Shown here in pieces: positions 1-64,000 of a DNA stretch of 64,000 bases; within the stretch, counting starts at the first letter, position 1, and every line of letters starts with the position of its first letter. The notes beneath the pieces were generated by a model. That model did no database searches. It had not been told where the DNA came from and worked only from the letters and a program-made list of their open reading frames with translations. The DNA lies in the NCBI GenBank assembly GCA_003137095.1, contig PLET01000125.1, forward strand, positions 1 through 64,000, given 5' to 3'. The position numbers and the translations under genes are program-made. The DNA is from Gammaproteobacteria bacterium. Its GTDB lineage: Bacteria; Pseudomonadota; Gammaproteobacteria; Steroidobacterales; Steroidobacteraceae.

Positions 1-186
1 ATATTCAAGTTCATGACCGATCGCTATGGTGAGTTCGTGCGCTTCAATCCGCCGCTGGAGGCGAAGACGCTGCTCATCTGGGGCGCGCCGTTCATCATGT
101 TATTGATCGGTGCCGCGGTGGTGGTTCGCGTCGTAAAGCAGCGCTCGCGCATGCCATTGGATGACGGGGCGGCCGGTTCGACTTGA
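1..186 (+). CDS. ccmH: CcmH/NrfF cytochrome c maturation protein, C-terminal fragment
   Basis: The reading frame is open from the first base and ends in TGA at 184-186, so only the last 61 residues are in the window. They show the FM-x-x-RYG-x-FV-x-x-NPP segment that follows the N-terminal domain of CcmH, then one membrane span (about residues 26-45, LLIWGAPFIMLLIGAAVVV) and a short basic tail. CcmH is the thiol-redox and haem-ligation factor of system I cytochrome c maturation, acting on the periplasmic side of the membrane. ccmI follows after 11 bases, so this is the end of a ccm operon. The N-terminal CxxC domain lies outside the window. Confidence 0.85.
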   Translation: MFKFMTDRYGEFVRFNPPLEAKTLLIWGAPFIMLLIGAAVVVRVVKQRSRMPLDDGAAGST

Positions 187-197
187 GTCCTCGCTAA

Positions 198-1232
198 ATG
201 CACGTATTTTTCATCGTCGCGGCCGCCATGGCCGTGATCGCGGCAGCCACGGTGGCCGCGCCGCTGCTGCGCGACCGGCGCAACCGTGTGATCGGCGCGG
301 TTGCCGCCCTGGTGGTGGTCGGCGCGGCAGCCGGCTTCTACCGGCTTTGGTCGACATGGGACTGGAATGCGCCCATGCAGACGCGCGCCGAAGCTCCGGA
401 GATCGCCGCCATGGTCGCCAAGCTCGAATCGCGCCTACGCGAGCAGCCGAACGACCTGCAAGGCTGGCTCATGCTCGGCCGCTCCTACGAAGCATTGCAG
501 CGCCTCGATGATGCGATCGCGGCGTACGATCATGCGCATCGACTGGACAGCACGAGTCCCGAAGCCACGCTCGGCCTGGGAGAGGCCATCAGCCTGCGAA
601 ACGGCGGTGAGATCACGCCGGCGGCGGCCGACTTGTTCGAGGATGCACTGAGACACGCACCGGACAATCCCAAGGCGCTGCTGTACGGCGGCTTCGCGGC
701 CGCCGTGCGCGGCGACAACGGCCTTGCGCGCAGCCGCTGGGAATCCCTCAAGAGGCTGCATCCCCCGCCCCAGATCGAACAGATGTTGGACGCGCGGATC
801 GCCGACTTGGAGCAGCCTTCGGGTGGTCCGGCCGACGCAGGCGCGGTACCCGGCGGCGCCGCTGCGTCCGGCGCAGCCGGCGCCGCCGACGCGCACGCAA
901 CGGTCAATATTTCCCTGGCGCCCGCGCTCAAGTCGCGCCTGCACGGCGACGCAGCCCTGTTCGTTTTTGCCCGCGAACCGGGCAGCCGGGGACCGCCGCT
1001 CGCCGCCAAGCGCCTCAGCAGCGCGGCCCTCGGCAGCCAGGTGCAGCTGTCGGGGGCGGACTCGATGCTGCCCGGGCATGCATTGGCGGACGGACAGCAC
1101 GTGTCGATCACGGCGCGCATTTCATTCAGCGGGCAGCCCACGCCGGCCACGGGGGATTTGTACGGCGAACTGACCTACGAGGTGGGACACGACGGCGTGC
1201 GCGATCTGGTAATCGACAAGATCGCCGATTGA
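198..1232 (+). CDS. ccmI: Cytochrome c-type biogenesis protein CcmI (TPR)
   Basis: 344 residues. Two N-terminal membrane segments (about 2-21 and 34-50) precede a TPR region (about 85-200: NDLQGWLMLGRSYEALQRLD, then SPEATLGLGEA and NPKALLYGGFAA). An alanine/glycine-rich linker leads to a C-terminal beta-type domain (about 235-344) containing VNISLAPAL and LYGELTYEVG, as in gammaproteobacterial CcmI. CcmI holds apocytochrome c for the CcmFH haem ligase. The ATG lies 11 bases after ccmH, which fits one operon. Order and domain content make this a confident call. Confidence 0.88.
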   Translation: MHVFFIVAAAMAVIAAATVAAPLLRDRRNRVIGAVAALVVVGAAAGFYRLWSTWDWNAPMQTRAEAPEIAAMVAKLESRLREQPNDLQGWLMLGRSYEALQRLDDAIAAYDHAHRLDSTSPEATLGLGEAISLRNGGEITPAAADLFEDALRHAPDNPKALLYGGFAAAVRGDNGLARSRWESLKRLHPPPQIEQMLDARIADLEQPSGGPADAGAVPGGAAASGAAGAADAHATVNISLAPALKSRLHGDAALFVFAREPGSRGPPLAAKRLSSAALGSQVQLSGADSMLPGHALADGQHVSITARISFSGQPTPATGDLYGELTYEVGHDGVRDLVIDKIAD

Positions 1233-1241
1233 GGGTTGTAC

Positions 1242-2963
1242 ATGAGCGTTGCAAAGGGCTTGTTTGACGGCGACATACTGAATGAGCACCTGTTTCCCTA
1301 TCCGCGCCTGCGCGACAAGGATCGGGAGGTTCTCGGCATGATGGTCGATGCCATCGATCAGTTCCTGCAACCACGGCAGCAGGATTTCAGGCGCTGGGAC
1401 CGCGAGTCGGCGCAGCCGGCCGAATTCATCCAGGGATTGCGCGAGTTGGGTCTGTTCGGTTTGATCATACCCGAGGAGCTGGGCGGACTCGGCCTGTCGA
1501 ACGGCGGCTACGCGCGCGTGCTCTGCCAGACCAGTATGCATGACAGTTCCGTGTCCCTCACCATCGGTGCGCACAGCTCGATCGGCATGAAGGGTCTGCT
1601 GCTGTTCGGCACGCCGGCGCAGAAGGCGCGCTATCTGCCCCGCTTGGCCGGCGGGGAATTGATCGCGGCGTTCTGTCTGACCGAGTCGGGTGCCGGATCG
1701 GACGCGGCCTCCATCCGCAGCAGCGCCTCCAGAAATGCCGACGGCAGCTGGACCCTGAACGGTGAGAAGATATGGATCACCAACGGCGGTATCGCCGGCC
1801 TGTACACGGTGTTCGCCCGCACCGAATCGCCGGACGGCAAGATCACGGCCTTCATCGTGGAGGCGGCGTGGCCGGGTGTGAGTCATGGGGCACACGAGGA
1901 CAAGATGGGAATCCGCGCATCATCGACGACGACGGTGCATTTCAAGGATGTCGTCGTTCCGGCGGACAACGTGCTCGACGCCGAAGGCAAGGGCTTCAAG
2001 GTGGCCATGGCCATCCTCAACAACGGCCGCACCGGCCTCGGTGGCGGCGCCGTGGGCGGCATGAAGTCGCTAATCGGGCTGGCCACCCGGCAGGCGCTCG
2101 CCCGCCGGCAGTTCGGCCGGCCAATCGCTGAATTCGGCCTGATCCGCAAGAAGCTGGCGCAGATGGCCATTGATTGCTATGCGGCGGAAAGCGCCGTATG
2201 GATGGTGGCCCACCACGTCGATTCGGGATACGAGGATTACTCGGTCGAGGCCGCCATCAGCAAGATTTTTGCGAGCGAGGCAATGCAGCGCACGGCGCAT
2301 GAGGCGCTGCAAATCGCGGCCGGGGCGGGCTTCATGCGCGACCTGCCTTACGAGCAAATCGTCCGGGATGCACGCATTCTCAGCATATTCGAGGGCACTA
2401 ACGAGGTCTTGCGGCTGTACGTGGCCTTTTCGGGCATGAAGGAGCACGGCAAATCGCTCGGTGAGCTGAAAACGGCGATGGATGCCATTTTCAACCACCC
2501 CATCAAGGGATTCGGCGTACTGGGCGAATACGCCGAAAAGCGCCTCACCCACGCCACCGGCGTGGGTCGAGGGAAAATCCAGGTCCGGGTGCCCGCCAAT
2601 CTGGCCGATGCGGCCGCCATCTACGAGAAATACACCCTTGAACTCGCCAAGGCATCCGATTTCCTGCTGCGCAAGCACGGCAGCGCCATCACCGATCGCC
2701 AGCAGGAGGTTGAGAGGCTCGCTGACATCGCCGTCGATCTGTTCGTCGGCCTGTGTGTCCTGTCCCGGTCGATTGCATTATCATCGATGCCGGGCGGCGC
2801 AGGCGAACAGGCGGTTCTGATCGCCCGGGTGTTCGCCCAACAGGCGAAACGACGCATGGCCATGAACGTGCGGCGCATCATGCGAAACGAAGATGAGGAG
2901 ATGAACCGGCTCGCGGGTTTCCTATTGTCCGGCGAAGCCTATCCCTGGGACGTCATGTCATGA
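1242..2963 (+). CDS. Acyl-CoA dehydrogenase, long (VLCAD/FadE-like) form
   Basis: 573 residues from ATG 1242; a TTG two codons upstream is a less likely start. The first 400 residues are a full acyl-CoA dehydrogenase: FAD-binding CLTESGAGSDA (about 146-156), RRQFGRPI (about 288) and the catalytic-base segment FEGTNEVLR (about 384-392), with the usual Glu present. A further 170-residue helical C-terminal extension matches VLCAD/ACAD9-type enzymes. Expected role: FAD-linked alpha,beta-dehydrogenation of acyl-CoA passing electrons to ETF. It stands apart from the window's second dehydrogenase (39264), and its stop overlaps the RND adaptor start by 4 bp. Confidence 0.85.
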   Translation: MSVAKGLFDGDILNEHLFPYPRLRDKDREVLGMMVDAIDQFLQPRQQDFRRWDRESAQPAEFIQGLRELGLFGLIIPEELGGLGLSNGGYARVLCQTSMHDSSVSLTIGAHSSIGMKGLLLFGTPAQKARYLPRLAGGELIAAFCLTESGAGSDAASIRSSASRNADGSWTLNGEKIWITNGGIAGLYTVFARTESPDGKITAFIVEAAWPGVSHGAHEDKMGIRASSTTTVHFKDVVVPADNVLDAEGKGFKVAMAILNNGRTGLGGGAVGGMKSLIGLATRQALARRQFGRPIAEFGLIRKKLAQMAIDCYAAESAVWMVAHHVDSGYEDYSVEAAISKIFASEAMQRTAHEALQIAAGAGFMRDLPYEQIVRDARILSIFEGTNEVLRLYVAFSGMKEHGKSLGELKTAMDAIFNHPIKGFGVLGEYAEKRLTHATGVGRGKIQVRVPANLADAAAIYEKYTLELAKASDFLLRKHGSAITDRQQEVERLADIAVDLFVGLCVLSRSIALSSMPGGAGEQAVLIARVFAQQAKRRMAMNVRRIMRNEDEEMNRLAGFLLSGEAYPWDVMS

Positions 2964-4066
2964 AGCGCGGCGCCTGGCTGGTTGCGGCGGCGCTGGTGGC
3001 GATCGTGGCGCTGCTGGCCGTGCGGCTCACCCATGCCGTGATCTCCAAAAACGCCGTCGTCAAACCGACGATTCCGACCGTGACCGTGACGGCGGTGACA
3101 ATGAGCACGGTGCCCACCACGGTGAATATCACCGGCACCATTGCGGCGCGCTATGACGTGCCCATCGGCGTGGAGGGCGACGGTGGCCGTGTCGCGGCCA
3201 TTTTCGTGGAGGCCGGCGACAGCGTCAAGCGAGGCCAGATTCTGGCGCGTCTCAATGTATCCGTGCTGCAGCCCCAGGTCGGCAGCCTGGCGGCTACCCT
3301 CGAACAGATGCGCGCCGAGGCGGAACTCGCCGAGGCCGAATACCGCCGGGCACTGGCGGTGGGCGCCTCGGGCGCCCTGTCGGCGGAGGAAACCGAACGG
3401 CGCCGCTCCACGGCGGTGACCGCGGCGGCGAAGGTCAAGGTGGCCGCGGCGCAACTCGCCGAAGCTCAGGCGCGTCTGGCGCGGGCCGAGGTAAGAGCAC
3501 CGGCGGACGGCACCATTCTGACGCGCACCGTCGAACTGGGACAGACCGCGACCGCGGGTGGCGAGCCGTTGTTCCGCCTGTCGCAGGGCGGCGAAATCGA
3601 ACTGCGCGGCCAAATCGCGGAGCAGGATCTGCCGCTGCTGCGGGTGGGACAGTCCGCGATCGTGCACCTGACGGGAATCGCGCAGGATTTTCCGGGGCGC
3701 GTTCGGCTGCTCGGTGCCGTCATCGACCCACAGACGCGGCTCGGCAGCATTCGGATTGCGCTGACTCCGAATCCGGATCTGCGCCCGGGGGCATTCGCGC
3801 GCGCCGAGGTGACGGTGAGCAATGCCGAACGCGCGGTGCTGCCGCAAACCGCGGTGTTGACGGATGAGAAGGGCAGCTATGTGCTGATCGTCAATGGGCA
3901 GAATCGGGTGGAACGCCGTGCCGTGCGCGTCTCGGGAATGATCGCCAACGGGGTGACCATCGCGGAGGGCCTCGGCACACAGGATCGGGTGGTGGCGACC
4001 GCGGGCGCATTCCTGCAGGAGGGCGAGATGGTCAACGCCTCGGCGCCCGGAATCGGCAGTTCATGA
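2960..4066 (+). CDS. RND efflux periplasmic adaptor (membrane fusion protein)
   Basis: 368 residues. An N-terminal membrane anchor (about 5-25) is followed by a barrel-sandwich half-motif (VEAGDSVKRGQILARL, about 82-97), a helical hairpin rich in AE repeats (about 105-175), the second lipoyl-like half (VRAPADGTILTRTVELGQTA, about 179-198) and a beta-barrel domain. This is the AcrA/MdtA family that links an RND pump to an outer-membrane channel. The ATG overlaps the preceding stop, and the transporter start overlaps this stop by 4 bp, so the three genes are likely cotranscribed. No TolC-like channel gene is present in the window. Confidence 0.9.
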   Translation: MKRGAWLVAAALVAIVALLAVRLTHAVISKNAVVKPTIPTVTVTAVTMSTVPTTVNITGTIAARYDVPIGVEGDGGRVAAIFVEAGDSVKRGQILARLNVSVLQPQVGSLAATLEQMRAEAELAEAEYRRALAVGASGALSAEETERRRSTAVTAAAKVKVAAAQLAEAQARLARAEVRAPADGTILTRTVELGQTATAGGEPLFRLSQGGEIELRGQIAEQDLPLLRVGQSAIVHLTGIAQDFPGRVRLLGAVIDPQTRLGSIRIALTPNPDLRPGAFARAEVTVSNAERAVLPQTAVLTDEKGSYVLIVNGQNRVERRAVRVSGMIANGVTIAEGLGTQDRVVATAGAFLQEGEMVNASAPGIGSS

Positions 4067-7000
4067 AGAACATCTCCGCCTGGGCGATAAGGCATCCCAT
4101 CACGCCGATCGTGCTGTTCGTCGTGCTGTTCTTCCTCGGCGTGGTGTCCTTTATACGGCTGCCGATCAACCTGCAGCCCGATATCTCCTTTCCCGTGGTG
4201 CAGGTCAACATCACGCAGCCGGGGGCGGCGCCCAGCGAGATGGAGACGCAGATCGCCCAGAAGATCGAGGGATCGATATCGAGCATCGGCAACGTGCGCA
4301 ACATCACCACGCGCATCACCGAGGGATTGGTCACTCTGTTCCTCGAATTTCAAATCGGCACGCCCATCGACCGCGCCGTGACGGACGTGCGCGATGCGGT
4401 CGCCAAAGTGCGCAACGACCTGCCGATCGGCATCCTCGAACCCATCATTCAGCGGGTCGACGTGGAGGGCGGCGCGATCGTCTATTACGCGGTCACCACG
4501 ACCGCCCTGACGCCCGAGCAGCTGAGCTGGTTCATCGACGACACAGTCACCAAGCGGCTGCTGGCCATCGCCGGCGTCGCACAGGTGTCGCGCGGCGGTG
4601 GTGTCGACCGGGAAATCCGCGTGGAGCTCGATCCGGCGAGGATGCAGGCCCTGGGACTGACCGCCGTGCAGGTGAACGAGCAACTGCGGGCGCTTAATCT
4701 GGATGCGCCGGGAGGCCGCGCCGAGGTCGGCGGCGGGGAACAGGCCATACGCGTGCTCGGCGGGGCGAAATCGGCCGCGGCGCTCGCCGACACCCAGATC
4801 ACGGGACGCGGCGGCAAATCGATCAGGCTGCGCGACATCGCCGACGTGCGCGACGGGGTCGCCGAGATACGCACGATCGCGAGGCTCAATGGACGGCCGG
4901 CGACCACCTTCGGCGTGTTCAAGGCGAAGGGATCCTCCGATGTCACCGTGGCGGACGCGGTGCAGGCCGAGCTCGACAAGATCCTCGCGGAGAATCCGTC
5001 AGTGCACCTGCAAATGGTGTCAACCACGGTCGACCATACGCTGCGGACCTATCATTCCTCGATCAGCGCACTCATCGAGGGCTCGGTGCTTGCGGTCGTG
5101 GTGGTCTGGATCTTTCTGCGCAACTGGCGCGCAACGGCGATCTCGGCCCTCGCCATACCCCTGTCGGCCATTCCGACTTTCGCCTTCATGCGCGCCATGG
5201 ACTTCACCCTCAACCAGATCACGCTGCTCGCGCTGTCGCTGGTTGCCGGTGTTCTGGTGGACGATGCCATCGTGGAGATCGAGAACATCGTGCGGCACAT
5301 GCGCATGGGCAAGAGCGGCTTTCAGGCCGCCATCGACGCCGCCGACGAGATCGGACTTGCGGTGGTCGCGACATCGTTCACCATCATCGCCGTGTTTCTG
5401 CCGGTAAGCTTCATGGGCGGGGTGACGGGCCAGTACTTCAAGCAATTCGGCCTCACGGTTGCCGCCGCGGTGTTCATCTCACTGATGGTGGCGCGACTGA
5501 TCACGCCCGTGCTCGCCGCGTACGCGCTGCACGGCGACGCCGTCGCGGTCGCCCACGGCGACGGACCGTTGATGACGCGCTATCTGAAACTGTTGCGCTG
5601 GTGCGTGGCGAACCGCTGGAAGACCATCGGCGCGGGGGCGGCATTCTTTGCGGTCTCCGTGATGATCCTCATGGTGATACCGACGGCCTTCGTGCCGCCG
5701 GAGGATTTTGCCAGTTCGCAACTGGACATAGAGCTGCCGCCGGGGGTGCAGCTGGAGGACACATCGAGAATCTCCGCCGCGACCACCGCGCTGATCCTTA
5801 AATCGCCCGAGGTGCGCAACGTGGTCGAGTTCGTGGGCGGGGGCGACGATGGCGAGATCCGCAACGCCTCGCTGTACATTCAACTCGTGCCGCGATCGGA
5901 GCGCGCCCTGAGCCAGAAGGAATGGGAGCAGCGCATGATTCCTCTGCTCGGCCGGATTGCCGACGGACACCTGAATTTCTCCAATCAGAGCGGCAACGGC
6001 GGACGCGACGTGCAGCTGTACCTGACGGGCGAGGACCCGGACCTGGTCGGCGCCACCGCCCGCAAGGTGCTCGCGGAATTGAAAACGCTGCCCGAGGTGC
6101 ACGATCCGCGTGTCAAGGGCGACCTGCCCCGTCCGGAAATCGTGGTGCACCCGCGGCTCGACATCGCGGCCGAATTGGGCGTGAGCGTGCAGAGCATCAG
6201 CCAGACCATCAAGATCGCCACGATGGGCGACTTGCCGCAGAACGGCGCCAAGTTCTCGCTGGCCGACCGGCTCATCCCGATCCGCGTCAGCCTGCTCGAA
6301 AGCGCGCGGCGCGACCTGTCGATTCTCGAGAATCTGCCGGTGCCGACGGCATCGGGCGCGAGCGTGCCGCTCAAGTCCGTGGCCGATGTCAGCTTCGGCC
6401 AGGGTCCCTCGGCCATCCGCCGTTACAATCAGCGACGCCGGGCCTTCATCGAAGCGGACCTCAGTCCTGGCGTGCAGCTGGGCACGGCGACCAAGAAGAT
6501 CTATGCGCTTGCGTCACTGACCAACCTGCCCCGTGGCGTGCAGCTGGTCCAGACCGGCGACACGGAGTTCATGAAGGAGCTGTTCGACAATTTTCTGCTT
6601 GCGATCGGCGCGGCGCTGCTCATGGTGCTGGCCGTGCTGGTGCTGCTGTTCGCCCGCGTGTTTCAGCCCATCACCATCCTGTCGGCGCTGCCGCTGTCCC
6701 TGGGGGGCGCCGTGATCGCGCTGCTGCTCACCAACCAGCCGTTTTCACTGTCGGTGGTGATCGGATTGTTGATGCTCATGGGCATCGTCGCCAAGAATTC
6801 GATACTTCTGGTGGATTTCGCCATCGAGGAGATGCGTGCGGGCAAGGGCCGCCTGGATGCGATCCTCGAGGCCGGGCACAAGCGCGCGCGGCCGATCGTC
6901 ATGACCACGGTGGCGATGGTGGCCGGCATGCTGCCGGTTGCAGTCGGCTGGGGCGGAGACAGCGACTTTCGCTCGCCCATGGCGATCGCCGTGATCGGCG

Positions 7001-7137
7001 GACTGATCACCTCCACCCTGCTGACCCTGGTCATCGTGCCCGCCGTATTCACCGTGTTCGACGACATCGAACGCTGGGTGTCGCCCAAGGCCGGCAAGCT
7101 CCTGGCCCAACCAGCCGGTGCCTCGGCTACTCCATGA
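4063..7137 (+). CDS. RND efflux transporter (AcrB/HAE1-like)
   Basis: 1024 residues, a normal length for HAE1-type pumps. TM1 is at about 10-30, followed by a large periplasmic loop with the porter signature (LPINLQPDISFPVVQVNITQ). TM2-6 lie at about 335-490, with the TM4 double aspartate in LVAGVLVDDAIVEIEN (about 397-412) used for proton relay. The second periplasmic loop and TM8-12 (about 845-1010) follow. Expected role: proton-driven export of drugs or lipophilic compounds with the upstream adaptor. The C-terminal 11 bases overlap the end of the convergent emrB-like gene. Confidence 0.92.
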   Translation: MKNISAWAIRHPITPIVLFVVLFFLGVVSFIRLPINLQPDISFPVVQVNITQPGAAPSEMETQIAQKIEGSISSIGNVRNITTRITEGLVTLFLEFQIGTPIDRAVTDVRDAVAKVRNDLPIGILEPIIQRVDVEGGAIVYYAVTTTALTPEQLSWFIDDTVTKRLLAIAGVAQVSRGGGVDREIRVELDPARMQALGLTAVQVNEQLRALNLDAPGGRAEVGGGEQAIRVLGGAKSAAALADTQITGRGGKSIRLRDIADVRDGVAEIRTIARLNGRPATTFGVFKAKGSSDVTVADAVQAELDKILAENPSVHLQMVSTTVDHTLRTYHSSISALIEGSVLAVVVVWIFLRNWRATAISALAIPLSAIPTFAFMRAMDFTLNQITLLALSLVAGVLVDDAIVEIENIVRHMRMGKSGFQAAIDAADEIGLAVVATSFTIIAVFLPVSFMGGVTGQYFKQFGLTVAAAVFISLMVARLITPVLAAYALHGDAVAVAHGDGPLMTRYLKLLRWCVANRWKTIGAGAAFFAVSVMILMVIPTAFVPPEDFASSQLDIELPPGVQLEDTSRISAATTALILKSPEVRNVVEFVGGGDDGEIRNASLYIQLVPRSERALSQKEWEQRMIPLLGRIADGHLNFSNQSGNGGRDVQLYLTGEDPDLVGATARKVLAELKTLPEVHDPRVKGDLPRPEIVVHPRLDIAAELGVSVQSISQTIKIATMGDLPQNGAKFSLADRLIPIRVSLLESARRDLSILENLPVPTASGASVPLKSVADVSFGQGPSAIRRYNQRRRAFIEADLSPGVQLGTATKKIYALASLTNLPRGVQLVQTGDTEFMKELFDNFLLAIGAALLMVLAVLVLLFARVFQPITILSALPLSLGGAVIALLLTNQPFSLSVVIGLLMLMGIVAKNSILLVDFAIEEMRAGKGRLDAILEAGHKRARPIVMTTVAMVAGMLPVAVGWGGDSDFRSPMAIAVIGGLITSTLLTLVIVPAVFTVFDDIERWVSPKAGKLLAQPAGASATP

Positions 7138-8647
7138 CGGCGTGGGCAGCCGCCGCGCCGCGCCGCGGCGGCTGCAGAAGAAAAATCAGCGGCATCACCA
7201 GCAGCGTCAGGATGAGCATCAGGCAGAAATCATCGACGTAGGCGATCATCGCGGCCTGCTGGGTGATGGTTGCATCCAGCGCGGCGACTCCGGCCGGCAC
7301 CTTCAAGTCGTAGATTGCTGCAATGGCGGGATTGTCCCAGGCGGGATTGGCATAGGTGATCCTATCGGTGAGCGCGGCGTGCACGACCACGGTGTTGCGC
7401 ACCAGCATGGTTTGCACGAGGGAGATGCCGATACTGCTGCCGATGTTGCGGATCAGGCTGTAGATGGCGGTGCCTTGGGCGCGCATAGACGGATCCAGGG
7501 TGGCAAAGGTGGCGGCGCTCAGCGGCACGAACACCAGCCCGACGCCGATGCCCTGGATGATGCCAGGCCAGATGATGTCGGCGGCCGAGAGGTCCAGCGA
7601 ATAGCGGCTCATCTGCCACAGCGAGAATGCGGTGACGGCAAAACCGACGAACACCGCCACTCGCACATCGGTCCTTCCAACCATGCGGCCGGCGATGAGC
7701 ATGGCGATCATGGTACCCAGTCCCGCGGGCGCCGTGACCAGACCGGTGGTCGCGACCGGGTAGCCGATCAGGGTCTCGAGCATGGTGGGGGTCAGCGCGC
7801 GGGTCGCATACAGGACCAGGCCGACGATGAATATGAACAGCAACCCGGTGACATAGTTGCGGTTCCTGAGCAGCCGGAAATCGAAGAACGATTTGAAGGC
7901 CGGGGTGAGCGCGGTATGTGCGACGAAATAGGTGAACGCCATGAACAGGACCAGGGATTCGATCCAGGTCTCCGTCGAGGAGTACCAGTCGTTTTGCTGG
8001 CCGCGATCCAGAAGCATCTGCAGCGCGCCGATGGCGAGGCTCAGGGAGGCAAATCCAAACATGTCGAAATCCATGCGCCTCGCACCCGGCACGGCGCGGA
8101 TGTATCTCCAAATCCCGTACAGCGCGAGCCCTCCGACCGGGATGTTGATGAAAAACACCCAGCGCCAGCTGTAGCTGTCGGTGAGCCAGCCGCCGAGCGT
8201 CGGCCCGAGGATGGGGCCCACCATGACGCCCATTCCCCAGACGGCCATGGCGGATCCCTGCTTTTCCGGCGGGTTGATGTCCATCAACACCACCTGCGAC
8301 AGGGGCACCAAGGCGGCGCCGAACACCCCCTGCAGCAGGCGCGCCGCCACGATGGCGGCTAGGGAGTTGGCGACTCCGCACAGGGCGGAGGCCAGCGTGA
8401 AGCCCGCCACCGACACGAGAAAGACCTGTTTCTGGCCGAATCGATCACACAGCCAGCCGGTCAGGGGTGTCGCGATCGCTGCGGCGACGATGTAGGCAGT
8501 GAGCACCCAGGTGATCTGATCCTGCGAAGCGGACATGCTGCCCTGCATGTGGGGCAGCGCGACATTGGCAATGGTGCTGTCCAGCGTTTGCATGATGGTG
8601 GCCAGCATGATCGACAGGGTGATCATGGGCCGATTGAGCGGCCTCAT
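7127..8647 (-). CDS. DHA2-family MFS multidrug exporter (EmrB/QacA-like)
   Basis: 506 residues with about 14 hydrophobic segments. It shows the DHA2 motifs LDSTIANVALPHM (about 22-34), GWLCDRFGQK (MFS motif A, about 66-75) and motif C-like GPILGPTLGGWLTD (about 145-158). It probably exports small hydrophobic compounds. It lies directly after the marR gene with a one-base TGATG overlap, the usual layout of a MarR-controlled EmrB pump. No EmrA-type adaptor is next to it. Its 3' end overlaps that of the RND transporter. Confidence 0.9.
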   Translation of the reverse strand: MRPLNRPMITLSIMLATIMQTLDSTIANVALPHMQGSMSASQDQITWVLTAYIVAAAIATPLTGWLCDRFGQKQVFLVSVAGFTLASALCGVANSLAAIVAARLLQGVFGAALVPLSQVVLMDINPPEKQGSAMAVWGMGVMVGPILGPTLGGWLTDSYSWRWVFFINIPVGGLALYGIWRYIRAVPGARRMDFDMFGFASLSLAIGALQMLLDRGQQNDWYSSTETWIESLVLFMAFTYFVAHTALTPAFKSFFDFRLLRNRNYVTGLLFIFIVGLVLYATRALTPTMLETLIGYPVATTGLVTAPAGLGTMIAMLIAGRMVGRTDVRVAVFVGFAVTAFSLWQMSRYSLDLSAADIIWPGIIQGIGVGLVFVPLSAATFATLDPSMRAQGTAIYSLIRNIGSSIGISLVQTMLVRNTVVVHAALTDRITYANPAWDNPAIAAIYDLKVPAGVAALDATITQQAAMIAYVDDFCLMLILTLLVMPLIFLLQPPRRGAAAAHAVME

Positions 8648-9075
8648 CAGGTGCCCGCTTGCAGAATGTCATGCAGCTTTTCGAGCAGCTCGGTGGCGGC
8701 GCTCAACTGGCCGGGATCCACGTTCGCCAGCAGTTCATGGCGAAAGGCGGCGGCCTCGGCGCGCACTTTGTCGTAGAGCCGGTTGCCCGCTTCGGTTAGC
8801 ACCACGCGCTTGACCCGTCGGTCCGTGGTGGATGCCACGCGTAGCACCAACCCGGCTTTGACCAGCCGATCAATCATGGTCACCATGGTGGCGCCCTCGA
8901 CGGCCAGCCGATCGGCGAGTTCCGATTGGGAGAGAGGTGATTCCGCCTTGGCGGCGACTGCGATGGTCATCCAACTCGCCTGGCTCACCCCCAGGAACTT
9001 GAGCCGGCGATCCACGGCCTGGCGCCACGCGCGGGCGGTGTTGTGCAAAGCAGTTGAAAAGCGCTCTTGCAGCAT
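8647..9075 (-). CDS. MarR-family transcriptional regulator
   Basis: 142 residues. The winged helix-turn-helix spans about 55-105 (LSQSELADRLAVEGATMVTM, then the wing STTDRRVKRVVLTEAG), flanked by dimerisation helices. It is the first gene of a two-gene operon with the downstream EmrB-like pump, so it most likely represses that operon and itself and is released by a pump substrate. The start at 9075 lies just downstream of an AT-rich promoter with two overlapping palindromes (9093-9110). The ligand cannot be read from sequence. Confidence 0.9.
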   Translation of the reverse strand: MLQERFSTALHNTARAWRQAVDRRLKFLGVSQASWMTIAVAAKAESPLSQSELADRLAVEGATMVTMIDRLVKAGLVLRVASTTDRRVKRVVLTEAGNRLYDKVRAEAAAFRHELLANVDPGQLSAATELLEKLHDILQAGT

Positions 9076-9092
9076 GGCATTTAATATGTAAT

Positions 9093-9110
9093 CTAATAAT
9101 TAGTATACTA
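9093..9110. promoter_or_regulatory. Candidate MarR operator in the marR-emrB promoter
   Basis: Two overlapping palindromes sit 18-35 bases upstream of the marR start: CTAATAATTAG (9093-9103, symmetric about its central base) and the perfect 10-mer TAGTATACTA (9101-9110). On the minus strand a TTGATA hexamer overlaps the same block, so a bound protein would cover the promoter. Autorepression is the usual MarR arrangement. The site is seen directly; its use is inferred. Confidence 0.5.
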
Positions 9111-9152
9111 TCAAAATCTACGACGCGCCGCCCCGAATTGCAAAGGCCTGGC

Positions 9153-9533
9153 TCAGCCTTTCAGCCACACCACGGTGGCGATCCCCGCAAAGGTCATGAG
9201 CAGCGATCCGCCGAGATGCGCCGCGACGGCGAACAGCGCCCACGTGGTGCGCCCGGACTGTAGCAGCGTGACGATCTCCGCGGAAAACGTCGAAAAAGTG
9301 GTCAGACCGCCGCAAAAACCCGTGGTCAGAAACAACCGCCACTCCGGCGCAAATGCCGGATAGGCCGTGAAGAACGCGAGTGCCATGCCGATCACATAGC
9401 AGCCGATTAGATTGGCGGCCAGCGTGCCGGGGGGAACCGTTGGAAAATAGCTGTTGAGGAAGATGGCCAGCAGCCAGCGCAGCAGGCAGCCCAGCATCCC
9501 GCCGATCGACACCGCCAGGAATTGACGCCACAT
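9153..9533 (-). CDS. crcB: CrcB/FluC fluoride channel
   Basis: 126 residues, four hydrophobic segments, normal length. It has GGMLGCLLRW (about 11-20), GTLAANLIGCYVIG (about 36-49) and the hallmark GFCGGLTTFSTFS (about 72-84), with the central TTFSTF motif of Fluc channels. Expected role: fluoride export across the inner membrane. I chose ATG 9533 because it matches the family N-terminus and overlaps the APC permease stop (ATGA); the open frame continues upstream to 9746. I saw no fluoride riboswitch; the gene is second in its operon. Confidence 0.92.
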   Translation of the reverse strand: MWRQFLAVSIGGMLGCLLRWLLAIFLNSYFPTVPPGTLAANLIGCYVIGMALAFFTAYPAFAPEWRLFLTTGFCGGLTTFSTFSAEIVTLLQSGRTTWALFAVAAHLGGSLLMTFAGIATVVWLKG

Positions 9534-10843
9534 CAGACGGGCTCCTTGCGGTGCACGGCGGCGTACACGGGCGCCCCGAGCGCGAGCAACGCGCAGCCCC
9601 AGAGCATTGCCTCCAGGCCTGCACCCGCAATGGCCCACAGCGAATACAGCGCCGCCGCGATTCCCGCCACGGCGAGCGGCCGGGTGTGCTTGCGGGCCCG
9701 TCCCAGGCGGCCCGTCCATTGCAGCCGCAGCAGGGCGAGACAGCACACGCCATACATGACCAGACAGGCCGTGGTCGACAGCAGAATCATGAAGGTGAAC
9801 ACGCTGACCATCGATTTTTGGTAATTGGCCAAGATCAATACGCTGACCAAGCCGCTGCTGAACGTCAAGGCGAACGTGGGCGTGCTGCGTGCCGACTGAC
9901 CCGCGAAGATGCGTGGGAATACCCCGTCCTGCGCCATGGCGCGCGGCAGTTCTCCCTGCAGGAGGACCCAGCCGTTGAGGGCGCCAAAGCCGCTGATTGC
10001 CGCGAACAAGGCCACGAGGTTACCGGCGCGGTGGCCCCAAAACTGTCGAGCCACGTCGACGAAAGGCGCATTTGATCGCTCTAGAACCGCGGGCGGCACG
10101 ACCAGCAGCACCGTGCCGCAGGCGATAATGCAGACCGCTGCGGTGGCCGCGGTGCCCCACAGGGTGGCGCGCGGAATGGTGCGGCCGGGGTCGCGCACCT
10201 TGTCGGCGGGGATGGTCGCCGACTCGAGGCCGAGCAGTGCCCACAGGGTCAATGTAGCGGCGGCCGTGATGCCGGATACCGACAGCGGAATGTCGAGAGT
10301 CGCGGCCAGCTCGGCCGGATGCAAGGAGATGAGCCCCATGGCGGCGATGGCAAACAGCGGAAGCAGCTTGAGCACGGTGGTGACGCCCTGCACCCAGCCC
10401 GATGCGGTGACTCCGTACCAGTTGACGAAGGTCAGCACCCACAAAGCCAGCAGCGTGACCGCTGCGGATGCGCCGGGCACCGTCGCGATCCAGGGCATGA
10501 GCGGCGTGAGGTAGCTGACGGCGCCGGTGGCGATGGCGGCATTGCCGACCCAGATCGAGATCCAGTATCCCCAGGCGACGATGAAGGCCGCGAGAGGTCC
10601 GAATGCCGCGTGCGCGTACGCGTACGGGCCCCCCGCCTTGGGGTACGCATGGCTCAAGGTTGAGAACACGACCGCGAGCAACATGGCGCCGGCCGCCGTG
10701 AACAACCATGCGAGCAGGCTGTTGATGCCGAAAGGCGCAAGCGCCGCCGGCAGCAGGAACACGCCCGATCCGATCGAGTTACCCACCACCAGCGCGGTGC
10801 ACATCCAAAATCCGAGCAACTGCGGACGCGCTCCGTCCGCCAT
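9533..10843 (-). CDS. APC-family amino acid permease (AdiC/CadB-like)
   Basis: 436 residues with about 12 hydrophobic segments. The TM1 region carries the APC substrate motif GNSIGSGVFLLP (about 21-32), and TM6 has LLGLESATIPADKVRDPGR (about 208-226), typical of arginine/agmatine-type antiporters of the basic amino acid/polyamine branch. Substrate is not determined, but a polyamine or amino acid fits the neighbouring aminotransferase and PotF-like protein, which are divergently transcribed. Translationally coupled to crcB. Confidence 0.85.
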   Translation of the reverse strand: MADGARPQLLGFWMCTALVVGNSIGSGVFLLPAALAPFGINSLLAWLFTAAGAMLLAVVFSTLSHAYPKAGGPYAYAHAAFGPLAAFIVAWGYWISIWVGNAAIATGAVSYLTPLMPWIATVPGASAAVTLLALWVLTFVNWYGVTASGWVQGVTTVLKLLPLFAIAAMGLISLHPAELAATLDIPLSVSGITAAATLTLWALLGLESATIPADKVRDPGRTIPRATLWGTAATAAVCIIACGTVLLVVPPAVLERSNAPFVDVARQFWGHRAGNLVALFAAISGFGALNGWVLLQGELPRAMAQDGVFPRIFAGQSARSTPTFALTFSSGLVSVLILANYQKSMVSVFTFMILLSTTACLVMYGVCCLALLRLQWTGRLGRARKHTRPLAVAGIAAALYSLWAIAGAGLEAMLWGCALLALGAPVYAAVHRKEPV

Positions 10844-10902
10844 CAGCGATCTGGTTTGGTGGGAGCGTTGACAGATCGCATCGAGGGGATCGTAATCGAC
10901 TT

Positions 10903-12249
10903 GTGACCTCGAATCAAAAGATGCCGCACATCAAGACCGAATTGCCGGGACCGAGGACGCGAGATCTGCTGGCCCGCGACGCGATGGTGGTGGCGCCGTG
11001 TTACCCGCGCGATTACCCGTTCGCCATGTCGCACGGCCGGGGCGCGGAGGTTTGGGACGTGGACGGCAACCGCTTCCTGGATTTTGCCGCGGGCATTGCG
11101 GTATGCAGCACCGGCCACAGTCACCCCGCCGTGGTCGAGGCGGTGAGGCAGGCCGCCGGCCGCTTTCTGCACATCTCCTCGGACTACTGGCATGAAGCCC
11201 AGGTGCGCCTCGCCGAGCGCCTTGCGGAGCTCGCTCCCATGAAGGAGCCGGTCATGAGCTTCTTTGCGCAGTCCGGAACCGAAAGCGTGGAAGCGGCGTT
11301 GAAGCTGGCACGTTTCGCCAGCGGACGCAGCCGCTTTATCGGCTTTCTTGGCGGGTTCCATGGCCGCACCATGGGCTCTCTGGCGTTCACCTCCAGCAAG
11401 TACACCCAGCAGCGCGGCTATTTTCCGGTGATGCCGGGCGTGACGCACGTCCCGTACCCCAACGAATTCCGGCCGATATTCGCCGGCGCCGACCAGGGCC
11501 GCGCGGTGCTGCGTTACATCGAAGAGGTGCTGTTCGCCGGCAACCTGCCGGCCAGCGAAGTCGCCGCCATTCTCGTGGAACCGATATTGGGCGAGGGCGG
11601 CTACGTCGTTCCTCCGGACGGCTTTCTCGGCGGCCTGCGCGAGCTATGCGATCGCCACGGCATGCTGCTGATTTTCGACGAGGTGCAGTCGGGAATCGGC
11701 CGCACCGGCCGGATGTTTGCGTGCGAACACTGGGACGTCGTCCCGGACATCATGACACTGTCAAAGGGGCTGGGCTCCGGACTGCCCATCGGGGCGATGG
11801 TTGCAAAACGGACGATCATGCAAAAGTGGTCGCGCGGAGCCCACGGCAACACGTTCGGTGGAAACCCCCTGTGCTGTGCCGCGGCGTTGGCCACGCTCGA
11901 TCTGGTCGAGGATGCTTATGCGCAGAATGCCGCGACCGTGGGTGCCTACTTCATGCGCAGGCTGGGCGCGTTAGCGGCCGGTTCGCCGGTGATCGGTGAG
12001 GTGCGCGGCAGGGGGCTGATGATCGGCATGGAGCTCGTGACCGACAGGACCGGCAATGCACCCGCCCGAAGGCTCTGCGACACCCTCGTCACGCGTGCGT
12101 TTCACAATGGTTTGCTGCTGTTGTCATGCGGCGCCAGCACGGTGCGGTTCATGCCGCCGTTGATGATCACGAACTCCGACGTCGATGAGGCGATGGCGCT
12201 GCTGAAGATCAGCCTGGCCGAGGCGCTCGTCGATGCCGGCGCGGCCTGA
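10903..12249 (+). CDS. Class III PLP aminotransferase (GabT-like)
   Basis: 448 residues from GTG 10903; ATG 10921 is an alternative and neither has a strong ribosome-binding site. Fold type I class III features: GTESVEAALKLAR (about 125-137), GFHGRTMGSL (about 151-160), LIFDEVQSGIGRTG (about 257-270, PLP aspartate) and the Schiff-base lysine in LSKGLGSGLPIGA (about 287-299). The family removes omega-amino groups from compounds such as GABA or putrescine. A PotF-like binding protein follows after 2 bases, suggesting uptake and transamination of an amine. Substrate unknown. Confidence 0.85.
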   Translation: MTSNQKMPHIKTELPGPRTRDLLARDAMVVAPCYPRDYPFAMSHGRGAEVWDVDGNRFLDFAAGIAVCSTGHSHPAVVEAVRQAAGRFLHISSDYWHEAQVRLAERLAELAPMKEPVMSFFAQSGTESVEAALKLARFASGRSRFIGFLGGFHGRTMGSLAFTSSKYTQQRGYFPVMPGVTHVPYPNEFRPIFAGADQGRAVLRYIEEVLFAGNLPASEVAAILVEPILGEGGYVVPPDGFLGGLRELCDRHGMLLIFDEVQSGIGRTGRMFACEHWDVVPDIMTLSKGLGSGLPIGAMVAKRTIMQKWSRGAHGNTFGGNPLCCAAALATLDLVEDAYAQNAATVGAYFMRRLGALAAGSPVIGEVRGRGLMIGMELVTDRTGNAPARRLCDTLVTRAFHNGLLLLSCGASTVRFMPPLMITNSDVDEAMALLKISLAEALVDAGAA

Positions 12250-12251
12250 AC

Positions 12252-13361
12252 ATGGCCGCCGGCCGTTCAATGGCGGCAGTGCTCGGTGTGCTGCTGGCTT
12301 GCGGCGGCACCTTGCGACCGGCCGGCGCCGCAGAGGAGGAGAAGCGGCTGTACATCTACAATTGGACGGATTTCATTGGCCGCAACACCATCGCCCGGTT
12401 CGAAAAACTCACCGGCATCAAGGTAGTTTACGACGTGTACGACGCCGAGGAGACCATGGAGGCACGCCTGCTGGCCGGCAGCTCCGGCTACGATGTGGTC
12501 AGCGCATCCACGGATTTCTTCAGTCGTGAGATCAAGGCGGGAGTCTACATGCCGCTGGACAAATCCAAGCTGAGCAATTGGAAAAACCTCGATCCGCGGG
12601 TGCTCGCGATTCAGGCGGCGTATGATCCGGGCAATGCCCACGCGGTGCCGTATCTGCACTCGATGAACGGCTTCGCGTACAATGTAGACATGATCAAGGC
12701 GCGCATGCCGAACGCGCCGGTCGACAGCCTCGACATGATTTTCAATCCCGCGGTGGTCGCCAAATTCGCCGATTGCGGGGTGACCTTCCTGGATTCCGCC
12801 GAGGACACCATCCAGCTTGCGCTGCGCTATCTGGGGCTCGATCCGAATACCACGAAGCGCGAGGATTTCAAAGCCGCCGAGCAATTGCTGCTCAAGGTCC
12901 GGCCCTACGTGCGCTCCTTCGATTCCGCCGAATACATGAACGGCCTGGCGAACCGGGAGGTGTGCGTGGCCATGTCCTGGTCCAGCGACTACGCGCTGGC
13001 ACATGCCCGCGCGTTGGCCGTCGGGGTCGACGTGAAGCTGGCCTTCACCGTGCCGAAGGAGGGTTCCAACGAAACCTTTTCCTCGCTGCTCATACCGGAT
13101 GGTGCTCCCCATCCTCAAGCCGCGCACCAGTTCATCAATTTCATCCTGCGGCCGGACGTGATCGCCGAGATCAGCAATGATATTTATTACGGCAATGATA
13201 ATATCGCGTCACGTCCGCTGGTCGATCCGCGTATCCTTGGGGATTCGACCCTGTATCCGACACCGGAAATCGAGGCGCGTCTGTACCTATCCGCCGAAGT
13301 GAACGCGGCCACCGAGCGGATACGCACACGCACCTGGACGCGCATCAAGACCGCGAAATAG
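12252..13361 (+). CDS. PotF-like periplasmic substrate-binding protein of an ABC importer
   Basis: 369 residues. The N-terminus is a signal peptide (about 1-26, ending near PAGA); the LLAC segment could be a weak lipobox. The mature protein begins with LYIYNWTDFIGRNTIARFEK, typical of PotF/PotD, and carries the family segments YDVVSASTDFF and VPYLHSMNGFAYN. It belongs to the polyamine/opine/quaternary-amine binding proteins. The gene follows the aminotransferase by 2 bases and precedes the tmpA-like gene by 18. The matching permeases are on the opposite strand (15110-16851), and the only matching ATPase is at 35968. Confidence 0.87.
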   Translation: MAAGRSMAAVLGVLLACGGTLRPAGAAEEEKRLYIYNWTDFIGRNTIARFEKLTGIKVVYDVYDAEETMEARLLAGSSGYDVVSASTDFFSREIKAGVYMPLDKSKLSNWKNLDPRVLAIQAAYDPGNAHAVPYLHSMNGFAYNVDMIKARMPNAPVDSLDMIFNPAVVAKFADCGVTFLDSAEDTIQLALRYLGLDPNTTKREDFKAAEQLLLKVRPYVRSFDSAEYMNGLANREVCVAMSWSSDYALAHARALAVGVDVKLAFTVPKEGSNETFSSLLIPDGAPHPQAAHQFINFILRPDVIAEISNDIYYGNDNIASRPLVDPRILGDSTLYPTPEIEARLYLSAEVNAATERIRTRTWTRIKTAK

Positions 13362-13379
13362 CCAAACGCGAGGCCAGCA

Positions 13380-14522
13380 GTGAGCACACACGGCATTCCT
13401 AAACTGACGATCAGCTCCCCCACCGAGCTGTCGATAGACCGCGGCGGACAGCGCTTTGCGATCCATCCCATCTGGCTGCGCGAACGCTGCCAGGATCCGG
13501 CGAGCATCGACCTCGCCACCGGCCAGCGGCTCCACGACCCGTCGGGTCTGGATCTCGATCTGCGCCTGGTGGCGCTGTCCGAACCTGCCCCCGGACGGCT
13601 GCACGTGCGCTTCAGCGACGGCCACGAGGCTGACTTCGACTGCGGCGCAATCCTGGCGGAGGCGGCGCTTGCGCCCGGGGATCACGACTGTCCGGCGCCG
13701 CAGCTTTGGACCTCACAGCTCGGCGATCCGCCGCGTGCGCGCTGGCGCGGCAATCCCGGAAATCCCGACCTCGCCGATTGGACCGAACGGTTCCTGCGGC
13801 TGGGCTTCATCCTATTCAGCGGCGTACCTCCCGAGCCCAGGCAGGTGTTGAAGGTGGCGAGTACGTTCGGCTTCACCCGGGACACGAATTTCGGCGCGAT
13901 GTTCGACGTTCGCTCGACGCCCAATGCCATCGATCTGGCGTACACCTCGATCCCGCTCGACCCCCACACGGACAATCCCTACCGCTCGCCCGTGCCCGGC
14001 GTGCAGCTGCTGCATTGCCTCGTCAATGAGACATCGGGCGGCCTGTCGACCCTGGTGGACGGATTCGCGGTGGCCGAGGCCCTACGGATGCGTGATCCGG
14101 CGGCATTCGAAATTCTCAGCCGGACCCCCGTGCGATTCCGCTATCGCGACGCGTCCACCGAATTGGTGGCGAGCGCGCCGCCGATCGAGCTGGACGTCGC
14201 CGGACGGCTGCGCACGATACACTTCAGTCCGCGCCTGGATTTCGTGCCGCTGTTGCCGCCGGCCGACCTATCGGCCTATTACCGGGCGCGGCGCGAGTTC
14301 GACCGGCTGCTGTGCGCGCCGGAATTCGAGATCCGCTTCCTGCTGGCGCGAGGCGACCTGGTGATGTTCGACAATTGCCGCCTGCTGCACGGCCGGACGG
14401 GTTTCGATCCGGCCCGGGGCATGCGCCATCTGCAGGGCTGCTACATCGATATCGACGGTCCGCGCAGCCTGTATCGGGTGCTGCGCCGCAAGCACACCGC
14501 GCCGGCGAGGATTTCGGCATGA
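13380..14522 (+). CDS. tmpA: Fe(II)/2-oxoglutarate oxygenase of the gamma-butyrobetaine hydroxylase family, probable TmpA
   Basis: 380 residues from GTG 13380. An N-terminal DUF971-like domain (about 10-100) precedes a TauD/TfdA double-stranded beta-helix. The iron facial triad is visible: H196 and D198 in DPHTDNPYRSP, and H337 in LLHGRTGF; R349 in RGMRHLQGCY probably binds 2-oxoglutarate. The CxCxxC zinc cluster of true gamma-butyrobetaine hydroxylases is absent; only C37 remains in WLRERCQDP. The stop overlaps the start of an HD-domain gene, the arrangement known for TmpA/TmpB, where TmpA hydroxylates 2-(trimethylammonio)ethylphosphonate. Gamma-butyrobetaine hydroxylase is the main alternative, relevant because carnitine genes are nearby. 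Confidence 0.75.
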   Translation: MSTHGIPKLTISSPTELSIDRGGQRFAIHPIWLRERCQDPASIDLATGQRLHDPSGLDLDLRLVALSEPAPGRLHVRFSDGHEADFDCGAILAEAALAPGDHDCPAPQLWTSQLGDPPRARWRGNPGNPDLADWTERFLRLGFILFSGVPPEPRQVLKVASTFGFTRDTNFGAMFDVRSTPNAIDLAYTSIPLDPHTDNPYRSPVPGVQLLHCLVNETSGGLSTLVDGFAVAEALRMRDPAAFEILSRTPVRFRYRDASTELVASAPPIELDVAGRLRTIHFSPRLDFVPLLPPADLSAYYRARREFDRLLCAPEFEIRFLLARGDLVMFDNCRLLHGRTGFDPARGMRHLQGCYIDIDGPRSLYRVLRRKHTAPARISA

Positions 14523-15097
14523 GCCGCATGGTCAGCTTCCACCGGATGCAGGACGGCACCCGCGAGGACTACCAGCTGCTCGATGAATCCGAACGCGAAT
14601 ACGCGCGTGCGCTGCCCGACAACGTGCTCGCGGCGCTCGCCAAGCTGGATCATTCTCTGGAGGGCTATCCGCTGAGCCGCCTCGGCCACTCGCTGCAGGC
14701 CGCAACGCGGGCGCGCCGGGATGGCGCGGATGACGAACTCGTGGCCGCGGCGCTTATTCACGACATCGGCGATGAGCTCGCGCCCTACAATCATGCCGAG
14801 ATCGCCGCCGGCATCCTGCGGCCATACGTGCGCCCGGAGGTCGCGTGGATAGTCGAACAACATGGACTGTTCCAGAATTACTATTACGTGCATCACTTCG
14901 GAGGCGACCGCAATGCGCGCGACAAGTATCGCGAGCACCCCTGGTATCAGGCATGCAAGGACTTCTGCGCCAACTGGGACCAGTGCTCATTCGACCCGGG
15001 TTATCCCACGGAACCGCTTGCCGCATTCGAGCCTTTGGTGCGCACCATCTTCAGCCGGGCGGCGCACGATCCGCGCTACGTCAAAAATCCGCCCTGA
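14519..15097 (+). CDS. tmpB: HD-domain diiron oxygenase, probable TmpB (PhnZ-like C-P bond cleavage)
   Basis: 192 residues, starting inside the tmpA stop (ATGA). A full PhnZ-type metal set is visible: H57 (LGHSLQ), H81-D82 (LIHDIGDE), H92 (YNHAEI), H115 (EQHGLF) and D154 (ANWDQCSF). PhnZ and TmpB use a mixed-valent diiron centre to cleave 1-hydroxyphosphonates oxidatively; TmpB yields glycine betaine and phosphate. Annotation pipelines usually call such proteins HD phosphohydrolases. Coupling to a TmpA-like gene and the betaine-catabolic genes elsewhere in the window favour the TmpB role. Activity is inferred, not shown. Confidence 0.75.
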   Translation: MSRMVSFHRMQDGTREDYQLLDESEREYARALPDNVLAALAKLDHSLEGYPLSRLGHSLQAATRARRDGADDELVAAALIHDIGDELAPYNHAEIAAGILRPYVRPEVAWIVEQHGLFQNYYYVHHFGGDRNARDKYREHPWYQACKDFCANWDQCSFDPGYPTEPLAAFEPLVRTIFSRAAHDPRYVKNPP

Positions 15098-15102
15098 GGC
15101 GG
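15089..15102. terminator. Short hairpin between convergent genes
   Basis: CCGCC-CTGA-GGCGG forms a 5-bp stem with a 4-base loop containing the tmpB-like stop codon, 8 bases before the end of the convergent permease gene. No T-tract follows on either strand, so a terminator role is only a possibility. Confidence 0.25.
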
Positions 15103-15109
15103 CGGCGAC

Positions 15110-15940
15110 TCAGCGCTCGGCCAGCTGTGCGTCGGCGATGCGCCGCTGATCGGCGAGGCGCATCCAGTAGCCCGCCGCCAGCACGCACGCGCCGACCAGC
15201 ACGATGATCAGGCTCGCAAGCGCATTGACGTCCGGGCTGACGCCGAGCTTGACCTTGGAAAATATCACCATCGGCAATGTGCTCGCGCCAGGGCCGGAAA
15301 CGAAGCTCGATATCACCAGATCATCGAGCGACAGCGTGAAGCTCAGCAGCCAGCTCGACGCCAGCGCCGGCGCGATGCCCGGCAACGTCGTGTCGATGAA
15401 CGCCCGCACCGGTCCGGCGCCCAAATCCATGGCGGCCTCCTCCAGCGAACGATCCGCGGACTGCAGCCGGGACTGCACGGTGATCGTGACATAGGCCGCG
15501 CAGAATGCCATGTGCGCAATGACGATGGTGGTGAAGCCCCGGTGGGGCCACGCAAACCAGTGCAGCATCGACACGAACAGCAGCAGCTGGGTGATGCCCG
15601 TGATAATTTCGGGCATGACCAGCGGCGCGTTGACCATTCCGGTGAGCAGCAGCCGGCCGCGAAAGGTCTTGAATCGCACCAGTGCGATCGCGGCGAGCGC
15701 TCCGAGGATGACCGAACCGGTCGCCACCACGACGCCTATGCGCAGGCTCAACCAGGCGGCGTCGAGGATCTGATCGTTGTGCAACAGCTCGAGATACCAC
15801 TGCGCGGAGAAGCCGCCCCAAACGCTCACCAGGGCGGAAGCATTGAATGAATAGCCGATCAACACCGCGATGGGGACGTACAAAATCGCGATCCCCAGAC
15901 ACAGGATGGTAATCAGCAGCGGCGCGATGCGTTCCTGCAC
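15110..15940 (-). CDS. ABC importer permease (PotC/PotI-like)
   Basis: 276 residues with six hydrophobic segments. The BPD-type EAA loop is present (SLEEAAMDLGAGPVRAFIDT, about 186-205), as is a PotC/PotI C-terminal pattern (LDDLVISSFVSGPGASTLPM). It would form the inner-membrane channel with the upstream PotH-like protein. The two genes are 2 bases apart and divergent from the TetR gene at 16867. The binding protein is on the other strand (12252), and no ATPase is adjacent. Confidence 0.88.
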   Translation of the reverse strand: MQERIAPLLITILCLGIAILYVPIAVLIGYSFNASALVSVWGGFSAQWYLELLHNDQILDAAWLSLRIGVVVATGSVILGALAAIALVRFKTFRGRLLLTGMVNAPLVMPEIITGITQLLLFVSMLHWFAWPHRGFTTIVIAHMAFCAAYVTITVQSRLQSADRSLEEAAMDLGAGPVRAFIDTTLPGIAPALASSWLLSFTLSLDDLVISSFVSGPGASTLPMVIFSKVKLGVSPDVNALASLIIVLVGACVLAAGYWMRLADQRRIADAQLAER

Positions 15941-15942
15941 GC

Positions 15943-16851
15943 TCAGGACTCGAGCTGCTTCGAGCTGTAGTGCTGGTAGAGCGCGATCGGCCCCACCAGC
16001 AGCACCAGGAACACGATGGCGACGGCCGAGGCCACCGGCCAGTCGCGATTGCCGAAGAATTCATCCCACAGCACGCGCCCGATCATCAGATTATCCGGGC
16101 CGCCCAGCAGGGTCGGGATGACGAATTCACCGATGGCCGGAATGAACACCAGCATCGAACCGGCTATGACGCCGGGCATGGACAGGGGCAGCGTGACGTC
16201 GATGAAAGCGCGCCAGGGCGGGCTGCCCAGGTCCGCCGCCGCCTCCAACAGGGAATGGTCGAGCTTCTCCAGGGTCGCGAACAGCGGCAGCACCATGAAC
16301 GGCAGATAGGAATAGATGATCCCGAGATACACGGCCAATGTTGTCCGCATGATCTGCAGCGGATGATCGATGATGCCGAGCCACAGCAGCGCGGAATTGA
16401 GCAATCCGCTCTCGCGGATGATGCCCTCGAGGGCGTACACACGTAGCAGGAACGAGGTCCAGAACGGTAAAATGATGATCAGCAGCAGGATGCTCTGGGT
16501 GCTTTTCGACGTCCGTGCGATGGCGTAAGCCATCGGGTAGCCGAGGGCCAGGCAGATGACCGTCGAAAAGAAGGCCGTCTTGATGGAATACAGGTAGGAG
16601 AGTCCGTACACCTCGTCGGTGAACAGGTACTTGAAGTTGCCGAGATTCAGCGTCAGATCGAGGTGCCAGTCGGGCGTGATGGATACAATGTCCGAAAATG
16701 GCGGAACCCGCACCGCGGTGTCGGCGAAGCTGATGACCAGGGCGAAAGCGAAGGGAATGAGAAAAAAGATCAACAGATACAGCAGCGGAGGCAGGATGAT
16801 CAGCCACTTGCCGTGCCGTCGCAGCCACCCGCGTCGCGCGGCTCCGGCCAC
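15943..16851 (-). CDS. ABC importer permease (PotB/PotH-like)
   Basis: 302 residues from GTG 16851. Six hydrophobic segments, with the EAA loop at about 214-233 (LLEAAADLGSPPWRAFIDVT) and the PotH-like segment PAIGEFVIPTLLGGPDNLMI (about 249-268). First gene of a two-gene permease operon reading towards the tmpB-like gene. Its start is 15 bases from a divergent TetR gene, so both promoters must overlap coding sequence. Likely partners are the PotF-like protein at 12252 and the ATPase at 35968. Confidence 0.88.
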   Translation of the reverse strand: MAGAARRGWLRRHGKWLIILPPLLYLLIFFLIPFAFALVISFADTAVRVPPFSDIVSITPDWHLDLTLNLGNFKYLFTDEVYGLSYLYSIKTAFFSTVICLALGYPMAYAIARTSKSTQSILLLIIILPFWTSFLLRVYALEGIIRESGLLNSALLWLGIIDHPLQIMRTTLAVYLGIIYSYLPFMVLPLFATLEKLDHSLLEAAADLGSPPWRAFIDVTLPLSMPGVIAGSMLVFIPAIGEFVIPTLLGGPDNLMIGRVLWDEFFGNRDWPVASAVAIVFLVLLVGPIALYQHYSSKQLES

Positions 16852-16866
16852 GGATCAGCGGTTCCC

Positions 16867-17715
16867 GTGACGCTGAGGAAGGGCGCACGCGCGCCGCACA
16901 ATTCCGTCAGCGTGAAAAAGCCGGCCCGTGGCCGCCAGCGCCAGCGCCTGATCGAGGCGTGCATCTCCGCCCTGCACATTCACGGACCTTCCCGCACGAC
17001 CGTGGAAAAAGTCGTGTCCATCGCCCGGATGTCGCCCGGCATCGTGCGATTTTACTTCGACTCCAAAGCCGCCATGCTGGTCGCGTCGCTGCAATTTCTC
17101 TCCGCGGAATTCGAGGAGCGCGTCCTGACCCCGGTCGGCCGCCTCAAGGAGGATCCGATCGCGGCCCTGGAACTCCTGGTGGATCTGTATATCGATCCTG
17201 AAATCGCCAGCGCCCGCAAGGTTTCGGTCTGGTACGCCTTTTGGGGCGAGGCGAATTCACGCCAGGAATACTACGACATTTGCGGCGCTCAAGACGAGCG
17301 CTTTGCGGCCTTGGTGCACGAGCTGATCGGCACCCTTATCATCCGCACGCGTCAGCCGCAGCTCGACCCGGACGGCGTGGCCCTCGGATTGACCGGTGTG
17401 TTGGAGATGCTGTGGCAGGGATTCGCTTTTCAAACCGAGGACAACATCGATCGGGAGGCGGCCAAGCGGCGCTGCATGGCGTATTTGCGTTCGATCTTCC
17501 CGGATTCGTTCGGGCGTGGCGCCGACGCCGCCGCTCCGACCGGCGGCCGTGCGGGGCGCACCGATGCGTCGCTGCGGCCGGCTCGAAGCTATGACGATGC
17601 GCGTTGGATTGCCATCGAATCGGCCTTGGCCGAATTCAGGCAGGCGCTGCGCCGCCTGATGCCGCCGGCGTGGGGGCCTGATGAGGCCGAACGAGCTGAT
17701 GACGGCGAACGATAA
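16867..17715 (+). CDS. TetR/BetI-like transcriptional regulator with C-terminal extension
   Basis: 282 residues from GTG 16867; GTG 16912 (267 residues) is also possible. The helix-turn-helix is at about 35-65 (TTVEKVVSIARMSPGIVRFY), resembling BetI (IARRAGVSTGIISHYF). The BetI-like core ends near YLRSIFPDSF, and about 70 extra residues follow, rich in Ala, Gly and Arg, which BetI lacks. Its position, divergent from the permeases and 76 bases before the aldehyde dehydrogenase, suggests it controls one or both. The ligand is probably an amine or quaternary ammonium compound (inference). Confidence 0.8.
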   Translation: MTLRKGARAPHNSVSVKKPARGRQRQRLIEACISALHIHGPSRTTVEKVVSIARMSPGIVRFYFDSKAAMLVASLQFLSAEFEERVLTPVGRLKEDPIAALELLVDLYIDPEIASARKVSVWYAFWGEANSRQEYYDICGAQDERFAALVHELIGTLIIRTRQPQLDPDGVALGLTGVLEMLWQGFAFQTEDNIDREAAKRRCMAYLRSIFPDSFGRGADAAAPTGGRAGRTDASLRPARSYDDARWIAIESALAEFRQALRRLMPPAWGPDEAERADDGER

Positions 17716-17791
17716 TTGACTATACTCGGTTTCCCGATGAGGGATTCTCCGGCGCGGATTCTGCGACTGACGATCGACTGGGAGTAGCATC

Positions 17792-19291
17792 ATGGCCACG
17801 CTTTCCTCGAAATTGGACGAATGGCGCGCACGCGCCGCCACTGCCCGCTACGAGACGCGGCATTTCATCGACGGCCGGTTCGTCGAGTCCGTCGCGGGGG
17901 ATCATTTTACGGTGATCAATCCCGCCACCTCCCAGCCGCTGTGCGAGGTCAGTGCCGGCGGTCCCAAGGAAATCGACCTGGCGGTGGCCAGCGCCAAGCG
18001 CAGCTTCGGCGCAAGGGTCTGGAGCCGCAAGGCGCCGCGCGAGCGGATGGCGGTGCTCGCGGCCTTGAGCCGGCTGATCGAGAAAAACGCCGAACAGTTT
18101 GCGCTGCTCGACACGCTGTGCATGGGCAAGCCGATCAGCGACATGCTGAACATCGACGTGCCTGCCGCCGCCATGAATTTCGCCTATTTCGGCGAACTCA
18201 TCGACAAGATAGACGGCGCGGTGACGGCCACCGCGGCCGATGCGTTTCATTACATTCTGCGCGAACCGCTGGGCGTGGTGGGTTGCATCGTGCCGTGGAA
18301 TTACCCGCTGCTGATGGCGGCCTGGAAGGTGGCTCCGGCGCTCGCGGCCGGCAATTCCGTGGTGCTGAAGCCGGCGGAACAATCACCGCTGTCCGGGCTG
18401 CTGCTCGCGCAGTTGTTCGTGGAGGCCGGCGGTCCGCCGGGTGTGCTCAACGTGGTGAACGGCCTCGGCGAAAGCGCCGGCGCTGCGCTTGCCCTGCACA
18501 ATGACGTGGCCAAGATCGGCTTCACCGGCTCGACCGAGATCGGCAAGCAGATGCTGATCTACGCCGGCCAGTCCAACATGAAACGCGTCAGCCTCGAGTG
18601 CGGCGGAAAAACACCGCAGATATTTCTTGCCGACCTGCCGGACATCGACGTGGCGGTGACCTACGCGATCAACGGGATCTTCGGCAACATGGGCGAGGTG
18701 TGCAACGCAGGTTCCCGGCTGCTCATCGACAAGCCGATTGCCGCGGATTTCCTGTCACGGTTCATCGAGCGCGGCAAGACCGCGTACCGGCCCGGGGATC
18801 CACTGGACCCGGCCACCAATCTCGGACCGCTGGTGACCGCGTCGCATCGGGCCCGGGTCATGAACTACATCACGCGCGGCAAGACCGAGGGGGCCCGGCT
18901 GGAATTCGGCGGCAATGCGCCCGATCTGCCGGGTTGCTTCGTCAACCCGACGCTGTTCTCGGGCGTCGCCAATCACATGACCATTGCGCGTGAGGAAATC
19001 TTCGGGCCGGTCGCAGCCGCGATCGTGGTCGACGGGCTGGCCGAAGCGCTGACGGTCGCCAATGATTCCATCTACGGACTGGCGGCTTCCGTTTGGACCC
19101 GCGATCTGACCGTGGCGCACAAAACCGTGCGCGATCTGGAGGCTGGCGTGATCTGGGTGAACTGTTTCGATCACGGAGATATGACCCAGCCCTTCGGCGG
19201 ATATAAACAGTCCGGACAGGGCAGGGACAAATGCATCGAGAGCTTGCTGTCCTATACCCAGACCAAGTCCGCCTGGATCAATCTCGGCTGA
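17792..19291 (+). CDS. Aldehyde dehydrogenase, aminoaldehyde/betaine-aldehyde type (PuuC-like)
   Basis: 499 residues. NAD-dependent ALDH features: VPWNYPLLMAAWKVAPAL (about 169-186), FTGSTEIGKQM (about 245), the general-base Glu in LECGGKTPQIF (about 268) and the nucleophile Cys in GEVCNAGSRLL (about 302). The GGKTPQIFLADLPD and CNAGSRLL segments resemble PuuC. A GGGAG ribosome-binding site lies 8 bases upstream. Given the carnitine and betaine genes around it, 4-trimethylaminobutyraldehyde or another aminoaldehyde is a reasonable substrate. A dedicated BetB lies at 49515. Confidence 0.87.
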   Translation: MATLSSKLDEWRARAATARYETRHFIDGRFVESVAGDHFTVINPATSQPLCEVSAGGPKEIDLAVASAKRSFGARVWSRKAPRERMAVLAALSRLIEKNAEQFALLDTLCMGKPISDMLNIDVPAAAMNFAYFGELIDKIDGAVTATAADAFHYILREPLGVVGCIVPWNYPLLMAAWKVAPALAAGNSVVLKPAEQSPLSGLLLAQLFVEAGGPPGVLNVVNGLGESAGAALALHNDVAKIGFTGSTEIGKQMLIYAGQSNMKRVSLECGGKTPQIFLADLPDIDVAVTYAINGIFGNMGEVCNAGSRLLIDKPIAADFLSRFIERGKTAYRPGDPLDPATNLGPLVTASHRARVMNYITRGKTEGARLEFGGNAPDLPGCFVNPTLFSGVANHMTIAREEIFGPVAAAIVVDGLAEALTVANDSIYGLAASVWTRDLTVAHKTVRDLEAGVIWVNCFDHGDMTQPFGGYKQSGQGRDKCIESLLSYTQTKSAWINLG

Positions 19292-19318
19292 GTTCATCCG
19301 GCCGTCGTTCATCCGGCC
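19292..19318. repeat. Tandem 12-bp direct repeat
   Basis: GTTCATCCGGCC occurs twice (19292-19303 and 19307-19318), 15 bp apart, immediately after the aldehyde dehydrogenase stop. The second copy contains the hpt stop codon (minus strand TGA at 19309-19311), so the repeat sits exactly at a convergent gene junction. It may be a small local duplication. Confidence 0.6.
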
Positions 19319-19725
19319 CTGGCGATGGTTAGGGTAGCGGCGTTCTGCATGCCATCGAGCAGCGCGACCAGCGCCCCGAGCGCGCTCCATACCGAGGCGT
19401 CGGTGTTGCCGGTGTGCGTCTCGCAGGCCAGTATGGCCGCCTGCTCGAGCGCATTCGCCGCGGTCGCCAGCTCCGTGATTTCAAAGACCCCGGCCCCGCC
19501 GCGCAGACGATGCGCGCGGAATTTGAGATCCTCGAATATCCACGACTGGCTCTCATCGGCACGGGCCAGCGACGCGCTCAGCAGCACCAGCTGCAGGTGC
19601 TCACCGCGCAGCCTGGCTTGGAAGATTTCCCGCAAGCGGTCGAATTCGTCCACCGGCGCAGCAGTGGCATCCGCCGCGGCAGCCGCACGCGCCGTGCGGC
19701 GCGGACGGCGCTCAGTTGATGTCAT
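19309..19725 (-). CDS. Hpt (histidine phosphotransfer) domain protein
   Basis: 138 residues from ATG 19725, which overlaps the end of the diguanylate cyclase gene; an in-frame start exists upstream at 19806. After an Ala/Arg-rich N-terminus, a four-helix Hpt domain carries the phospho-accepting histidine in FRAHRLRGGAGVFEI (about 79-93), close to the AHxLKGxxxxxG consensus. Such modules relay phosphate between hybrid kinases and receivers. The hybrid kinase at 25371 and the free receivers at 23415 and 28406 are plausible partners. Confidence 0.75.
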   Translation of the reverse strand: MTSTERRPRRTARAAAAADATAAPVDEFDRLREIFQARLRGEHLQLVLLSASLARADESQSWIFEDLKFRAHRLRGGAGVFEITELATAANALEQAAILACETHTGNTDASVWSALGALVALLDGMQNAATLTIARAG

Positions 19726-20773
19726 TCCGGCCCCGCTTACGCGCGATCGGTTCCGTCGCGGCGACTTCTTCCAGGTCTGCGCGCCCGGCGCGCCGCTTGT
19801 TGGCATACAGTTGGCGATCGGCGGCGCGCAGCAGATCCTTGAGCTGAGCGGAGGCGTCGAGTTCCTGATTCGCTTCCAGTGCCGTCACGCCAATGCTCGC
19901 CGTGAAGCGTATCTGCGCCGCGTGCGTTGCCACCGGTTCGAGCGCGAACACACGGCGCAGCTTGCGGGCGACCCGGTTGGCCCCCTGCAGGGTGGTTTCC
20001 GGCAACACGATCATGAATTCATCGCCGCCCACGCGCGCAAGCCAGTCGATGTCCCTGCGGATGCAGCCTTCGGACAGAGCCACGAAGGCGCGCAGCAATT
20101 GATCGCCGGCCTCGTGTCCGAAGCGGTCATTGACCTGTTTGAAGTCGTCGATGTCGCAGCTGAGGATGGCAAGCGGATGGCCGTAGCGTTGCGAGCGGGC
20201 GAGTTCCCGCGGCAACTGCTTGGACAGATAACGCAGGTTGTGCGCGCCCGTCAGGGGATCGGTGACGGCGAGGCGGCGGTTCTCGCGGTTGCTGATCCGC
20301 AGGGAATGCTCCACGTGGGTGATGCGTCTCGCCACGTCCAGGCGGGCCAGTATTTCGTCGATGGGTGCACCCTTGACCAGGTAGTCGTCGGCGCCGGCGG
20401 CGAGCCCCGCCAGCAAATCCTGTTTGCTGTCGCGCACGGTGAACATCAACACATAGACGTAGCTTTCGGTATGGTCGATGCGCACGTGGCGGCACAGTGC
20501 GAGCCCGTCCATGTCGGGCATCTGCCAGTCGGTGAGCAGGATTTGACACTGACCCTGGTGCAGCACCCGCATTGCCTGCTCCCCTGATGCGGCAACCTCG
20601 ACATCGTAGTGGGCGGCTTTCAACAGCGCCGCGAGGCGTGCGCGCACGATATCGTCGTCATCCACCACCAGCACGCGGCAGGTGCTGCGTGCCTCCATGC
20701 GCCGCGTCAGTATGGTGTCCTCGAGATCGACCTCGACGTTCGCGGTGGAACGGTCGCTGATCTCACGATGCAT
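19712..20773 (-). CDS. Response-regulator diguanylate cyclase (REC-GGDEF)
   Basis: 353 residues. The receiver domain (about 33-150) begins CRVLVVDDDDIVRARL and has its phospho-acceptor Asp in LTDWQMPDMDG. The GGDEF domain (about 185-345) has the intact active site RVGGDEFMIVLPE and an inhibitory I-site RDID five residues ahead of it. It should make cyclic di-GMP under phosphorylation control, as PleD/WspR-type proteins do. GGAG lies 7 bases before ATG 20773. It overlaps a small ORF upstream by 11 bases and the hpt gene downstream by 14, so the three form one operon. Confidence 0.9.
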   Translation of the reverse strand: MHREISDRSTANVEVDLEDTILTRRMEARSTCRVLVVDDDDIVRARLAALLKAAHYDVEVAASGEQAMRVLHQGQCQILLTDWQMPDMDGLALCRHVRIDHTESYVYVLMFTVRDSKQDLLAGLAAGADDYLVKGAPIDEILARLDVARRITHVEHSLRISNRENRRLAVTDPLTGAHNLRYLSKQLPRELARSQRYGHPLAILSCDIDDFKQVNDRFGHEAGDQLLRAFVALSEGCIRRDIDWLARVGGDEFMIVLPETTLQGANRVARKLRRVFALEPVATHAAQIRFTASIGVTALEANQELDASAQLKDLLRAADRQLYANKRRAGRADLEEVAATEPIARKRGRNDIN

Positions 20774-20960
20774 GGAGTGCTCCGGCGGCGCAGCGGGGCG
20801 GCCGAAGCCGGGCCCGGCGCTCGCGGGCCTGATCGAGCATCTGGCCGGCCTCCCGGCTCACGCGTGCTGTCGGCGTCAGGAGTCCATAATCCTCGAGCAG
20901 TCGTCTTGCGAGCCGGTCATTCGCGTCGCGAACGACGCAGACCAAAGACTTGCTTTCCAT
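20763..20960 (-). CDS. Small hypothetical protein upstream of the diguanylate cyclase
   Basis: 65 residues. ATG 20960 has a GGGAG ribosome-binding site 7 bases upstream, and the stop overlaps the cyclase start by 11 bases, both signs of a real translated gene. The sequence is charged (RDANDRLARRLLEDYG, then MLDQARERRARLRPP) and mostly helical in character, with no membrane segment. I do not recognise a family. It could be a short regulator of the cyclase or mainly a translation-coupling cistron. Confidence 0.5.
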   Translation of the reverse strand: MESKSLVCVVRDANDRLARRLLEDYGLLTPTARVSREAGQMLDQARERRARLRPPRCAAGALHAS

Positions 20961-21076
20961 TGCTTGCTCCCGAGTGTTGTACCTGAAGCCTAAAACAGCG
21001 GATCCGGGCGGCGATGTAGGGCATTCGTGACAGGACGCGCCAACTGCGACCGGATTCCGGAAGACGTCGGGCACCG

Positions 21077-21092
21077 TGTGAACAGCATCACA
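21077..21092. promoter_or_regulatory. Perfect CRP/Vfr-type site (TGTGA-N6-TCACA)
   Basis: TGTGA ACAGCA TCACA is an exact match to the symmetric core of the CRP/Vfr consensus. It covers the last codons and stop of the narL-like gene and lies about 117 bases upstream of the small ORF/diguanylate cyclase operon start. A cAMP-CRP-like regulator controlling this signalling operon is possible. No promoter elements could be placed with confidence. Confidence 0.4.
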
Positions 21093-21774
21093 GGGGAATC
21101 AGTTCATGCTCGATGGCGCAGCGGATCAGGGCCGAGCGGTTGTCCACGCCGAGCTTCACCATGAGCCGGCCCCGGTAGGTATCCACGGTTTTTCGCGATA
21201 GCGACAGGTGTTCCGCGATGGCGGCGCTGGTCGCGCCGTCGACGATGCGCCGCAGTACTTGGCGCTCGCGCAAGCTGAGCCGCTCGATCGGGCTCTTACG
21301 CAGGGATTCGGTCGACAGACCGGGTGCCATCGCGGCGGCGATGGCGGGGCTCAAGTACTGCCGGCCGGCAACCACGGTTTTGACGGCGAGCACCAACTCG
21401 CGCGCCGCAGCGTCCTTCAGCGCATAGCCATGCGCGCCGGCCCGCAGCGCCCGATGCACGTGCTCGGCCGAATGGCAGGCGGACAGGGCGATGACGCGAG
21501 TGCTGGGATTTTCGGCGAGAATCAACTGGGTGGCGTCGATTCCGTTGAGATCCGGAAGCACGAGATCCATGATTATCACGTCCGGTTTGAGCCGGCGCGC
21601 AGCCAGTACGGCCTCACGCCCGGTGGCGGCGCTGCCCACGACCGTCATGGACTCCTCCCGCTCGAGCAACGCCGTCAATCCCTCGCACACGATGCCGTGG
21701 TCGTCCACCACCATCAGCCTGATCACTGGTGCTTCGCGGTGCTTCGGGGATGTTCCAGTCCTTGGATCCGTCAT
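21088..21774 (-). CDS. NarL/FixJ-type response regulator (REC-LuxR HTH)
   Basis: 228 residues from ATG 21774, chosen because GGAGG lies about 8 bases upstream; longer in-frame starts reach 21864. The receiver domain (about 17-135) has VVDDHGIVCEG and phospho-acceptor MDLVLPDLNG. The C-terminal GerE-type HTH (about 165-225) contains LSLRERQVLRRIVDG and SLSRKTVDTYRGRLMVKLG. It is divergent from the PAS kinase at 21929 across a 154-base region, so the kinase may be its partner. Confidence 0.9.
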   Translation of the reverse strand: MTDPRTGTSPKHREAPVIRLMVVDDHGIVCEGLTALLEREESMTVVGSAATGREAVLAARRLKPDVIIMDLVLPDLNGIDATQLILAENPSTRVIALSACHSAEHVHRALRAGAHGYALKDAAARELVLAVKTVVAGRQYLSPAIAAAMAPGLSTESLRKSPIERLSLRERQVLRRIVDGATSAAIAEHLSLSRKTVDTYRGRLMVKLGVDNRSALIRCAIEHELIPL

Positions 21775-21928
21775 AGTCGCTGCCTCCATGAACCTCCGGT
21801 CGGCTTGGCATATGGATTCTTTAAGCAAATACCGGGATATTTCGCTGTGTACGGCAACAGACATACGGCGCTAAAATAAGTCGTTAACCTGAATAAGGGG
21901 TTATTGATCCTCAAGGGAGCTGAGGGGC

Positions 21929-23425
21929 ATGATTAATATGGATGCGCAGACGCGGGCGCGATCACCGACCCGTCCGCAGCTGCCGGCAAGCACCGTCGGG
22001 CACATCATGTCCCAGGTGGTGGAGTGCGCCCCGAATGGTGTGGCGCTGACCCTCCCGGATGGACGCATCGCGCTGGTCAATGCCGAACTCGAGCGCATGT
22101 TCGGGTATGCGCGCGCCGATTTGCTGGACTCTCCCATCGAAAGACTGGTGCCGGAGCGCTTTCGCGCCAGCCATGCACTGCTACGCGATGTGAATCCCGG
22201 CGACACCCGTTCGCGCACCATGGGCGCCGGCCGGGAATTGCTCGGATTGCGGTCGGACGGGACCGAGTTCCCGATCGAGGTGGGCATCAGCCCGCTCAAG
22301 ACCCCGGACGGGATGATGGTGGTCGAGACCATGGTCGATATATCGGTGCGCAAAAGCCTGCAGCGCATGTTCCAGAAAATCGTCGAGGCGGCGCCCTGCG
22401 GCATGGTCATGATCGACGCCAAAGGCCGTATCGTGCTGGTCAATCCGTACGCCGAAGTGATGTTCGGCTATGCGCGCACGGAGCTCATCGGCAATTCGCT
22501 GGAGATGCTGCTGCCCGAGCGCCTGCGGGCGGTGCATGAGGGGCACCGGCGCCTGTATGCAGAGGCGCCCACTGTGCGGCTGGTCGGCGTGGACCTCGAT
22601 CTGACCGGGCGGCGCAAGGACGGATCGGAGTTTCCGGCGGAGATCGCCTTGAGCCCGGTGCCGGGCGAACAGGACGGTCTGGTGCTGGCGGCGGTGACCG
22701 ATATCACCCAGCGAAAAGCCATGCAGTTGGAGCTGCGCCAGGCCAATGCCAATCTGGAGGAATTCACCTATGCGGCCTCGCATGATCTGAAATCACCGCT
22801 GCGGGGCATCTCGGATCTGATCGAATGGGTGGTGGAGGATCTCGGCGCGCAGGCGCCGCCGGAGGTCGCCCGCAATCTCGGCCGGGTGAGCGACCGCATC
22901 CACCGGCTCGAGAGAATCATCGAGGATCTGCTCAACTACGCGCGCGCCGGACAGACTTCCGCCGAGGTGGAATCCATCGACCCGAAGTCCCTGATCGACG
23001 GCGCCATCGATATCCTGCCGCCCGCCATCGGATTTTCGATCGTGGTGAACATCGACGCACAGCCCTTCGTGGGCGCCAAGGCGCCGATCGAGACGGTGCT
23101 GCGCAATCTGGTTTCCAATGCGGTCAAGCATCACGACAGGCCGGCCGGTCAAATCGACATCCGGGCCGCCGATGAGGGCAGATACTGCGTGTTCAGCGTG
23201 AGCGACGACGGTCCCGGCATTCCGGCCGTCTCCCAGGAGCGCGTATTTCGCATGTTCCAGACCCTGACGGGCGGCAATGGCGAACACTCGGGCATCGGAT
23301 TGGCGCTGTGCAAGCGGCTGGTGGAATCGCACGGCGGTTGGATCAAGCTGGAGTCGACCGGCGCCCGCGGCACCACCTTCCGGGTGTGGTGGCCGAGATT
23401 CCAGTGGCGCAAGAATGACCTCTAA
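21929..23425 (+). CDS. PAS-PAS sensor histidine kinase (phytochrome-kinase type output)
   Basis: 498 residues; ATG 21929, with ATG 21938 also possible after GAGGGG. Two PAS domains (about 28-130 and 148-260) share the GRI-x-LVN and FGYARxxLxxxxxxxLLPER pattern. HisKA follows with the phospho-histidine in AASHDLKSPLRGI (about 286-298), then an HATPase_c domain (about 385-495) with NAVKHHD, DDGPGI and GIGLALCKRLVE. No membrane segment, so it is cytoplasmic. The kinase core resembles those paired with Rcp1-type receivers, and such a receiver follows with an 11-base overlap. Confidence 0.9.
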   Translation: MINMDAQTRARSPTRPQLPASTVGHIMSQVVECAPNGVALTLPDGRIALVNAELERMFGYARADLLDSPIERLVPERFRASHALLRDVNPGDTRSRTMGAGRELLGLRSDGTEFPIEVGISPLKTPDGMMVVETMVDISVRKSLQRMFQKIVEAAPCGMVMIDAKGRIVLVNPYAEVMFGYARTELIGNSLEMLLPERLRAVHEGHRRLYAEAPTVRLVGVDLDLTGRRKDGSEFPAEIALSPVPGEQDGLVLAAVTDITQRKAMQLELRQANANLEEFTYAASHDLKSPLRGISDLIEWVVEDLGAQAPPEVARNLGRVSDRIHRLERIIEDLLNYARAGQTSAEVESIDPKSLIDGAIDILPPAIGFSIVVNIDAQPFVGAKAPIETVLRNLVSNAVKHHDRPAGQIDIRAADEGRYCVFSVSDDGPGIPAVSQERVFRMFQTLTGGNGEHSGIGLALCKRLVESHGGWIKLESTGARGTTFRVWWPRFQWRKNDL

Positions 23426-23840
23426 GCCGCCAATGAGCATTCTTCTGGTGGAGGATGACGATGTCGCCGCCGAGGCCGTCGTCCGTGGCTTGCACAAGCA
23501 CGGCTTGAACTGGCCCGTCGTGTTCGCCGAGGACGGAGTGGTCGCGCTGGAGATACTGCGCGGAACCCATGCCAGGCGGATCCAAAAGCCGCTGCTGGCG
23601 TTCGTGGATCTGAACATGCCGCGCATGAGCGGCATCGAATTCCTGCAATCGATGCGCGCGGATCCGGAGTTGCGCGGCACAGTGGCCTTCATCCTGACGA
23701 CCTCGGCAGCGGATTCGGATCGCGCCAAAGCCTACCAGCAGTGCATCGCCGGCTACATCGTCAAGTCTGCGGTGGGTCCGCAGTTCAGCGGATTGGCGCG
23801 CTTCCTGACGGAATATCATTCGGCCGTGGTTCCTGCATGA
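23415..23840 (+). CDS. Single-domain response regulator (Rcp1-like)
   Basis: 141 residues from ATG 23415; ATG 23433 is an alternative just past the kinase stop. A complete receiver domain: acidic pocket LVEDDDVAAEA, phospho-acceptor FVDLNMPRMSGIEFL, switch Thr/Ser LTTSAAD, and Lys in YIVKSA. The long loop between the first helix and the phospho-site is typical of Rcp1, the partner of phytochrome kinases. It probably receives phosphate from the overlapping kinase gene. No output domain. Confidence 0.88.
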   Translation: MTSKPPMSILLVEDDDVAAEAVVRGLHKHGLNWPVVFAEDGVVALEILRGTHARRIQKPLLAFVDLNMPRMSGIEFLQSMRADPELRGTVAFILTTSAADSDRAKAYQQCIAGYIVKSAVGPQFSGLARFLTEYHSAVVPA

Positions 23841-23856
23841 TGCCGGACAGCGACTG

Positions 23857-25374
23857 ATGGCAAAGATACTGGTCGTCGATGACAACACAATCAACCGCAA
23901 GCTGTTGGTGGCGCTGCTGAGCCACGACGGACATCTGACCACGGAGGCGAGCGATGGTGCCGAGGCGCTGGATGTGGCGCTCGCCGAGCGGCCGCAACTG
24001 GTCATATCCGACATCGTCATGCCCACCACGGACGGGTTCGAGTTCGTGCGGGCACTGCGCGCCGATGCGGATCTGCGCGGCACCCCGGTGATCTTCTACA
24101 CGGCAAATTACCACGAGCGGGAGGCGTTGAATCTGGCGCAGGCCTGCCAGGTTGCCCGCGTGCTGGTGAAGCCGTGTCCGCCGCTGGAGATTCTCAAGGC
24201 CGTGGACCAGGTCATGGCCGGCGTATCCGAATCGGGACGGTTTTTCATCCCCGAGTCCTTCGACCGCGAACATTTGGTTTTGATGACCAACAAGCTGGCG
24301 GAGCAATCCGATGCGCTGGCCGCCTCCAACGCGCGCCTGGTGGCTCTCGGCATCTTGAATGTCGAACTCGCCGCCGATCGGGATTCCAAGGCGCTGCTGC
24401 GACGCGTATGCGGCGGGGCGCGCAATCTGATCGGGGCGCGCTATGCGGTGCTCGAGCTCAAGGATCCGGCATCGACGCTGGGCGATTTCGTCGCCACCAG
24501 CGGCATCGATCCCGGCTCACCGCCGCCGTCGCCCCTGATCGAATCCGGACACCTGGCGGATGTGCTGGAGGGTCGGCGGTCCTGGCGCAGCCGCGCGGTC
24601 GAGCGGCCCGACCCCGGCTATCGGCCGGGATATCCGCCGGCACCGGCGTTTCTCGCCGCTCCCTTGTGCACGCCCACGCGCTCGCTCGGCTGGCTGTGCC
24701 TGGCCGACAAAATCGGCGCGGACGCCTTCAACGAGGAGGATGAGCGGCTGCTCACCGGTCTCGGTGCGCTGGCGGGCCAGGTGTACGAGAACAATGCGTT
24801 GCGCGCCGATCTGCAGCTGCAGACCGAGGTGCTGCGCAGGGACGAAGACCGGTATCGGCATCTCGCGGCGGACGCAGCCGCCACCTTGGAACGGGTCTAC
24901 GCGGTGATGGGCGGCGTCAATCTGGTCGCGGTGCGCGCACGCGATCGGATCGGTTTGTGCGATCAGGTCTGCCGCCTGCTGGCCGTACAGGGCCGCTATC
25001 GGCTGGCCTTCGTGGAGATGCTGGATCCCCCGACCCAGCAGATGCTGCTCATGGCGGCGGCCGGCGACAAGGCCGATGCGGCGGCTTTCCGGGGCACGGT
25101 GCCGCAGGTCCGAAGGTTGCCCCACCCGCTGTTCTGCAACGATCTGAGTGCATCCGATCCGGACATCCCCAACCGCGGGGAGATGCTGGCGCGCGGCTAC
25201 CACGCCCTGGCATCCCTGCCGCTGCTGTGCGAATTCGCGCCCGTCGGCCAGCTGTTGCTCTTCAGCGAGCAGACGGGCGTCTTCGACGCCGCGGAAATGC
25301 ACTTGGTCAACGAGGTGGCGAGCAGCATCTCGCTGGCGTTGACGCGCATCGCCGCCGACCGCATGCCAGCATGA
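23857..25374 (+). CDS. Response regulator with two GAF domains
   Basis: 505 residues. The N-terminal receiver (about 3-125) has ILVVDDNTINRKLL, phospho-acceptor SDIVMPTTDGFEF and Lys in VLVKPCPP. A linker helix and two GAF-like domains (about 170-315 and 345-500) follow; the first ends with GWLCLADKIGADAFNEEDERLLTGL. There is no catalytic or DNA-binding output, so it may sense a ligand and pass the signal by protein contact to the hybrid kinase, whose start overlaps its stop (ATGA). Confidence 0.85.
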   Translation: MAKILVVDDNTINRKLLVALLSHDGHLTTEASDGAEALDVALAERPQLVISDIVMPTTDGFEFVRALRADADLRGTPVIFYTANYHEREALNLAQACQVARVLVKPCPPLEILKAVDQVMAGVSESGRFFIPESFDREHLVLMTNKLAEQSDALAASNARLVALGILNVELAADRDSKALLRRVCGGARNLIGARYAVLELKDPASTLGDFVATSGIDPGSPPPSPLIESGHLADVLEGRRSWRSRAVERPDPGYRPGYPPAPAFLAAPLCTPTRSLGWLCLADKIGADAFNEEDERLLTGLGALAGQVYENNALRADLQLQTEVLRRDEDRYRHLAADAAATLERVYAVMGGVNLVAVRARDRIGLCDQVCRLLAVQGRYRLAFVEMLDPPTQQMLLMAAAGDKADAAAFRGTVPQVRRLPHPLFCNDLSASDPDIPNRGEMLARGYHALASLPLLCEFAPVGQLLLFSEQTGVFDAAEMHLVNEVASSISLALTRIAADRMPA

Positions 25375-28300
25375 CGCTGTGGTCGCTGGCCGGGGCCGAT
25401 TCCATCATTGCCCTGGTGTTCTTTTCGATCCCGCTGGCGGTCTTCAGCTACGTTCGAAAGCGGGGGGATACATCGCCCGATTGGCTGGTCTGGGTGTTCT
25501 GCGCCTTCATCCTTGCCTGCGCCATCACCTATGCGCTCGACGCGTGGACCCTCTGGCACCCGGATTACGGGCTGCTCGCCATCGCCAAACTGTGCACGGC
25601 GGCGCTCTCCATCATCGCGGCGGCAGCCCTTTGGTCCCTCATCTCCCGGGCACTGAAGATTCCGTCAGTGGCGCAGTTGCAAGGCGTCATCGATTCGCTG
25701 CGCCAGGAGGTGCAGGGCCGGCGCGAGGTCGAGCGGCATCTTGCCGATCTGCAGCAGAATCTCACCATGGCGCTCTCCAGCATCGACGCCGGATTCATTG
25801 CAGCGGATCGCGCCGGTCGGGTGACCCAGATGAACGCCGTGGCCGAGCGGGTGACCGGCTGGCCCGAAGCCGATGCGCGGGGACGATTGCTGTGGGAGGT
25901 GTTGAACCGCGAGGGCCGGCCGCAGGAATATCTGTCGAAGAACCCGGTCGATCTCTTGCTGGAGCAGCGCGATCCGCCGGAATTGGAACAGATGGTCGTC
26001 ATCGGGCGCGGCGGTGCGCGCACCGCGGTGGAATTCAAGTCCGCCGTGACGCGCGGCGCGGACGGCGCGGTGCACGGACTTGTCCTGGTGTTTCGCGACA
26101 TGTCGCGCCTCGTCGAGGCGGAGTCCGCCGCGATCCGCCTCGCGGCGATAGTGGACTCCTCCACCGACGCCATCATCGGCAAAACGCTGGACGGGCGTAT
26201 CACCAGCTGGAACCACGGCGCCGAGGTCTTGTTCGGCTACAGCGCGGCGGAGGCGATCGGCCGACCGGTGCAGATGCTCATTCCGCCCGAGCGCGAGACC
26301 GAGGAAATGCGCATCCTGCGCGATCTCGCAAACGGCATACAGGTGCCGGCCTTCGAAACCGTGCGTCGCGACAAGGATGATCGACTGATACCGGTCTCGC
26401 TCACCATCTCGCCGATTCGCGATGCGCGCGGCCGGGTGGTGGGGGGTGCGAAGATCGTGCGCGACATTTCCACGCAGAAGCGGGCCGCGGATGCCTTGCG
26501 CGACAGCGAGGAGCGGCTGAATTTCACCCTGCAGTCGGCCCAGGTCGGAGATTTCGATCTGGAAATGCCGTCGGGGGTCGGACGCCGCTCCGCACTGTAC
26601 GCCCGTCTCATGGGTTACCCGGATATGCCGGCGGATTGGGGGGTGGGATCCTTCCTCGATCATATCCATCCCGATGATCGCGCCCTGACCGAGGAGAAGA
26701 TCTGGACCTACCGCAACACGCCGCAGGATTGGAGTTTCGAGTGCCGCGTAATCTGGCCGGACGTGAGCGTGCACTGGATCAGCGTACACGGCAGTACCAT
26801 CGCGGCGAACGGCAGGCCGGTACGCATGCTCGGCGTCGTCATGGACGTCACCGAAAGGCGGTTCGCCGAGGAGGCACGCAACAAGGCGCTGCTGTTGGAG
26901 GCGGAGAACAAGCAGATTCAGGAGGCGAACCGGCTCAAGAGCCAGTTCCTCGCCAACATGTCGCACGAGCTGCGTACGCCGCTCAACGCCATTATCGGCT
27001 TTGCCGAGCTGCTGCACGCCGGTACGGTGCCGCCCGATTCCCCCAAGGTGCACGAATTCCTGGGTCATATCAGCAGCAGCGGCCGGCATCTGTTGCAGCT
27101 GATCAACGACGTGCTCGATCTGTCGAAGGTCGAATCCGGCAAGTTCGAATTCTTTCCCGCGGCCCTGCAGCTGCCGACTCTGATCAAGGAGGTGTGCGAT
27201 ATCCTGCGCACCGACTTCCAGCGCAAAAAATTGCATTTATCGATCGATGTCGATCCGCAGGTGGCCGATCTGCAGCTCGATCCGGCGCGCCTGAAACAGG
27301 CTTTGTTCAATTACCTGTCGAATGCCATCAAGTTCACGCCGCCGGGCGGCACGGTGAGCGTTCGGGCGCGGCCCGAAGGGCCTGAACGTTTCCGGCTGGA
27401 CGTGGAGGACAGCGGAATCGGGATCTCGGAGCGCGACATTCCCCGCCTGTTCAGCGAATTCACCCAGCTGGATGCGGGTTACGACAAGACTCATCCCGGC
27501 ACCGGCCTGGGCCTGGCCCTTACCCGGCGCCTGATCGAGGCGCAGGGCGGGCAGGTGGGTGTGCGCAGCGTGCTCGGTACCGGCAGCGTGTTTCATCTGG
27601 TGCTCAACCGGATTCACGGCACGGATCTGAAGCGCGCCGTGATCGACGCGAATGATGAATCGCATCAACGCCGCCTGCTGCTCATCGAAAACGACCGGCG
27701 CGACCAGCAGAAGTTCTCACGGGCGCTCGCCGAAGCCGGCTTCGCCGTGGATCAGGCCTTCACGGCCGATCAGGCCGTGGTCAAGGCAGGCGATCAGGCC
27801 TATGACGCCATCGCGCTCAATCTGGAACTGCCGGATCAGGCCGGATTGGGCGCGCTTTCCCGCATCCGCAGCGACGGTGCGAGCCGGGATTCCCCGGTGG
27901 TGGGGGTGACCATGGACGGCGGCGGTGGCGGCGCGGCGACCTTCGCAATCGACGATGTGCTGGCCAAACCCATTCACAGCGCCGAAATCGCCGCCGCCAT
28001 GTCCAAATTGCCGCGCCGTGGCAAGATTCTGGTGGTGGACGACGATCCGGTGGCGCTCGATCTGATGCGCGTGTTGCTCGACGCTCTCCATATGCAGCCG
28101 CATTGCATGGCGGACGGACGCGAGGCGCTGCAGGAGATCGACCGGGAGCGGCCGGACGCCATCATCCTGGATTTGATCATGCCCGAATTCGACGGATTCC
28201 AGTTTCTCGACGCCTTGCGTGGAGTTGCGGGCAGGCGGGACATCCCGGTATTCATCTGGACCCAGATGACGCTGGCGGAAGGCGATTACGCCCGGCTGGC

Positions 28301-28409
28301 CCGGTCTGCACAGAAGATTTTGACCAAGGGCGGCGGGGAATTCTCGGCGGCGCTCGAGGACCTGCGCCGCCGTTATCCGCCGCGGGGTGACGGCCCCGTA
28401 CAGTCGTGA
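25371..28409 (+). CDS. Hybrid sensor histidine kinase with ethylene-receptor-like membrane domain
   Basis: 1012 residues from ATG 25371, which overlaps the preceding stop; the frame is open upstream to 24957. Residues 8-92 form three membrane helices that align without gaps to the ETR1 ethylene-binding domain: D10, FSIP (18-21), I47, C50 and WTLWHP are shared, but the Cu-ligand His is Y54 and the ETR1 Tyr32 position is F17. Three PAS regions follow (about 120-245, 250-370, 375-500), then HisKA (NMSHELRTPLNAI), HATPase (GTGLGLALTRRLIEAQGG) and two receivers. Receiver 1 is degenerate (IALNLELPD, Asn for the phospho-Asp); receiver 2 is intact (LDLIMPEFDG). Confidence 0.88.
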   Translation: MTLWSLAGADSIIALVFFSIPLAVFSYVRKRGDTSPDWLVWVFCAFILACAITYALDAWTLWHPDYGLLAIAKLCTAALSIIAAAALWSLISRALKIPSVAQLQGVIDSLRQEVQGRREVERHLADLQQNLTMALSSIDAGFIAADRAGRVTQMNAVAERVTGWPEADARGRLLWEVLNREGRPQEYLSKNPVDLLLEQRDPPELEQMVVIGRGGARTAVEFKSAVTRGADGAVHGLVLVFRDMSRLVEAESAAIRLAAIVDSSTDAIIGKTLDGRITSWNHGAEVLFGYSAAEAIGRPVQMLIPPERETEEMRILRDLANGIQVPAFETVRRDKDDRLIPVSLTISPIRDARGRVVGGAKIVRDISTQKRAADALRDSEERLNFTLQSAQVGDFDLEMPSGVGRRSALYARLMGYPDMPADWGVGSFLDHIHPDDRALTEEKIWTYRNTPQDWSFECRVIWPDVSVHWISVHGSTIAANGRPVRMLGVVMDVTERRFAEEARNKALLLEAENKQIQEANRLKSQFLANMSHELRTPLNAIIGFAELLHAGTVPPDSPKVHEFLGHISSSGRHLLQLINDVLDLSKVESGKFEFFPAALQLPTLIKEVCDILRTDFQRKKLHLSIDVDPQVADLQLDPARLKQALFNYLSNAIKFTPPGGTVSVRARPEGPERFRLDVEDSGIGISERDIPRLFSEFTQLDAGYDKTHPGTGLGLALTRRLIEAQGGQVGVRSVLGTGSVFHLVLNRIHGTDLKRAVIDANDESHQRRLLLIENDRRDQQKFSRALAEAGFAVDQAFTADQAVVKAGDQAYDAIALNLELPDQAGLGALSRIRSDGASRDSPVVGVTMDGGGGGAATFAIDDVLAKPIHSAEIAAAMSKLPRRGKILVVDDDPVALDLMRVLLDALHMQPHCMADGREALQEIDRERPDAIILDLIMPEFDGFQFLDALRGVAGRRDIPVFIWTQMTLAEGDYARLARSAQKILTKGGGEFSAALEDLRRRYPPRGDGPVQS

Positions 28410-28783
28410 GCGCTCCGAAGGCGTTGATCGTCGATGACAACGCCTTGAACGTCGAATTGGTGAGCGTGGTGCTGCAGGCGGACTCGTTTCTGGTGGAGTC
28501 CGCGGGCGATGCCGTCGGCGGCCTGCAACGCATCCAGTCCTTTCAGCCCGATCTGATCCTGATGGACGTTCAATTGCCCGGCATGGATGGTCTGGAGTTT
28601 GCCAGGATCATCAAAAGGGAGCCGGGCACCCGGCACATCGTCGTGATCGCATTCACCGCCTATGCGATGCGCGGCGACGAGGCCCGGATGCTGGCCGCCG
28701 GATGCGACGGGTATCTGTCCAAGCCGATCGACGTGGCGACGTTCGCCGCCCAGGTGCGGGCCTTTCTGCCCCGGAGGGATTGA
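28406..28783 (+). CDS. Single-domain response regulator (DivK-like)
   Basis: 125 residues, starting inside the hybrid-kinase stop. A complete receiver: LIVDDNALNVELV, phospho-acceptor LMDVQLPGMDGLEFARIIK, switch Thr in AFTAYAM and Lys in LSKPID. No output domain. It could exchange phosphate with the hybrid kinase and the Hpt protein at 19309. Its stop directly abuts the stop of the convergent Rieske gene. Confidence 0.88.
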   Translation: MSAPKALIVDDNALNVELVSVVLQADSFLVESAGDAVGGLQRIQSFQPDLILMDVQLPGMDGLEFARIIKREPGTRHIVVIAFTAYAMRGDEARMLAAGCDGYLSKPIDVATFAAQVRAFLPRRD

Positions 28784-29947
28784 TCAGACGAATTGCCGGG
28801 GCGCGCTCGGCAGACGCGCCTCGGGAATGCGCTCGCGCAGCAGATTGTGGAATTCGAACATCCAGGACTCGAGGGTCGACAGCGGGCCGGGCTCGTAGCT
28901 TCGCGATCCGAGTCCGCGCTGTACCCGCGTACACAACCACTTGTCCTCGTTGTTCACCTGGGTGTTGATGCGGTTTCCCAGGAAGCGCACGGCGCGCATC
29001 TCCGCACTGGCATTCGGCAGTCCGAACAGGCCGCTGCGCACGATGCAGCGGCCGGGAACATCGGGCAGCACCTGGAAGAAATCCATCTGATCGGGAAACA
29101 CGTCGATTCCGAGGTTCGGCAGCATGCTGTAGAAGCGCCAGCAGCGCCGTTGCGCCTCCGGCAGCTGGGTGGCCGCGCGGCCGATCAGGCGCTGATACAT
29201 GCGCTCGGACCAATTTGAGGACTCGGTGTCCCGCAGCCAGCTCACACCGCGGGCGACGCCGGGCACCGACGCCTGATCGTCGTAGTCCGGACTGAACATG
29301 CGGAACAAGCCGGGATGGCCGATGGGAACGTGATAGGACTCGAGGTAATTGTCCATCGCAATTTTCCAATCCACCGGCCACACGTCCACGCTGATCGGGC
29401 CGAGCGGCACCATGTCCTCGAAGCGATAGACCGCCAGTTCCTCGCCGAGGCGGCCCCAGATCTTCGATACCGGCGGTGGATCTCCCGTCAGGCAGACGAA
29501 CACGAAGCCGAAGGCGCTGTCGACTCGCATCGGCCGAAGGCCATGTTTGGAGCGGTCGAGGCCTGCAAAGCTCTCGCGCATCGGGGTGCCGATGAGGCCG
29601 CCATCCTGCCGGTAGGTCCAGCCGTGATACGGGCAGGTGATGGTCGACGAACAGCTTCCGGAGCCGTCCAACAGCCGGGCGCCGCGATGTCGGCAGACGT
29701 TGTGGAACGCGCGGATCCCGCCATCGCGGTCCCGCAGCACCAGCACGCTGTCGGCCCCCACGTCGAGCGTCACGTAGTCGCCGGATCGGGGGATCGAATT
29801 GACGTGGCAGACGATCTGCCAGCTCGGCAGAACGATCCGCTCCAATTCGAGCCGCGTCATGTCGGCATTGTTGTACACCCACGCGGGCAGCGCATGGATC
29901 TCGCCGCCCGGGCGCATCTGCCGCTTCTCAACGATCAGGCTGCTCAT
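28784..29947 (-). CDS. Rieske non-haem iron oxygenase, alpha subunit (CntA/GbcA-like)
   Basis: 387 residues. The Rieske [2Fe-2S] ligands are C85/H87 (NVCRHRGARL) and C105/H108 (CPYHGW). The mononuclear iron site is H206 and H211 in DNYLESYHVPIGHPGL, and the bridging residue is Glu203, as in carnitine monooxygenase CntA/YeaW, rather than the usual Asp. This subgroup hydroxylates N-methyl groups of quaternary amines such as glycine betaine, carnitine or stachydrine, releasing formaldehyde. GGAGGAA lies 6 bases before the ATG. No matching reductase gene (CntB/GbcB) is in the window. Betaine is a likely substrate given the context, but not proven. Confidence 0.85.
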   Translation of the reverse strand: MSSLIVEKRQMRPGGEIHALPAWVYNNADMTRLELERIVLPSWQIVCHVNSIPRSGDYVTLDVGADSVLVLRDRDGGIRAFHNVCRHRGARLLDGSGSCSSTITCPYHGWTYRQDGGLIGTPMRESFAGLDRSKHGLRPMRVDSAFGFVFVCLTGDPPPVSKIWGRLGEELAVYRFEDMVPLGPISVDVWPVDWKIAMDNYLESYHVPIGHPGLFRMFSPDYDDQASVPGVARGVSWLRDTESSNWSERMYQRLIGRAATQLPEAQRRCWRFYSMLPNLGIDVFPDQMDFFQVLPDVPGRCIVRSGLFGLPNASAEMRAVRFLGNRINTQVNNEDKWLCTRVQRGLGSRSYEPGPLSTLESWMFEFHNLLRERIPEARLPSAPRQFV

Positions 29948-30050
29948 CGGATTCCTCCGCCGTCAATCGGCCGGTTGCACGCGCGGTCTGCGCTAACGAA
30001 CGATGCGCCGGAGACCCGCACTTATATGACCATTTAATTTTCTCCGAAGC

Positions 30051-30077
30051 CGGCGTCTTTGGCAAGCCAAAGCGCCG
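30051..30077. other. 12-bp stem hairpin
   Basis: CGGCG-t-CTTTGGC-AA-GCCAAAG-CGCCG folds into a stem of up to 12 pairs with one bulged T. With the innermost pair opened, the loop is CAAG. It lies about 104 bases upstream of the Rieske start codon, between the divergent promoters, where it could act as a 5' leader structure, a terminator or an operator. No T-tract directly follows it on the plus strand. Confidence 0.5.
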
Positions 30078-30153
30078 CAACACGAAAAAATGCGATAAAA
30101 AGCTGTCTAAATCCCAGCTCGGCCAGGGTTTGCGCGCGTCGCGGCTTTTTATT

Positions 30154-30169
30154 TATACGAGTATATAAT
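30154..30169 (+). promoter_or_regulatory. Palindrome overlapping a -10 hexamer upstream of the GSAM-like operon
   Basis: TATAC-GA-GTATA (30154-30165) is a 12-bp inverted repeat whose right arm runs into a perfect TATAAT (30164-30169), 71-76 bases before the start codon at 30240. A clear -35 hexamer at 17 bp spacing is not seen, which would suit an activated or repressed promoter. The ACGAG core and following TATAA resemble the palindrome at 46332-46351. Confidence 0.45.
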
Positions 30170-30239
30170 AACCGTGGACGCCTCGTTTGACGGATGTTAG
30201 GGTCGACTTGCAAATGATCCTGCAATGGGGGGAATCGCG

Positions 30240-31583
30240 ATGGCCCGCACACTGACCAAGAACAACGCACATTTCCAGCGTGCCGTGCAGCATCTGCCGC
30301 TGGGCGTCGCCTCCAATTTCCGTTACTGGGGCGAGGACCGGACCATTTATGTCAAGCGCGGCCGTGGTGCGCGCATCGTGGATCTGGACGACAATTCCTA
30401 CGTCGATTACCGGCTGGGCTACGGGCCTGCAATTCTCGGATATGCGGATCCCCGGGTCGATGCGGCGGCGCATGCGGGCATGGAGATCGGCGGGGTGTTC
30501 GCGCTTTCCACCGAGCGTGAATTGAACGTGGCCGAACGCATCTCCAAGATGGTGCCTGCGGCCGAGCTCGTGCGTTTTTCCAACTCCGGCACCGAGGCGG
30601 TGATGGCGGGACTGCGGTTGGCGAGGGCATACACCGGGCGAGACGACTACGTGATTCTGGAGGGCGGCTATCACGGACTGTTCGACGCGGCGATGTGGTT
30701 CACGCCCATGGACAAATGGTCCGAGGTGGGCGACCCGGCCGTGCTGCCCTACAGCGAGGGCGTTCCCATCGGCCTGAAGAGCTTTGCGCACTTCGTGCAG
30801 GCCAACGATTCCAATCAGCTCGAAGACGTGTTCCGGCGCCACGCACACCGCATCGCCTGCATGCTCATCGAGCCGATCATGGGGAACTGTCTCGGCATCG
30901 CCGCCGAACCGCAATATCTGCGCACGGCTCGCGAATTGTGCGACCGGTACGGTGTGGTGTTGCTCATCGACGAGGTCAAGACGGGATTTCGGGTGGCTCG
31001 CGGCGGCGTGCAGGAGCTGTACGGCATCGACGCCGACCTCTGCACGTTCGCCAAGGCCCTCGCCAACGGCTATCCGATTTCGGTGCTCGCGGGGCGCGCG
31101 CACATCATGCGCAAGATCGGCCGCGGCGTCGCCCATGGCGGAACCTACACGGCGCATTCGGTCTCCCTGGCCGCGGCGGAGAAGACCCTGGAAATTCTCG
31201 ATGAGACCGATGCGCTGGAACGCGTTGCGGATTACGGCATGCGCCTGCGGCAGGGGATGCGCGCCATTCTCTGCGCGCGCGGAATCGCACACAGTTTCGT
31301 GGGCCATCCGTCGATGAGCGGGCTGTATTTCGCCGAGCAGCCGCCGCGCAATTACCGCTCATGGAAGGGCAGCGACTACACTTTCTACGACGCCATGGCC
31401 AGGGTATTGCACGACGAGGGCGTGTTGTGCGAACCGGACTCGCGCGAACCGTGGTTCGTGTCCGCGGCCCATGATGATTCCTGTCTGGTCGATACGCTGA
31501 AGGCCTTCGAGCTCGCCGTGGATGCCACGCTGCAGTCCGGCACGGGCGGCATGGCCGGTGCATCGCGTAAGGTTCCGGCTTGA
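30240..31583 (+). CDS. Class III PLP enzyme, glutamate-1-semialdehyde-aminomutase-like
   Basis: 447 residues from ATG 30240, preceded by GGGGGGAA; ATG 30225 is less likely. Features: FSNSGTEAVMAGLRLARAYT (about 115-134), GGYHGLFD (about 143), LIDEVKTGFR (about 243-252) and Schiff-base lysine in FAKALANGYPISVLAG (about 267-282). It is closest in pattern to GSAM-like aminotransferases, but haem synthesis is unlikely because it heads an operon with two flavoproteins and a GcvT-like protein. It overlaps the first flavoprotein by 4 bp. It could be an aminotransferase, aminomutase or beta-amino-acid enzyme; substrate unknown. Confidence 0.8.
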   Translation: MARTLTKNNAHFQRAVQHLPLGVASNFRYWGEDRTIYVKRGRGARIVDLDDNSYVDYRLGYGPAILGYADPRVDAAAHAGMEIGGVFALSTERELNVAERISKMVPAAELVRFSNSGTEAVMAGLRLARAYTGRDDYVILEGGYHGLFDAAMWFTPMDKWSEVGDPAVLPYSEGVPIGLKSFAHFVQANDSNQLEDVFRRHAHRIACMLIEPIMGNCLGIAAEPQYLRTARELCDRYGVVLLIDEVKTGFRVARGGVQELYGIDADLCTFAKALANGYPISVLAGRAHIMRKIGRGVAHGGTYTAHSVSLAAAEKTLEILDETDALERVADYGMRLRQGMRAILCARGIAHSFVGHPSMSGLYFAEQPPRNYRSWKGSDYTFYDAMARVLHDEGVLCEPDSREPWFVSAAHDDSCLVDTLKAFELAVDATLQSGTGGMAGASRKVPA

Positions 31584-33199
31584 GCAGCAGCCGTATGGCG
31601 CCGGTCGGGAGCTACGATGCCATCGTGGTCGGAGCCGGTCACAACGGCCTGGTTGCCGCCTGCTATCTGGCGCGGGCCGGTCTAAAGACGCTGGTGCTCG
31701 AACGCCAGCCCTATATCGGCGGGGCGGCGGTCAGCCGGCGGCTGTACCGCGATTTCACCTATTCGAACTGCTCGTATGTGTGCAGCCTGCTGCGGCCGGA
31801 GATCATCCGGACATTGCAGCTGCCGCGCTTCGGATTGCAGTTGATTCCGTACGAGGGCGGCTGCACCATGATGCGCGACGGCGGCCATCTGGCCCTGTAC
31901 GACAATCACGATGCCCTGCGGCGGGAAATTGCCCGGCACTCGAAGCGCGACGCCGAAGCCTACGAGCGCTACTCGCGCGACGTGATGCGCCAGTGCAAAT
32001 TCATCAAACCTCTGCTGATGCGTGAACCTCCGGATCCGACCTCCTTCAAGCCGCGCGACATCCTGGAACTTCTGCATCTCGGGCAGCGATTTCATCGCCT
32101 CGGGGAGCGCCGCATGTACGATACGCTGCGGTTCTGGAGCATGAGCGCCGCCGATTTTCTCGATGAGTATTTCGAGAGCGAAATCGTCAAGGCGCACTTC
32201 GCAGGCAGTTCCATCATCGGTACGGCGCTCGGACCGCGTTCGCCCGGAACCGCCTATGTGCTGCTGCATCATTACATGGGCGACATCGACGACACCGTGG
32301 GCGCCTGGGGATTTGCGCGCGGCGGCATGGGCGCCATCAGCAACGCGCTCGGCGCCTCGTTGCAAGCGAGCGGCGGAGCCATTCGCAGCGGTGTCGAGGT
32401 TGCCAGGATTCTGGTGCGCGGCGGCCGGGCCCGCGGTGTGGCCCTTGCGAGCGGCGAGGAGATCCGCTCGAGGCTGGTGATATCCAACCTGGACGTGCGG
32501 CGCACCTTCCTGAAGACGATGGACCCCGGGGATCTGCCGGACGAGTTCCTGCGGCGGGTGCGTAATTTCAAGATCCGTGGATCTTCCGGCAAGCTCAACA
32601 TCGCGCTGGACGGGCTGCCGAGCTTTCCCGCGATTCCGGCCGGCGCACCGTGCATCCGCGGCGACATGCACGTCACCGACACCGTGGAGATGATGGAGCG
32701 CGCATACGATGATTGGAAGGACGGACGCTGGTCGCGTGCGCCCTACATCGACATGCTGATCCCGTCGCAGATCGACCCCAGCATGGTTCCCGACGGCAAG
32801 CATTACATGTCGGTGTTCGTGCAGTATTGTCCGTATGTGCTTGCCGACGGGGAATGGGACGGTCAACAACGTCAGGCCTTCGGCGACACCGTGATCGACA
32901 CCATCGCGCGGCACAGCCCCGATTTCAAGAGCCTGATTCTGCATGCGGAAATCCGCACGCCCTGGGACATTGAAAACGAGGTGGGCCTGACCGAGGGCAA
33001 CATATTCCAGGGTGAACTCACCATGGATCAGTTGCTGTTCAACCGGCCGATTCCCGGCTATGCGCAATACCGCTCGCCGGTGCGCGGCATGTACATGTGC
33101 GGATCGAGCACGCATCCGGGCGGCGGCGTCATGGGCGCGCCGGGCGCCAACGCCGCGCGCGCGGTGCTGCGCGATCTGCGCAGGATGCAACCGGCGTGA
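31580..33199 (+). CDS. FAD-dependent oxidoreductase, CrtI/PYROXD2-like (copy 1)
   Basis: 539 residues. An N-terminal dinucleotide fold (VVGAGHNGLVAACYLARAG, about 15-33) leads into IGGAAVSRRL. The C-terminal FAD motif is GMYMCGSSTHPGGGVMGAPG (about 503-522). The overall pattern is the phytoene-desaturase/PYROXD2 branch of flavin amine oxidoreductases, but no carotenoid genes are nearby. It overlaps both neighbours and is clearly paralogous to the next gene, so a heterodimer or two successive oxidations of one substrate is possible. Substrate unknown. Confidence 0.8.
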   Translation: MSSSRMAPVGSYDAIVVGAGHNGLVAACYLARAGLKTLVLERQPYIGGAAVSRRLYRDFTYSNCSYVCSLLRPEIIRTLQLPRFGLQLIPYEGGCTMMRDGGHLALYDNHDALRREIARHSKRDAEAYERYSRDVMRQCKFIKPLLMREPPDPTSFKPRDILELLHLGQRFHRLGERRMYDTLRFWSMSAADFLDEYFESEIVKAHFAGSSIIGTALGPRSPGTAYVLLHHYMGDIDDTVGAWGFARGGMGAISNALGASLQASGGAIRSGVEVARILVRGGRARGVALASGEEIRSRLVISNLDVRRTFLKTMDPGDLPDEFLRRVRNFKIRGSSGKLNIALDGLPSFPAIPAGAPCIRGDMHVTDTVEMMERAYDDWKDGRWSRAPYIDMLIPSQIDPSMVPDGKHYMSVFVQYCPYVLADGEWDGQQRQAFGDTVIDTIARHSPDFKSLILHAEIRTPWDIENEVGLTEGNIFQGELTMDQLLFNRPIPGYAQYRSPVRGMYMCGSSTHPGGGVMGAPGANAARAVLRDLRRMQPA

Positions 33200-34752
33200 G
33201 CATTGAGGAGGTGAAATCCAGTTACGATTGCGTCGTGATCGGCGCCGGCCACAACGGACTGGTATGCGCCGCAACGCTCGCCCGAAGCGGCCGTTCGGTG
33301 CTGGTGCTGGAGGCCGCCGGGCAGGTGGGGGGCGCTGCCTCGACGCGTGAATTCGCCACCGGCTTCCGCGTTTCGGCCTGCGCGCATCTGCTGCACCTCA
33401 TGTCCGCGGATCTGATGCGAGAATTGAACCTCGCCGGCATGGGTCTCGAATACGCCGCCGTCGACATGCCCACCACCGCGCTTGCCGCCGGGCAGCCGCC
33501 CATGGTCGTGAGTGAGGATCGCCTCGGATCGGAAGGTGCCGCTTATGTGGCGTACGCGGCGCGCATGCGCCGCTTCGCCGCGGTGCTAGCCCCGATTCTG
33601 GCGGCCGTGCCGCCCAGGTTGGGCACGCAGCGCTGGAAAGACCGGCTGGCGCTGCTCGGTGCGGGCTGGCGTATCCGCAAGCTCGGCCGGCGCGACATGC
33701 GCGAATTGCTGCGCATCGGCGGCATGAACGTGCATGACCTGCTCCAGGAGAACTTCACCTCCCCCGTGCTGCAGGGCGCGCTGGCGGCCGACGCGGTGCT
33801 CGGCACGAATTTCGGCCCTCGCTCGCCGGGCACGGTTCTCACGCTGCTGTATCGACTGGCGGCGCAGGCATCGGCCGGCGCGGCTCTCGCCCAGCCCAAG
33901 GGCGGGATGGGCGCCCTGTGCGAAGCGCTGGCGCGGTCGGCGACGGCAGCCGGCGCCGATATCCGGGTGTCGACTCCCGCCGCGCGCATCGTGGTCGAGC
34001 AGGACCGCGCCGCGGGTGTGGTGCTCGAATCCGGCCGCAGCATCGCGGCGCGTACGGTGATCTCGAGCGCCGACCCCAAGACCACATTCCTGCGGCTGCT
34101 GGGTGCGCACTTCCTGGATGCGGGCTTCGTCCGAAGTGTGAACCATCTCCGCACGCGGGGCCTGGCTGCGAAGCTGCACCTGGCGCTGGATCGCGCACCG
34201 CGGTTCACGGATCTGGAGCCTGCCAGTCTCGGCGGCCGTTTGCTGGTGGCGCCGTCGCTCGAGCATATCGAGCATGCCTACAACCATGCCAAATACGGCG
34301 AGTATTCGGCAGCGCCCCTCATGGAAGTCACGGTACCGACGGTCAACGATCCGTGTCTGGCGCCGCCCGGCCGACACGTGCTGTCCGCCGTCGTGCAATA
34401 TGCGCCCTACGGGCTCAAGGAGGGCTGGCAGCATGGCCGTCAGCGCTTCACCGATCTGGCGATCGACACGCTGGAAGGGTACGCGCCCGGTCTGCGCGCC
34501 TCGATCATCGGCGTGGAATTGCTGACTCCGGAGGATATCGAGCGGGATTTTCGCATCACCGGTGGACACTGGCATCATGCCGAACTCGCCTTCGACCAGT
34601 TCTTCATGGTTCGCCCGGTGCCCGGCGCCGCGCAGTACCTGACACCGGTTGACGGTCTGTTCTTATGCGGTGCCGGGTGTCATCCTGGCGGCGGTGTCAT
34701 GGGGGCGGCCGGACGCAATGCCGCGCACCAGGTGTTGAAACAGGTGTCCTGA
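33196..34752 (+). CDS. FAD-dependent oxidoreductase, CrtI/PYROXD2-like (copy 2)
   Basis: 518 residues from GTG 33196, which overlaps the previous stop (GTGA); the frame is open further upstream, but the family N-terminus begins here. Dinucleotide fold VIGAGHNGLVCAATLARSG (about 12-30), GGAASTREFATGFRVSACAH (about 41-60) and C-terminal GLFLCGAGCHPGGGVMGAAG. Same layout as copy 1 with many shared segments (LGTNFGPRSPGTVLTLL versus the LGPRSPGTAYVLLH region), so the pair arose by duplication. Its function is tied to the same unknown pathway. Confidence 0.8.
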   Translation: MSIEEVKSSYDCVVIGAGHNGLVCAATLARSGRSVLVLEAAGQVGGAASTREFATGFRVSACAHLLHLMSADLMRELNLAGMGLEYAAVDMPTTALAAGQPPMVVSEDRLGSEGAAYVAYAARMRRFAAVLAPILAAVPPRLGTQRWKDRLALLGAGWRIRKLGRRDMRELLRIGGMNVHDLLQENFTSPVLQGALAADAVLGTNFGPRSPGTVLTLLYRLAAQASAGAALAQPKGGMGALCEALARSATAAGADIRVSTPAARIVVEQDRAAGVVLESGRSIAARTVISSADPKTTFLRLLGAHFLDAGFVRSVNHLRTRGLAAKLHLALDRAPRFTDLEPASLGGRLLVAPSLEHIEHAYNHAKYGEYSAAPLMEVTVPTVNDPCLAPPGRHVLSAVVQYAPYGLKEGWQHGRQRFTDLAIDTLEGYAPGLRASIIGVELLTPEDIERDFRITGGHWHHAELAFDQFFMVRPVPGAAQYLTPVDGLFLCGAGCHPGGGVMGAAGRNAAHQVLKQVS

Positions 34753-34753
34753 T

Positions 34754-35962
34754 ATGCCCGCCGACGCAGTCCGCCCGCCGCATTTCGAACAGCCGCTGCT
34801 GCAGACGCCATTCCATGCGCGTGCGCGTGCCCTGAGCCAGGTCGACAGCTTCATTCCCTGGGCCGGGTACACCACCGTCGATGTGTTCACGCACGTCGAA
34901 CAGGAATATTTCGCGATCCGCAACGCCAGCACGCTCTATGACCTGACTCCGATGGTCAAGTACCGCATCACCGGACGCGGCGGGTCGGCCTATCTCAACC
35001 GGCTGGTGACGCGTGATGTGGGGAAGCTCAAGATCGACCGGGTCGCCTATTGCGTGTGGTGCAACGATGCCGGTCATTTGATCGACGATGGTACGGTGTT
35101 CAGGTTCGGCGAGAACGAGTACCGGCTGTGCACCGCCGAGCGACAGATCGACTGGCTGCTGGATTCGGCGGTGGGTTTCGAAGTCGACGTGACGGAGATC
35201 ACGGAGGAGGTTGCGGCGCTCGCCTTGCAGGGGCCGACCTCCTTCGCGGTGCTGAAGGCCGCCGGTCTCGCCGGAATCGAGCGCCTGCGGCCGTTCGAGA
35301 TCGGCCGCTTCTCGATCGCAACGCAGCCGGTGACGGTGTCGCGCACCGGCTTCACGGGGGATCTGGGCTATGAGATCTGGATGGTGCCCGGCTCCGCCGA
35401 GGTCGTATGGGACGCTCTGATGGTGGCCGGCCGCTCGCGCGGCATCCGCGCCATCGGCTCGCAGGCGCTGAACGTCGCACGCATCGAGGCGGGCTTCATT
35501 TCCCCGAAGATCGACTTCCTTTCGGCCGAGCGTACGATCCGGATCGGACGCGAGCGGTCGCCGCTGGAGCTCGGGCTTGCCTGGCTGGTGGATTTTGACA
35601 AGGGCCACTTCACCGGACGGCGCGCGCTCCTGGAGGAGAGCCGGCGCGGGGTACGCCGTCGGCTCGTGGGGCTGGACGTTGAGGGCAACAAGCCGGCTCA
35701 TAATGCGCTGCTGTACGCGCAGCGCTCCGGCAAGCACGAGATCGGCTTCGTGACATCGGCAACCTGGTCGCCGACTTGCAAACGCAACATCGCGCTTGCT
35801 ATGGTCGATGCGCCGCATTTCGCTGTCGGCGGGATACTTTGGGCGGATATTTATCTGAATCGTGAACTGGTGTGGGAACGTCGCATGGCGCGGAGCCGTG
35901 TGGTCGAGCGGCCGTTTTTTGCCCCGGACCGGCGTCGCGCGACGCCGCCGGCAGATTTCTAA
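34754..35962 (+). CDS. GcvT-like folate-dependent aminomethyl/demethylase protein
   Basis: 402 residues. A complete GcvT fold: DLTPMVKYRITGRGGSAYLN (about 60-79), ALQGPTSF (about 157), SRTGFTGDLGYEIW (about 196-209) and C-terminal IGFVTSATWSPTCKRNIALA. Family members transfer one-carbon units from N- or S-methyl substrates to tetrahydrofolate (glycine cleavage T protein, dimethylglycine and DMSP demethylases). It starts 1 base after the second flavoprotein, so an oxidative demethylation giving methylene- or methyl-THF is a reasonable idea. Substrate not known. Confidence 0.83.
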   Translation: MPADAVRPPHFEQPLLQTPFHARARALSQVDSFIPWAGYTTVDVFTHVEQEYFAIRNASTLYDLTPMVKYRITGRGGSAYLNRLVTRDVGKLKIDRVAYCVWCNDAGHLIDDGTVFRFGENEYRLCTAERQIDWLLDSAVGFEVDVTEITEEVAALALQGPTSFAVLKAAGLAGIERLRPFEIGRFSIATQPVTVSRTGFTGDLGYEIWMVPGSAEVVWDALMVAGRSRGIRAIGSQALNVARIEAGFISPKIDFLSAERTIRIGRERSPLELGLAWLVDFDKGHFTGRRALLEESRRGVRRRLVGLDVEGNKPAHNALLYAQRSGKHEIGFVTSATWSPTCKRNIALAMVDAPHFAVGGILWADIYLNRELVWERRMARSRVVERPFFAPDRRRATPPADF

Positions 35963-35967
35963 AGGCG

Positions 35968-37110
35968 ATGATTTCCGCCCAGCAAAAGATCGCCGACCGC
36001 CCGTGGCTCGACCCGGACGCCAAGCCGCAGATCGTCATCGAAAGCGTCAACAAGAGCTTCGGCGCCTTCACCGCCGTGGACGCCGTCAGCCTGAAGATCT
36101 ACAAGGGGGAGATGTTCGCCCTGGTGGGTGCTTCGGGCTGCGGCAAGACCACGCTGCTGCGCATGCTGGCCGGGTTCGCCAATCCCAGCAGCGGCCGGAT
36201 CCTCATCGACGACGTCGACATGACGCACGTGCCGCCGCACGAACGCCCCGTCAACATGATGTTCCAATCCTACGCGCTGTTTCCGCACATGAGTGTGGAG
36301 AAGAACGTGGGCTACGGCCTGCGCCGCATGGACCTGCCGGCTGACGTGAAGACCAAGCGCATCCAGGAGGCGTTGGAGATGGTGCAGTTGGGCGCGATGG
36401 CGAAGCGCAAGCCCCACCAGCTGTCCGGCGGCCAGCGGCAGCGGGTGGCCCTGGCGCGCGCGCTCATCCGCCGGCCGAAGGTGCTGCTGCTCGACGAGCC
36501 GTTGAGCGCGCTCGACAAGAAGCTGCGCGAGGCCACGCAATTCGAACTCATGAGCATTCAATACCAGGTCGGCATCACCTTCGTCTTCGTCACCCACGAC
36601 CAGGACGAGGCCATGGCGCTCTCGACGCGCATTGCCGTGATGAACCGCGGTCAGGTCATGCAGGTCGGCATGCCATCCGAAATCTACGAGTTCCCCCAGA
36701 GCCGCTTCGTGGCGGACTTCGTCGGTACGACGAACCTGTTCGAAGGGACCGTGTACGACAGCCGACCCGGCCACCTCACCGTGCGCAGCGCCGAGGCGGG
36801 CTGCGATCTGCAGGTGGACGACATCGGACGCGTCGGCCCGGGACAGCGGGTTTGGGTGGCTCTGCGCCCCGAGAAGATCCGGCTGAGCAAGCAGCCGGTC
36901 ACCGACGGCGGGGTCAACCAGCTCAAGGGAACGGTGTGGGAACTCGGGTATCTCGGCAACCGGTCCACATACCGGATCAAGACCGAAACCGGCAAGGTCA
37001 TCACGGTATTCGCGCAGAACGACCGGCGCACGTCCGAGTGGTCCATCGATTGGAGCGATGATGTGTATCTGAGCTGGAATGCCAATTGCGCCGTGCTACT
37101 GCAACAATGA
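35968..37110 (+). CDS. ABC importer ATPase (PotA/PotG-like)
   Basis: 380 residues from ATG 35968, with AAAGG just upstream. Walker A GASGCGKTT (about 54-62), signature LSGGQRQRVALARAL (about 152-166), Walker B VLLLDEPLSALDKK (about 171-184), H-loop FVTHDQDEAMAL and a C-terminal TOBE-like domain. It belongs to the spermidine/putrescine ATPase group. No binding protein or permease is adjacent; the nearest matching ones are at 12252 and 15110-16851. It may energise that transporter in trans. It follows the GcvT-like gene by 5 bases, in the same operon. Confidence 0.88.
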   Translation: MISAQQKIADRPWLDPDAKPQIVIESVNKSFGAFTAVDAVSLKIYKGEMFALVGASGCGKTTLLRMLAGFANPSSGRILIDDVDMTHVPPHERPVNMMFQSYALFPHMSVEKNVGYGLRRMDLPADVKTKRIQEALEMVQLGAMAKRKPHQLSGGQRQRVALARALIRRPKVLLLDEPLSALDKKLREATQFELMSIQYQVGITFVFVTHDQDEAMALSTRIAVMNRGQVMQVGMPSEIYEFPQSRFVADFVGTTNLFEGTVYDSRPGHLTVRSAEAGCDLQVDDIGRVGPGQRVWVALRPEKIRLSKQPVTDGGVNQLKGTVWELGYLGNRSTYRIKTETGKVITVFAQNDRRTSEWSIDWSDDVYLSWNANCAVLLQQ

Positions 37111-37153
37111 GGTTGCGAACAGCAATGAGGTTGCGCGCAACAATGAGGTCGCG
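37103..37153 (+). repeat. Three 18-bp repeats carrying ribosome-binding sites before the carnitine dehydrogenase gene
   Basis: CAATGAGGTTGCG recurs at 37105-37117, 37123-37135 and, with one change, 37141-37153, giving an 18-bp period. Each copy contains GAGGT, a good Shine-Dalgarno core, but only the third is correctly spaced from ATG 37154. The first copy includes the stop codon of the ABC ATPase gene. The array could tune translation or change copy number by slippage. Confidence 0.7.
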
Positions 37154-38632
37154 ATGCGGGAGGTAAAAACCCTGGGGCTGCTCGGAACCGGCGTCATCGG
37201 CGGCGGCTGGGCGGCGCGCGCGCTGCATTTCGGCATCGACGTGGTGGCCGCGGACGTCAAGCCCGAGATGGAGGCCTGGATACGGGGCGCCATCGAAAAC
37301 GCCGAGCCGGCGCTGGCCCGGCTGACGCTGGCGCCCCTGCCGCGCAAGGGCACGTTGTCGTTCACCACGGATCTGCGCGTGATGGCGCAGCGCGCGGATT
37401 TCATCCAGGAGAACATCCCGGAGCAACTCGAACTCAAACAGCGGCTGCTCGCGCAGGTGAGCCGGCACGCGGGCGCGGAAGTGATCATCGCGTCCAGCAC
37501 CTCGGGACTGACGCCGACCGATCTGCAGCGCGACATGGTGGCGCCGCAGCGCTTCTGCGTCGCGCATCCGTTCAATCCGGTGTACCTGCTGCCGTTGGTG
37601 GAACTGGTGGGCGGCGCGCAAACCGCGCCGCAGACGCTCGATGCGGCGGCGAGATTCTTCACCTACATCGGCATGCACGCGCTCAAGGTGCGCCGCGAAG
37701 TGCCCGGACATCTGACCGATCGACTGCAGGAGGCGCTGTGGCGCGAAATCCTGCATCTGGTCAACGACGGCGTGGCGACCACGGGCGAACTCGACGATTC
37801 GATCGTCTACGGTCCCGGTCTGCGCTGGGCCGCGATGGGCACGAATATGATCTATCACCTGGCGGGCGGCGAGAGCGGCATGCGCCACATGCTGGCGCAA
37901 TTCGGGCCCGCGCTCAAATGGCCGTGGACCAAGCTCGAGGCCCCCGAACTGACCGAGACCCTGATCGACCGGATGGTCGAAGGAACGCAGGCGCAGGCTG
38001 CTGGGCGATCCATTCGCGAACTCGAACGCCTGCGGGACGATTACCTGGTGGCCATCCAGCAGGTCCTGCGGCAGCATGACATCGGCGCGGGATCGACGCT
38101 ACGCGCGCTCGAGGAGCGCCTGTACCGCGACGCCGGCGCCGCGCATCCGGGCACCGATCCCGGCGGCCAGCTGCGACTTGTCGACTCGCCGGTGCGCGCC
38201 GAATGGGTGGATTACAACGGTCACATGACCGATTCGCGCTATGTGCAGGTGTTTGGCGACGCCATGGATGCGCTTTACAGGCGCGTCGGCGTCGATGAAG
38301 CCTACCGGAGTGGCGGACACATGTTCTACACCGTTGAGTCGCATCTCACGCATACCGGTGAGGCCAGAGTGGGCGACCTGATTTACGCCACCACACAGCT
38401 GCTGGCTCTCGATGACAAGCGCCTGCACGTATTTCACCGGCTGCGGCGCGTGCGCGATGATGCCTGCATTGCAACCGGTGAACAGATGCATCTGCATGTC
38501 GACACGCGTGCCGGCAAGACGGCCGCGATCGATCCGGCGGTCCACGCCAGGCTCGAGGGCATCCTCAATGCGCAGGCCGCATTGCCGCGCCCGCGCGAGG
38601 CCGGGCGGCAGGTCGGAAAACCCGGGCACTAG
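37154..38632 (+). CDS. lcdH: L-carnitine dehydrogenase fused to a hot-dog thioesterase
   Basis: 492 residues from ATG 37154 with GAGGT upstream; the frame is open to 37079. Residues 1-320 are a 3-hydroxyacyl-CoA-dehydrogenase-like NAD enzyme: LLGTGVIGGGWAA (9-21), SSTSGLTPTDL and the catalytic His in VAHPFNPVYLLPLVELVG. This is the L-carnitine dehydrogenase subgroup, oxidising carnitine to 3-dehydrocarnitine. Residues about 350-480 are a thioesterase domain with EWVDYNGHMTDSRY. Carnitine dehydrogenases with a C-terminal thioesterase are known; the second domain would hydrolyse betainyl-CoA made by the BKACE enzyme at 45382. A separate thioesterase is at 44894. Confidence 0.87.
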   Translation: MREVKTLGLLGTGVIGGGWAARALHFGIDVVAADVKPEMEAWIRGAIENAEPALARLTLAPLPRKGTLSFTTDLRVMAQRADFIQENIPEQLELKQRLLAQVSRHAGAEVIIASSTSGLTPTDLQRDMVAPQRFCVAHPFNPVYLLPLVELVGGAQTAPQTLDAAARFFTYIGMHALKVRREVPGHLTDRLQEALWREILHLVNDGVATTGELDDSIVYGPGLRWAAMGTNMIYHLAGGESGMRHMLAQFGPALKWPWTKLEAPELTETLIDRMVEGTQAQAAGRSIRELERLRDDYLVAIQQVLRQHDIGAGSTLRALEERLYRDAGAAHPGTDPGGQLRLVDSPVRAEWVDYNGHMTDSRYVQVFGDAMDALYRRVGVDEAYRSGGHMFYTVESHLTHTGEARVGDLIYATTQLLALDDKRLHVFHRLRRVRDDACIATGEQMHLHVDTRAGKTAAIDPAVHARLEGILNAQAALPRPREAGRQVGKPGH

Positions 38633-38638
38633 AAATTC

Positions 38639-39253
38639 ATGCCAAAAATTGTCGATCACGCCGAGCGCCGCGTTCAAATCGCCCATGTGGCCTGCGAGGT
38701 GGTTGCCACGCATGGTTTCGACAAGGCCACCATCGCGCGCATCGCCGCAGCGGCCGGCTATACCACCGGCATGATCGCGCACTACTACGATTCGAAGCAG
38801 GAGATCATTCTGGCGGCGCTGCGGCTCATGTTGCTGCGCATCGAGCAGCGTCTGGCCAGCCGCCGCGCGAGCAACGGAGACCTGTTGAGCGTCCTGTCCG
38901 AGGCGCTGGCGGTGGATGCTCAGCGCTTCACCGAGTGCGCCTTCTGGATGGCGTTCTGGGGACAGGTGCCGGCGGACAAGAAGCTCAAGCGCCTGAACAC
39001 CTGGGTGCATGGGGAATATCTGCGCCTGTTCGCGCGATGCTTCGCCGAACGCTGGCCACACTGGCGCGGCTGGCGCCGCTCGGTGCGCGACCAGGTGCTG
39101 CGCTCGGTGGTCACCTTCATCAACGGACTGACCGCCAGCGCCGTCACCAGCCCGGCCGACTGGCCTGCCGCCGTTCAGATCGAACAGCTGCGCCTGCAGC
39201 TGGAGTTGCTGCAGCGCTGGGCCGGGACCGGCCGCAGCCGCAAGGGACGCTGA
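38639..39253 (+). CDS. TetR/BetI-like transcriptional regulator
   Basis: 204 residues. The helix-turn-helix region (about 28-55: ATIARIAAAAGYTTGMIAHY) closely resembles BetI, the choline-responsive repressor, and the C-terminal core (CAFWMAFWGQVPADKKL) also fits. It sits 6 bases after the carnitine dehydrogenase fusion and 10 bases before an acyl-CoA dehydrogenase, so it is inside the operon it probably controls. Likely ligand: carnitine, choline or an intermediate (inference). Candidate operators at 46332 and 30154 could belong to it or to the regulator at 16867. Confidence 0.85.
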   Translation: MPKIVDHAERRVQIAHVACEVVATHGFDKATIARIAAAAGYTTGMIAHYYDSKQEIILAALRLMLLRIEQRLASRRASNGDLLSVLSEALAVDAQRFTECAFWMAFWGQVPADKKLKRLNTWVHGEYLRLFARCFAERWPHWRGWRRSVRDQVLRSVVTFINGLTASAVTSPADWPAAVQIEQLRLQLELLQRWAGTGRSRKGR

Positions 39254-39263
39254 AGGGGAAATC

Positions 39264-40427
39264 ATGGACTTTTCGCTCACCGACGAGCAGCAGATGATCG
39301 TCAAGTCCACACGCGATTTCGTGGTCAACGAGCTGTATCCGCACGAGAAGGAGATCGAGGACGGCGGCGTACTGCGCGACGAGCTGTACCAGGAGCTCAA
39401 GGCCAAGGCCATCGATGCGGGTTTGTACGCGGCCAACATGCCGGTCGAAGTGGGCGGCGCCGGTCTCGATACGGTGAGCTGGGTTCTCTATGAGAAGGAG
39501 CTCGGCCGCACGAATTACGCGCTGCATTATTCCTGCGTCGGACGCCCGTCGAACATCCTGCTCGCTTGTGAAGGGGCGCAGCGCGATCGCTACCTGCTGC
39601 CAACCGTGCGCGGCGAGCGCACGGAATGCCTGGCGATGACCGAACCCGGCGCCGGCTCCGATCTGCGCGGCATGAAGACATCCGCGATCGCCGCGGGCGG
39701 CGATTTCATCATCAATGGCACCAAGCACTTCATCAGCCACGCCGACCACGCGGATTACGTCATTTTGTTCGCCGCTTCCGGCGAGGAGACGGGCGGCCAG
39801 GGCGTGCGCAGGAAAATCACGGCCTTCCTGATCGACATGGGTCATCCCGGTTTCGAGGTGCGCCCCGGATACAAAAACGTGTCGCATCGCGGCTATACCA
39901 ACAGCATCCTGGAATTCCACGACTGCCGCGTCCCCAAGCAGGCCATCCTCGGTGAAGTGCACCGTGGCTTCGAGGTCGCGAACACCTGGTTGGGCGCCAC
40001 GCGACTGCAGGTCGCCGCCACCTGCCTGGGCCGGGCGGAACGCGCACTGGAACTGGCCACCCAATGGGCGGTGGATCGGGTGCAATTCGGCCAGCAGATC
40101 GGCAAGTTCCAGGGGGTGAGCTTCAAGCTCGCCGACATGGCCGTCGAGTTGCGTGCCGCCGAACTCATGGTGCTGGCCGCCGCCTGGAAACGCGATCAGG
40201 GCACCGACACGGATGCCGACATGGCGATGGCGAAGCTGAAGGCGAGCGAGATGCTGGCCATGGTGGCGGATGAGGCCCTGCAAATACACGGCGGCATGGG
40301 TCTGATGAGCGATCTGCCGTTGGAGCGGATCTGGAGAGACGCGCGCATCGAGAGGATCTGGGACGGCACGAGCGAGGTGCAACGCCACATCATTTCGCGC
40401 GCGCTGCTGCGGCCGCTGGGGGGATGA
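39264..40427 (+). CDS. Acyl-CoA dehydrogenase, candidate gamma-butyrobetainyl-CoA/crotonobetainyl-CoA oxidoreductase
   Basis: 387 residues, AGGGGAA before the ATG. Standard acyl-CoA dehydrogenase layout: CLAMTEPGAGSDLRGMKT (about 118-135), RVQFGQQIGKFQ (about 271-282), LQIHGGMGLMSDLPLER (about 339-355) and the C-terminal segment IERIWDGTSEVQRHI. The catalytic-base position reads Asp (WDGT) instead of the usual Glu (YEGT). With CaiD, an acyl-CoA synthetase and carnitine dehydrogenase nearby, oxidation of gamma-butyrobetainyl-CoA is a likely role, comparable to CaiA running in reverse. Other short acyl-CoAs remain possible. Confidence 0.82.
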   Translation: MDFSLTDEQQMIVKSTRDFVVNELYPHEKEIEDGGVLRDELYQELKAKAIDAGLYAANMPVEVGGAGLDTVSWVLYEKELGRTNYALHYSCVGRPSNILLACEGAQRDRYLLPTVRGERTECLAMTEPGAGSDLRGMKTSAIAAGGDFIINGTKHFISHADHADYVILFAASGEETGGQGVRRKITAFLIDMGHPGFEVRPGYKNVSHRGYTNSILEFHDCRVPKQAILGEVHRGFEVANTWLGATRLQVAATCLGRAERALELATQWAVDRVQFGQQIGKFQGVSFKLADMAVELRAAELMVLAAAWKRDQGTDTDADMAMAKLKASEMLAMVADEALQIHGGMGLMSDLPLERIWRDARIERIWDGTSEVQRHIISRALLRPLGG

Positions 40428-40447
40428 ATCCGGCGATTACGCCGGAT
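40428..40447. terminator. Bidirectional terminator-like hairpin
   Basis: ATCCGGCG-ATTA-CGCCGGAT is a perfect 8-bp stem with a 4-base loop, located exactly between the stop of the acyl-CoA dehydrogenase (plus) and the stop of ridA (minus; its TAA lies in the loop). Position and strength suit a shared terminator for convergent operons. A T-tract is lacking. Confidence 0.5.
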
Positions 40448-40934
40448 AATCGGCGGCCAGTTCAACCTCACCTTCGATTTCGACCGGGATGTCGAAGGGA
40501 AGCTCCGCAAGACCCACGGCGCTACGGGAATGCGCGCCGACCACCGGCCCAAACAAATCCAGTATGAGATCGGAAAATCCGTTTATCACGCCCGGCTGCC
40601 GGTTGAAACCCGGAGCCGAGTTGACCATTCCGAACACGCGGGTCCACGCAGCAATGCGATCGAGGTTGCCCAGCGTGCGTTGCAGACTGCCAAGGATGGA
40701 TAGACCGGTCATTCGTGCAGCGGTATAGCCTTGCTCCACCGTGAGCTCGCGCCCGAGCTTCCCCAACGGCAAAGCGAAAGATCCGTCGGGGTTTTGCGGA
40801 CCGTGACCGGAAATTACGGCTCTGCATCCGACGACGCGCACGAACTGGAAGGGAAGAAGGACGCCCGGCGGCGGTTGCGCCGGCGGCGGTAGCGACAGCC
40901 CGCGGGCGCGAAGCTTATCTTCGATCCGAGCCAT
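40437..40934 (-). CDS. RidA/YjgF-family protein
   Basis: 165 residues, YjgF/HyuX-like. The core includes VVGCRAVISGHGPQNPDGSF (about 34-53), QGYTAARMTGLSILGSLQRT and the C-terminal SRSAVGLAELPFDIPVEIEG typical of this family. RidA proteins hydrolyse reactive enamine/imine intermediates formed by PLP and flavin amine enzymes, several of which are in the window. The gene stands alone on the minus strand, downstream of a 55-residue exported protein. Confidence 0.85.
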   Translation of the reverse strand: MARIEDKLRARGLSLPPPAQPPPGVLLPFQFVRVVGCRAVISGHGPQNPDGSFALPLGKLGRELTVEQGYTAARMTGLSILGSLQRTLGNLDRIAAWTRVFGMVNSAPGFNRQPGVINGFSDLILDLFGPVVGAHSRSAVGLAELPFDIPVEIEGEVELAADYPA

Positions 40935-40951
40935 TGGGGGTCTCGGCGGAT

Positions 40952-41119
40952 CTACAAGCGGCCGTTGCGGGCGCGCAATGCGGCCAGAGCACCGAACAGC
41001 AAGGTGACGGCGGTCAATCCCACCGATGGATACAATTCCGGCGCGCGAAAGCTACCCTTGGCGGCGGCAATTCCGGTCATGACCACCAGCAAGGCGGCGG
41101 CGGCGACGAGTTTCTTCAT
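40952..41119 (-). CDS. Small exported protein with C-terminal sorting-type tail
   Basis: 55 residues. A strong ribosome-binding site (GAGGTGA, 6 bases before ATG 41119) supports translation. The N-terminus MKKLVAAAALLVVMTGIAAA is a clean signal peptide. A short mature part (KGSFRAPELYPS) precedes a hydrophobic segment (VGLTAVTLLFGALAAL) and a basic end (RARNGRL). That motif, hydrophobic helix and Arg-rich tail pattern resembles PEP-CTERM/VPEID-type sorting signals, although the motif here is PELYPS. It may instead be a small membrane protein. No exosortase gene is in the window. Confidence 0.6.
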   Translation of the reverse strand: MKKLVAAAALLVVMTGIAAAKGSFRAPELYPSVGLTAVTLLFGALAALRARNGRL

Positions 41120-41185
41120 ACGGGTTCACCTCGAGATTCCAATCATTGATTCCAAATTCATACGCTGCGGAATGAATGCTACCGA

Positions 41186-41201
41186 CGCGCAAAAAAGCGC
41201 G
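41186..41201. other. Hairpin CGCGC-A6-GCGCG
   Basis: A 5-bp GC stem with an all-A loop (T6 on the minus strand) lies between the fatty-acid-hydroxylase-like gene (ends 41236, minus) and the small exported protein. On the minus strand it could weakly terminate or attenuate read-through, but the T-run is in the loop rather than after the stem. Confidence 0.3.
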
Positions 41202-41235
41202 GAGTGATTGGTCCTGCACCGTAGTTTCGGATATG

Positions 41236-41820
41236 TCAAATTTTCGGGTGGCGGGCCTGGGGTGCGGATCGAGGCGTGATCGGCGCGGCAATCGTGGTTC
41301 CCAGCAGCACATCCCACATCACGGTGGTCACGCCGAAGTTGCCCCCGATCGCCGAGTGATGGTGCAACTGATGATGCCGGCGCAGGCGGCTGAAATAACG
41401 GGCGAAGGGCAACGCGGTACGATGATGGATGACGTGGTGGACGACGCCGTACCACCAGTAACCCAGCATGATTCCGCCGGTCAATCCGCCCGCCACATTA
41501 CCACCGCCGAGCAGCCACGCCGGTGCTGCGACGAGCAGCGTGAATGTCGGTACGCTGATCCATGCCGGGGTGCCGATGTAAGCCCGCGGGAAAGCATGGT
41601 GTTCCGCATGCATGACCGTGAAAACGCCGCCGCGATGCAGGAACGTGCGATGGATCAGGTATTCCAACAGCGTCCACAATGCCGCTCCGCCCAGAACACA
41701 GGCGGCCCAGCCCGTCTGGTGGCCAGCTGTGTTCCGCCGCACGAGCGCGACGCCCAGAATCACGACGATCAGGGGATATACGAGGAAATCGCCGTAATAG
41801 CCGAGCTTGCCGAGCCGCAT
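41236..41820 (-). CDS. Fatty acid hydroxylase/sterol desaturase-superfamily membrane protein
   Basis: 194 residues with about four hydrophobic segments and the diiron histidine motifs of this superfamily: EYLIHRTFLH (about 53-62), MHAEHHAFPR (about 70-79), VVHHVIHHR (about 126-134) and RRHHQLHHH (about 147-155). It probably hydroxylates a lipid or carotenoid-like substrate in the membrane. The short length matches fatty acid hydroxylase and CrtZ-like proteins. Its neighbours give no direct clue to the substrate. Confidence 0.83.
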   Translation of the reverse strand: MRLGKLGYYGDFLVYPLIVVILGVALVRRNTAGHQTGWAACVLGGAALWTLLEYLIHRTFLHRGGVFTVMHAEHHAFPRAYIGTPAWISVPTFTLLVAAPAWLLGGGNVAGGLTGGIMLGYWWYGVVHHVIHHRTALPFARYFSRLRRHHQLHHHSAIGGNFGVTTVMWDVLLGTTIAAPITPRSAPQARHPKI

Positions 41821-41979
41821 GATTCACTCATTCAGGGGGTGCACAGGAATACGCGGGCCAAGCCACCCCCAACCCCTTTATCCTCCAGAAAGTCTGCGGC
41901 ATCCGTGCGCAGCGGTCTGTAGGACAAGGGCGTCATGCCCTGCGGGCACTATCCCACAACCCCGAGGTGGCCGACGCCC

Positions 41980-42756
41980 TCACTTGCCGCTCCAGTGCGG
42001 CTTGCGCTTTTGCGCGAAGGCGCGCGTGCCCTCCTTAAGATCCTCCGAGCGCACGACCCGCTGCACGCCGTCGAGCGAATCGTGCACCTCGAAGGCTGCG
42101 TGCTCGGCGACCATCTCCGTGTGGCGCAGCAGTTGTTTGATCGCCGGAAACAACAGCGGCGGCCCGTCCGCGAGCTGAGCCGCGATCTCGCGAGCCTTGG
42201 CCATGGCCTGACCCTTTGCAACCACGTGGTTTGCGAGGCCCCAATGCTTGGCCTCGGTCGCATCCATCCACCTTCCCGTCATGAGGAATTCGACGGCGAC
42301 ATGATAGGGTATGCGCCTGCGCAATTTGATGGTTCCGGCGTCTGCCAGCACGCCAACATTGATCTCCGGCAGCGCGAATCTGGCGTGCTCCTCCATGACG
42401 ATGATGTCGGTGCCCAACACGATCTCGAACCCTCCGCCGCAGGCGATGCCGTTGACCGCGGCGATGATCGGTTTGTTCAAATTGCGCGGATAGTTCAGCC
42501 CGCCGAAGCCGCCCACGCCCCAGTCCTCGTCCGATTTTTCGCCAGCGGCGGCGGCCTTCAAGTCCCAGCCCGGAGAGAAAAAGCGCTCGCCCGCGCCGGT
42601 GATGATGGCGACGCGCAGCGCGGCGTCGTCACGAAACTCGTCGAACACCTCGTTCAGGCGGCGGCTGGCCCGCAGATCGATGGCATTTGCCGTGGGCCGG
42701 TCGATAGTGATCTCCAGCACCGAGCCGTTGTGTTCGACCTTGATTCCGTCCGTCAT
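41980..42756 (-). CDS. caiD: Carnitinyl-CoA dehydratase (CaiD-like enoyl-CoA hydratase)
   Basis: 258 residues from ATG 42756, preceded by GGGGGGAA; the frame is open upstream. It is a crotonase strikingly close to E. coli CaiD in pattern: NGSVLEITIDRPTANAID, LRVAIITGAGERFFSPGWDL, AAVNGIACGGGFEI and FALPEINVGV, with both expected catalytic glutamates (GGFE, LPE). CaiD interconverts crotonobetainyl-CoA and L-carnitinyl-CoA. Last gene of a minus-strand operon with a CoA ligase, thioesterase and BKACE enzyme, which points to aerobic gamma-butyrobetaine/carnitine breakdown rather than anaerobic reduction. Confidence 0.88.
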   Translation of the reverse strand: MTDGIKVEHNGSVLEITIDRPTANAIDLRASRRLNEVFDEFRDDAALRVAIITGAGERFFSPGWDLKAAAAGEKSDEDWGVGGFGGLNYPRNLNKPIIAAVNGIACGGGFEIVLGTDIIVMEEHARFALPEINVGVLADAGTIKLRRRIPYHVAVEFLMTGRWMDATEAKHWGLANHVVAKGQAMAKAREIAAQLADGPPLLFPAIKQLLRHTEMVAEHAAFEVHDSLDGVQRVVRSEDLKEGTRAFAQKRKPHWSGK

Positions 42757-42779
42757 GGCGTTTCCCCCCGGGGCGTCCT

Positions 42780-44885
42780 TCAATCGAGTTTGTGCAGGCG
42801 AATCAGCGCATCGACCGCGACCGCGCCCTTGCCGAGCGGACGCACCACGACCGGATTGACATCGAGTTCGATCAGCGAGTCCAGGTGCGCGGACGCGAAA
42901 CGCGCGACGCCGAGTATGATGGCCACCAGCGCCTCCACGTCGGCGGCCGGTTTGCCGCGATAGCCATCGAGCAGTTTCGCCACCCGCAGCCGGCGCAGGG
43001 CGGCGTGTACCGCGGTTCGGTTCCACGGCGGCAGCAGGCTGGTGGTGTCGCCCAGAAGCTCCGCAAGCACGCCGCCCGCACCGAGCACCAGAACCTGGCC
43101 GAATTGCGGATCGCAGGTGATGCCCACGAGGATTTCGGCGACGCCGCCGCCGATCATCTCCTCAATCAGCAGGGTGTCGGAAAGCCGTCTGAGGCGTTCA
43201 CCCGCCGCGATTGCATCGGCCACCGTGCGCACGTTGAGCGCCACGCCGCCAACCTCGGTCTTGTGTTCCAGATGGGCGCCCAAGGCCTTGATGACCACGG
43301 GAAAGCCGAGCGTCACGGCGGCATCGGCTGCGGCGCCCGGCGATCCAACCATGCCGCGGGGGATACGCACGCCGAATTCGGCCAACGCCGCCTTGCCTTC
43401 GTGCTCGGTCAGCGTGCGGGTGCTGCGCGAGGTTGCGGCCGGAGGGGAGGGTGCCTGGAGTTGGGGAACGGGATTCGAGCGCCAGGCCGCGCCTACCGCT
43501 CCGGCGAGCGCGAGCGCCTCGAGCGCTTCGCGCTGGCCCTGCAGCGGTGCAACCCCATTATCCAGACAATCCTGGCGGATCCGCGTGCTGATGGTCTCCG
43601 GGAGCGACGCAATCAGTGCGGCGCGCGTCGGGGCGGTGTTCGCGGGACGGTCGCGCGCGGCGTCGATGAAGACGTCGATAACCGCGTCGAAGGCCGCGGT
43701 GTCGGCTGCATTCTCCGGCGGGCTGTCCAGCATGAAGCCGACGGCATCATAGCCCGACGACAGCACCTCCTTGAACACCCGGCGCAGTGCGCGCGGATCG
43801 AACCACAGATAGGTGTTGATGTCGAAGGGATTGGCGATGGCGACGCGATCGGTCAGCAGTCCGCGCAACGCAACGCTCTTGTCGGCGGGAACCGGGGCGA
43901 AATCCAGCGCCAATCCGCGCGCGACGTCCGCCGTCATCGCCATGTCACCACCCGACGGACCCATGATGAGAATCTTGCCGCCGCCCAGGGGCCCGCCTGA
44001 GTGGAACAGCTTCAGCGTCTCGCACAGCGTGCTCAACGTGTCGCAGCGGGCAAGTCCGGCCTGGCGGCAGAAGGCTTCGAACACGCCGTCGCTGCCCGCC
44101 AGGGCGCCGGTGTGGCTGCGCGCGGTGTTCACGGCGGCTTCGGTGCGTCCGGCCTTGATCACCGCGATGGGCTTGCCGGCGACGCGGGCCTTGTCGGCGG
44201 CACGCGCGAACCTTTCGGTGTTCTTAATGCCCTCGATGTAAAGTCCGAAGGCGGAGATGCGAGGATCATCGCACAGGAACTCGATCAGATCCTCCACGGC
44301 CAGGCGGGTCTGATTGCCCACCGTGAACACCTGGCCGATCGGCAGCGAGCGGCCGTTGAACATGAGCGTCAGGGCAATGGTGCCGCTCTGGCAGATCAGC
44401 GCGACGCCGCGTTCCAGGCGCGGACCGACTACCTGGTCCGGCCACAGCGCGCAACGATCGAGAAAGTTCACGAAGCCGTAGCAATTGGGTCCGAAGAAAG
44501 GCAGCGCTCCGGCGGCGCGTGACAGGTCCTTGGCGAGCCGCTCACCCGCCTCGGTGCCGGTTTCGGAGAAGCCCGCCGTGAAGCACACAAAACCTCCTGC
44601 GCCGCGCTTGGCGAGTGCGGCGGCCACGGCGCCGGCCTCGCTGTTCGGCACGGCCACGAACGCCGCGTCGGGTGCGCCCGGCAGTTCCAGCACCGAACGG
44701 TAATAGCGCATCGCCGCGGTCGACGGGCGATGCGGGTGCACGCGCCATACCTGGCCCGAGAAGCCGATGGCGGCACAGCCGGCGGCGACGGCGTCGGTCC
44801 AGGCCCCGGCGCCGATCAGCGCCACGCTGCGAGGTGCGATCAGGCGGTTCAGCAGCGGGGCGGGCTTGGTTTCGGCGGGCGACAT
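42780..44885 (-). CDS. ADP-forming acyl-CoA synthetase, candidate carnitine/gamma-butyrobetaine CoA ligase
   Basis: 701 residues, a fusion of the alpha (CoA-binding, succinyl-CoA-ligase-like) and beta (ATP-grasp) parts of NDP-forming acetyl-CoA synthetases. Visible: RSVALIGAGAW (about 19-29), FGPNCYGFVNF (about 130-140), the phospho-histidine in ARSHTGALAGSDGVFEAF (about 262-279) and the ATP-grasp start LTEHEGKAALAEFGVRIP (about 493-510). It lies between caiD and the thioesterase gene with short gaps, where a CaiC-type ligase would be expected. Activating gamma-butyrobetaine or carnitine is inferred from context. Confidence 0.83.
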   Translation of the reverse strand: MSPAETKPAPLLNRLIAPRSVALIGAGAWTDAVAAGCAAIGFSGQVWRVHPHRPSTAAMRYYRSVLELPGAPDAAFVAVPNSEAGAVAAALAKRGAGGFVCFTAGFSETGTEAGERLAKDLSRAAGALPFFGPNCYGFVNFLDRCALWPDQVVGPRLERGVALICQSGTIALTLMFNGRSLPIGQVFTVGNQTRLAVEDLIEFLCDDPRISAFGLYIEGIKNTERFARAADKARVAGKPIAVIKAGRTEAAVNTARSHTGALAGSDGVFEAFCRQAGLARCDTLSTLCETLKLFHSGGPLGGGKILIMGPSGGDMAMTADVARGLALDFAPVPADKSVALRGLLTDRVAIANPFDINTYLWFDPRALRRVFKEVLSSGYDAVGFMLDSPPENAADTAAFDAVIDVFIDAARDRPANTAPTRAALIASLPETISTRIRQDCLDNGVAPLQGQREALEALALAGAVGAAWRSNPVPQLQAPSPPAATSRSTRTLTEHEGKAALAEFGVRIPRGMVGSPGAAADAAVTLGFPVVIKALGAHLEHKTEVGGVALNVRTVADAIAAGERLRRLSDTLLIEEMIGGGVAEILVGITCDPQFGQVLVLGAGGVLAELLGDTTSLLPPWNRTAVHAALRRLRVAKLLDGYRGKPAADVEALVAIILGVARFASAHLDSLIELDVNPVVVRPLGKGAVAVDALIRLHKLD

Positions 44886-44893
44886 GCAGGCTC

Positions 44894-45385
44894 TCAGCGC
44901 CGCCTCAGCTCGATCCTGCGTGAAGCAGGGCCGAAGCCGGCGCGGCCGGCCTCCGAAAGCTTGAGCGCGGCGAGCCGTGATTCTATGTCGGCCGGAAACG
45001 CGACGGCCGCGGGCTTGTCGGTCCGTAGCACGTGCAGCAACATCGCTTCCGCGACCGCGACGGGTCCGGCGACACGTGCGCAGAAGAAGCTGCAGCCCGC
45101 GTGGATGCGTTTGCGGTCCGCATCCAGTATGTCGGTGCGCACCTCCAGCAGATCGGTGGCCTTGACCTCGTGCAGGTAATGGATGTGCACCTCGAGCGTA
45201 TACAGGGTGCAGCGCGTGCGTTCACGATACGCCGCATCCACGCCGATGTGATCCATCATGTCATCGGTGGCGTAGCTCAGGACCAGGCCGTAAAAGGCAT
45301 CCCGCAGATGGCCGTTGTAATCGATCCACGCCGGATCGATCGCCGTCCGGTATGGCGGCAGCACGTCCGGTGAGCGCGCGTTCAA
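44894..45385 (-). CDS. Hot-dog thioesterase, probable betainyl-CoA thioesterase (CdhB-like)
   Basis: 163 residues. It has the WIDYNGHLRDAFY motif (about 20-32) shared with the thioesterase half of the carnitine dehydrogenase fusion (WVDYNGHMTDSRY) and the follow-on YTLEVHIHYLHEVKATD. Its start overlaps the BKACE gene by 4 bp. In the carnitine dehydrogenase pathway a thioesterase releases glycine betaine from betainyl-CoA. Because the fusion also has one, this copy may act on another CoA ester, such as carnitinyl-CoA. Confidence 0.82.
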   Translation of the reverse strand: MNARSPDVLPPYRTAIDPAWIDYNGHLRDAFYGLVLSYATDDMMDHIGVDAAYRERTRCTLYTLEVHIHYLHEVKATDLLEVRTDILDADRKRIHAGCSFFCARVAGPVAVAEAMLLHVLRTDKPAAVAFPADIESRLAALKLSEAGRAGFGPASRRIELRRR

Positions 45386-46281
45386 TGCAGCTGCAGCCGC
45401 TCACGAGCCTGCGCGGGCGTGAGCACCCGCGCGCCCATCGCCTCGATGATGGTGCGCGCATTTTCGACCAGTTGCGCGTTGCTCGCATAGACCCCTTTTC
45501 GCAGGTAAAGATTGTCCTCGAGTCCCACGCGCACGTTGCCGCCGAGCAGGATCGATTGGGCGACCCACGGCATCTGCATACGGCTGATGGCGAATGCACC
45601 CCAGTTGCAGCCGGGCGGCAGGGCGTTGACCATGGCAAGCAGGTGGCCGACGTCGGCCGGGACGCCGTAGGGGATGCCGGTGCACAGTTGGATGAGCGAA
45701 GGCGCCTCGAGCAGCCCTTCCTTGATCATCTGCTTCACGAAGGACAGATTGCCCGTGTCGAACACCTCCAATTCCGGCTTGACCCGCAGATCCTTCAGGA
45801 TGCCGGCACCCTGGCGCAGATAATTCGGCGTCGACACATACGCGCGGTTGCCGTCCCCGAAATTCAGGCTGCCGCAGTCCAGGGTGGCGATATCCGGCCG
45901 GTACAGGCCCTCGGTGCACAGATCGATGACGTGGCGCATGCGATCCTCCTGGCTGACGAAGTCGCTGCCCGGGCCGGGCGTGTCGGCCAACCCGCGGTCC
46001 CCGACGACGATGTAGCCGCCCATGCCGCACGTCAGGTTGACGATGACGTCGACCTTGCTCTCCCGCACCCGTTTGACGACTTCGCGATAGTGGCGCGTCT
46101 GCATGCTGAATGCGCCGGTCTCCGGGTCGCGGACGTGGATGTGCACGATTGCGGCACCGGCCTGGGCGGCGGCGACGCAGGTTGCCGCGATGTCCTCCGG
46201 TGTCACCGCGCAATGCGGACTCTTGGTGACCTTGGTGTCGTCGCCCGTGACGGCGCAGCTGATAATGACGTCGTGGTTCAT
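45382..46281 (-). CDS. BKACE-family dehydrocarnitine cleavage enzyme (CdhC-like)
   Basis: 299 residues. Beta-keto acid cleavage enzyme (DUF849/Kce) features: a zinc site H47/H49 in AIVHIHVRDPETG, conserved N-terminal IISCAVTGDD, and VRVGLEDNLYLRKG near the C-terminus with the third ligand Glu. The carnitine branch converts 3-dehydrocarnitine plus acetyl-CoA to betainyl-CoA plus acetoacetate. Coupling to a thioesterase gene and the presence of L-carnitine dehydrogenase 7 kb away support this specificity over the lysine-fermentation enzyme. Confidence 0.87.
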   Translation of the reverse strand: MNHDVIISCAVTGDDTKVTKSPHCAVTPEDIAATCVAAAQAGAAIVHIHVRDPETGAFSMQTRHYREVVKRVRESKVDVIVNLTCGMGGYIVVGDRGLADTPGPGSDFVSQEDRMRHVIDLCTEGLYRPDIATLDCGSLNFGDGNRAYVSTPNYLRQGAGILKDLRVKPELEVFDTGNLSFVKQMIKEGLLEAPSLIQLCTGIPYGVPADVGHLLAMVNALPPGCNWGAFAISRMQMPWVAQSILLGGNVRVGLEDNLYLRKGVYASNAQLVENARTIIEAMGARVLTPAQARERLQLH

Positions 46282-46331
46282 GGCGAAATTCCTCGCGGGT
46301 CTCCGATGGCGCGGCGCGGCCGGTACTTTAT

Positions 46332-46351
46332 ATTATAACGCTCGTAATAAT
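46332..46351. promoter_or_regulatory. 20-bp operator-like palindrome upstream of the BKACE operon
   Basis: ATTATAACG-CT-CGTAATAAT is an inverted repeat with 9-bp arms broken by a single mismatched position. It lies in the 101-base AT-rich gap before the BKACE start codon (46281), about 50 bases upstream, and contains TATAAT on the minus strand. Size and symmetry suit a TetR-type repressor; two BetI-like regulators are encoded in the window. Confidence 0.5.
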
Positions 46352-46382
46352 TAAGCCGCTCATATTATACGCAACACGCTGA

Positions 46383-47588
46383 TCAGGCCATCCGGCGTGC
46401 GGCGAGGGCGCGCAGGATTTCCCGTTCACCGCAGACGCCGAGCACCCTCCCATCCTCCGTCAACAGCACCGGATGGCCGCTCGACTGGTGCAGCTGGATG
46501 ATTTCCTGCAGCGAGGAGGAGCCGGGTGCCGCCGCCAGGGCTCCCTGCAGGGCCGCGTCGGTGCTGCCCGGCTCGACATCCAGAATGCGCTGCAGTGCGC
46601 CATCCAGACGCAGCGCCGTCGCTTCCTCGGCGGCATTCAACACCAATTGATAGCGCCCGGCGGGATCGAGCCACACCGCGCCGTCCTCGCGTGGCAGTTC
46701 GGGCAGACTGTTCATGATCATGTCGCCGGTCAGCACGTTCAAGGGGTTCATGTGGCGGACGAACTCCTCCACGTAGGCGTCGGCCGGCCGCATTACGATG
46801 TCGCGGGCGGCGCCGGTCTGCACAATGCGCCCGTTCTGCAGGATCGATATGGTATCGCCGATGCGAAGCGCCTCGTCCAGATCGTGGCTCACGAACAAAA
46901 TGGTCTTCTTGACCTGCGCCTGCAGGGCCAGGAGTTCGTCCTGTAATTTGCCGCGGATCAGCGGATCGAGCGCGGAGAAAGGCTCGTCCATGAGCAGTAT
47001 GTCGCCCTCGGTGGCGAAGGCGCGTGCGAGGCCGACGCGTTGCTGCATGCCGCCGGACAGTTCGCCGACCTGGCGATCGGCCCATTGCGCGAGCCCCACC
47101 AATTCGAGCTTGGCGTCGACGGCGCGGCGGCGGTCCGCTGCTGAGTCGCCGCGCAGCTCCAATCCGAGTCCGACGTTGTCGCGAACGGTCCGCCACGGCA
47201 GCAGGGCGAACTGCTGGAAAACCATGGACACGCGGCGGCGGCGCAGACGCCGCAGTGTGGCGGCATCACTGGCGGCGACATCGACCAGCGCCTCGCCGTC
47301 GCGCAGCAGCACCCGACCGCGGGTGACTTGATTCAAGCCGTTGGCGGCGCGCAATAGCGTCGATTTGCCGGATCCGGACAGTCCCATCATCACCGAGATC
47401 TCGCCCTGCGCCACATTCAGGTTCGCACCCGCGACGCCGACGATGACGTCGAGCTCTTTGGCGATGTCCGCGCGCGTGGCGCCGGCGTCGAGCCGCGCCA
47501 GGGCCGTGCGCATCACCCTGGCGCCGGCACGGCCGCCACGGGGTGTGAACAGGATGTCGACGTCATGAAATTCGACGGCGGAATTCAT
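46383..47588 (-). CDS. Choline/glycine betaine ABC importer ATPase with C-terminal CBS-like region (ChoV/ProV-like)
   Basis: 401 residues from ATG 47588, overlapping the permease stop (ATGA). Walker A MGLSGSGKST (about 68-77), signature LSGGMQQRVGLARAF (about 170-184), Walker B ILLMDEPFSALDP (about 191-203). The N-terminus is the ProV-type long form, and the last 110 residues are a CBS-like regulatory region (LQEIIQLHQSSGHPVLLTEDGRVLG). ProV/OpuAA CBS domains sense ionic strength; ChoV types serve catabolic uptake. Context favours choline or betaine uptake for growth. Confidence 0.88.
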   Translation of the reverse strand: MNSAVEFHDVDILFTPRGGRAGARVMRTALARLDAGATRADIAKELDVIVGVAGANLNVAQGEISVMMGLSGSGKSTLLRAANGLNQVTRGRVLLRDGEALVDVAASDAATLRRLRRRRVSMVFQQFALLPWRTVRDNVGLGLELRGDSAADRRRAVDAKLELVGLAQWADRQVGELSGGMQQRVGLARAFATEGDILLMDEPFSALDPLIRGKLQDELLALQAQVKKTILFVSHDLDEALRIGDTISILQNGRIVQTGAARDIVMRPADAYVEEFVRHMNPLNVLTGDMIMNSLPELPREDGAVWLDPAGRYQLVLNAAEEATALRLDGALQRILDVEPGSTDAALQGALAAAPGSSSLQEIIQLHQSSGHPVLLTEDGRVLGVCGEREILRALAARRMA

Positions 47589-49381
47589 CGTCGCACCTCG
47601 CGCGGGCGCGTGACCCGATCGAGCACGATGGCCAGAAGCACGATCGCAAAGCCGGCCTCGAATCCCATGCCGACCTGCACGGTGTTCAAGGCCCGCACCA
47701 CCGGCACACCCAGGCCGCCGGCGCCGACCAGCGCCGCGATCACCACCATCGACAGGCTCAGCATGATGCATTGGGTGATGCCGGCGATGATGGTCTGCGA
47801 GGCGCTCGGCAGTTCCACCTTCCACAGGAGCTGCAGCCGCGTCGCGCCGAAGGCTTCGCCGGCCTCGAGCAGCGGCCGCGGCACCGACGAGATGCCGAGG
47901 TGGGTGAGGCGGATGGGCGCGGGCAGGGCGAATATCACCGTGGAAATGAGCCCCGGCACCACGCCCAGACCGAACAGCACCAAGGTCGGAATGAGGTACA
48001 CAAACGTCGGCAGCGTCTGCATGAGATCCAGCACCGGCCGCAGGCTCTCGTAAAACCGCGGGTGGTGGGCCGCCGCGATCCCGACGGGCACACCGATCAG
48101 CATCGACAGCAGCGCCGACACCAGCACCAGTGACAGGGTTTCGATGGTGGCGAGCCAATATCCCTGGTTCATGATAAACAGCAGTGCGGCCGCCACGAAC
48201 GCGGCCAGAGCGAGCGAACGGCGCAGCAGCCAGGCGATGAGGGCCGCGCCCAAAATCAGCACCGGCGCCGGCGTGAAGCGCAGCGCGCCCGAGACGCCCT
48301 CCACGGCGCCGCGGATGACAACCGAGATGCCGTCGAAGACCCAGGTGCCGTGGCTCTTGATGTAATCGATGCCGCGCGCGACGGTGTCGCCGAGCGGTAT
48401 CTTGTGCCGTGTCACCCACTGTTCGAAGCCGGGCGGCTCGTCGGTTTGCAGCTGCCCGGACAGCGCGGCGAGAGCCGGCGAGCCGTCGGCCGTCTGCACG
48501 CCCGCGAGCCATGGCATGACGGCCGCCGGATTTGCCTTGAGCCATGCGGCGGCGGCGGCCTCGGGCTGCAGATGACGGTTCAAAATCGCGTCCATGAGTT
48601 CGCTTTCGCCGCGCAGCGAGAAGTTCAAGTTCTGCAGCAGCCGGCCGACATTCGGGCAATCGCGCAGATAGCCGGCGCGTACATTGGTGTAAATGGTTGC
48701 ACCGCCGAAATTCGGTCCGAAGATCGCGTCCCCGCCGGTCAAGTAGCGCAGATCGAAGCGCATGTTCATGGGATGCGGCTCCCAGGCCAGAAACACGATG
48801 GGGCGTTTGACCCGGATCGCGCGCTCGACTTCCGCCAGCATCCCCTGCTCGCTGGACTCGAGAAGCCGGAATTCCCCGAGTGAAAACAGCCCATGCTGGA
48901 TCATGTCGAGCACGTGGCGGTTGCCGTCGTTGCCGGCTTCCAACCCGTAGATCGTGTGGTTCAGAGCCGGCGCGAAGCGCGCGATGTCCGCAAAGTCATG
49001 CAGGCCCGCGGCATAGGTGTAGGCGAGGGTCGCGAGGGTGTATTTGGCGCCGACCAGGTTGGCGCGAACCACCTCCACGGAGCCGTCATCGACAAAGGGC
49101 TTCCGGTCGGCTTCCTGGGACGGCATCCAGTTGCCGAGAAAGACGTCGATGTCCTTGTTCTTCATCGAGGCGTAGGTGACCGGAACCGACAATACCGTGA
49201 CGCTCGGGGCATAGCCCAACTGGCGCAGCAACTGGCTGGTGAGTGCGGTGGTTGCCGTGACGTCGGTCCAGCCGATATCCGCCAGGCGCACCGATCGGCA
49301 GGAGCCCGGCTCCGCGAATGCGGGCGTTATCAGCAGGCACAGTGACAGGGCGATGATGAAACGTGGCACGCGGCGCCTCAT
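47585..49381 (-). CDS. Choline/glycine betaine ABC importer: fused binding protein and permease (ChoX-ChoW-like)
   Basis: 598 residues from ATG 49381; the frame is open upstream, but MRRRVPRFIIALSLCLLITP begins a signal peptide. Residues about 24-310 are an OpuAC/ChoX-type binding domain with aromatic-cage segments in the order seen in ChoX: DIGWTDVTATT, FLGNWMPSQ, LAYTYAAG and FLAWEPHPMN. Residues about 345-595 are a ProW-type permease with the EAA loop (LLEAGEAFGATRLQLLWKVE). Binding domain first, permease second is the reverse of the common permease-binding fusions (OpuABC, EgtU). It is coupled to the ATPase. Confidence 0.88.
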   Translation of the reverse strand: MRRRVPRFIIALSLCLLITPAFAEPGSCRSVRLADIGWTDVTATTALTSQLLRQLGYAPSVTVLSVPVTYASMKNKDIDVFLGNWMPSQEADRKPFVDDGSVEVVRANLVGAKYTLATLAYTYAAGLHDFADIARFAPALNHTIYGLEAGNDGNRHVLDMIQHGLFSLGEFRLLESSEQGMLAEVERAIRVKRPIVFLAWEPHPMNMRFDLRYLTGGDAIFGPNFGGATIYTNVRAGYLRDCPNVGRLLQNLNFSLRGESELMDAILNRHLQPEAAAAAWLKANPAAVMPWLAGVQTADGSPALAALSGQLQTDEPPGFEQWVTRHKIPLGDTVARGIDYIKSHGTWVFDGISVVIRGAVEGVSGALRFTPAPVLILGAALIAWLLRRSLALAAFVAAALLFIMNQGYWLATIETLSLVLVSALLSMLIGVPVGIAAAHHPRFYESLRPVLDLMQTLPTFVYLIPTLVLFGLGVVPGLISTVIFALPAPIRLTHLGISSVPRPLLEAGEAFGATRLQLLWKVELPSASQTIIAGITQCIMLSLSMVVIAALVGAGGLGVPVVRALNTVQVGMGFEAGFAIVLLAIVLDRVTRPREVRR

Positions 49382-49477
49382 GTTGCAGTGACGCGTGCCA
49401 GTGTAGGGCTTGTGCGCGACGCGTGGGCATTTGCATCGGACCTGCGCTTGCAGCACAATTTGCGCAGGCGCTGCAGG

Positions 49478-49521
49478 CATTCAATGTATTTTATGAAAAG
49501 TTACCCACATAGCATTGAATG
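49478..49521. promoter_or_regulatory. Paired CATT(C/G)AATG boxes in the choXW-betB divergent promoter
   Basis: CATTCAATG (49478-49486) and CATTGAATG (49513-49521) are each palindromic around the central base and are exact reverse complements of each other, 35 bp centre to centre. The sequence between them is AT-rich. They recall the ATTGAA/TTCAAT arms of BetI operators, and BetI-like regulators are encoded nearby. The right box overlaps the first possible betB start. Confidence 0.5.
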
Positions 49522-50993
49522 ATAATAATAAATCTACCATTCCGTGCAAGTCATTGAGCACCAACCCGAGCGCTGCGCCGGCCCCCGGCGAGCTGTTCGC
49601 ATCCATCAATCCGGCAACCGGCGAGGTGCTGGCGCAGTTGCGTGTGGCCGGAGCGGGCGAGGTCGATGCCGCGGTGGCGGCGGCGCGCGCGGCGCAGCCC
49701 GCCTGGGGGGAACTGACGGGCGCGGCGCGTGCCAAGTTCCTGCAGCGCGCCGCACAGCTGCTGCGCTCGCGCAATGACGAGCTCGCCGAGCTCGAAACAC
49801 GCGACACCGGCAAGCCGATTCAGGAGACGCGCGTGGTCGATGTCGCGTCCGGCGCCGAATGCCTGGAGTATTTCGCGGGCATTGCGCACGGGCTCGGCGG
49901 GGAACACCTGAATCTCGGAGGATCGGCCTTCGGCTACACGCGGCGCGAGCCGCTGGGGGTGGTTGCCGGCATCGGTGCCTGGAATTATCCGCTGCAGATC
50001 GCCTGTTGGAAGGCCGCCCCGGCGCTCGCCTGCGGCAACGCCATGATCTTCAAGCCGGCCGAGCTGACCCCGCTCACCGCGCTCAAGCTGCAGGAGGTGT
50101 TCGCCGAAGCCGGGCTGCCGTCCGGCCTGTTCCAGGTGGTGCAGGGGTTCGCCGACACGGGGCGCCTGCTGACGCGCCACCCGCAGATCCGCAAGATATC
50201 GCTGACGGGCGAGGTGGGAACCGGCAAGGCGGTGATGGCCGACGCGGCCGCCAGCCTCAAGAACGTCACCCTGGAGCTCGGCGGCAAGTCGCCGCTCATC
50301 ATATTCGGCGACGCGAATCTGGACGATGCCGTGTCGGGCGCGCTGCTGGCGAATTTCTATTCCGCCGGCCAGGTGTGCTCGAACGCCACCCGGGTGTTCG
50401 TGCATCGATCCGTCAGGACGGCATTCCTGGAGCGCTTGTTGGCGCGGGTCGCGCCGCTGCGCATCGGCGATCCCCTCGACCCAGCGACCCAGGTCGGCGC
50501 CCTGATCTCAGAGCTGCACATGAATAAGGTGCTGGCCTACATCGCGCGCGGCCGCGCGGAAGGGGCGCGGCTCCTGATCGGCGGCGAGCGCGTGCGCAGC
50601 GGAGCACTCGCGCGCGGGTTCTTCATCGCGCCGGCGGTCTTCGACCAATGCACGGATTCCATGGCCATCGTGCGCGAGGAGATATTCGGGCCGGTGATGT
50701 CGGTGCTTGATTTCGACACGGAGGAGGAGGTGATTCGGCGCGCCAATGCCACCGAATTCGGACTGGCCGCGGGGGTTTTCACCAATGATCTGACGCGCGC
50801 GCATCGCGTCATCGCTAAAATCGAGGCGGGCACCTGTTGGATCAACCACTACAACGTCACACCCATTGAATTGCCGTTCGGCGGGTTCAAGATGTCCGGG
50901 CTCGGACGCGAGAACGGACGCGCGGCCATCGAGCATTACAGCCAGCTGAAGAGCGTCTACGTCGGCATGAGCGGCGTCGATGCCCCGTACTGA
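49515..50993 (+). CDS. betB: Betaine aldehyde dehydrogenase
   Basis: 492 residues if TTG 49515 is used; TTG 49554 is a realistic alternative and there is no ATG near the family N-terminus. It closely follows Bet[37 protein letters not shown] (about 137-156), general-base Glu in [19 protein letters not shown] and nucleophile in [17 protein letters not shown] (about 283-299), then [17 protein letters not shown]. It oxidises betaine aldehyde to glycine betaine with NAD. The betA gene starts 10 bases later, and the choline importer is divergent. Confidence 0.9.
49519..49557 (+). other. Possible 12-codon leader peptide ahead of betB
   Basis: ATG 49519 opens a short frame ([12 protein letters not shown]) ending at TGA 49555-49557, which overlaps the in-frame TTG 49554 of betB as TTGA. 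This arrangement would couple betB translation to the leader. There is no clear ribosome-binding site before it, so it is only a possibility. Confidence 0.25.
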
Positions 50994-51003
50994 GGGCCGG
51001 CCG

Positions 51004-52665
51004 GTGAGCCGCGAAACTTTTGATTACGTCATCGTCGGAGCGGGCTCGGCCGGCTGCGTGTTGGCAAACCGCCTGTCGGAGTCGGGAAAATACAGCGTGC
51101 TGGTGCTGGAATATGGCGCTTCCGATCGTTCGATCTTCATCCAGATGCCCTCGGCGCTGTCCATTCCCATGAACATGGCGCGATTCAACTGGCGCTACCA
51201 CACCGAACCGGAGACCCATCTGAATTCGCGCCGCATCCATACGCCTCGCGGCAAGGTTCTGGGCGGATCATCGTCCATCAACGGACTGGTGTACGTGCGT
51301 GGCAATGCGCACGATTTCGCGCGCTGGGAGCAGCAGGGCGCGGCCGGCTGGAGCTATCCCAATGTGCTGCCGTACTTTCGACGCGCGGAGAGCCGCCTCG
51401 AAGGCGGCGATGCGTACCGAGGCGACCGCGGACCTCTGAAAACCCGCTATGGAACCCTGTCGAATCCGTTGAATGCGGTGTGGCTGGCGGCCGCGGGGGA
51501 AGCGGGTTATCTGCATACCCGCGATATCAACGGCTTCCAGCAGGAGGGATTCGGCCGCATGGACATGACCGTCGAGGGCGGACGGCGCTGCAGCGCGGCC
51601 AATGCCTACCTGCGCCCGGCGATGCGCCGCGCCAATCTCACCGTGCGCACCGCAGCGCTCGCGACGCGCATCGAATTCGACGGACTGCGCGCCAGCGCAC
51701 TGCATTATAGGGTCGGCGCCCGCCATGCCGCCGTCGGGGTCGGACGGGAACTGTTGATCTGCGGCGGCCCCATCAATTCGCCGCAATTGCTCAAGTTGTC
51801 CGGCTTGGGGCCGGCCGGGGAATTGCGCGAATACGGCATCCCCGTGCAGAAGGATCTGCCCGGCGTCGGCGAGAATCTTCAGGATCATCTGGAATTCTAT
51901 TTCCAAGTGGCCTGCACCCAGCCGGTCAGCCTGTATTCCGTGCTGAATCCCTTGAGCAAGGCGCTGATCGGTGCGCGTTGGCTGATGTTCAAGGACGGTC
52001 TCGGCGCCACCAATCATTTCGAAACCTGCGGATTCATCCGCAGTGCGGCCGGCATACCCTATCCGGACATTCAATTTCATTTCCTGCCGATGGCGGTGGC
52101 CTATGATGGCAACTCGCTCGCCCGCGAACACGGTTTCCAGGCCCACGTCGGTCCGATGCGTTCGAAGAGCCGGGGCTGGGTGCGCCTCGCGTCGGCGGAT
52201 CCCCTCGAGCAGCCGAGGATCCGCTTCAATTACATGAGCCATGCGGATGACTGGAGTGAAATGCGCGCCTGCGTGCGGTTGACACGCGAGATCTTTGCGC
52301 AAAAGGCCTTCGATGCCTACCGCGGCCGCGAGCTCAAGCCGGGCGCGGCGGTCCAGTCCGATGCCGACATCGATGCGTTCATCCGCGATAACGTGGAAAG
52401 CGCCTACCATCCGTCCTGCACCTGCAAAATGGGCCGCCGCGACGATCCGATGGCGGTGGTCGATCCGGAAACCCGGGTCATCGGCGTCGACGGCCTGCGC
52501 GTGGTGGATTCCTCGATCATGCCCTCGATCACCAACGGCAATCTGAATGCGCCGACCATCATGCTGGCCGAGAAGGCGGCCGACCACATCCTGGGTCAGG
52601 GACTGTTGCCGCCATCGCAGGCGCCGTTCCACACCGCGCCGCATTGGGAGTCGACACAGCGATGA
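51004..52665 (+). CDS. betA: Choline dehydrogenase (GMC oxidoreductase)
   Basis: 553 residues from GTG 51004, which has GAGGG about 8 bases upstream and starts at the family N-terminus; ATG 50980 is in frame. FAD-binding VIVGAGSAGCVLANRLSE (about 9-26), GMC signature 1 GKVLGGSSSINGLVYVRGN (about 83-101), signature 2 GGPINSPQLLKLSGLGP, and the C-terminal active site HPSCTCKMG and NGNLNAPTIMLAEKAAD. It oxidises choline to betaine aldehyde, passing electrons to the quinone pool, and pairs with betB. Confidence 0.9.
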   Translation: MSRETFDYVIVGAGSAGCVLANRLSESGKYSVLVLEYGASDRSIFIQMPSALSIPMNMARFNWRYHTEPETHLNSRRIHTPRGKVLGGSSSINGLVYVRGNAHDFARWEQQGAAGWSYPNVLPYFRRAESRLEGGDAYRGDRGPLKTRYGTLSNPLNAVWLAAAGEAGYLHTRDINGFQQEGFGRMDMTVEGGRRCSAANAYLRPAMRRANLTVRTAALATRIEFDGLRASALHYRVGARHAAVGVGRELLICGGPINSPQLLKLSGLGPAGELREYGIPVQKDLPGVGENLQDHLEFYFQVACTQPVSLYSVLNPLSKALIGARWLMFKDGLGATNHFETCGFIRSAAGIPYPDIQFHFLPMAVAYDGNSLAREHGFQAHVGPMRSKSRGWVRLASADPLEQPRIRFNYMSHADDWSEMRACVRLTREIFAQKAFDAYRGRELKPGAAVQSDADIDAFIRDNVESAYHPSCTCKMGRRDDPMAVVDPETRVIGVDGLRVVDSSIMPSITNGNLNAPTIMLAEKAADHILGQGLLPPSQAPFHTAPHWESTQR

Positions 52666-53783
52666 GGCAGCTCAAGGTCAGGATGATCGTGATCGCGGCG
52701 CTTCTCGGTCTGCTCGCCGGCGGTGCGGGCGCCGCCGCGCCGCCGGAGCAGAGGCGCCTGGTGCTCATCGATCAGGATGGCTCCGGACCGGGGGGTTCAA
52801 ATCAAATGGCCATGATGGTGCTGCTGCAATCGCCGCAGGTCGAGGTGCTCGGCATCACCATGGTCACGGGCAATGCCTGGCGTGACGATGAGGCCCGGCA
52901 CACCCTGCGCATGCTGGAGCTGCTCGGGCGCAGCGACGTTCCGGTGGCCCTGGGCGCCGTGTTTCCCCTGGTGCGCACCGAGGAGGAGACCCGCCTCGGC
53001 GCGGCGCTGGTGGGCCGGGTCGCCTGGCTGGGTGCCTGGGGGCAGAAGCAGGCGCTTGCGCAAATGCCGCAGGCGGCCGCTGCCGTGCTGCCCGGCCCCT
53101 GGGACCTGCCGCCGCTGCCGGAGGGCGAGCCGCACACATCCGCGATCGCCGAGGACGCGGCGCATTTCCTGATCCGGCAAGTGCACGCGCATCCGCATCA
53201 GGTGACGATTTACGCGGCCGGACCGCTCACCAACATCGCGCTGGCGGTGGCCATCGACCCGCATTTTGCCGAGTTCACCCGGGGAATCGCCATCATGGGC
53301 GGCAGCCTGAATCCGCAGACCGAGGATCCGGAGTTTGCAACCAGTCCGCGCCACGAATTCAATTCCTGGTTCGATCCGGAGGCCGCCCGCATGGTGTTGC
53401 GTGCCCATTGGCCGCGCATCGACGTAACGACCGTCGATGTCTCGATCAAGGCCATGTTCACCCAGGCGATGCTGGACGACATTTCCGCATCGACGTCACC
53501 CGCGGCGCGCTACATCGCCAGCTACTCCCAGGAGCGCTATTACCTGTGGGATGAACTGGCCGCCTGCGCGTGGCTCGATCCCGGCATCATCAGCAAGGAG
53601 CGGCTGCTGTACATGGACGTGGACGTGAGCCACGGCCCCGCGTACGGCGAGACCCTGACATGGAGCGGGCCGCTGAAGCCTGCGGTCGATCTGCAGCTGG
53701 TACATGCGCAGGTCGATGTGGACGTGGCGCGATTCACCCGCATGTTCGTCGAATTGATGAAGACCGCGCCTCATGGCGAATGA
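52662..53783 (+). CDS. Exported nucleoside-hydrolase-like protein
   Basis: 373 residues from ATG 52662, overlapping the betA stop. A signal peptide (about 1-26, ending GAGAAA) sends it to the periplasm. The fold resembles inosine-uridine hydrolases (VEVLGITMVTGN, TIYAAGPLTNIALAV, GIAIMGGSL, EFNSWFDPEAARMVL). The calcium-site segment is IDQDGSGPGGSNQMAM rather than the classical DTDxGxDD, so base-ribose hydrolysis is uncertain. Why it lies between betA and a permease is unclear. Confidence 0.75.
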   Translation: MRQLKVRMIVIAALLGLLAGGAGAAAPPEQRRLVLIDQDGSGPGGSNQMAMMVLLQSPQVEVLGITMVTGNAWRDDEARHTLRMLELLGRSDVPVALGAVFPLVRTEEETRLGAALVGRVAWLGAWGQKQALAQMPQAAAAVLPGPWDLPPLPEGEPHTSAIAEDAAHFLIRQVHAHPHQVTIYAAGPLTNIALAVAIDPHFAEFTRGIAIMGGSLNPQTEDPEFATSPRHEFNSWFDPEAARMVLRAHWPRIDVTTVDVSIKAMFTQAMLDDISASTSPAARYIASYSQERYYLWDELAACAWLDPGIISKERLLYMDVDVSHGPAYGETLTWSGPLKPAVDLQLVHAQVDVDVARFTRMFVELMKTAPHGE

Positions 53784-55374
53784 ATTCGCGATCCGCCGCG
53801 AGGTGGGCACGATCGCCCTGATGTTCACCGGCCTCGGCTCGATCATCGGCTCGGGCTGGCTGTTCGGCGCATGGCGCGCGGCCCAATTGGCCGGCCCCGG
53901 GGCAATTTACGCCTGGATCGTCGGCGCCGTGGTCATCTTGTTCGTCGCATTGACCTATGCGGAGCTCGGCGCCATGTTTCCCGAGTCCGGCGGCGCGGTG
54001 CGCTATGGCCATTACTCGCACGGGTCGCTGGTCGGATTTTTGGCAGGCTGGGCGGCCTGGATCGCCATCGTGTCGGTCATTCCCGTGGAGGCCGAAGCCT
54101 CGGTGCAATACATGAGTTCCTGGCCCTGGCCCTGGGCGCAGGCGCTGTACGTGCATGCGCCGAACGGCCAGGGCGAACTGGCCGCGTCGGGTCTGACCAT
54201 TTGCGCGGTCCTGGTGGTCATTTATTTTCTGCTCAACTTTTGGAGCGTCAAGGTGTTCGCGAGCGCCAACAGCGCAATCACCTTCTTCAAGCTCATCGTA
54301 CCGGCGGCCACAGCCATTGCACTGATGTCCAGTGGCTTTCACTGGGAGAACTTTCACGTGGGCGTGCACGGCGGGACCCATGTGGGGGATGTTGCCTCCA
54401 TCCTGACCGCCGTGGCGACCAGCGGCATCGTGTTCAGCTACAACGGCTTCCAGAGTCCGGTGAACCTCGCGGGCGAGGCGCGCAACCCGGGATACAGCGT
54501 ACCGCGCGCCATCTTCGGTTCAATTGCCCTGAGCACCGTCGTGTACCTGATGCTGCAGGTGGCTTTCCTAGGGTCGGTGGCGCCGGACCATCTGCACGAG
54601 GGCTGGGCGGCGCTGGAATACAGTTCACCCTTCGCGCAGCTGGCGCTGGCCCTGAACCTCAATTGGCTCGCGGTGCTGCTGTATGCCGACGCCTTCGTCA
54701 GTCCAAGCGGCACGGGCACGACCTATACCGCCACCACCGCGCGCATGATCTACGCCATGGAGCGCAGCGGAACCTTGCCCAAGATTGCCGGCCGGGTCCA
54801 TCCGCGCTGCGGCATCCCGCGGCCGGCCATGTGGTTCAACCTGCTGGTGTCCTTCACGTTCCTGTTCTTATTTCGCGGCTGGGGGAAACTGGCGGCGGTG
54901 ATTTCGGTGGCCACCATCATCACCTATCTGGTGGTTCCCATCAGCGTGCTGGTGCTGCGGCGTACGGCACCCGATCTGCATCGTCCGCTGCGCATCCCCG
55001 GGCTCAGGCTGCTCGCACCGGTGGCTTTCGTGCTGGCCACGCTGATGCTGTACTGGGCGCGCTGGCCGCACACCGGGCAGATCATGCTGATGTTGATTCT
55101 GCCGATGCCGGTGTACCTCTATTATCAGGCCCAAGCCGGCTGGAGCGGCTTCGGCCGGCATCTTCGCGGCGCGTGGTGGCTCATTGCCTATCTGGCAGCC
55201 ATCGCGGCGCTGTCGTGGGCCGGCAGCCGGGAATTCGAAGGCCATGGCTACATCGGCTATGGCTGGGACCAGTTGTGCGTGGCGTTGACCGCATTGGCGT
55301 TCTGCTACTGGGGCGTGCGCAGCGGCTGGCACACGCCGGCATTGACGGCCGTGGAAAAGCTCCAGGCTCACTGA
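53773..55374 (+). CDS. APC-superfamily permease
   Basis: 533 residues with about 12 hydrophobic segments and the APC TM1 motif GLGSIIGSGWLFGAW (about 16-30), followed by YAELGAMFPESGGAVRYGHY (about 57-76) and FSYNGFQSPVNLAGEARNPG (about 221-240). It belongs to the amino acid/aspartate-proton YbeC-like permeases. It overlaps the nucleoside-hydrolase-like gene by 11 bases. Substrate unknown; an amino acid or small amine is most likely. Confidence 0.82.
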   Translation: MANEFAIRREVGTIALMFTGLGSIIGSGWLFGAWRAAQLAGPGAIYAWIVGAVVILFVALTYAELGAMFPESGGAVRYGHYSHGSLVGFLAGWAAWIAIVSVIPVEAEASVQYMSSWPWPWAQALYVHAPNGQGELAASGLTICAVLVVIYFLLNFWSVKVFASANSAITFFKLIVPAATAIALMSSGFHWENFHVGVHGGTHVGDVASILTAVATSGIVFSYNGFQSPVNLAGEARNPGYSVPRAIFGSIALSTVVYLMLQVAFLGSVAPDHLHEGWAALEYSSPFAQLALALNLNWLAVLLYADAFVSPSGTGTTYTATTARMIYAMERSGTLPKIAGRVHPRCGIPRPAMWFNLLVSFTFLFLFRGWGKLAAVISVATIITYLVVPISVLVLRRTAPDLHRPLRIPGLRLLAPVAFVLATLMLYWARWPHTGQIMLMLILPMPVYLYYQAQAGWSGFGRHLRGAWWLIAYLAAIAALSWAGSREFEGHGYIGYGWDQLCVALTALAFCYWGVRSGWHTPALTAVEKLQAH

Positions 55375-57149
55375 CCGACGGCGAACACGCCGTGCAGCGC
55401 GGACGCACACAGCGCGGCGCCGAGAGCCGTGATCAGAGCCGCGCTCAATACCGGCAGCAGCGGCATCCAGCGCCGGGCAACTGCGCTGCTGCCCAAGCGA
55501 TGGCGGGCATACAGGAACATCAGTCCCACTGTCGTCAGGGTGACGGCCAGACCGGCGCTGAATGCGGCCACCAGCAGCATACCGGTGGCGGTCTTGTTCA
55601 GGGCCACTGCGGCCAGTAGCAACACCAGCGCGGACGGGCAGGGCACCAGGCCGCCGGAAATGCCCAGGCTCAGCAGGCTTCGCCAGCTGACCTGCTCGCC
55701 ACGGGCGCCGGGCGGCAAGTGCGAATGCACCCGGCCGCCGTGGGAATGCATGCCCCGCGCATGGGCCGAGCCATAACTGCCGCCGAGGTGCGATGCGAGT
55801 GCCAGGCGCCCACGCTGCGGTCTCAGGTCGTGGTGTGGCAGCGGCGTGAAGACCAGCGGCCCCGCTGCGAAGCCGGGCGCACGCAGGCGTTGCGTCAGCA
55901 GCAACAAGCCCATGCCGAACACCAGAATCGCCGATAAGGCGTTCAGCACCGGAAACAGGCGCTCCGCCACCAGGTAGCGCGACGCATACAGCGTCAAGAA
56001 GCCGAGCACGAACACGCCCATTGTGTGGGTGATGGTGACCGTCAGCCCCAGAAACACCGCATGCCGGGGCGTGCCGCGCGAGCCGATCAAATAGGCGCCG
56101 ACGATGCTCTTGCCATGCCCGGGCGACAGCGCATGCACGGCGCCGAGCAGCAACGCGCCCAGCAGAGCCAGCGCGATCACGTCCGGCGGCAGACGGGGAG
56201 CGGACAAGGACGAGGCGATGCGCCGCGTCTCACGCGTGATCCAGGCAGTGCCGATCGCACCGGCCGCCGGTGATTTGACCGCCGCCGGCGACACGGCCGC
56301 CATGGACACGGTCGCCGCCGGGCTTGCGATCGGGCGCGCGGACAGCAGCGGCGCCCCGACGGGCGCCGCGCCGGCCCGAAACTGCAGATGTACGGCGCGT
56401 TCGTCGAGGGCTCCGGTCGCGGGCAGCGCCTGCAGCGCTTCGCCGAGTCCGCCGGTGAGCGACGTGCTGAAGGCGTCCGTGTCGAATACCGCCAGCCCGG
56501 GCGCCGACTTCACCACGATCTCGTGCCACCCCAGCCGGCCAGGATAGTTCTGATTGAAGAACTGCAGCCGGTGCAAGTCGCCGGCGGCCGTACCGACGGC
56601 GGTGTCCCTACCGTCGGCGGTGTCCCTGCCGTCGGCTGTGTCCCTGCCGTCGGCAGCGCCCGTGCCGTCGGCAGCGCCCGTGCCGTCGGCAACGTAATCG
56701 ACGTCCACGCGCAGCGAAAAGCCGCCTTGCTCCGAGGGCAGGCTGCTGGTCCAGCTGTTGGCGTGCAGGGGCAGATTCCGGCCGTCCAGCCGCAGCATCA
56801 AGCCCCGGGCAAAGCCGGCGGCGAGCCTGCCCACATAGGCGTCTCGCTCTGCTTGCGAGGTCACGCCGTCGCCGTTCGCATCGGCCAGGTGCAGTTCACG
56901 CAAGGCCGGAAGCTGGCCGTACACCACGGTGTAATGGACGGTGAGTGCGCCCTGCGCGAGCCGCAGCCCGCAGTATTGATTGATGGTGAAGTTTCCCAGC
57001 AGGCTCGCCACGGTATCGGCGCGGCTGCCGCCGGCGCCGCCGAGCGCCAGCAGCAGGCCGGCGAGCGCCCAAGCTGATCGCCGTCGGCCCGGCACACGGC
57101 GCCGGATGGTAAACGGCAGGTCAGTGGGCGTGCGGGTGGGTGTGATCAT
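55368..57149 (-). CDS. NicO/RcnA-family nickel/cobalt transporter with large N-terminal exported domain
   Basis: 593 residues. A signal-like segment (about 25-44) is followed by an exported domain with an EF-hand-like loop DANGDGVTSQAERDAY (about 89-104) and a low-complexity ADGRDT/ADGTGA hexapeptide array (about 154-188). The membrane part (about 325-590) shows GAVHALSPGHGKSIVGAYLIG, the NicO/RcnA hallmark, a His-rich cytoplasmic loop (ARGMHSHGGRVHSHLPPG) and GGLVPCPSALVLLL. Probably moves nickel or cobalt. It overlaps the NiCoT gene by 29 bases and the APC gene end by 7. Confidence 0.85.
   Translation of the reverse strand: MITPTRTPTDLPFTIRRRVPGRRRSAWALAGLLLALGGAGGSRADTVASLLGNFTINQYCGLRLAQGALTVHYTVVYGQLPALRELHLADANGDGVTSQAERDAYVGRLAAGFARGLMLRLDGRNLPLHANSWTSSLPSEQGGFSLRVDVDYVADGTGAADGTGAADGRDTADGRDTADGRDTAVGTAAGDLHRLQFFNQNYPGRLGWHEIVVKSAPGLAVFDTDAFSTSLTGGLGEALQALPATGALDERAVHLQFRAGAAPVGAPLLSARPIASPAATVSMAAVSPAAVKSPAAGAIGTAWITRETRRIASSLSAPRLPPDVIALALLGALLLGAVHALSPGHGKSIVGAYLIGSRGTPRHAVFLGLTVTITHTMGVFVLGFLTLYASRYLVAERLFPVLNALSAILVFGMGLLLLTQRLRAPGFAAGPLVFTPLPHHDLRPQRGRLALASHLGGSYGSAHARGMHSHGGRVHSHLPPGARGEQVSWRSLLSLGISGGLVPCPSALVLLLAAVALNKTATGMLLVAAFSAGLAVTLTTVGLMFLYARHRLGSSAVARRWMPLLPVLSAALITALGAALCASALHGVFAVGQ
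56587..56690. repeat. 18-bp tandem repeat inside the NicO-like gene
   Basis: Five full 18-bp units (56601-56618, 56619-56636, 56637-56654, 56655-56672, 56673-56690) plus a degenerate partial unit at 56587-56600, built around CCGTCGGC. Because 18 is a multiple of three, copy changes keep the frame. It encodes the hexapeptides ADGRDT and ADGTGA in the exported linker, ahead of the membrane domain. Confidence 0.85.
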
Positions 57150-58290
57150 GCGGGTGCGGAAGAGCGGCTGGGTGCAGGCGTCCGGATGCGGGCAGCCCCC
57201 CGGGAGGCTGCAGGGCGAGGTGAGCGGGCCAGCGCTGCTCCATGCCGCGCAGTTTCCAGATGGTGACGGACAAAGCCCAGGCCAGCAGGAACAGGCCGAC
57301 GATCAGATAACCCAGCATGCCGAAATCCACGCCAGCCAGCGCATCGCAGAAGCGCCCATGCAGATCGAACTGGCCGATGAGCACCTGTGCCAGTTCGATG
57401 GTGCCCACCATCAGTGCAACCGCGACGGACAGGCCGGTGGTGGTGATGTTATAGAAGATCTTGCGCAGCGGATTGAGGAAGGCCCAGTCGTAGGCCTTGG
57501 TCATGAGCACACCGTCCGTGGTGTCCATCAGCGTCATGCCGGCGGCGAACAAGGCCGGCAGACACAGCACCGCCGGTGCCGGTAGATCGCTCGCCGACGC
57601 GCCCGCGGTCATGGCGAGCAGTCCCACCTCCGATGCCGTGTCGAAGCCGAGGCCGAACAGCAGCCCCAGGGGATACATCTGCCAGCTGTGATTCATCATC
57701 CGGCGCAGACGTCCGCCGAACAACCGGTTCAGCAATCCGCGCTTTTGCAGCATCGCCTCGAGATGCGCGTGGCTGTGGTTGCCTGCATGCGCTGCGCGCC
57801 AGATTTTCAGGATGTCGAGCAGCACCAGCAGATTCAGAATGCCGATGATCCACAGAAAGGTGCCCGAAACGCCCGCCCCGATGACGGCACCGAGGATTCG
57901 CAGATGCGGCAATTGCGCCTTGAGGGCCACCGCAGCCACGGCGATGCCGATGCTGAGCGCGAGCACCACGGTGGAGTGTCCCAGCGAGAAGAAAAAGCCC
58001 ACCCCCAGCGGCCTCTTGCCCTTCTGCAACATGAAGCGCACGGTGTCGTCCACGGCCGCAATGTGATCCGCATCGAACGCATGCCGCAGCCCGAACAGGT
58101 AGGCGACGAAGCCCAGGCCCACGAGTTCGGGATGGTGGGCCGCATAGTGCAGATACAGGCCCCATCCGAGCAGATGCAGAGCGCCGATGCAGCCGTAGAA
58201 GCCCGCCAGGCGCGACCATTCGGCGCGTGAGAAGGTCGGGCGCTCGGGGTTCCGATCGAGTGGTCGGGCCACGTAGGTGAAGTCGGACAA
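57121..58290 (-). CDS. NiCoT-family nickel/cobalt permease (HoxN/NixA-like)
   Basis: 389 residues from TTG 58290 (AGGGG about 7 bases upstream); GTG 58272 is an alternative. Eight or so membrane segments with the NiCoT signature RHAFDADHIAAVDDTVR (about 69-85), FFSLGHSTVV (about 99-108) and LGLLFGLGFDTASEVGLL (about 208-225). The C-terminus is a His-rich tail HPHDHTHPHAH. It imports nickel or cobalt for enzymes such as urease, hydrogenase or B12. Having this next to a NicO protein is unusual; no Ni enzyme is in the window. Confidence 0.9.
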   Translation of the reverse strand: MSDFTYVARPLDRNPERPTFSRAEWSRLAGFYGCIGALHLLGWGLYLHYAAHHPELVGLGFVAYLFGLRHAFDADHIAAVDDTVRFMLQKGKRPLGVGFFFSLGHSTVVLALSIGIAVAAVALKAQLPHLRILGAVIGAGVSGTFLWIIGILNLLVLLDILKIWRAAHAGNHSHAHLEAMLQKRGLLNRLFGGRLRRMMNHSWQMYPLGLLFGLGFDTASEVGLLAMTAGASASDLPAPAVLCLPALFAAGMTLMDTTDGVLMTKAYDWAFLNPLRKIFYNITTTGLSVAVALMVGTIELAQVLIGQFDLHGRFCDALAGVDFGMLGYLIVGLFLLAWALSVTIWKLRGMEQRWPAHLALQPPGGLPASGRLHPAALPHPHDHTHPHAH

Positions 58291-58402
58291 TCGGTACCCC
58301 TGTGTGCTAGGCCAAGCGCTGTTACGGATGCTCTACGTGACGGTTCGCCGACCGGATGCACCGACCCGCATCCACCGCGCGATTTGCAGCGAATACCTTC
58401 GC

Positions 58403-59662
58403 ATGCGCACCCACCCATCCGGTCCACGCCAGCGGTTCGTGCTGCCCACGGCGCTGGCGATGCTCGCCCTGTGCGTGGGGCAGGCGCGGCTGCAGGCGGC
58501 CGAGGTTGCGGCCGCGCCCTTCAAGGCGCCGTACGTTCCGTCGAGCGATGCCGAACCCTTGCAGGAGGTGCCGTCGGTCGCCGATCCCGCGGTACGGCAA
58601 ATGCGGTCTTTGCGCGCTGCACAAGCTGCGGCTCCCAGGGATCTGCCGGCGGCGATTCGACTGGCGGATGCCTATGTCGATTACAGCCGCCAGGTGGGCG
58701 ATGCACATTATGCCGGCTACGCCGAGGCGGTCATCGCCCCCTGGATGAGTGAACCCCGGACGCCGGCGGTGGCACTGGTCACCCAGGCGACCATTCTGCA
58801 ATACCGGCATCAGTTCGACGATGCCCGCGCTTTGCTCGACGCGGCCCTGCGATCGGACCCGAGGAACGGGCAGGCGTGGCTCACCCTGGCCACGCTCGAC
58901 ATGGTGCAGGGCGACTATCCGGCCGCCGGCAAGGATTGCGCGCAGGTCGCCGGCAGCGCTGGATTCGACTGGGGGCTGGCCTGTTCGGCCAATCTGCGCT
59001 CGTATCTGGGGCAGGCGCGCCAAAGCCTCGCCCTGCTCACTCAGGCCGCAGCCGCCAGCGCCGGCGCACCCGCAGGCTATCAGGCGTGGGTGCAGGGGCT
59101 GATCGCCGAAACCGCGGAACGCCTCGGCGACTGGCCGCTGGCCGAGAAACACCATATTCAAGCGCTGACGCTGCTGCCCCAGGACAATTTTCTGCTGGTG
59201 GCCTACGCCGATTTTCTGCTGGACCGGGGCCGCCCGCGCGAGGTGCTCACCCTGCTCGCCGATCACGCCCAATCGGACACGGCCTTTTTGCGGATTGCCC
59301 TCGCGCACTCGCTGCTGCACAGTGCGGACGCGCCGCGTTATACCTGGATCATGGCCGCACGCTTCGAAGCCCTCACGCTGCGCGGCAGCGATTACTTCGG
59401 CCGTGAACAGGCACGCTTCGCCCTGCAGCTGCAGCATGATCCGCAGACCGCCTTGGACATGGCGCAGCGCAACTGGCAGGTTCAGCGCGCCCCATGGGAT
59501 GCGCGCGTGCTGCTCGAGGCCGCGCTGGCCGCTGACCAGCCACAGGCGGCCGCCGATGTGCTGGAGTTTCTGCGCAAGACGAAGCTGGAGGATCCGGTGA
59601 TACTGCCGCTCGCATCACAACTTCGCGAACGGCTGCGCCAATTTGCGGGAGGCGCGCCGTGA
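58403..59662 (+). CDS. Exported TPR-repeat protein
   Basis: 419 residues from ATG 58403, chosen because MRTHPSGPRQRFVLPTALAM begins a signal peptide ending near LQAAEVA; the frame is open to 58277. The mature part is all-helical TPR-like, with units such as AVALVTQATILQYRHQFDDA (about 123-142) and QAWLTLATLDMVQGDYPAAG (about 156-175). It starts 112 bases from the divergent NiCoT gene and overlaps the next gene by 4 bp. It often accompanies HupE/NicO-type transporters (inference). No catalytic motif. Confidence 0.7.
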   Translation: MRTHPSGPRQRFVLPTALAMLALCVGQARLQAAEVAAAPFKAPYVPSSDAEPLQEVPSVADPAVRQMRSLRAAQAAAPRDLPAAIRLADAYVDYSRQVGDAHYAGYAEAVIAPWMSEPRTPAVALVTQATILQYRHQFDDARALLDAALRSDPRNGQAWLTLATLDMVQGDYPAAGKDCAQVAGSAGFDWGLACSANLRSYLGQARQSLALLTQAAAASAGAPAGYQAWVQGLIAETAERLGDWPLAEKHHIQALTLLPQDNFLLVAYADFLLDRGRPREVLTLLADHAQSDTAFLRIALAHSLLHSADAPRYTWIMAARFEALTLRGSDYFGREQARFALQLQHDPQTALDMAQRNWQVQRAPWDARVLLEAALAADQPQAAADVLEFLRKTKLEDPVILPLASQLRERLRQFAGGAP

Positions 59663-60162
59663 AGCGCGCCTGGTTGGCGGCGCTGCTGATCGCCTCGACC
59701 GCACATGCGCATTCGGCGAGCGATGCGTATCTCACCCTGACCGTCGGCGAGGCGGCGGCCGGCGGGGTGATCCACGGCCAGTGGGATATCGCGCTGCGCG
59801 ATCTGGATTTCGTGCTGCAGCTGGACGACGACGGCGACGGCCGGCTCACCTGGGGCGAGGTGCGGCGGCATCTGGCGGACGTCGAGCGTTATGCCTTCGC
59901 CCACCTGCGCGTCGAGGCGGGCACGCGCGGCGCATGCACCATCAAGCCCACCTCGCGCATGATCGACGGCCATGCAGACGGGACATATGCGGCCCTGTTT
60001 TTCGACGTGCTCTGCCCGCGGGCGGCGGCCGCAACGCTGGACTACGACATGTTCTTCGCGATCGACCCCTCGCATCGCGGCATCGTCGTGATCCACGGCG
60101 GCAATGATGTCGCCACCGCCGTGCTGTCGCCGCAGCATCGCAGGATCGATCTGCCGCGCTGA
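59659..60162 (+). CDS. HupE/UreJ-like N-terminal exported domain, probably truncated
   Basis: 167 residues. A signal peptide (about 1-18, ending AHAHS) precedes SASDAYLTLTVGE and WDIALRDLDFVLQLDDDGDGRLTWGEVRRHL (an EF-hand-like loop), the N-terminal domain of HupE/UreJ-2-type metal transporters. In the full family a multi-span HupE domain follows; here the protein stops after VLSPQHRRIDLPR and the next gene, soxG, is on the other strand. It may be a truncated remnant or a stand-alone binding domain working with the neighbouring Ni/Co transporters. Confidence 0.65.
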   Translation: MKRAWLAALLIASTAHAHSASDAYLTLTVGEAAAGGVIHGQWDIALRDLDFVLQLDDDGDGRLTWGEVRRHLADVERYAFAHLRVEAGTRGACTIKPTSRMIDGHADGTYAALFFDVLCPRAAAATLDYDMFFAIDPSHRGIVVIHGGNDVATAVLSPQHRRIDLPR

Positions 60163-60165
60163 ACA

Positions 60166-60705
60166 TCAACAGTCCCGCGCCACCTCGGCCAGCAGGGCGC
60201 GCACGTAGTCGCCGAAGGAACGCCACATTTCGACGTGAAACGCATCGGCAGCGGTGCGCCACAGCACGATATCGGCCTTGGCGAACAGCGTGCGCGTGCA
60301 CATGCCCACCGGAAATTCCTTCAGATCCAGGTCCAATGGACAGCCGCCGTTCAAAATGTGACCGGCGTGCGCGCCGTTGATCTCGACGGCCACCTGCCGG
60401 TGACTGACGTCGACCAACGCGTGGTCGAGGCCCGCCATGGCGCGTTCCAATCCGGACGCGGTGTCGCCGGCAGCCTCGGCCGGCGCCCGATCGAGCAGCA
60501 GGTATTCATCCGGCCCCATCCACAGCGTGGCGCGGGATCCCAGCAGGCGCGCGCGGCAGGCCTCTTCGGCGAACGGCACGCCCCACGCGGCCGTGGCCGC
60601 GGCCCGCACGGCTGCATTGCCGTGCAGGATGAAGCGGGTTGCCGGCGCCAGCAGCGGCGGCCATGGCGGCGCCGCGTCGTCCAACGGTGCCGCCTGCTCA
60701 GGCAT
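60166..60705 (-). CDS. soxG: Sarcosine oxidase gamma subunit
   Basis: 179 residues. SoxG/YgfZ-like pattern: LLGSRATLWMGPDEYLLLDR (about 53-72), HALVDVSHRQVAVEINGAHA (about 94-113), CPLDLDLKEFPVGMCTRTLF (about 120-139) and a C-terminal W-RSFGDYVRALLAEVARD. It is a structural subunit of the heterotetrameric enzyme that oxidises sarcosine to glycine and gives methylene-THF. It overlaps soxA by 8 bases and ends 3 bases from the convergent HupE-like gene. Confidence 0.9.
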   Translation of the reverse strand: MPEQAAPLDDAAPPWPPLLAPATRFILHGNAAVRAAATAAWGVPFAEEACRARLLGSRATLWMGPDEYLLLDRAPAEAAGDTASGLERAMAGLDHALVDVSHRQVAVEINGAHAGHILNGGCPLDLDLKEFPVGMCTRTLFAKADIVLWRTAADAFHVEMWRSFGDYVRALLAEVARDC

Positions 60706-63688
60706 TCAGGCGTTCTCCTTTCGGATCGTAGAACACGGGTGGCGTGACCTCGACCTCGATCTCCCCGCGCGGCATGGGCACATACAAGGTCTGCCCGAGG
60801 CGCGTGCGGCCGCCGGCCACGAGCGCAAGCGCAATGGGATGATCGAGTGCGGCGCTGTAGTAGGAGGATGTGACGTGGCCGATCAGCTGCATGGGCGGCT
60901 GCTGGCCGGGTAGGGCGGCGATTTGTGCGCCCTCGTCGAGCACGGTGCGACCGTCCCGGCTGCGCAGGCCGACCAGCTGCTTGCGCGTCGGCGCCCTCAT
61001 CGAAGCGCGCTCGAGCGAGCGCTTGCCGACGAAGTCGGCCTTGCTCTTGCCGATCGCCCAGCTCAAGCCTGCGTCATCCGGCGTCACCGTGCCGTCGGTA
61101 TCCTGCCCGACGATGATGTAGCCCTTCTCGGCACGCAAGACGTGCATGGTCTCGGTGCCGTAGACCGTCATGCCATGGGCCTGGCCGGCGGCATGGACGG
61201 CCTCCCACACGGTGGCGCCGAAATCGGCCGGCACATTGATTTCATATCCCAGCTCACCGGTGAAGCTGACGCGAAACAGCAGCAACGGGGCGCCGCAGAT
61301 CCTGCCCCGTGCCACAGCCATGTGCGGCAGGGCCGATGCGCCGAGATCGATGCCCTCCACCAAGGGTGCGATCACGCGCCGCGCGTTGGGTCCCTGCACC
61401 GCAATCACCGCCCACTGTTCCGTGGTGGAGGTCAGCCACACCTTGAGCTGCGGCCATTCGGTCTGCCGATAATCCTCCATCATGGCGAGCACCCGGGGCG
61501 CGCCGCCGGTGGTGGTCGTGACGTGAAAACGGTCGGCCGCGGTGCGTGCCACCACGCCGTCGTCGTATACGAACCCGTCCTCGCGCAGCAATATGCCGTA
61601 GCGCGAGCGGCCGACCGCGAGATTCGTCCAGCTGTTGACGTACAGCCGATTCATGAATTCGACGGCGTCGGCGCCCACCACCTCGATCTTGCCCAGGGTG
61701 GTGGCATCGAAAATTCCGCAGGCGCTGCGCACCGCGCGGCATTCGCGCGCCACCGCGGCGTGCATATCCTCGCCCGCTCGCGGAAAATAGCGGGCGCGCT
61801 TCCACAGCCCGACATTTTCGAAAACGGCGCCGCGCGCCTGCGCCCAGTGGTGCATGGGCGTGCGGCGCACCGGATCGAACAGCGCGCCGCGCGACGTGCC
61901 GGCGAAGCTGCCGAAGGGGACCGGGGTGTAGGGCATCCGGAAGGTAGTCAGACCAACCTGCGAAATCGGAACACCGAGACCGCTCGCCACGATGCTCAAG
62001 GCATTGAGGTTCGAGGTCTTGCCCTGGTCGGTGGCCATGCCGGTCGTCGTATAGCGCTTGACGTGCTCGATGGACCGGAATCCCTCCCGTGCCGCGAGGG
62101 CCAGATCGCGGGTCGTGACGTCGTGCTGCCAATCGACGAACGCCTTGTCGGTGGCCGTGGTTTGCGGCTGCGGCAGCGCGCCGAGCCAGCCGCAGCCGCC
62201 GGTGGTGCCGGCTTCCGGGAGCGGGCGCCAGGAGCCGCGCACCGGATCGGGCGCGGCCGCCAGACCGGCGGCAGCACCGTCCTCGAGCGCCGCGGTCAGA
62301 TCGCCGACGCCGCGGCAGGCGCCGGCGGAACGCTCGCATTCGGCCGAGAGGCCCGGCACGAAAGCCAGCAGCGATTCGTTCCACACCAGCTTGCCGCGCG
62401 ACTGGGAGAACAGGTGCACGGAGGGGGTGTAGCCGCCCGACATCAGCACCGCATCGCATGCGAGGCGTGCGGCGGGGCGCACCATACCGCCCTGCACCCG
62501 GCCGAGGGAGATCTCGCTCACCCGTCGATCGCCGCGGGTGCCGAGCACCGTTGCCGCCGGCATGATTTCGATGCCGGCGCGACTCACGGCGTCGGGCAGC
62601 ACACCCACGGGCTGTGCCCGCACGTCGGCGATTGCCGCAACCGCAACCCCCGCCGCGTGCAGATCGAGCGCGGTCTGATAGGCGGCGTCCGTGGCCGTGA
62701 CGACCACGACCCGGACGCCCACCTTCACCCCGTAGCGATTCAAATAGGTACGGGCGGCGCCGGCCAACAGAATACCGGGGCGGTCATTGCCGGGAAACAC
62801 CAGCGGCCGCTCGATGGCGCCGGTGGCGAGCACCACCTGGCGCGCCCGCACCATCCACAGGCGTTGGCGCGGCTGCCCTGGATCCGGATCCGCCCGGTGA
62901 TCGCCGAGGCGCTGGTTCAAGCCGAGCAGATTGTGCGGGAAATAACCGAACGCGGTGGTCCGCGTGAGCAGCGTCACGCGCGGATTGCCCGCCAGGGTGG
63001 CCAGCGCTCGCAGCGCCCAGTCGAGCGCCGGCACGCCATCGATGCGTGCCATGGTTTCCGCCAACAGGCTGCCGCCCATTTCGGATTGCTCGTCGCACAG
63101 CATCACCCGCGCGCCGGCGTCGGCCGCCGCCAGGGCAGCCGCGATACCCGCTGGTCCCGCGCCCACCACCAGCGTGTCGCAGTGAGCATAGCGCTGCGCG
63201 TAGCGGTCGGGATCGGCGGTCGCCGGCGCACGGCCGAGGCCTGCGGCGCGCCGAATGGCCGGTTCATACACGGACTTCCATGCGCGTTGCGGCCACTTGA
63301 AGGTCTTGTAGTAAAAGCCCGCCGGGAAGAACGCCGACAGCGCATCGTTGACCCGTCCGACGTCGTATTGCAGGCTGGGCCAGCGATGCTGGCTGATCGC
63401 GCGCAGGCCCGGATACAATTCCACCTGGGTGGCGAGCACGTTCGGGGTGTCGCGCGGCGCACCGGGATTCACGGTGACCAGTGCATTCGGCTCCTCGGCG
63501 CCGGCCGACAAGATGCCGCGCGGCCGATGATATTTGAAGGATCTGCCGACCAGATGCACGCCGTTGGCGAGCAGCCCGGAGGCCAGCGTATCGCCCTGCA
63601 GCGCGGCATAGGCCTTGCCGTCGAAGTTGAACTGCAGGCTACGTTCGCGGTCGACTCGGCCGCCGCCCGGCGTGCGCAGGACGCTCAT
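60698..63688 (-). CDS. soxA: Sarcosine oxidase alpha subunit
   Basis: 996 residues, full length. N-terminal ferredoxin-like region (FNFDGKAYAALQGDTLASGL, about 18-37), NAD/FAD fold TLVVGAGPAGIAAALAAADA (about 172-191), second dinucleotide motif region near RVVVVTATDAAYQT, and a C-terminal GcvT/aminomethyltransferase domain (about 600-985) with VSFTGELGYEINVP. It binds NAD and folate and forms the sarcosine oxidase complex with SoxB, SoxD and SoxG. It ends the betaine to glycine route suggested by this window. Overlaps soxD (ATGA). Confidence 0.94.
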   Translation of the reverse strand: MSVLRTPGGGRVDRERSLQFNFDGKAYAALQGDTLASGLLANGVHLVGRSFKYHRPRGILSAGAEEPNALVTVNPGAPRDTPNVLATQVELYPGLRAISQHRWPSLQYDVGRVNDALSAFFPAGFYYKTFKWPQRAWKSVYEPAIRRAAGLGRAPATADPDRYAQRYAHCDTLVVGAGPAGIAAALAAADAGARVMLCDEQSEMGGSLLAETMARIDGVPALDWALRALATLAGNPRVTLLTRTTAFGYFPHNLLGLNQRLGDHRADPDPGQPRQRLWMVRARQVVLATGAIERPLVFPGNDRPGILLAGAARTYLNRYGVKVGVRVVVVTATDAAYQTALDLHAAGVAVAAIADVRAQPVGVLPDAVSRAGIEIMPAATVLGTRGDRRVSEISLGRVQGGMVRPAARLACDAVLMSGGYTPSVHLFSQSRGKLVWNESLLAFVPGLSAECERSAGACRGVGDLTAALEDGAAAGLAAAPDPVRGSWRPLPEAGTTGGCGWLGALPQPQTTATDKAFVDWQHDVTTRDLALAAREGFRSIEHVKRYTTTGMATDQGKTSNLNALSIVASGLGVPISQVGLTTFRMPYTPVPFGSFAGTSRGALFDPVRRTPMHHWAQARGAVFENVGLWKRARYFPRAGEDMHAAVARECRAVRSACGIFDATTLGKIEVVGADAVEFMNRLYVNSWTNLAVGRSRYGILLREDGFVYDDGVVARTAADRFHVTTTTGGAPRVLAMMEDYRQTEWPQLKVWLTSTTEQWAVIAVQGPNARRVIAPLVEGIDLGASALPHMAVARGRICGAPLLLFRVSFTGELGYEINVPADFGATVWEAVHAAGQAHGMTVYGTETMHVLRAEKGYIIVGQDTDGTVTPDDAGLSWAIGKSKADFVGKRSLERASMRAPTRKQLVGLRSRDGRTVLDEGAQIAALPGQQPPMQLIGHVTSSYYSAALDHPIALALVAGGRTRLGQTLYVPMPRGEIEVEVTPPVFYDPKGERLNA

Positions 63689-63990
63689 GGCGGCGGCACC
63701 GGCTCCGCCGGCTGCTCGATTTGCGGCTGCGGTTCATCGATGCGGTACGTCGCCACGAAATGATCCGTGGTGGTGTCGCGCAGCGCATTGAAGAAGCGGC
63801 CGCAGCCGCGGGCGTGCCGCCAGCGTTCGGCGTGAATGCCCTTGGTGTTGCTGCGCATGTACAGAAACTCGGCCCACGCCTGATCGTCGAGCTCGGACGG
63901 CCGCTCCGGCCGCGTGATGTGCGCCTGGCCGCCGTAGGTGAATTCGATCTCGGGGCGCTTGCCGCAGAATGGACAGACGATGATCAGCAT
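63685..63990 (-). CDS. soxD: Sarcosine oxidase delta subunit
   Basis: 101 residues. Zinc-binding small subunit: C6 and C9 in IIVCPFCGKRPEIEFTYGGQ, then ERWRHARGCGRFFNALRDT with His and Cys ligands. A Pro/Glu-rich tail (QIEQPAEPVPPP) extends past the usual end. The operon order soxB-D-A-G predicts soxB just beyond the right edge of the window, upstream of this gene. Confidence 0.92.
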   Translation of the reverse strand: MLIIVCPFCGKRPEIEFTYGGQAHITRPERPSELDDQAWAEFLYMRSNTKGIHAERWRHARGCGRFFNALRDTTTDHFVATYRIDEPQPQIEQPAEPVPPP

Positions 63991-64000
63991 CCGCGCGCTC

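Follow-up and report, generated by a model that had tools for sequence, protein, structure and literature searches.

A TmpA-like hydroxylase paired with a divergent HD-domain protein in a choline, carnitine and glycine-betaine gene region of a gammaproteobacterium: a possible variation on the PhnY/PhnZ and TmpA/TmpB theme

Few HD-domain oxygenases have known substrates in the parts of the literature available to us, namely myo-inositol oxygenase (MIOX), PhnZ, TmpB, a hydroxymethylphosphonate enzyme, and a fungal PhnY-PhnZ fusion. The systems closest to the present locus are TmpA, the 2-trimethylaminoethylphosphonate hydroxylase of Leisingera caerulea (6npb), TmpB and PhnZ (6npa, 4n6w), MIOX (2huo), which cleaves a C-C bond, and the gamma-butyrobetaine hydroxylase BBOX1 (4bg1). 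Residues N187, N287, and R288 of TmpA are given as phosphonate contacts in PMC9296572, and N191 of BBOX, an enzyme that also has an aromatic cage, is described as holding the butyrobetaine carboxylate in PMC13257696. The locus analyzed here lies in a 64,000-nucleotide stretch (the window) of contig PLET01000125.1, and its gene pair is best read, from sequence comparisons, as a possible variation on the PhnY/PhnZ and TmpA/TmpB theme.

The pair comprises a gene for an Fe/2-oxoglutarate (2OG) hydroxylase of a clade sister to TmpA, referred to as TmpA-II (13380..14522, + strand, GTG start, 380 aa), and a gene for an HD-domain protein, referred to as HD-II, a putative mixed-valent diiron oxygenase (14519..15097, + strand, ATG start, 192 aa). 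The two open reading frames overlap by 4 bp in a shared ATGA, as the sequence-only reading had described. A TauD domain was detected in the first (163 bits; cut-off 27) and an HD domain in the second (29 bits; cut-off 22), and a chance or pseudogene origin was ruled out by these scores and by the conservation of both frames in other genomes. The metal ligands named in that reading are all present at the positions that it gave, i.e., H196, D198, and H337 in the hydroxylase and H57, H81, D82, H92, H115, and D154 in the HD protein. The iron ligands are no proof of TmpB or PhnZ identity, because they are common to all HD-domain oxygenases.

TmpA-II resembles TmpA in its fold, its Fe and 2OG residues (R349 aligns with the 2OG arginine), and its aromatic cage (F171/F175/Y188/Y355 in the alignment); family, fold, and cage are also shared with BBOX1. 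TmpA is the best NCBIfam match of the window hydroxylase (354.4 bits, below the cut-off of 400), and 6npb is its best solved structure by both sequence and fold; the score on the BBOX model is 265 bits (cut-off 415). The TmpA score alone is not discriminating, since a TmpA-type protein from a sister genome also falls short of 400 (356.9 bits). In a tree rooted on human BBOX, TmpA-II unites 13 rows in one clade (100/99), and the TmpA-type rows, 6npb among them, form its sister group (96/83). The window protein does not fall inside verified butyrobetaine hydroxylases, although the human root is the sole verified BBOX in this tree. Furthermore, the zinc-binding C38, C40, and C43 of BBOX1 correspond to C, D, and S in the window protein, where the first aligned cysteine alone remains, bearing out the proposed absence of the zinc cluster, and the carboxylate-holding asparagine pair N191/N293 is replaced by D and P. 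These residues and the tree led us to reject identity as a true BBOX.

The anion site of TmpA-II consists of D185 and S283-P284-R285. TmpA N187 is changed to D and N287 to P in 13/13 rows of the clade, and R288 (R285 in the window protein) is retained in all 13, leaving one of the three phosphonate contacts (D, P, R). Among the TmpA-type rows, N187 is present in 16/16, and position N287 is variable (8 N, 8 S). On these alignments, the loss of two contacts probably indicates a different methylated amine as the substrate. An alternative is a divergent but true TmpA/TmpB route, in which enzymes with re-modelled pockets would release phosphate from 2-(trimethylammonio)ethylphosphonate (TMAEP), or from a methylated aminophosphonate close to it, and leave glycine betaine, for which the nearby betaine genes would provide a fate. 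This route, consistent with the best NCBIfam and structural matches, the sister position of the clade, and the retained R288, is considered unlikely, albeit ranking first among three alternatives, and the N187 and N287 replacements stand against it. The retained R288, the best match to TmpA, and the variability of N287 in TmpA-type rows also count against a cassette for another amine.

The HD protein departs further from its described counterpart. TmpB and PhnZ share with it the HD-oxygenase fold, the six iron ligands, and the position downstream of a 2OG oxygenase, whereas the window protein reaches only 25.6 bits on the TmpB model NF049941 (cut-off 300) and 37.4 bits on the Phn-HD model TIGR03276 (cut-off 214.6), with 18-26% identity in structural alignments; a TmpB/PhnZ-type protein from locus L220 scores 192 and 206 bits on the two models, likewise below the cut-offs. 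In the tree, HD-II is a clade of 115 rows separate from the TmpB/PhnZ-type rows; duplicate rows and matches that contain a stop codon or fall below 130 residues were removed before the counts that follow, L087 and L042 among them. Five of the six ligands are conserved in 115/115 rows and D154 in 114/115, with one gap. By contrast, the YxxE (YxGE) substrate-gated loop occurs in 0/115 HD-II rows and in 16/16 TmpB/PhnZ-type rows (L47-E-G-Y50 in the window protein), and the H..AKRYL motif shows the same 0/115 versus 16/16 distribution. The lysine of AKRYL, present in all 16 TmpB/PhnZ-type rows, is glutamine in all 115 HD-II rows (Q119 in the window), and the arginine three before the last aspartate is A151; in TmpB/PhnZ, these two residues bind the phosphonate. 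The missing loop, motif, and arginine, together with the low model scores, argue against the TMAEP route, and the proposal that TMAEP is the substrate finds no support at either protein, the TmpA anion site being changed to Asp and Ser-Pro and the TmpB/PhnZ markers being absent. What stands of the proposed TmpA/TmpB identity is the tandem arrangement, the HD-oxygenase fold, and a hydroxylase nearer to TmpA than to BBOX; the HD protein itself is not TmpB by pocket residues, scores, and clade. HD-II has conserved arginines of its own, R54 (111/115) and R134 (113/115), which, judging from conservation, could hold an anion, and this possibility weighs against a cassette for a non-phosphonate amine.

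The predicted model of HD-II (pLDDT 94.8) matches PhnZ (Z 17.3), TmpB (Z 16.5), and MIOX (Z 11.4), with all others at 8.2 or below. MIOX shares the HD oxygenase fold, although HD-II is smaller, and MIOX identity was rejected because the match in sequence is weak (19.5 bits; Pfam cut-off 25); an HD-II member on a Phaeobacter plasmid is annotated as "inositol oxygenase family." The fold comparison also bears on a further alternative, the least probable of the three, that HD-II, rather than being an oxygenase, serves amine metabolism as a small hydrolase or a housekeeping enzyme, TmpA-II being merely its operon-mate. Dinuclear HD hydrolases have the same ligand pattern, as the review PMC8177086 indicates, but the match to PhnZ, TmpB, and MIOX is far above that to other HD proteins (Z of 17 and 11 versus no more than 8.2). 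No title on the HD-II clade was among those listed in searches of the open-licence PubMed Central literature, and the family, recorded in SAR11, Rhodobacterales, Rhizobiales, Gammaproteobacteria, and records labelled Actinomycetota, Chloroflexota, and Gemmatimonadota, is apparently widespread and unstudied.

The pair is set in a choline, carnitine, and glycine-betaine region, in agreement with the adjacent amine transporter genes and the betaine-degrading genes pointed out previously. Upstream are a class-III aminotransferase (10903..12249, +) and a PotF-like substrate-binding protein (12252..13361, +), which retains the proximal amine site (W37, D39, D247) and has an altered distal site (F276 to T, D278 to S). 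Downstream are PotI-like (15110..15940, -) and PotH-like (15943..16851, -) permeases, a TetR-family regulator with a BetI-type C-terminal domain (16663..17715, +), whose start is uncertain and which overlaps PotH as listed, and a PuuC/BADH-like aldehyde dehydrogenase (17792..19291, +) below all cut-offs shown. A distantly GbcA-like Rieske oxygenase (28784..29947, -; 166 bits, cut-off 670) is followed by a GntE/GSAM-like class-III aminotransferase (30225..31583, +; 85% to the L040 homologue), two CrtO-like proteins, an FAD amine oxidoreductase (31580..33199, +) and an FAD oxidoreductase (33097..34752, +), a GcvT-like folate-binding protein (34754..35962, +), and a PotG/PotA-like ATPase (35872..37110, +; potA subfamily 398 bits, cut-off 355.6), the probable partner of PotF/H/I. 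This ATPase scores 445 bits on PotG and 356 bits on the aminophosphonate-transport model PhnT2, below the cut-off of 457.7, a match that counts against a non-phosphonate cassette. Carnitine 3-dehydrogenase (37079..38632, +; 595.8 bits, cut-off 592) and an acyl-CoA dehydrogenase (39264..40427, +; 58% to the L119 homologue) follow. Farther along are an acyl-CoA-ligase-like protein (42780..44885, -; 40% to a homologue beside carnitine 3-dehydrogenase in L101), a homologue of the 3-keto-acid cleavage enzyme BKACE (45382..46281, -; 56% to that of L109), a ChoX-like choline-binding protein (48449..49315, -; 55% to that of L167 over the stretch matched), betaine-aldehyde dehydrogenase (49515..50993, +; 772 bits, cut-off 593), and a choline-dehydrogenase-like GMC oxidoreductase (50980..52665, +; 47% to BetA of L167). 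A phosphonate locus identified through transporter or regulator was rejected for the window, and the TMAEP route is further weakened: Pot models give the transporter genes their highest scores, the transporter being of the polyamine rather than the phosphonate type, and Pho-box-like sites in the window are not above chance (10 found versus 11.4 expected).

Across the loci examined, an HD protein lies directly downstream of TmpA-II on the same strand in 13/13, the window included, which argues against the hydrolase alternative; this adjacency is partly due to selection, because most of these loci were located by way of the HD protein. The nearest start codon is at -4, giving a 4-bp overlap, in 6/13 (again with the window), L094 is a possible seventh, and no gap exceeds 91 bp. 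In searches with the hydroxylase as the query, 4 and 2 further-checked cases all adjoin an HD-II-type protein. A scan of 398 Pseudomonadota genomes from the hydroxylase yielded 39 matches besides that of the window, of which 29 loci were read. Both loci whose residues are those of TmpA-II (D, P, R) adjoin HD-II, and L227 (D, N, R) adjoins a distant HD-II; all 12 that reach at least 59% to TmpA 6npb, together with a single locus at 44%, adjoin an HD protein in which AKRYL, YxGE, or both are present. The remaining 13, for the most part other BBOX-like proteins, lack an HD match within ~1.5 kb; among them is L226 (D, N, R), which carries the aspartate of the clade and thereby counts against a two-enzyme cassette. 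TmpA/TmpB-type pairs are present at other loci in sister genomes, which indicates that the window pair and TmpA/TmpB are different things and tells against the TMAEP route.

Betaine-type genes adjoin 4/13 TmpA-II pairs, not counting the region of the window itself: a BCCT transporter (L093), betaine-homocysteine methyltransferase (L102), choline genes (L167), and carnitine dehydrogenase with BKACE (L115). The L091 pair lies between genes for a PhoR-like kinase and a PstS-like protein, which would fit phosphate release and counts for the TMAEP route and against a non-phosphonate substrate; the L094 pair, followed by efflux-pump genes, also fits poorly with an amine cassette. Most of the 80 HD-II loci are without a TmpA-like gene, and in 15 SAR11 loci HD-II directly follows a purF-type gene (one representative identified); both observations are consistent with the hydrolase alternative, whereas the pairing of HD-II with a second hydroxylase clade, TMPA2, speaks against it. 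Among Pot-type loci of the family to which the window belongs, 12/15 have HD-II without adjoining TmpA-II, so the two enzymes need not act in sequence. The label "with TmpA-II," carried by 14 rows, including the second, distant HD protein L102_201m that was labelled by locus name, requires 10 changes on the HD-II tree, and thus no HD-II subclade marks the pair.

The 80 HD-II loci also include BKACE in 13 and carnitine dehydrogenase in 11, and in 10 of these 11 the stretch read contains no TmpA-like gene, carnitine being already hydroxylated. These counts, the BBOX superfamily membership of the hydroxylase, and the window's carnitine 3-dehydrogenase and BKACE homologue, ~22 and ~30 kb away from the two genes, would suit a carnitine route, second in rank among the alternatives and improbable, in which TmpA-II converts gamma-butyrobetaine into carnitine and HD-II splits carnitine, or its other isomer, into a two-carbon acid and glycine betaine, a way around carnitine dehydrogenase. 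Against this, BBOX N191, the residue for the butyrobetaine carboxylate, is aspartate in 13/13, HD-II would be redundant in loci that already have carnitine dehydrogenase and BKACE, and the 13 of 29 scanned loci have no HD neighbour.

We therefore give about even odds to the reading that the window pair is a TmpA/TmpB-like two-enzyme oxygenase cassette acting on another N-methylated amine. The sequences, clades, residue changes, predicted folds, and gene order are observed; both reactions, their order, and the substrate class are inferred, the first step from family chemistry: the aromatic cage of TmpA-II would grip the methylated ammonium group while its iron and 2OG hydroxylate a nearby carbon, and the mixed-valent diiron center of HD-II would bind the new hydroxyl and cleave the adjacent bond with O2. 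For this bond, C-C is more probable than C-P, given the TmpB/PhnZ pocket residues lost from HD-II and the two of three phosphonate contacts lost from TmpA-II. The product would be a betaine or a betaine-like acid that feeds the surrounding glycine-betaine and carnitine genes, and PotF/H/I is the probable substrate importer in this operon. The opposite end of the substrate may bear a primary amine, as suggested by D185, the PotF-like proximal amine site, and the two aminotransferases. HD-II would form the core of the system, and the hydroxylase would provide an entry step that can be left out or exchanged.

A broader reading, held tentatively and at somewhat less than even odds, is that HD-II represents an undescribed class of HD-domain diiron oxygenases cutting C-C bonds of hydroxylated N-methylated amines, acting alone where the substrate is pre-hydroxylated, as at carnitine-type loci, and otherwise coupled to a 2OG hydroxylase, of which at least two different ones (TmpA-II and TMPA2) take this role; the window pair would be such a coupling for a Pot-imported amine. 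The residue check (YxxE, AKRYL, and N187) separated TmpA/TmpB-type from TmpA-II/HD-II pairs in nearly all loci read, and phosphonate users will be over-counted where "TmpA/TmpB" genes are called from no more than a hydroxylase and iron ligands. If the broader reading is true, HD-II, with the same iron ligands, another pocket, ties to carnitine and betaine genes, and an occurrence in SAR11, would constitute a new oxidative step in methylated-amine turnover in soil and sea.

The hydroxylase gene (13380-14522, + strand) and the HD gene (14519-15097, + strand) overlap at an ATGA, and both encode all of the residues named by the sequence-only reading, which confirms the tandem pair with its coordinates, overlap, and ligands. 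Genes for a class-III aminotransferase and a PotF-like binding protein lie 5′ of the pair on the same strand; PotI-like and PotH-like permease genes lie 3′ on the opposite strand, followed by a BetI-type TetR regulator and a PuuC/BADH-like aldehyde dehydrogenase (ALDH). A PotG/PotA-like gene at 35872-37110, between CrtO-like/GcvT-like genes and carnitine 3-dehydrogenase, probably encodes the ATPase absent from the Pot genes by the pair. Beyond carnitine 3-dehydrogenase lie genes for an acyl-CoA dehydrogenase, an acyl-CoA-ligase-like protein, a BKACE homologue, betaine-aldehyde dehydrogenase, and a choline-dehydrogenase-like protein, as well as a ChoX-like stretch. The proposed betaine-catabolic region is therefore real and extends to carnitine, on the basis of the carnitine 3-dehydrogenase (595.8 bits; cut-off 592), BKACE, ChoX-like, betaine-aldehyde dehydrogenase (772 bits; cut-off 593), and choline-dehydrogenase-like genes. 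Rieske, GntE-like aminotransferase, and CrtO-like genes occupy 28784-34752, approximately 10 kb from the ALDH gene, and directly follow it in relatives (e.g., L040 and L043); this cluster seems to be split in the window. A peptidase S58 (DmpA-like) gene adjoins PotF on the opposite strand in L040 (11505-12698), with homologues in L035, L036, L041, L043, L047, and L065, and is absent from the window's locus.

The hydroxylase scores highest on the TmpA model, with 354 bits against a cut-off of 400, and lower on that for butyrobetaine dioxygenase (265 bits; cut-off 415); its closest solved relative is TmpA (6npb) by both sequence and Foldseek E-value; its predicted structure has a pLDDT of 86.4. 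In the available text of the sources, the phosphonate in TmpA is held by N187, N287, and R288, and gamma-butyrobetaine hydroxylase (BBOX) uses N191 and N293 (PMC9296572), N191 being accompanied by a cage of Y177, Y194, and W181 (PMC13257696). The three TmpA residues correspond to D185, P284, and R285 in the window hydroxylase, which retains the aromatic cage (F171, F175, and Y188), and D, P, and R are found in 13/13 members of its clade (TmpA-II). As judged from the alignment, the change of N187 to D is the sharpest difference from the TmpA-type rows and that of N287 a softer one, since N187, like R288, is kept in all 16 of those rows and position N287 is mixed (8 N, 8 S). The TmpA-II clade (support 100/99) is sister to the TmpA-type rows, with 96/83 for both combined; the TmpA-type group by itself is supported at 85/60 only.

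The HD protein scores 25.6 bits on the TmpB model (cut-off 300) and 37.4 bits on the Phn-HD model (cut-off 214.6). A long branch (100/100) divides the group that it forms with 114 relatives (HD-II) from the 16 rows of TmpB/PhnZ type. Five Fe ligands are present in 115/115 HD-II rows and D154 in 114, with one gap. In the available text of PMC8177086, the YxxE loop is a substrate-gated feature of PhnZ and TmpB, and MIOX is without it. This loop and the AKRYL motif are each found in 16/16 TmpB/PhnZ-type rows versus 0/115 HD-II rows, all 115 of which have Gln at the AKRYL Lys position. Three positions ahead of the last Asp, an Arg likewise stands in 16/16 versus 3/115 rows, the HD-II residue being mostly Glu, Ala, or His (Ala in the window). 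The AKRYL Lys and this Arg bind phosphonate in PhnZ. The HD protein's predicted structure (pLDDT 94.8) is closest to PhnZ (Z 17.3, rmsd 3.0, 154 aligned), followed by TmpB (Z 16.5) and MIOX (Z 11.4), all others reaching at most 8.2, and this modeled fold makes HD-II more likely an oxygenase than a hydrolase.

Pairs of two kinds occur within one genus, as a search of 60 relatives with the window hydroxylase showed. Window-type hydroxylases (at least 64% identity) occur in four genomes (G000, the window's own, G010, G018, and G020), each adjoined by HD-II, and other relatives carry TmpA-type hydroxylases (37-42% identity); G010, G018, and G020 have a second match of 39-40%, within the TmpA-type range. 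At 14/14 TmpA-type loci read (L175-L188), the adjoining HD protein has YxGE, AKRYL, and the Arg. The HD protein of a sister-genome TmpA-type pair (206 bits, Phn-HD; 192, TmpB) is also below the curated cut-offs, and the sister pairs are thus labelled TmpB/PhnZ-type. Next to the TmpA-type gene in L219 is an MFS gene of the organophosphate type (PgtP family, 158 bits; cut-off 408); with its homologues in L220 and L221, it accounts for three of the five TmpA-type loci read more widely. In L221, a single open frame of 788 aa (7030-9396) combines matches to two proteins of neighbouring genomes, the MFS transporter and the TmpA-type hydroxylase; it resembles a fusion of the two, or could be a chance read-through frame. 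On another contig (G000:C17:151297-151815; L033, L063), the window genome itself encodes a PhnZ-like HD protein that has YxGE and AKRYL (201.5 bits; cut-off 214.6). Neither the two matches to the TauD family in this genome nor the single one to PhyH is on the contig of this gene.

When 398 Pseudomonadota genomes were scanned with the hydroxylase, 39 matches turned up in addition to the window's own, and 29 of them were read as loci. Both D/P/R hydroxylases adjoin HD-II, and 12/12 hydroxylases with at least 59% identity to 6npb, together with a further one at 44%, stand beside an HD protein with AKRYL and/or YxGE. L227 is in-between, with a D, N, R hydroxylase beside a distant HD-II; 13/29 loci, including L226 (D, N, R), have no HD match within approximately 1.5 kb. 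The L226 and L227 hydroxylases are intermediate in these residues (D at N187, N at N287, and R at R288) and fall near the TmpA-II clade.

HD-II extends beyond TmpA-II. It occurs in a Pot-type locus in the 15 genomes read from the window's family (the window, L035-L045, L047, L065, and L066; approximately 6 kb from the Pot genes in L042), and TmpA-II is present at three of these loci (the window, L035, and L037); G034, with HD-II in such a locus, has no TmpA-like match in its genome at E 0.001. Neighbours were counted at the best 80 of 495 confirmed HD-II loci in a named genome collection, which are the closest ones and include near-copies, so that counts are not independent events: BKACE is found in 13 and carnitine dehydrogenase in 11, and 15 are SAR11 loci in which HD-II immediately follows a gene identified, from one representative, as purF. 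In the stretches read, the SAR11 loci, including L111, L125, L128, and L162, have no 2OG hydroxylase. HD-II lies at 8001-8543 in these four and is conserved in Pelagibacterales after the purF-type gene. A second hydroxylase clade with retained Zn cysteines (TMPA2) also pairs with HD-II (L052, L053, L054, L097, L099, L108, L123, and L143), partly beside dimethylglycine-dehydrogenase-like (DMGDH/GcvT-like) genes. TMPA2 is butyrobetaine-hydroxylase-like, with His at cage positions W181 (8/8) and Y194 (7/8). From HD-II without TmpA-II, the TMPA2 pairing, and the 10 changes that the TmpA-II label requires on the HD-II tree, the hydroxylase appears to be an entry step open to exchange, and HD-II the part that stays constant.

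The PotF-like protein retains the primary-amine site (W37, D39, and D247) but not D278 or F276, which belong to the remaining pocket; D278 is missing in 18/20 PotF-like rows (three of these rows being the window's gene and two one other gene) and retained in at least 96% of a polyamine receptor set in the available text of PMC8666671. This amine site, D185 of the hydroxylase, and two aminotransferases point to an amine substrate that ends in a methylated ammonium group and may carry a primary amine at its opposite end. Betaine-type neighbours, namely a BCCT transporter, betaine-homocysteine methyltransferase, choline genes, and carnitine dehydrogenase with BKACE, accompany 4/13 TmpA-II pairs, all outside the window's genus, and fit glycine betaine as the product. 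The pair in L091 (4483-9815) lies between PhoR-like kinase and PstS-like genes, a setting in keeping with phosphate and the only phosphate link among the pair neighbours tested; efflux-pump genes follow the pair in L094. Putative C-C cleavage by the pair is the more likely reaction.

The sequence-only reading of a TmpA/TmpB-like conversion of a phosphonate (TMAEP) to glycine betaine is partly supported: in outline the pair would work as TmpA/TmpB do, but by the scores, residues, and trees obtained here it belongs to neither family. Of the two halves of the pair, the HD-II clade holds the greater interest.
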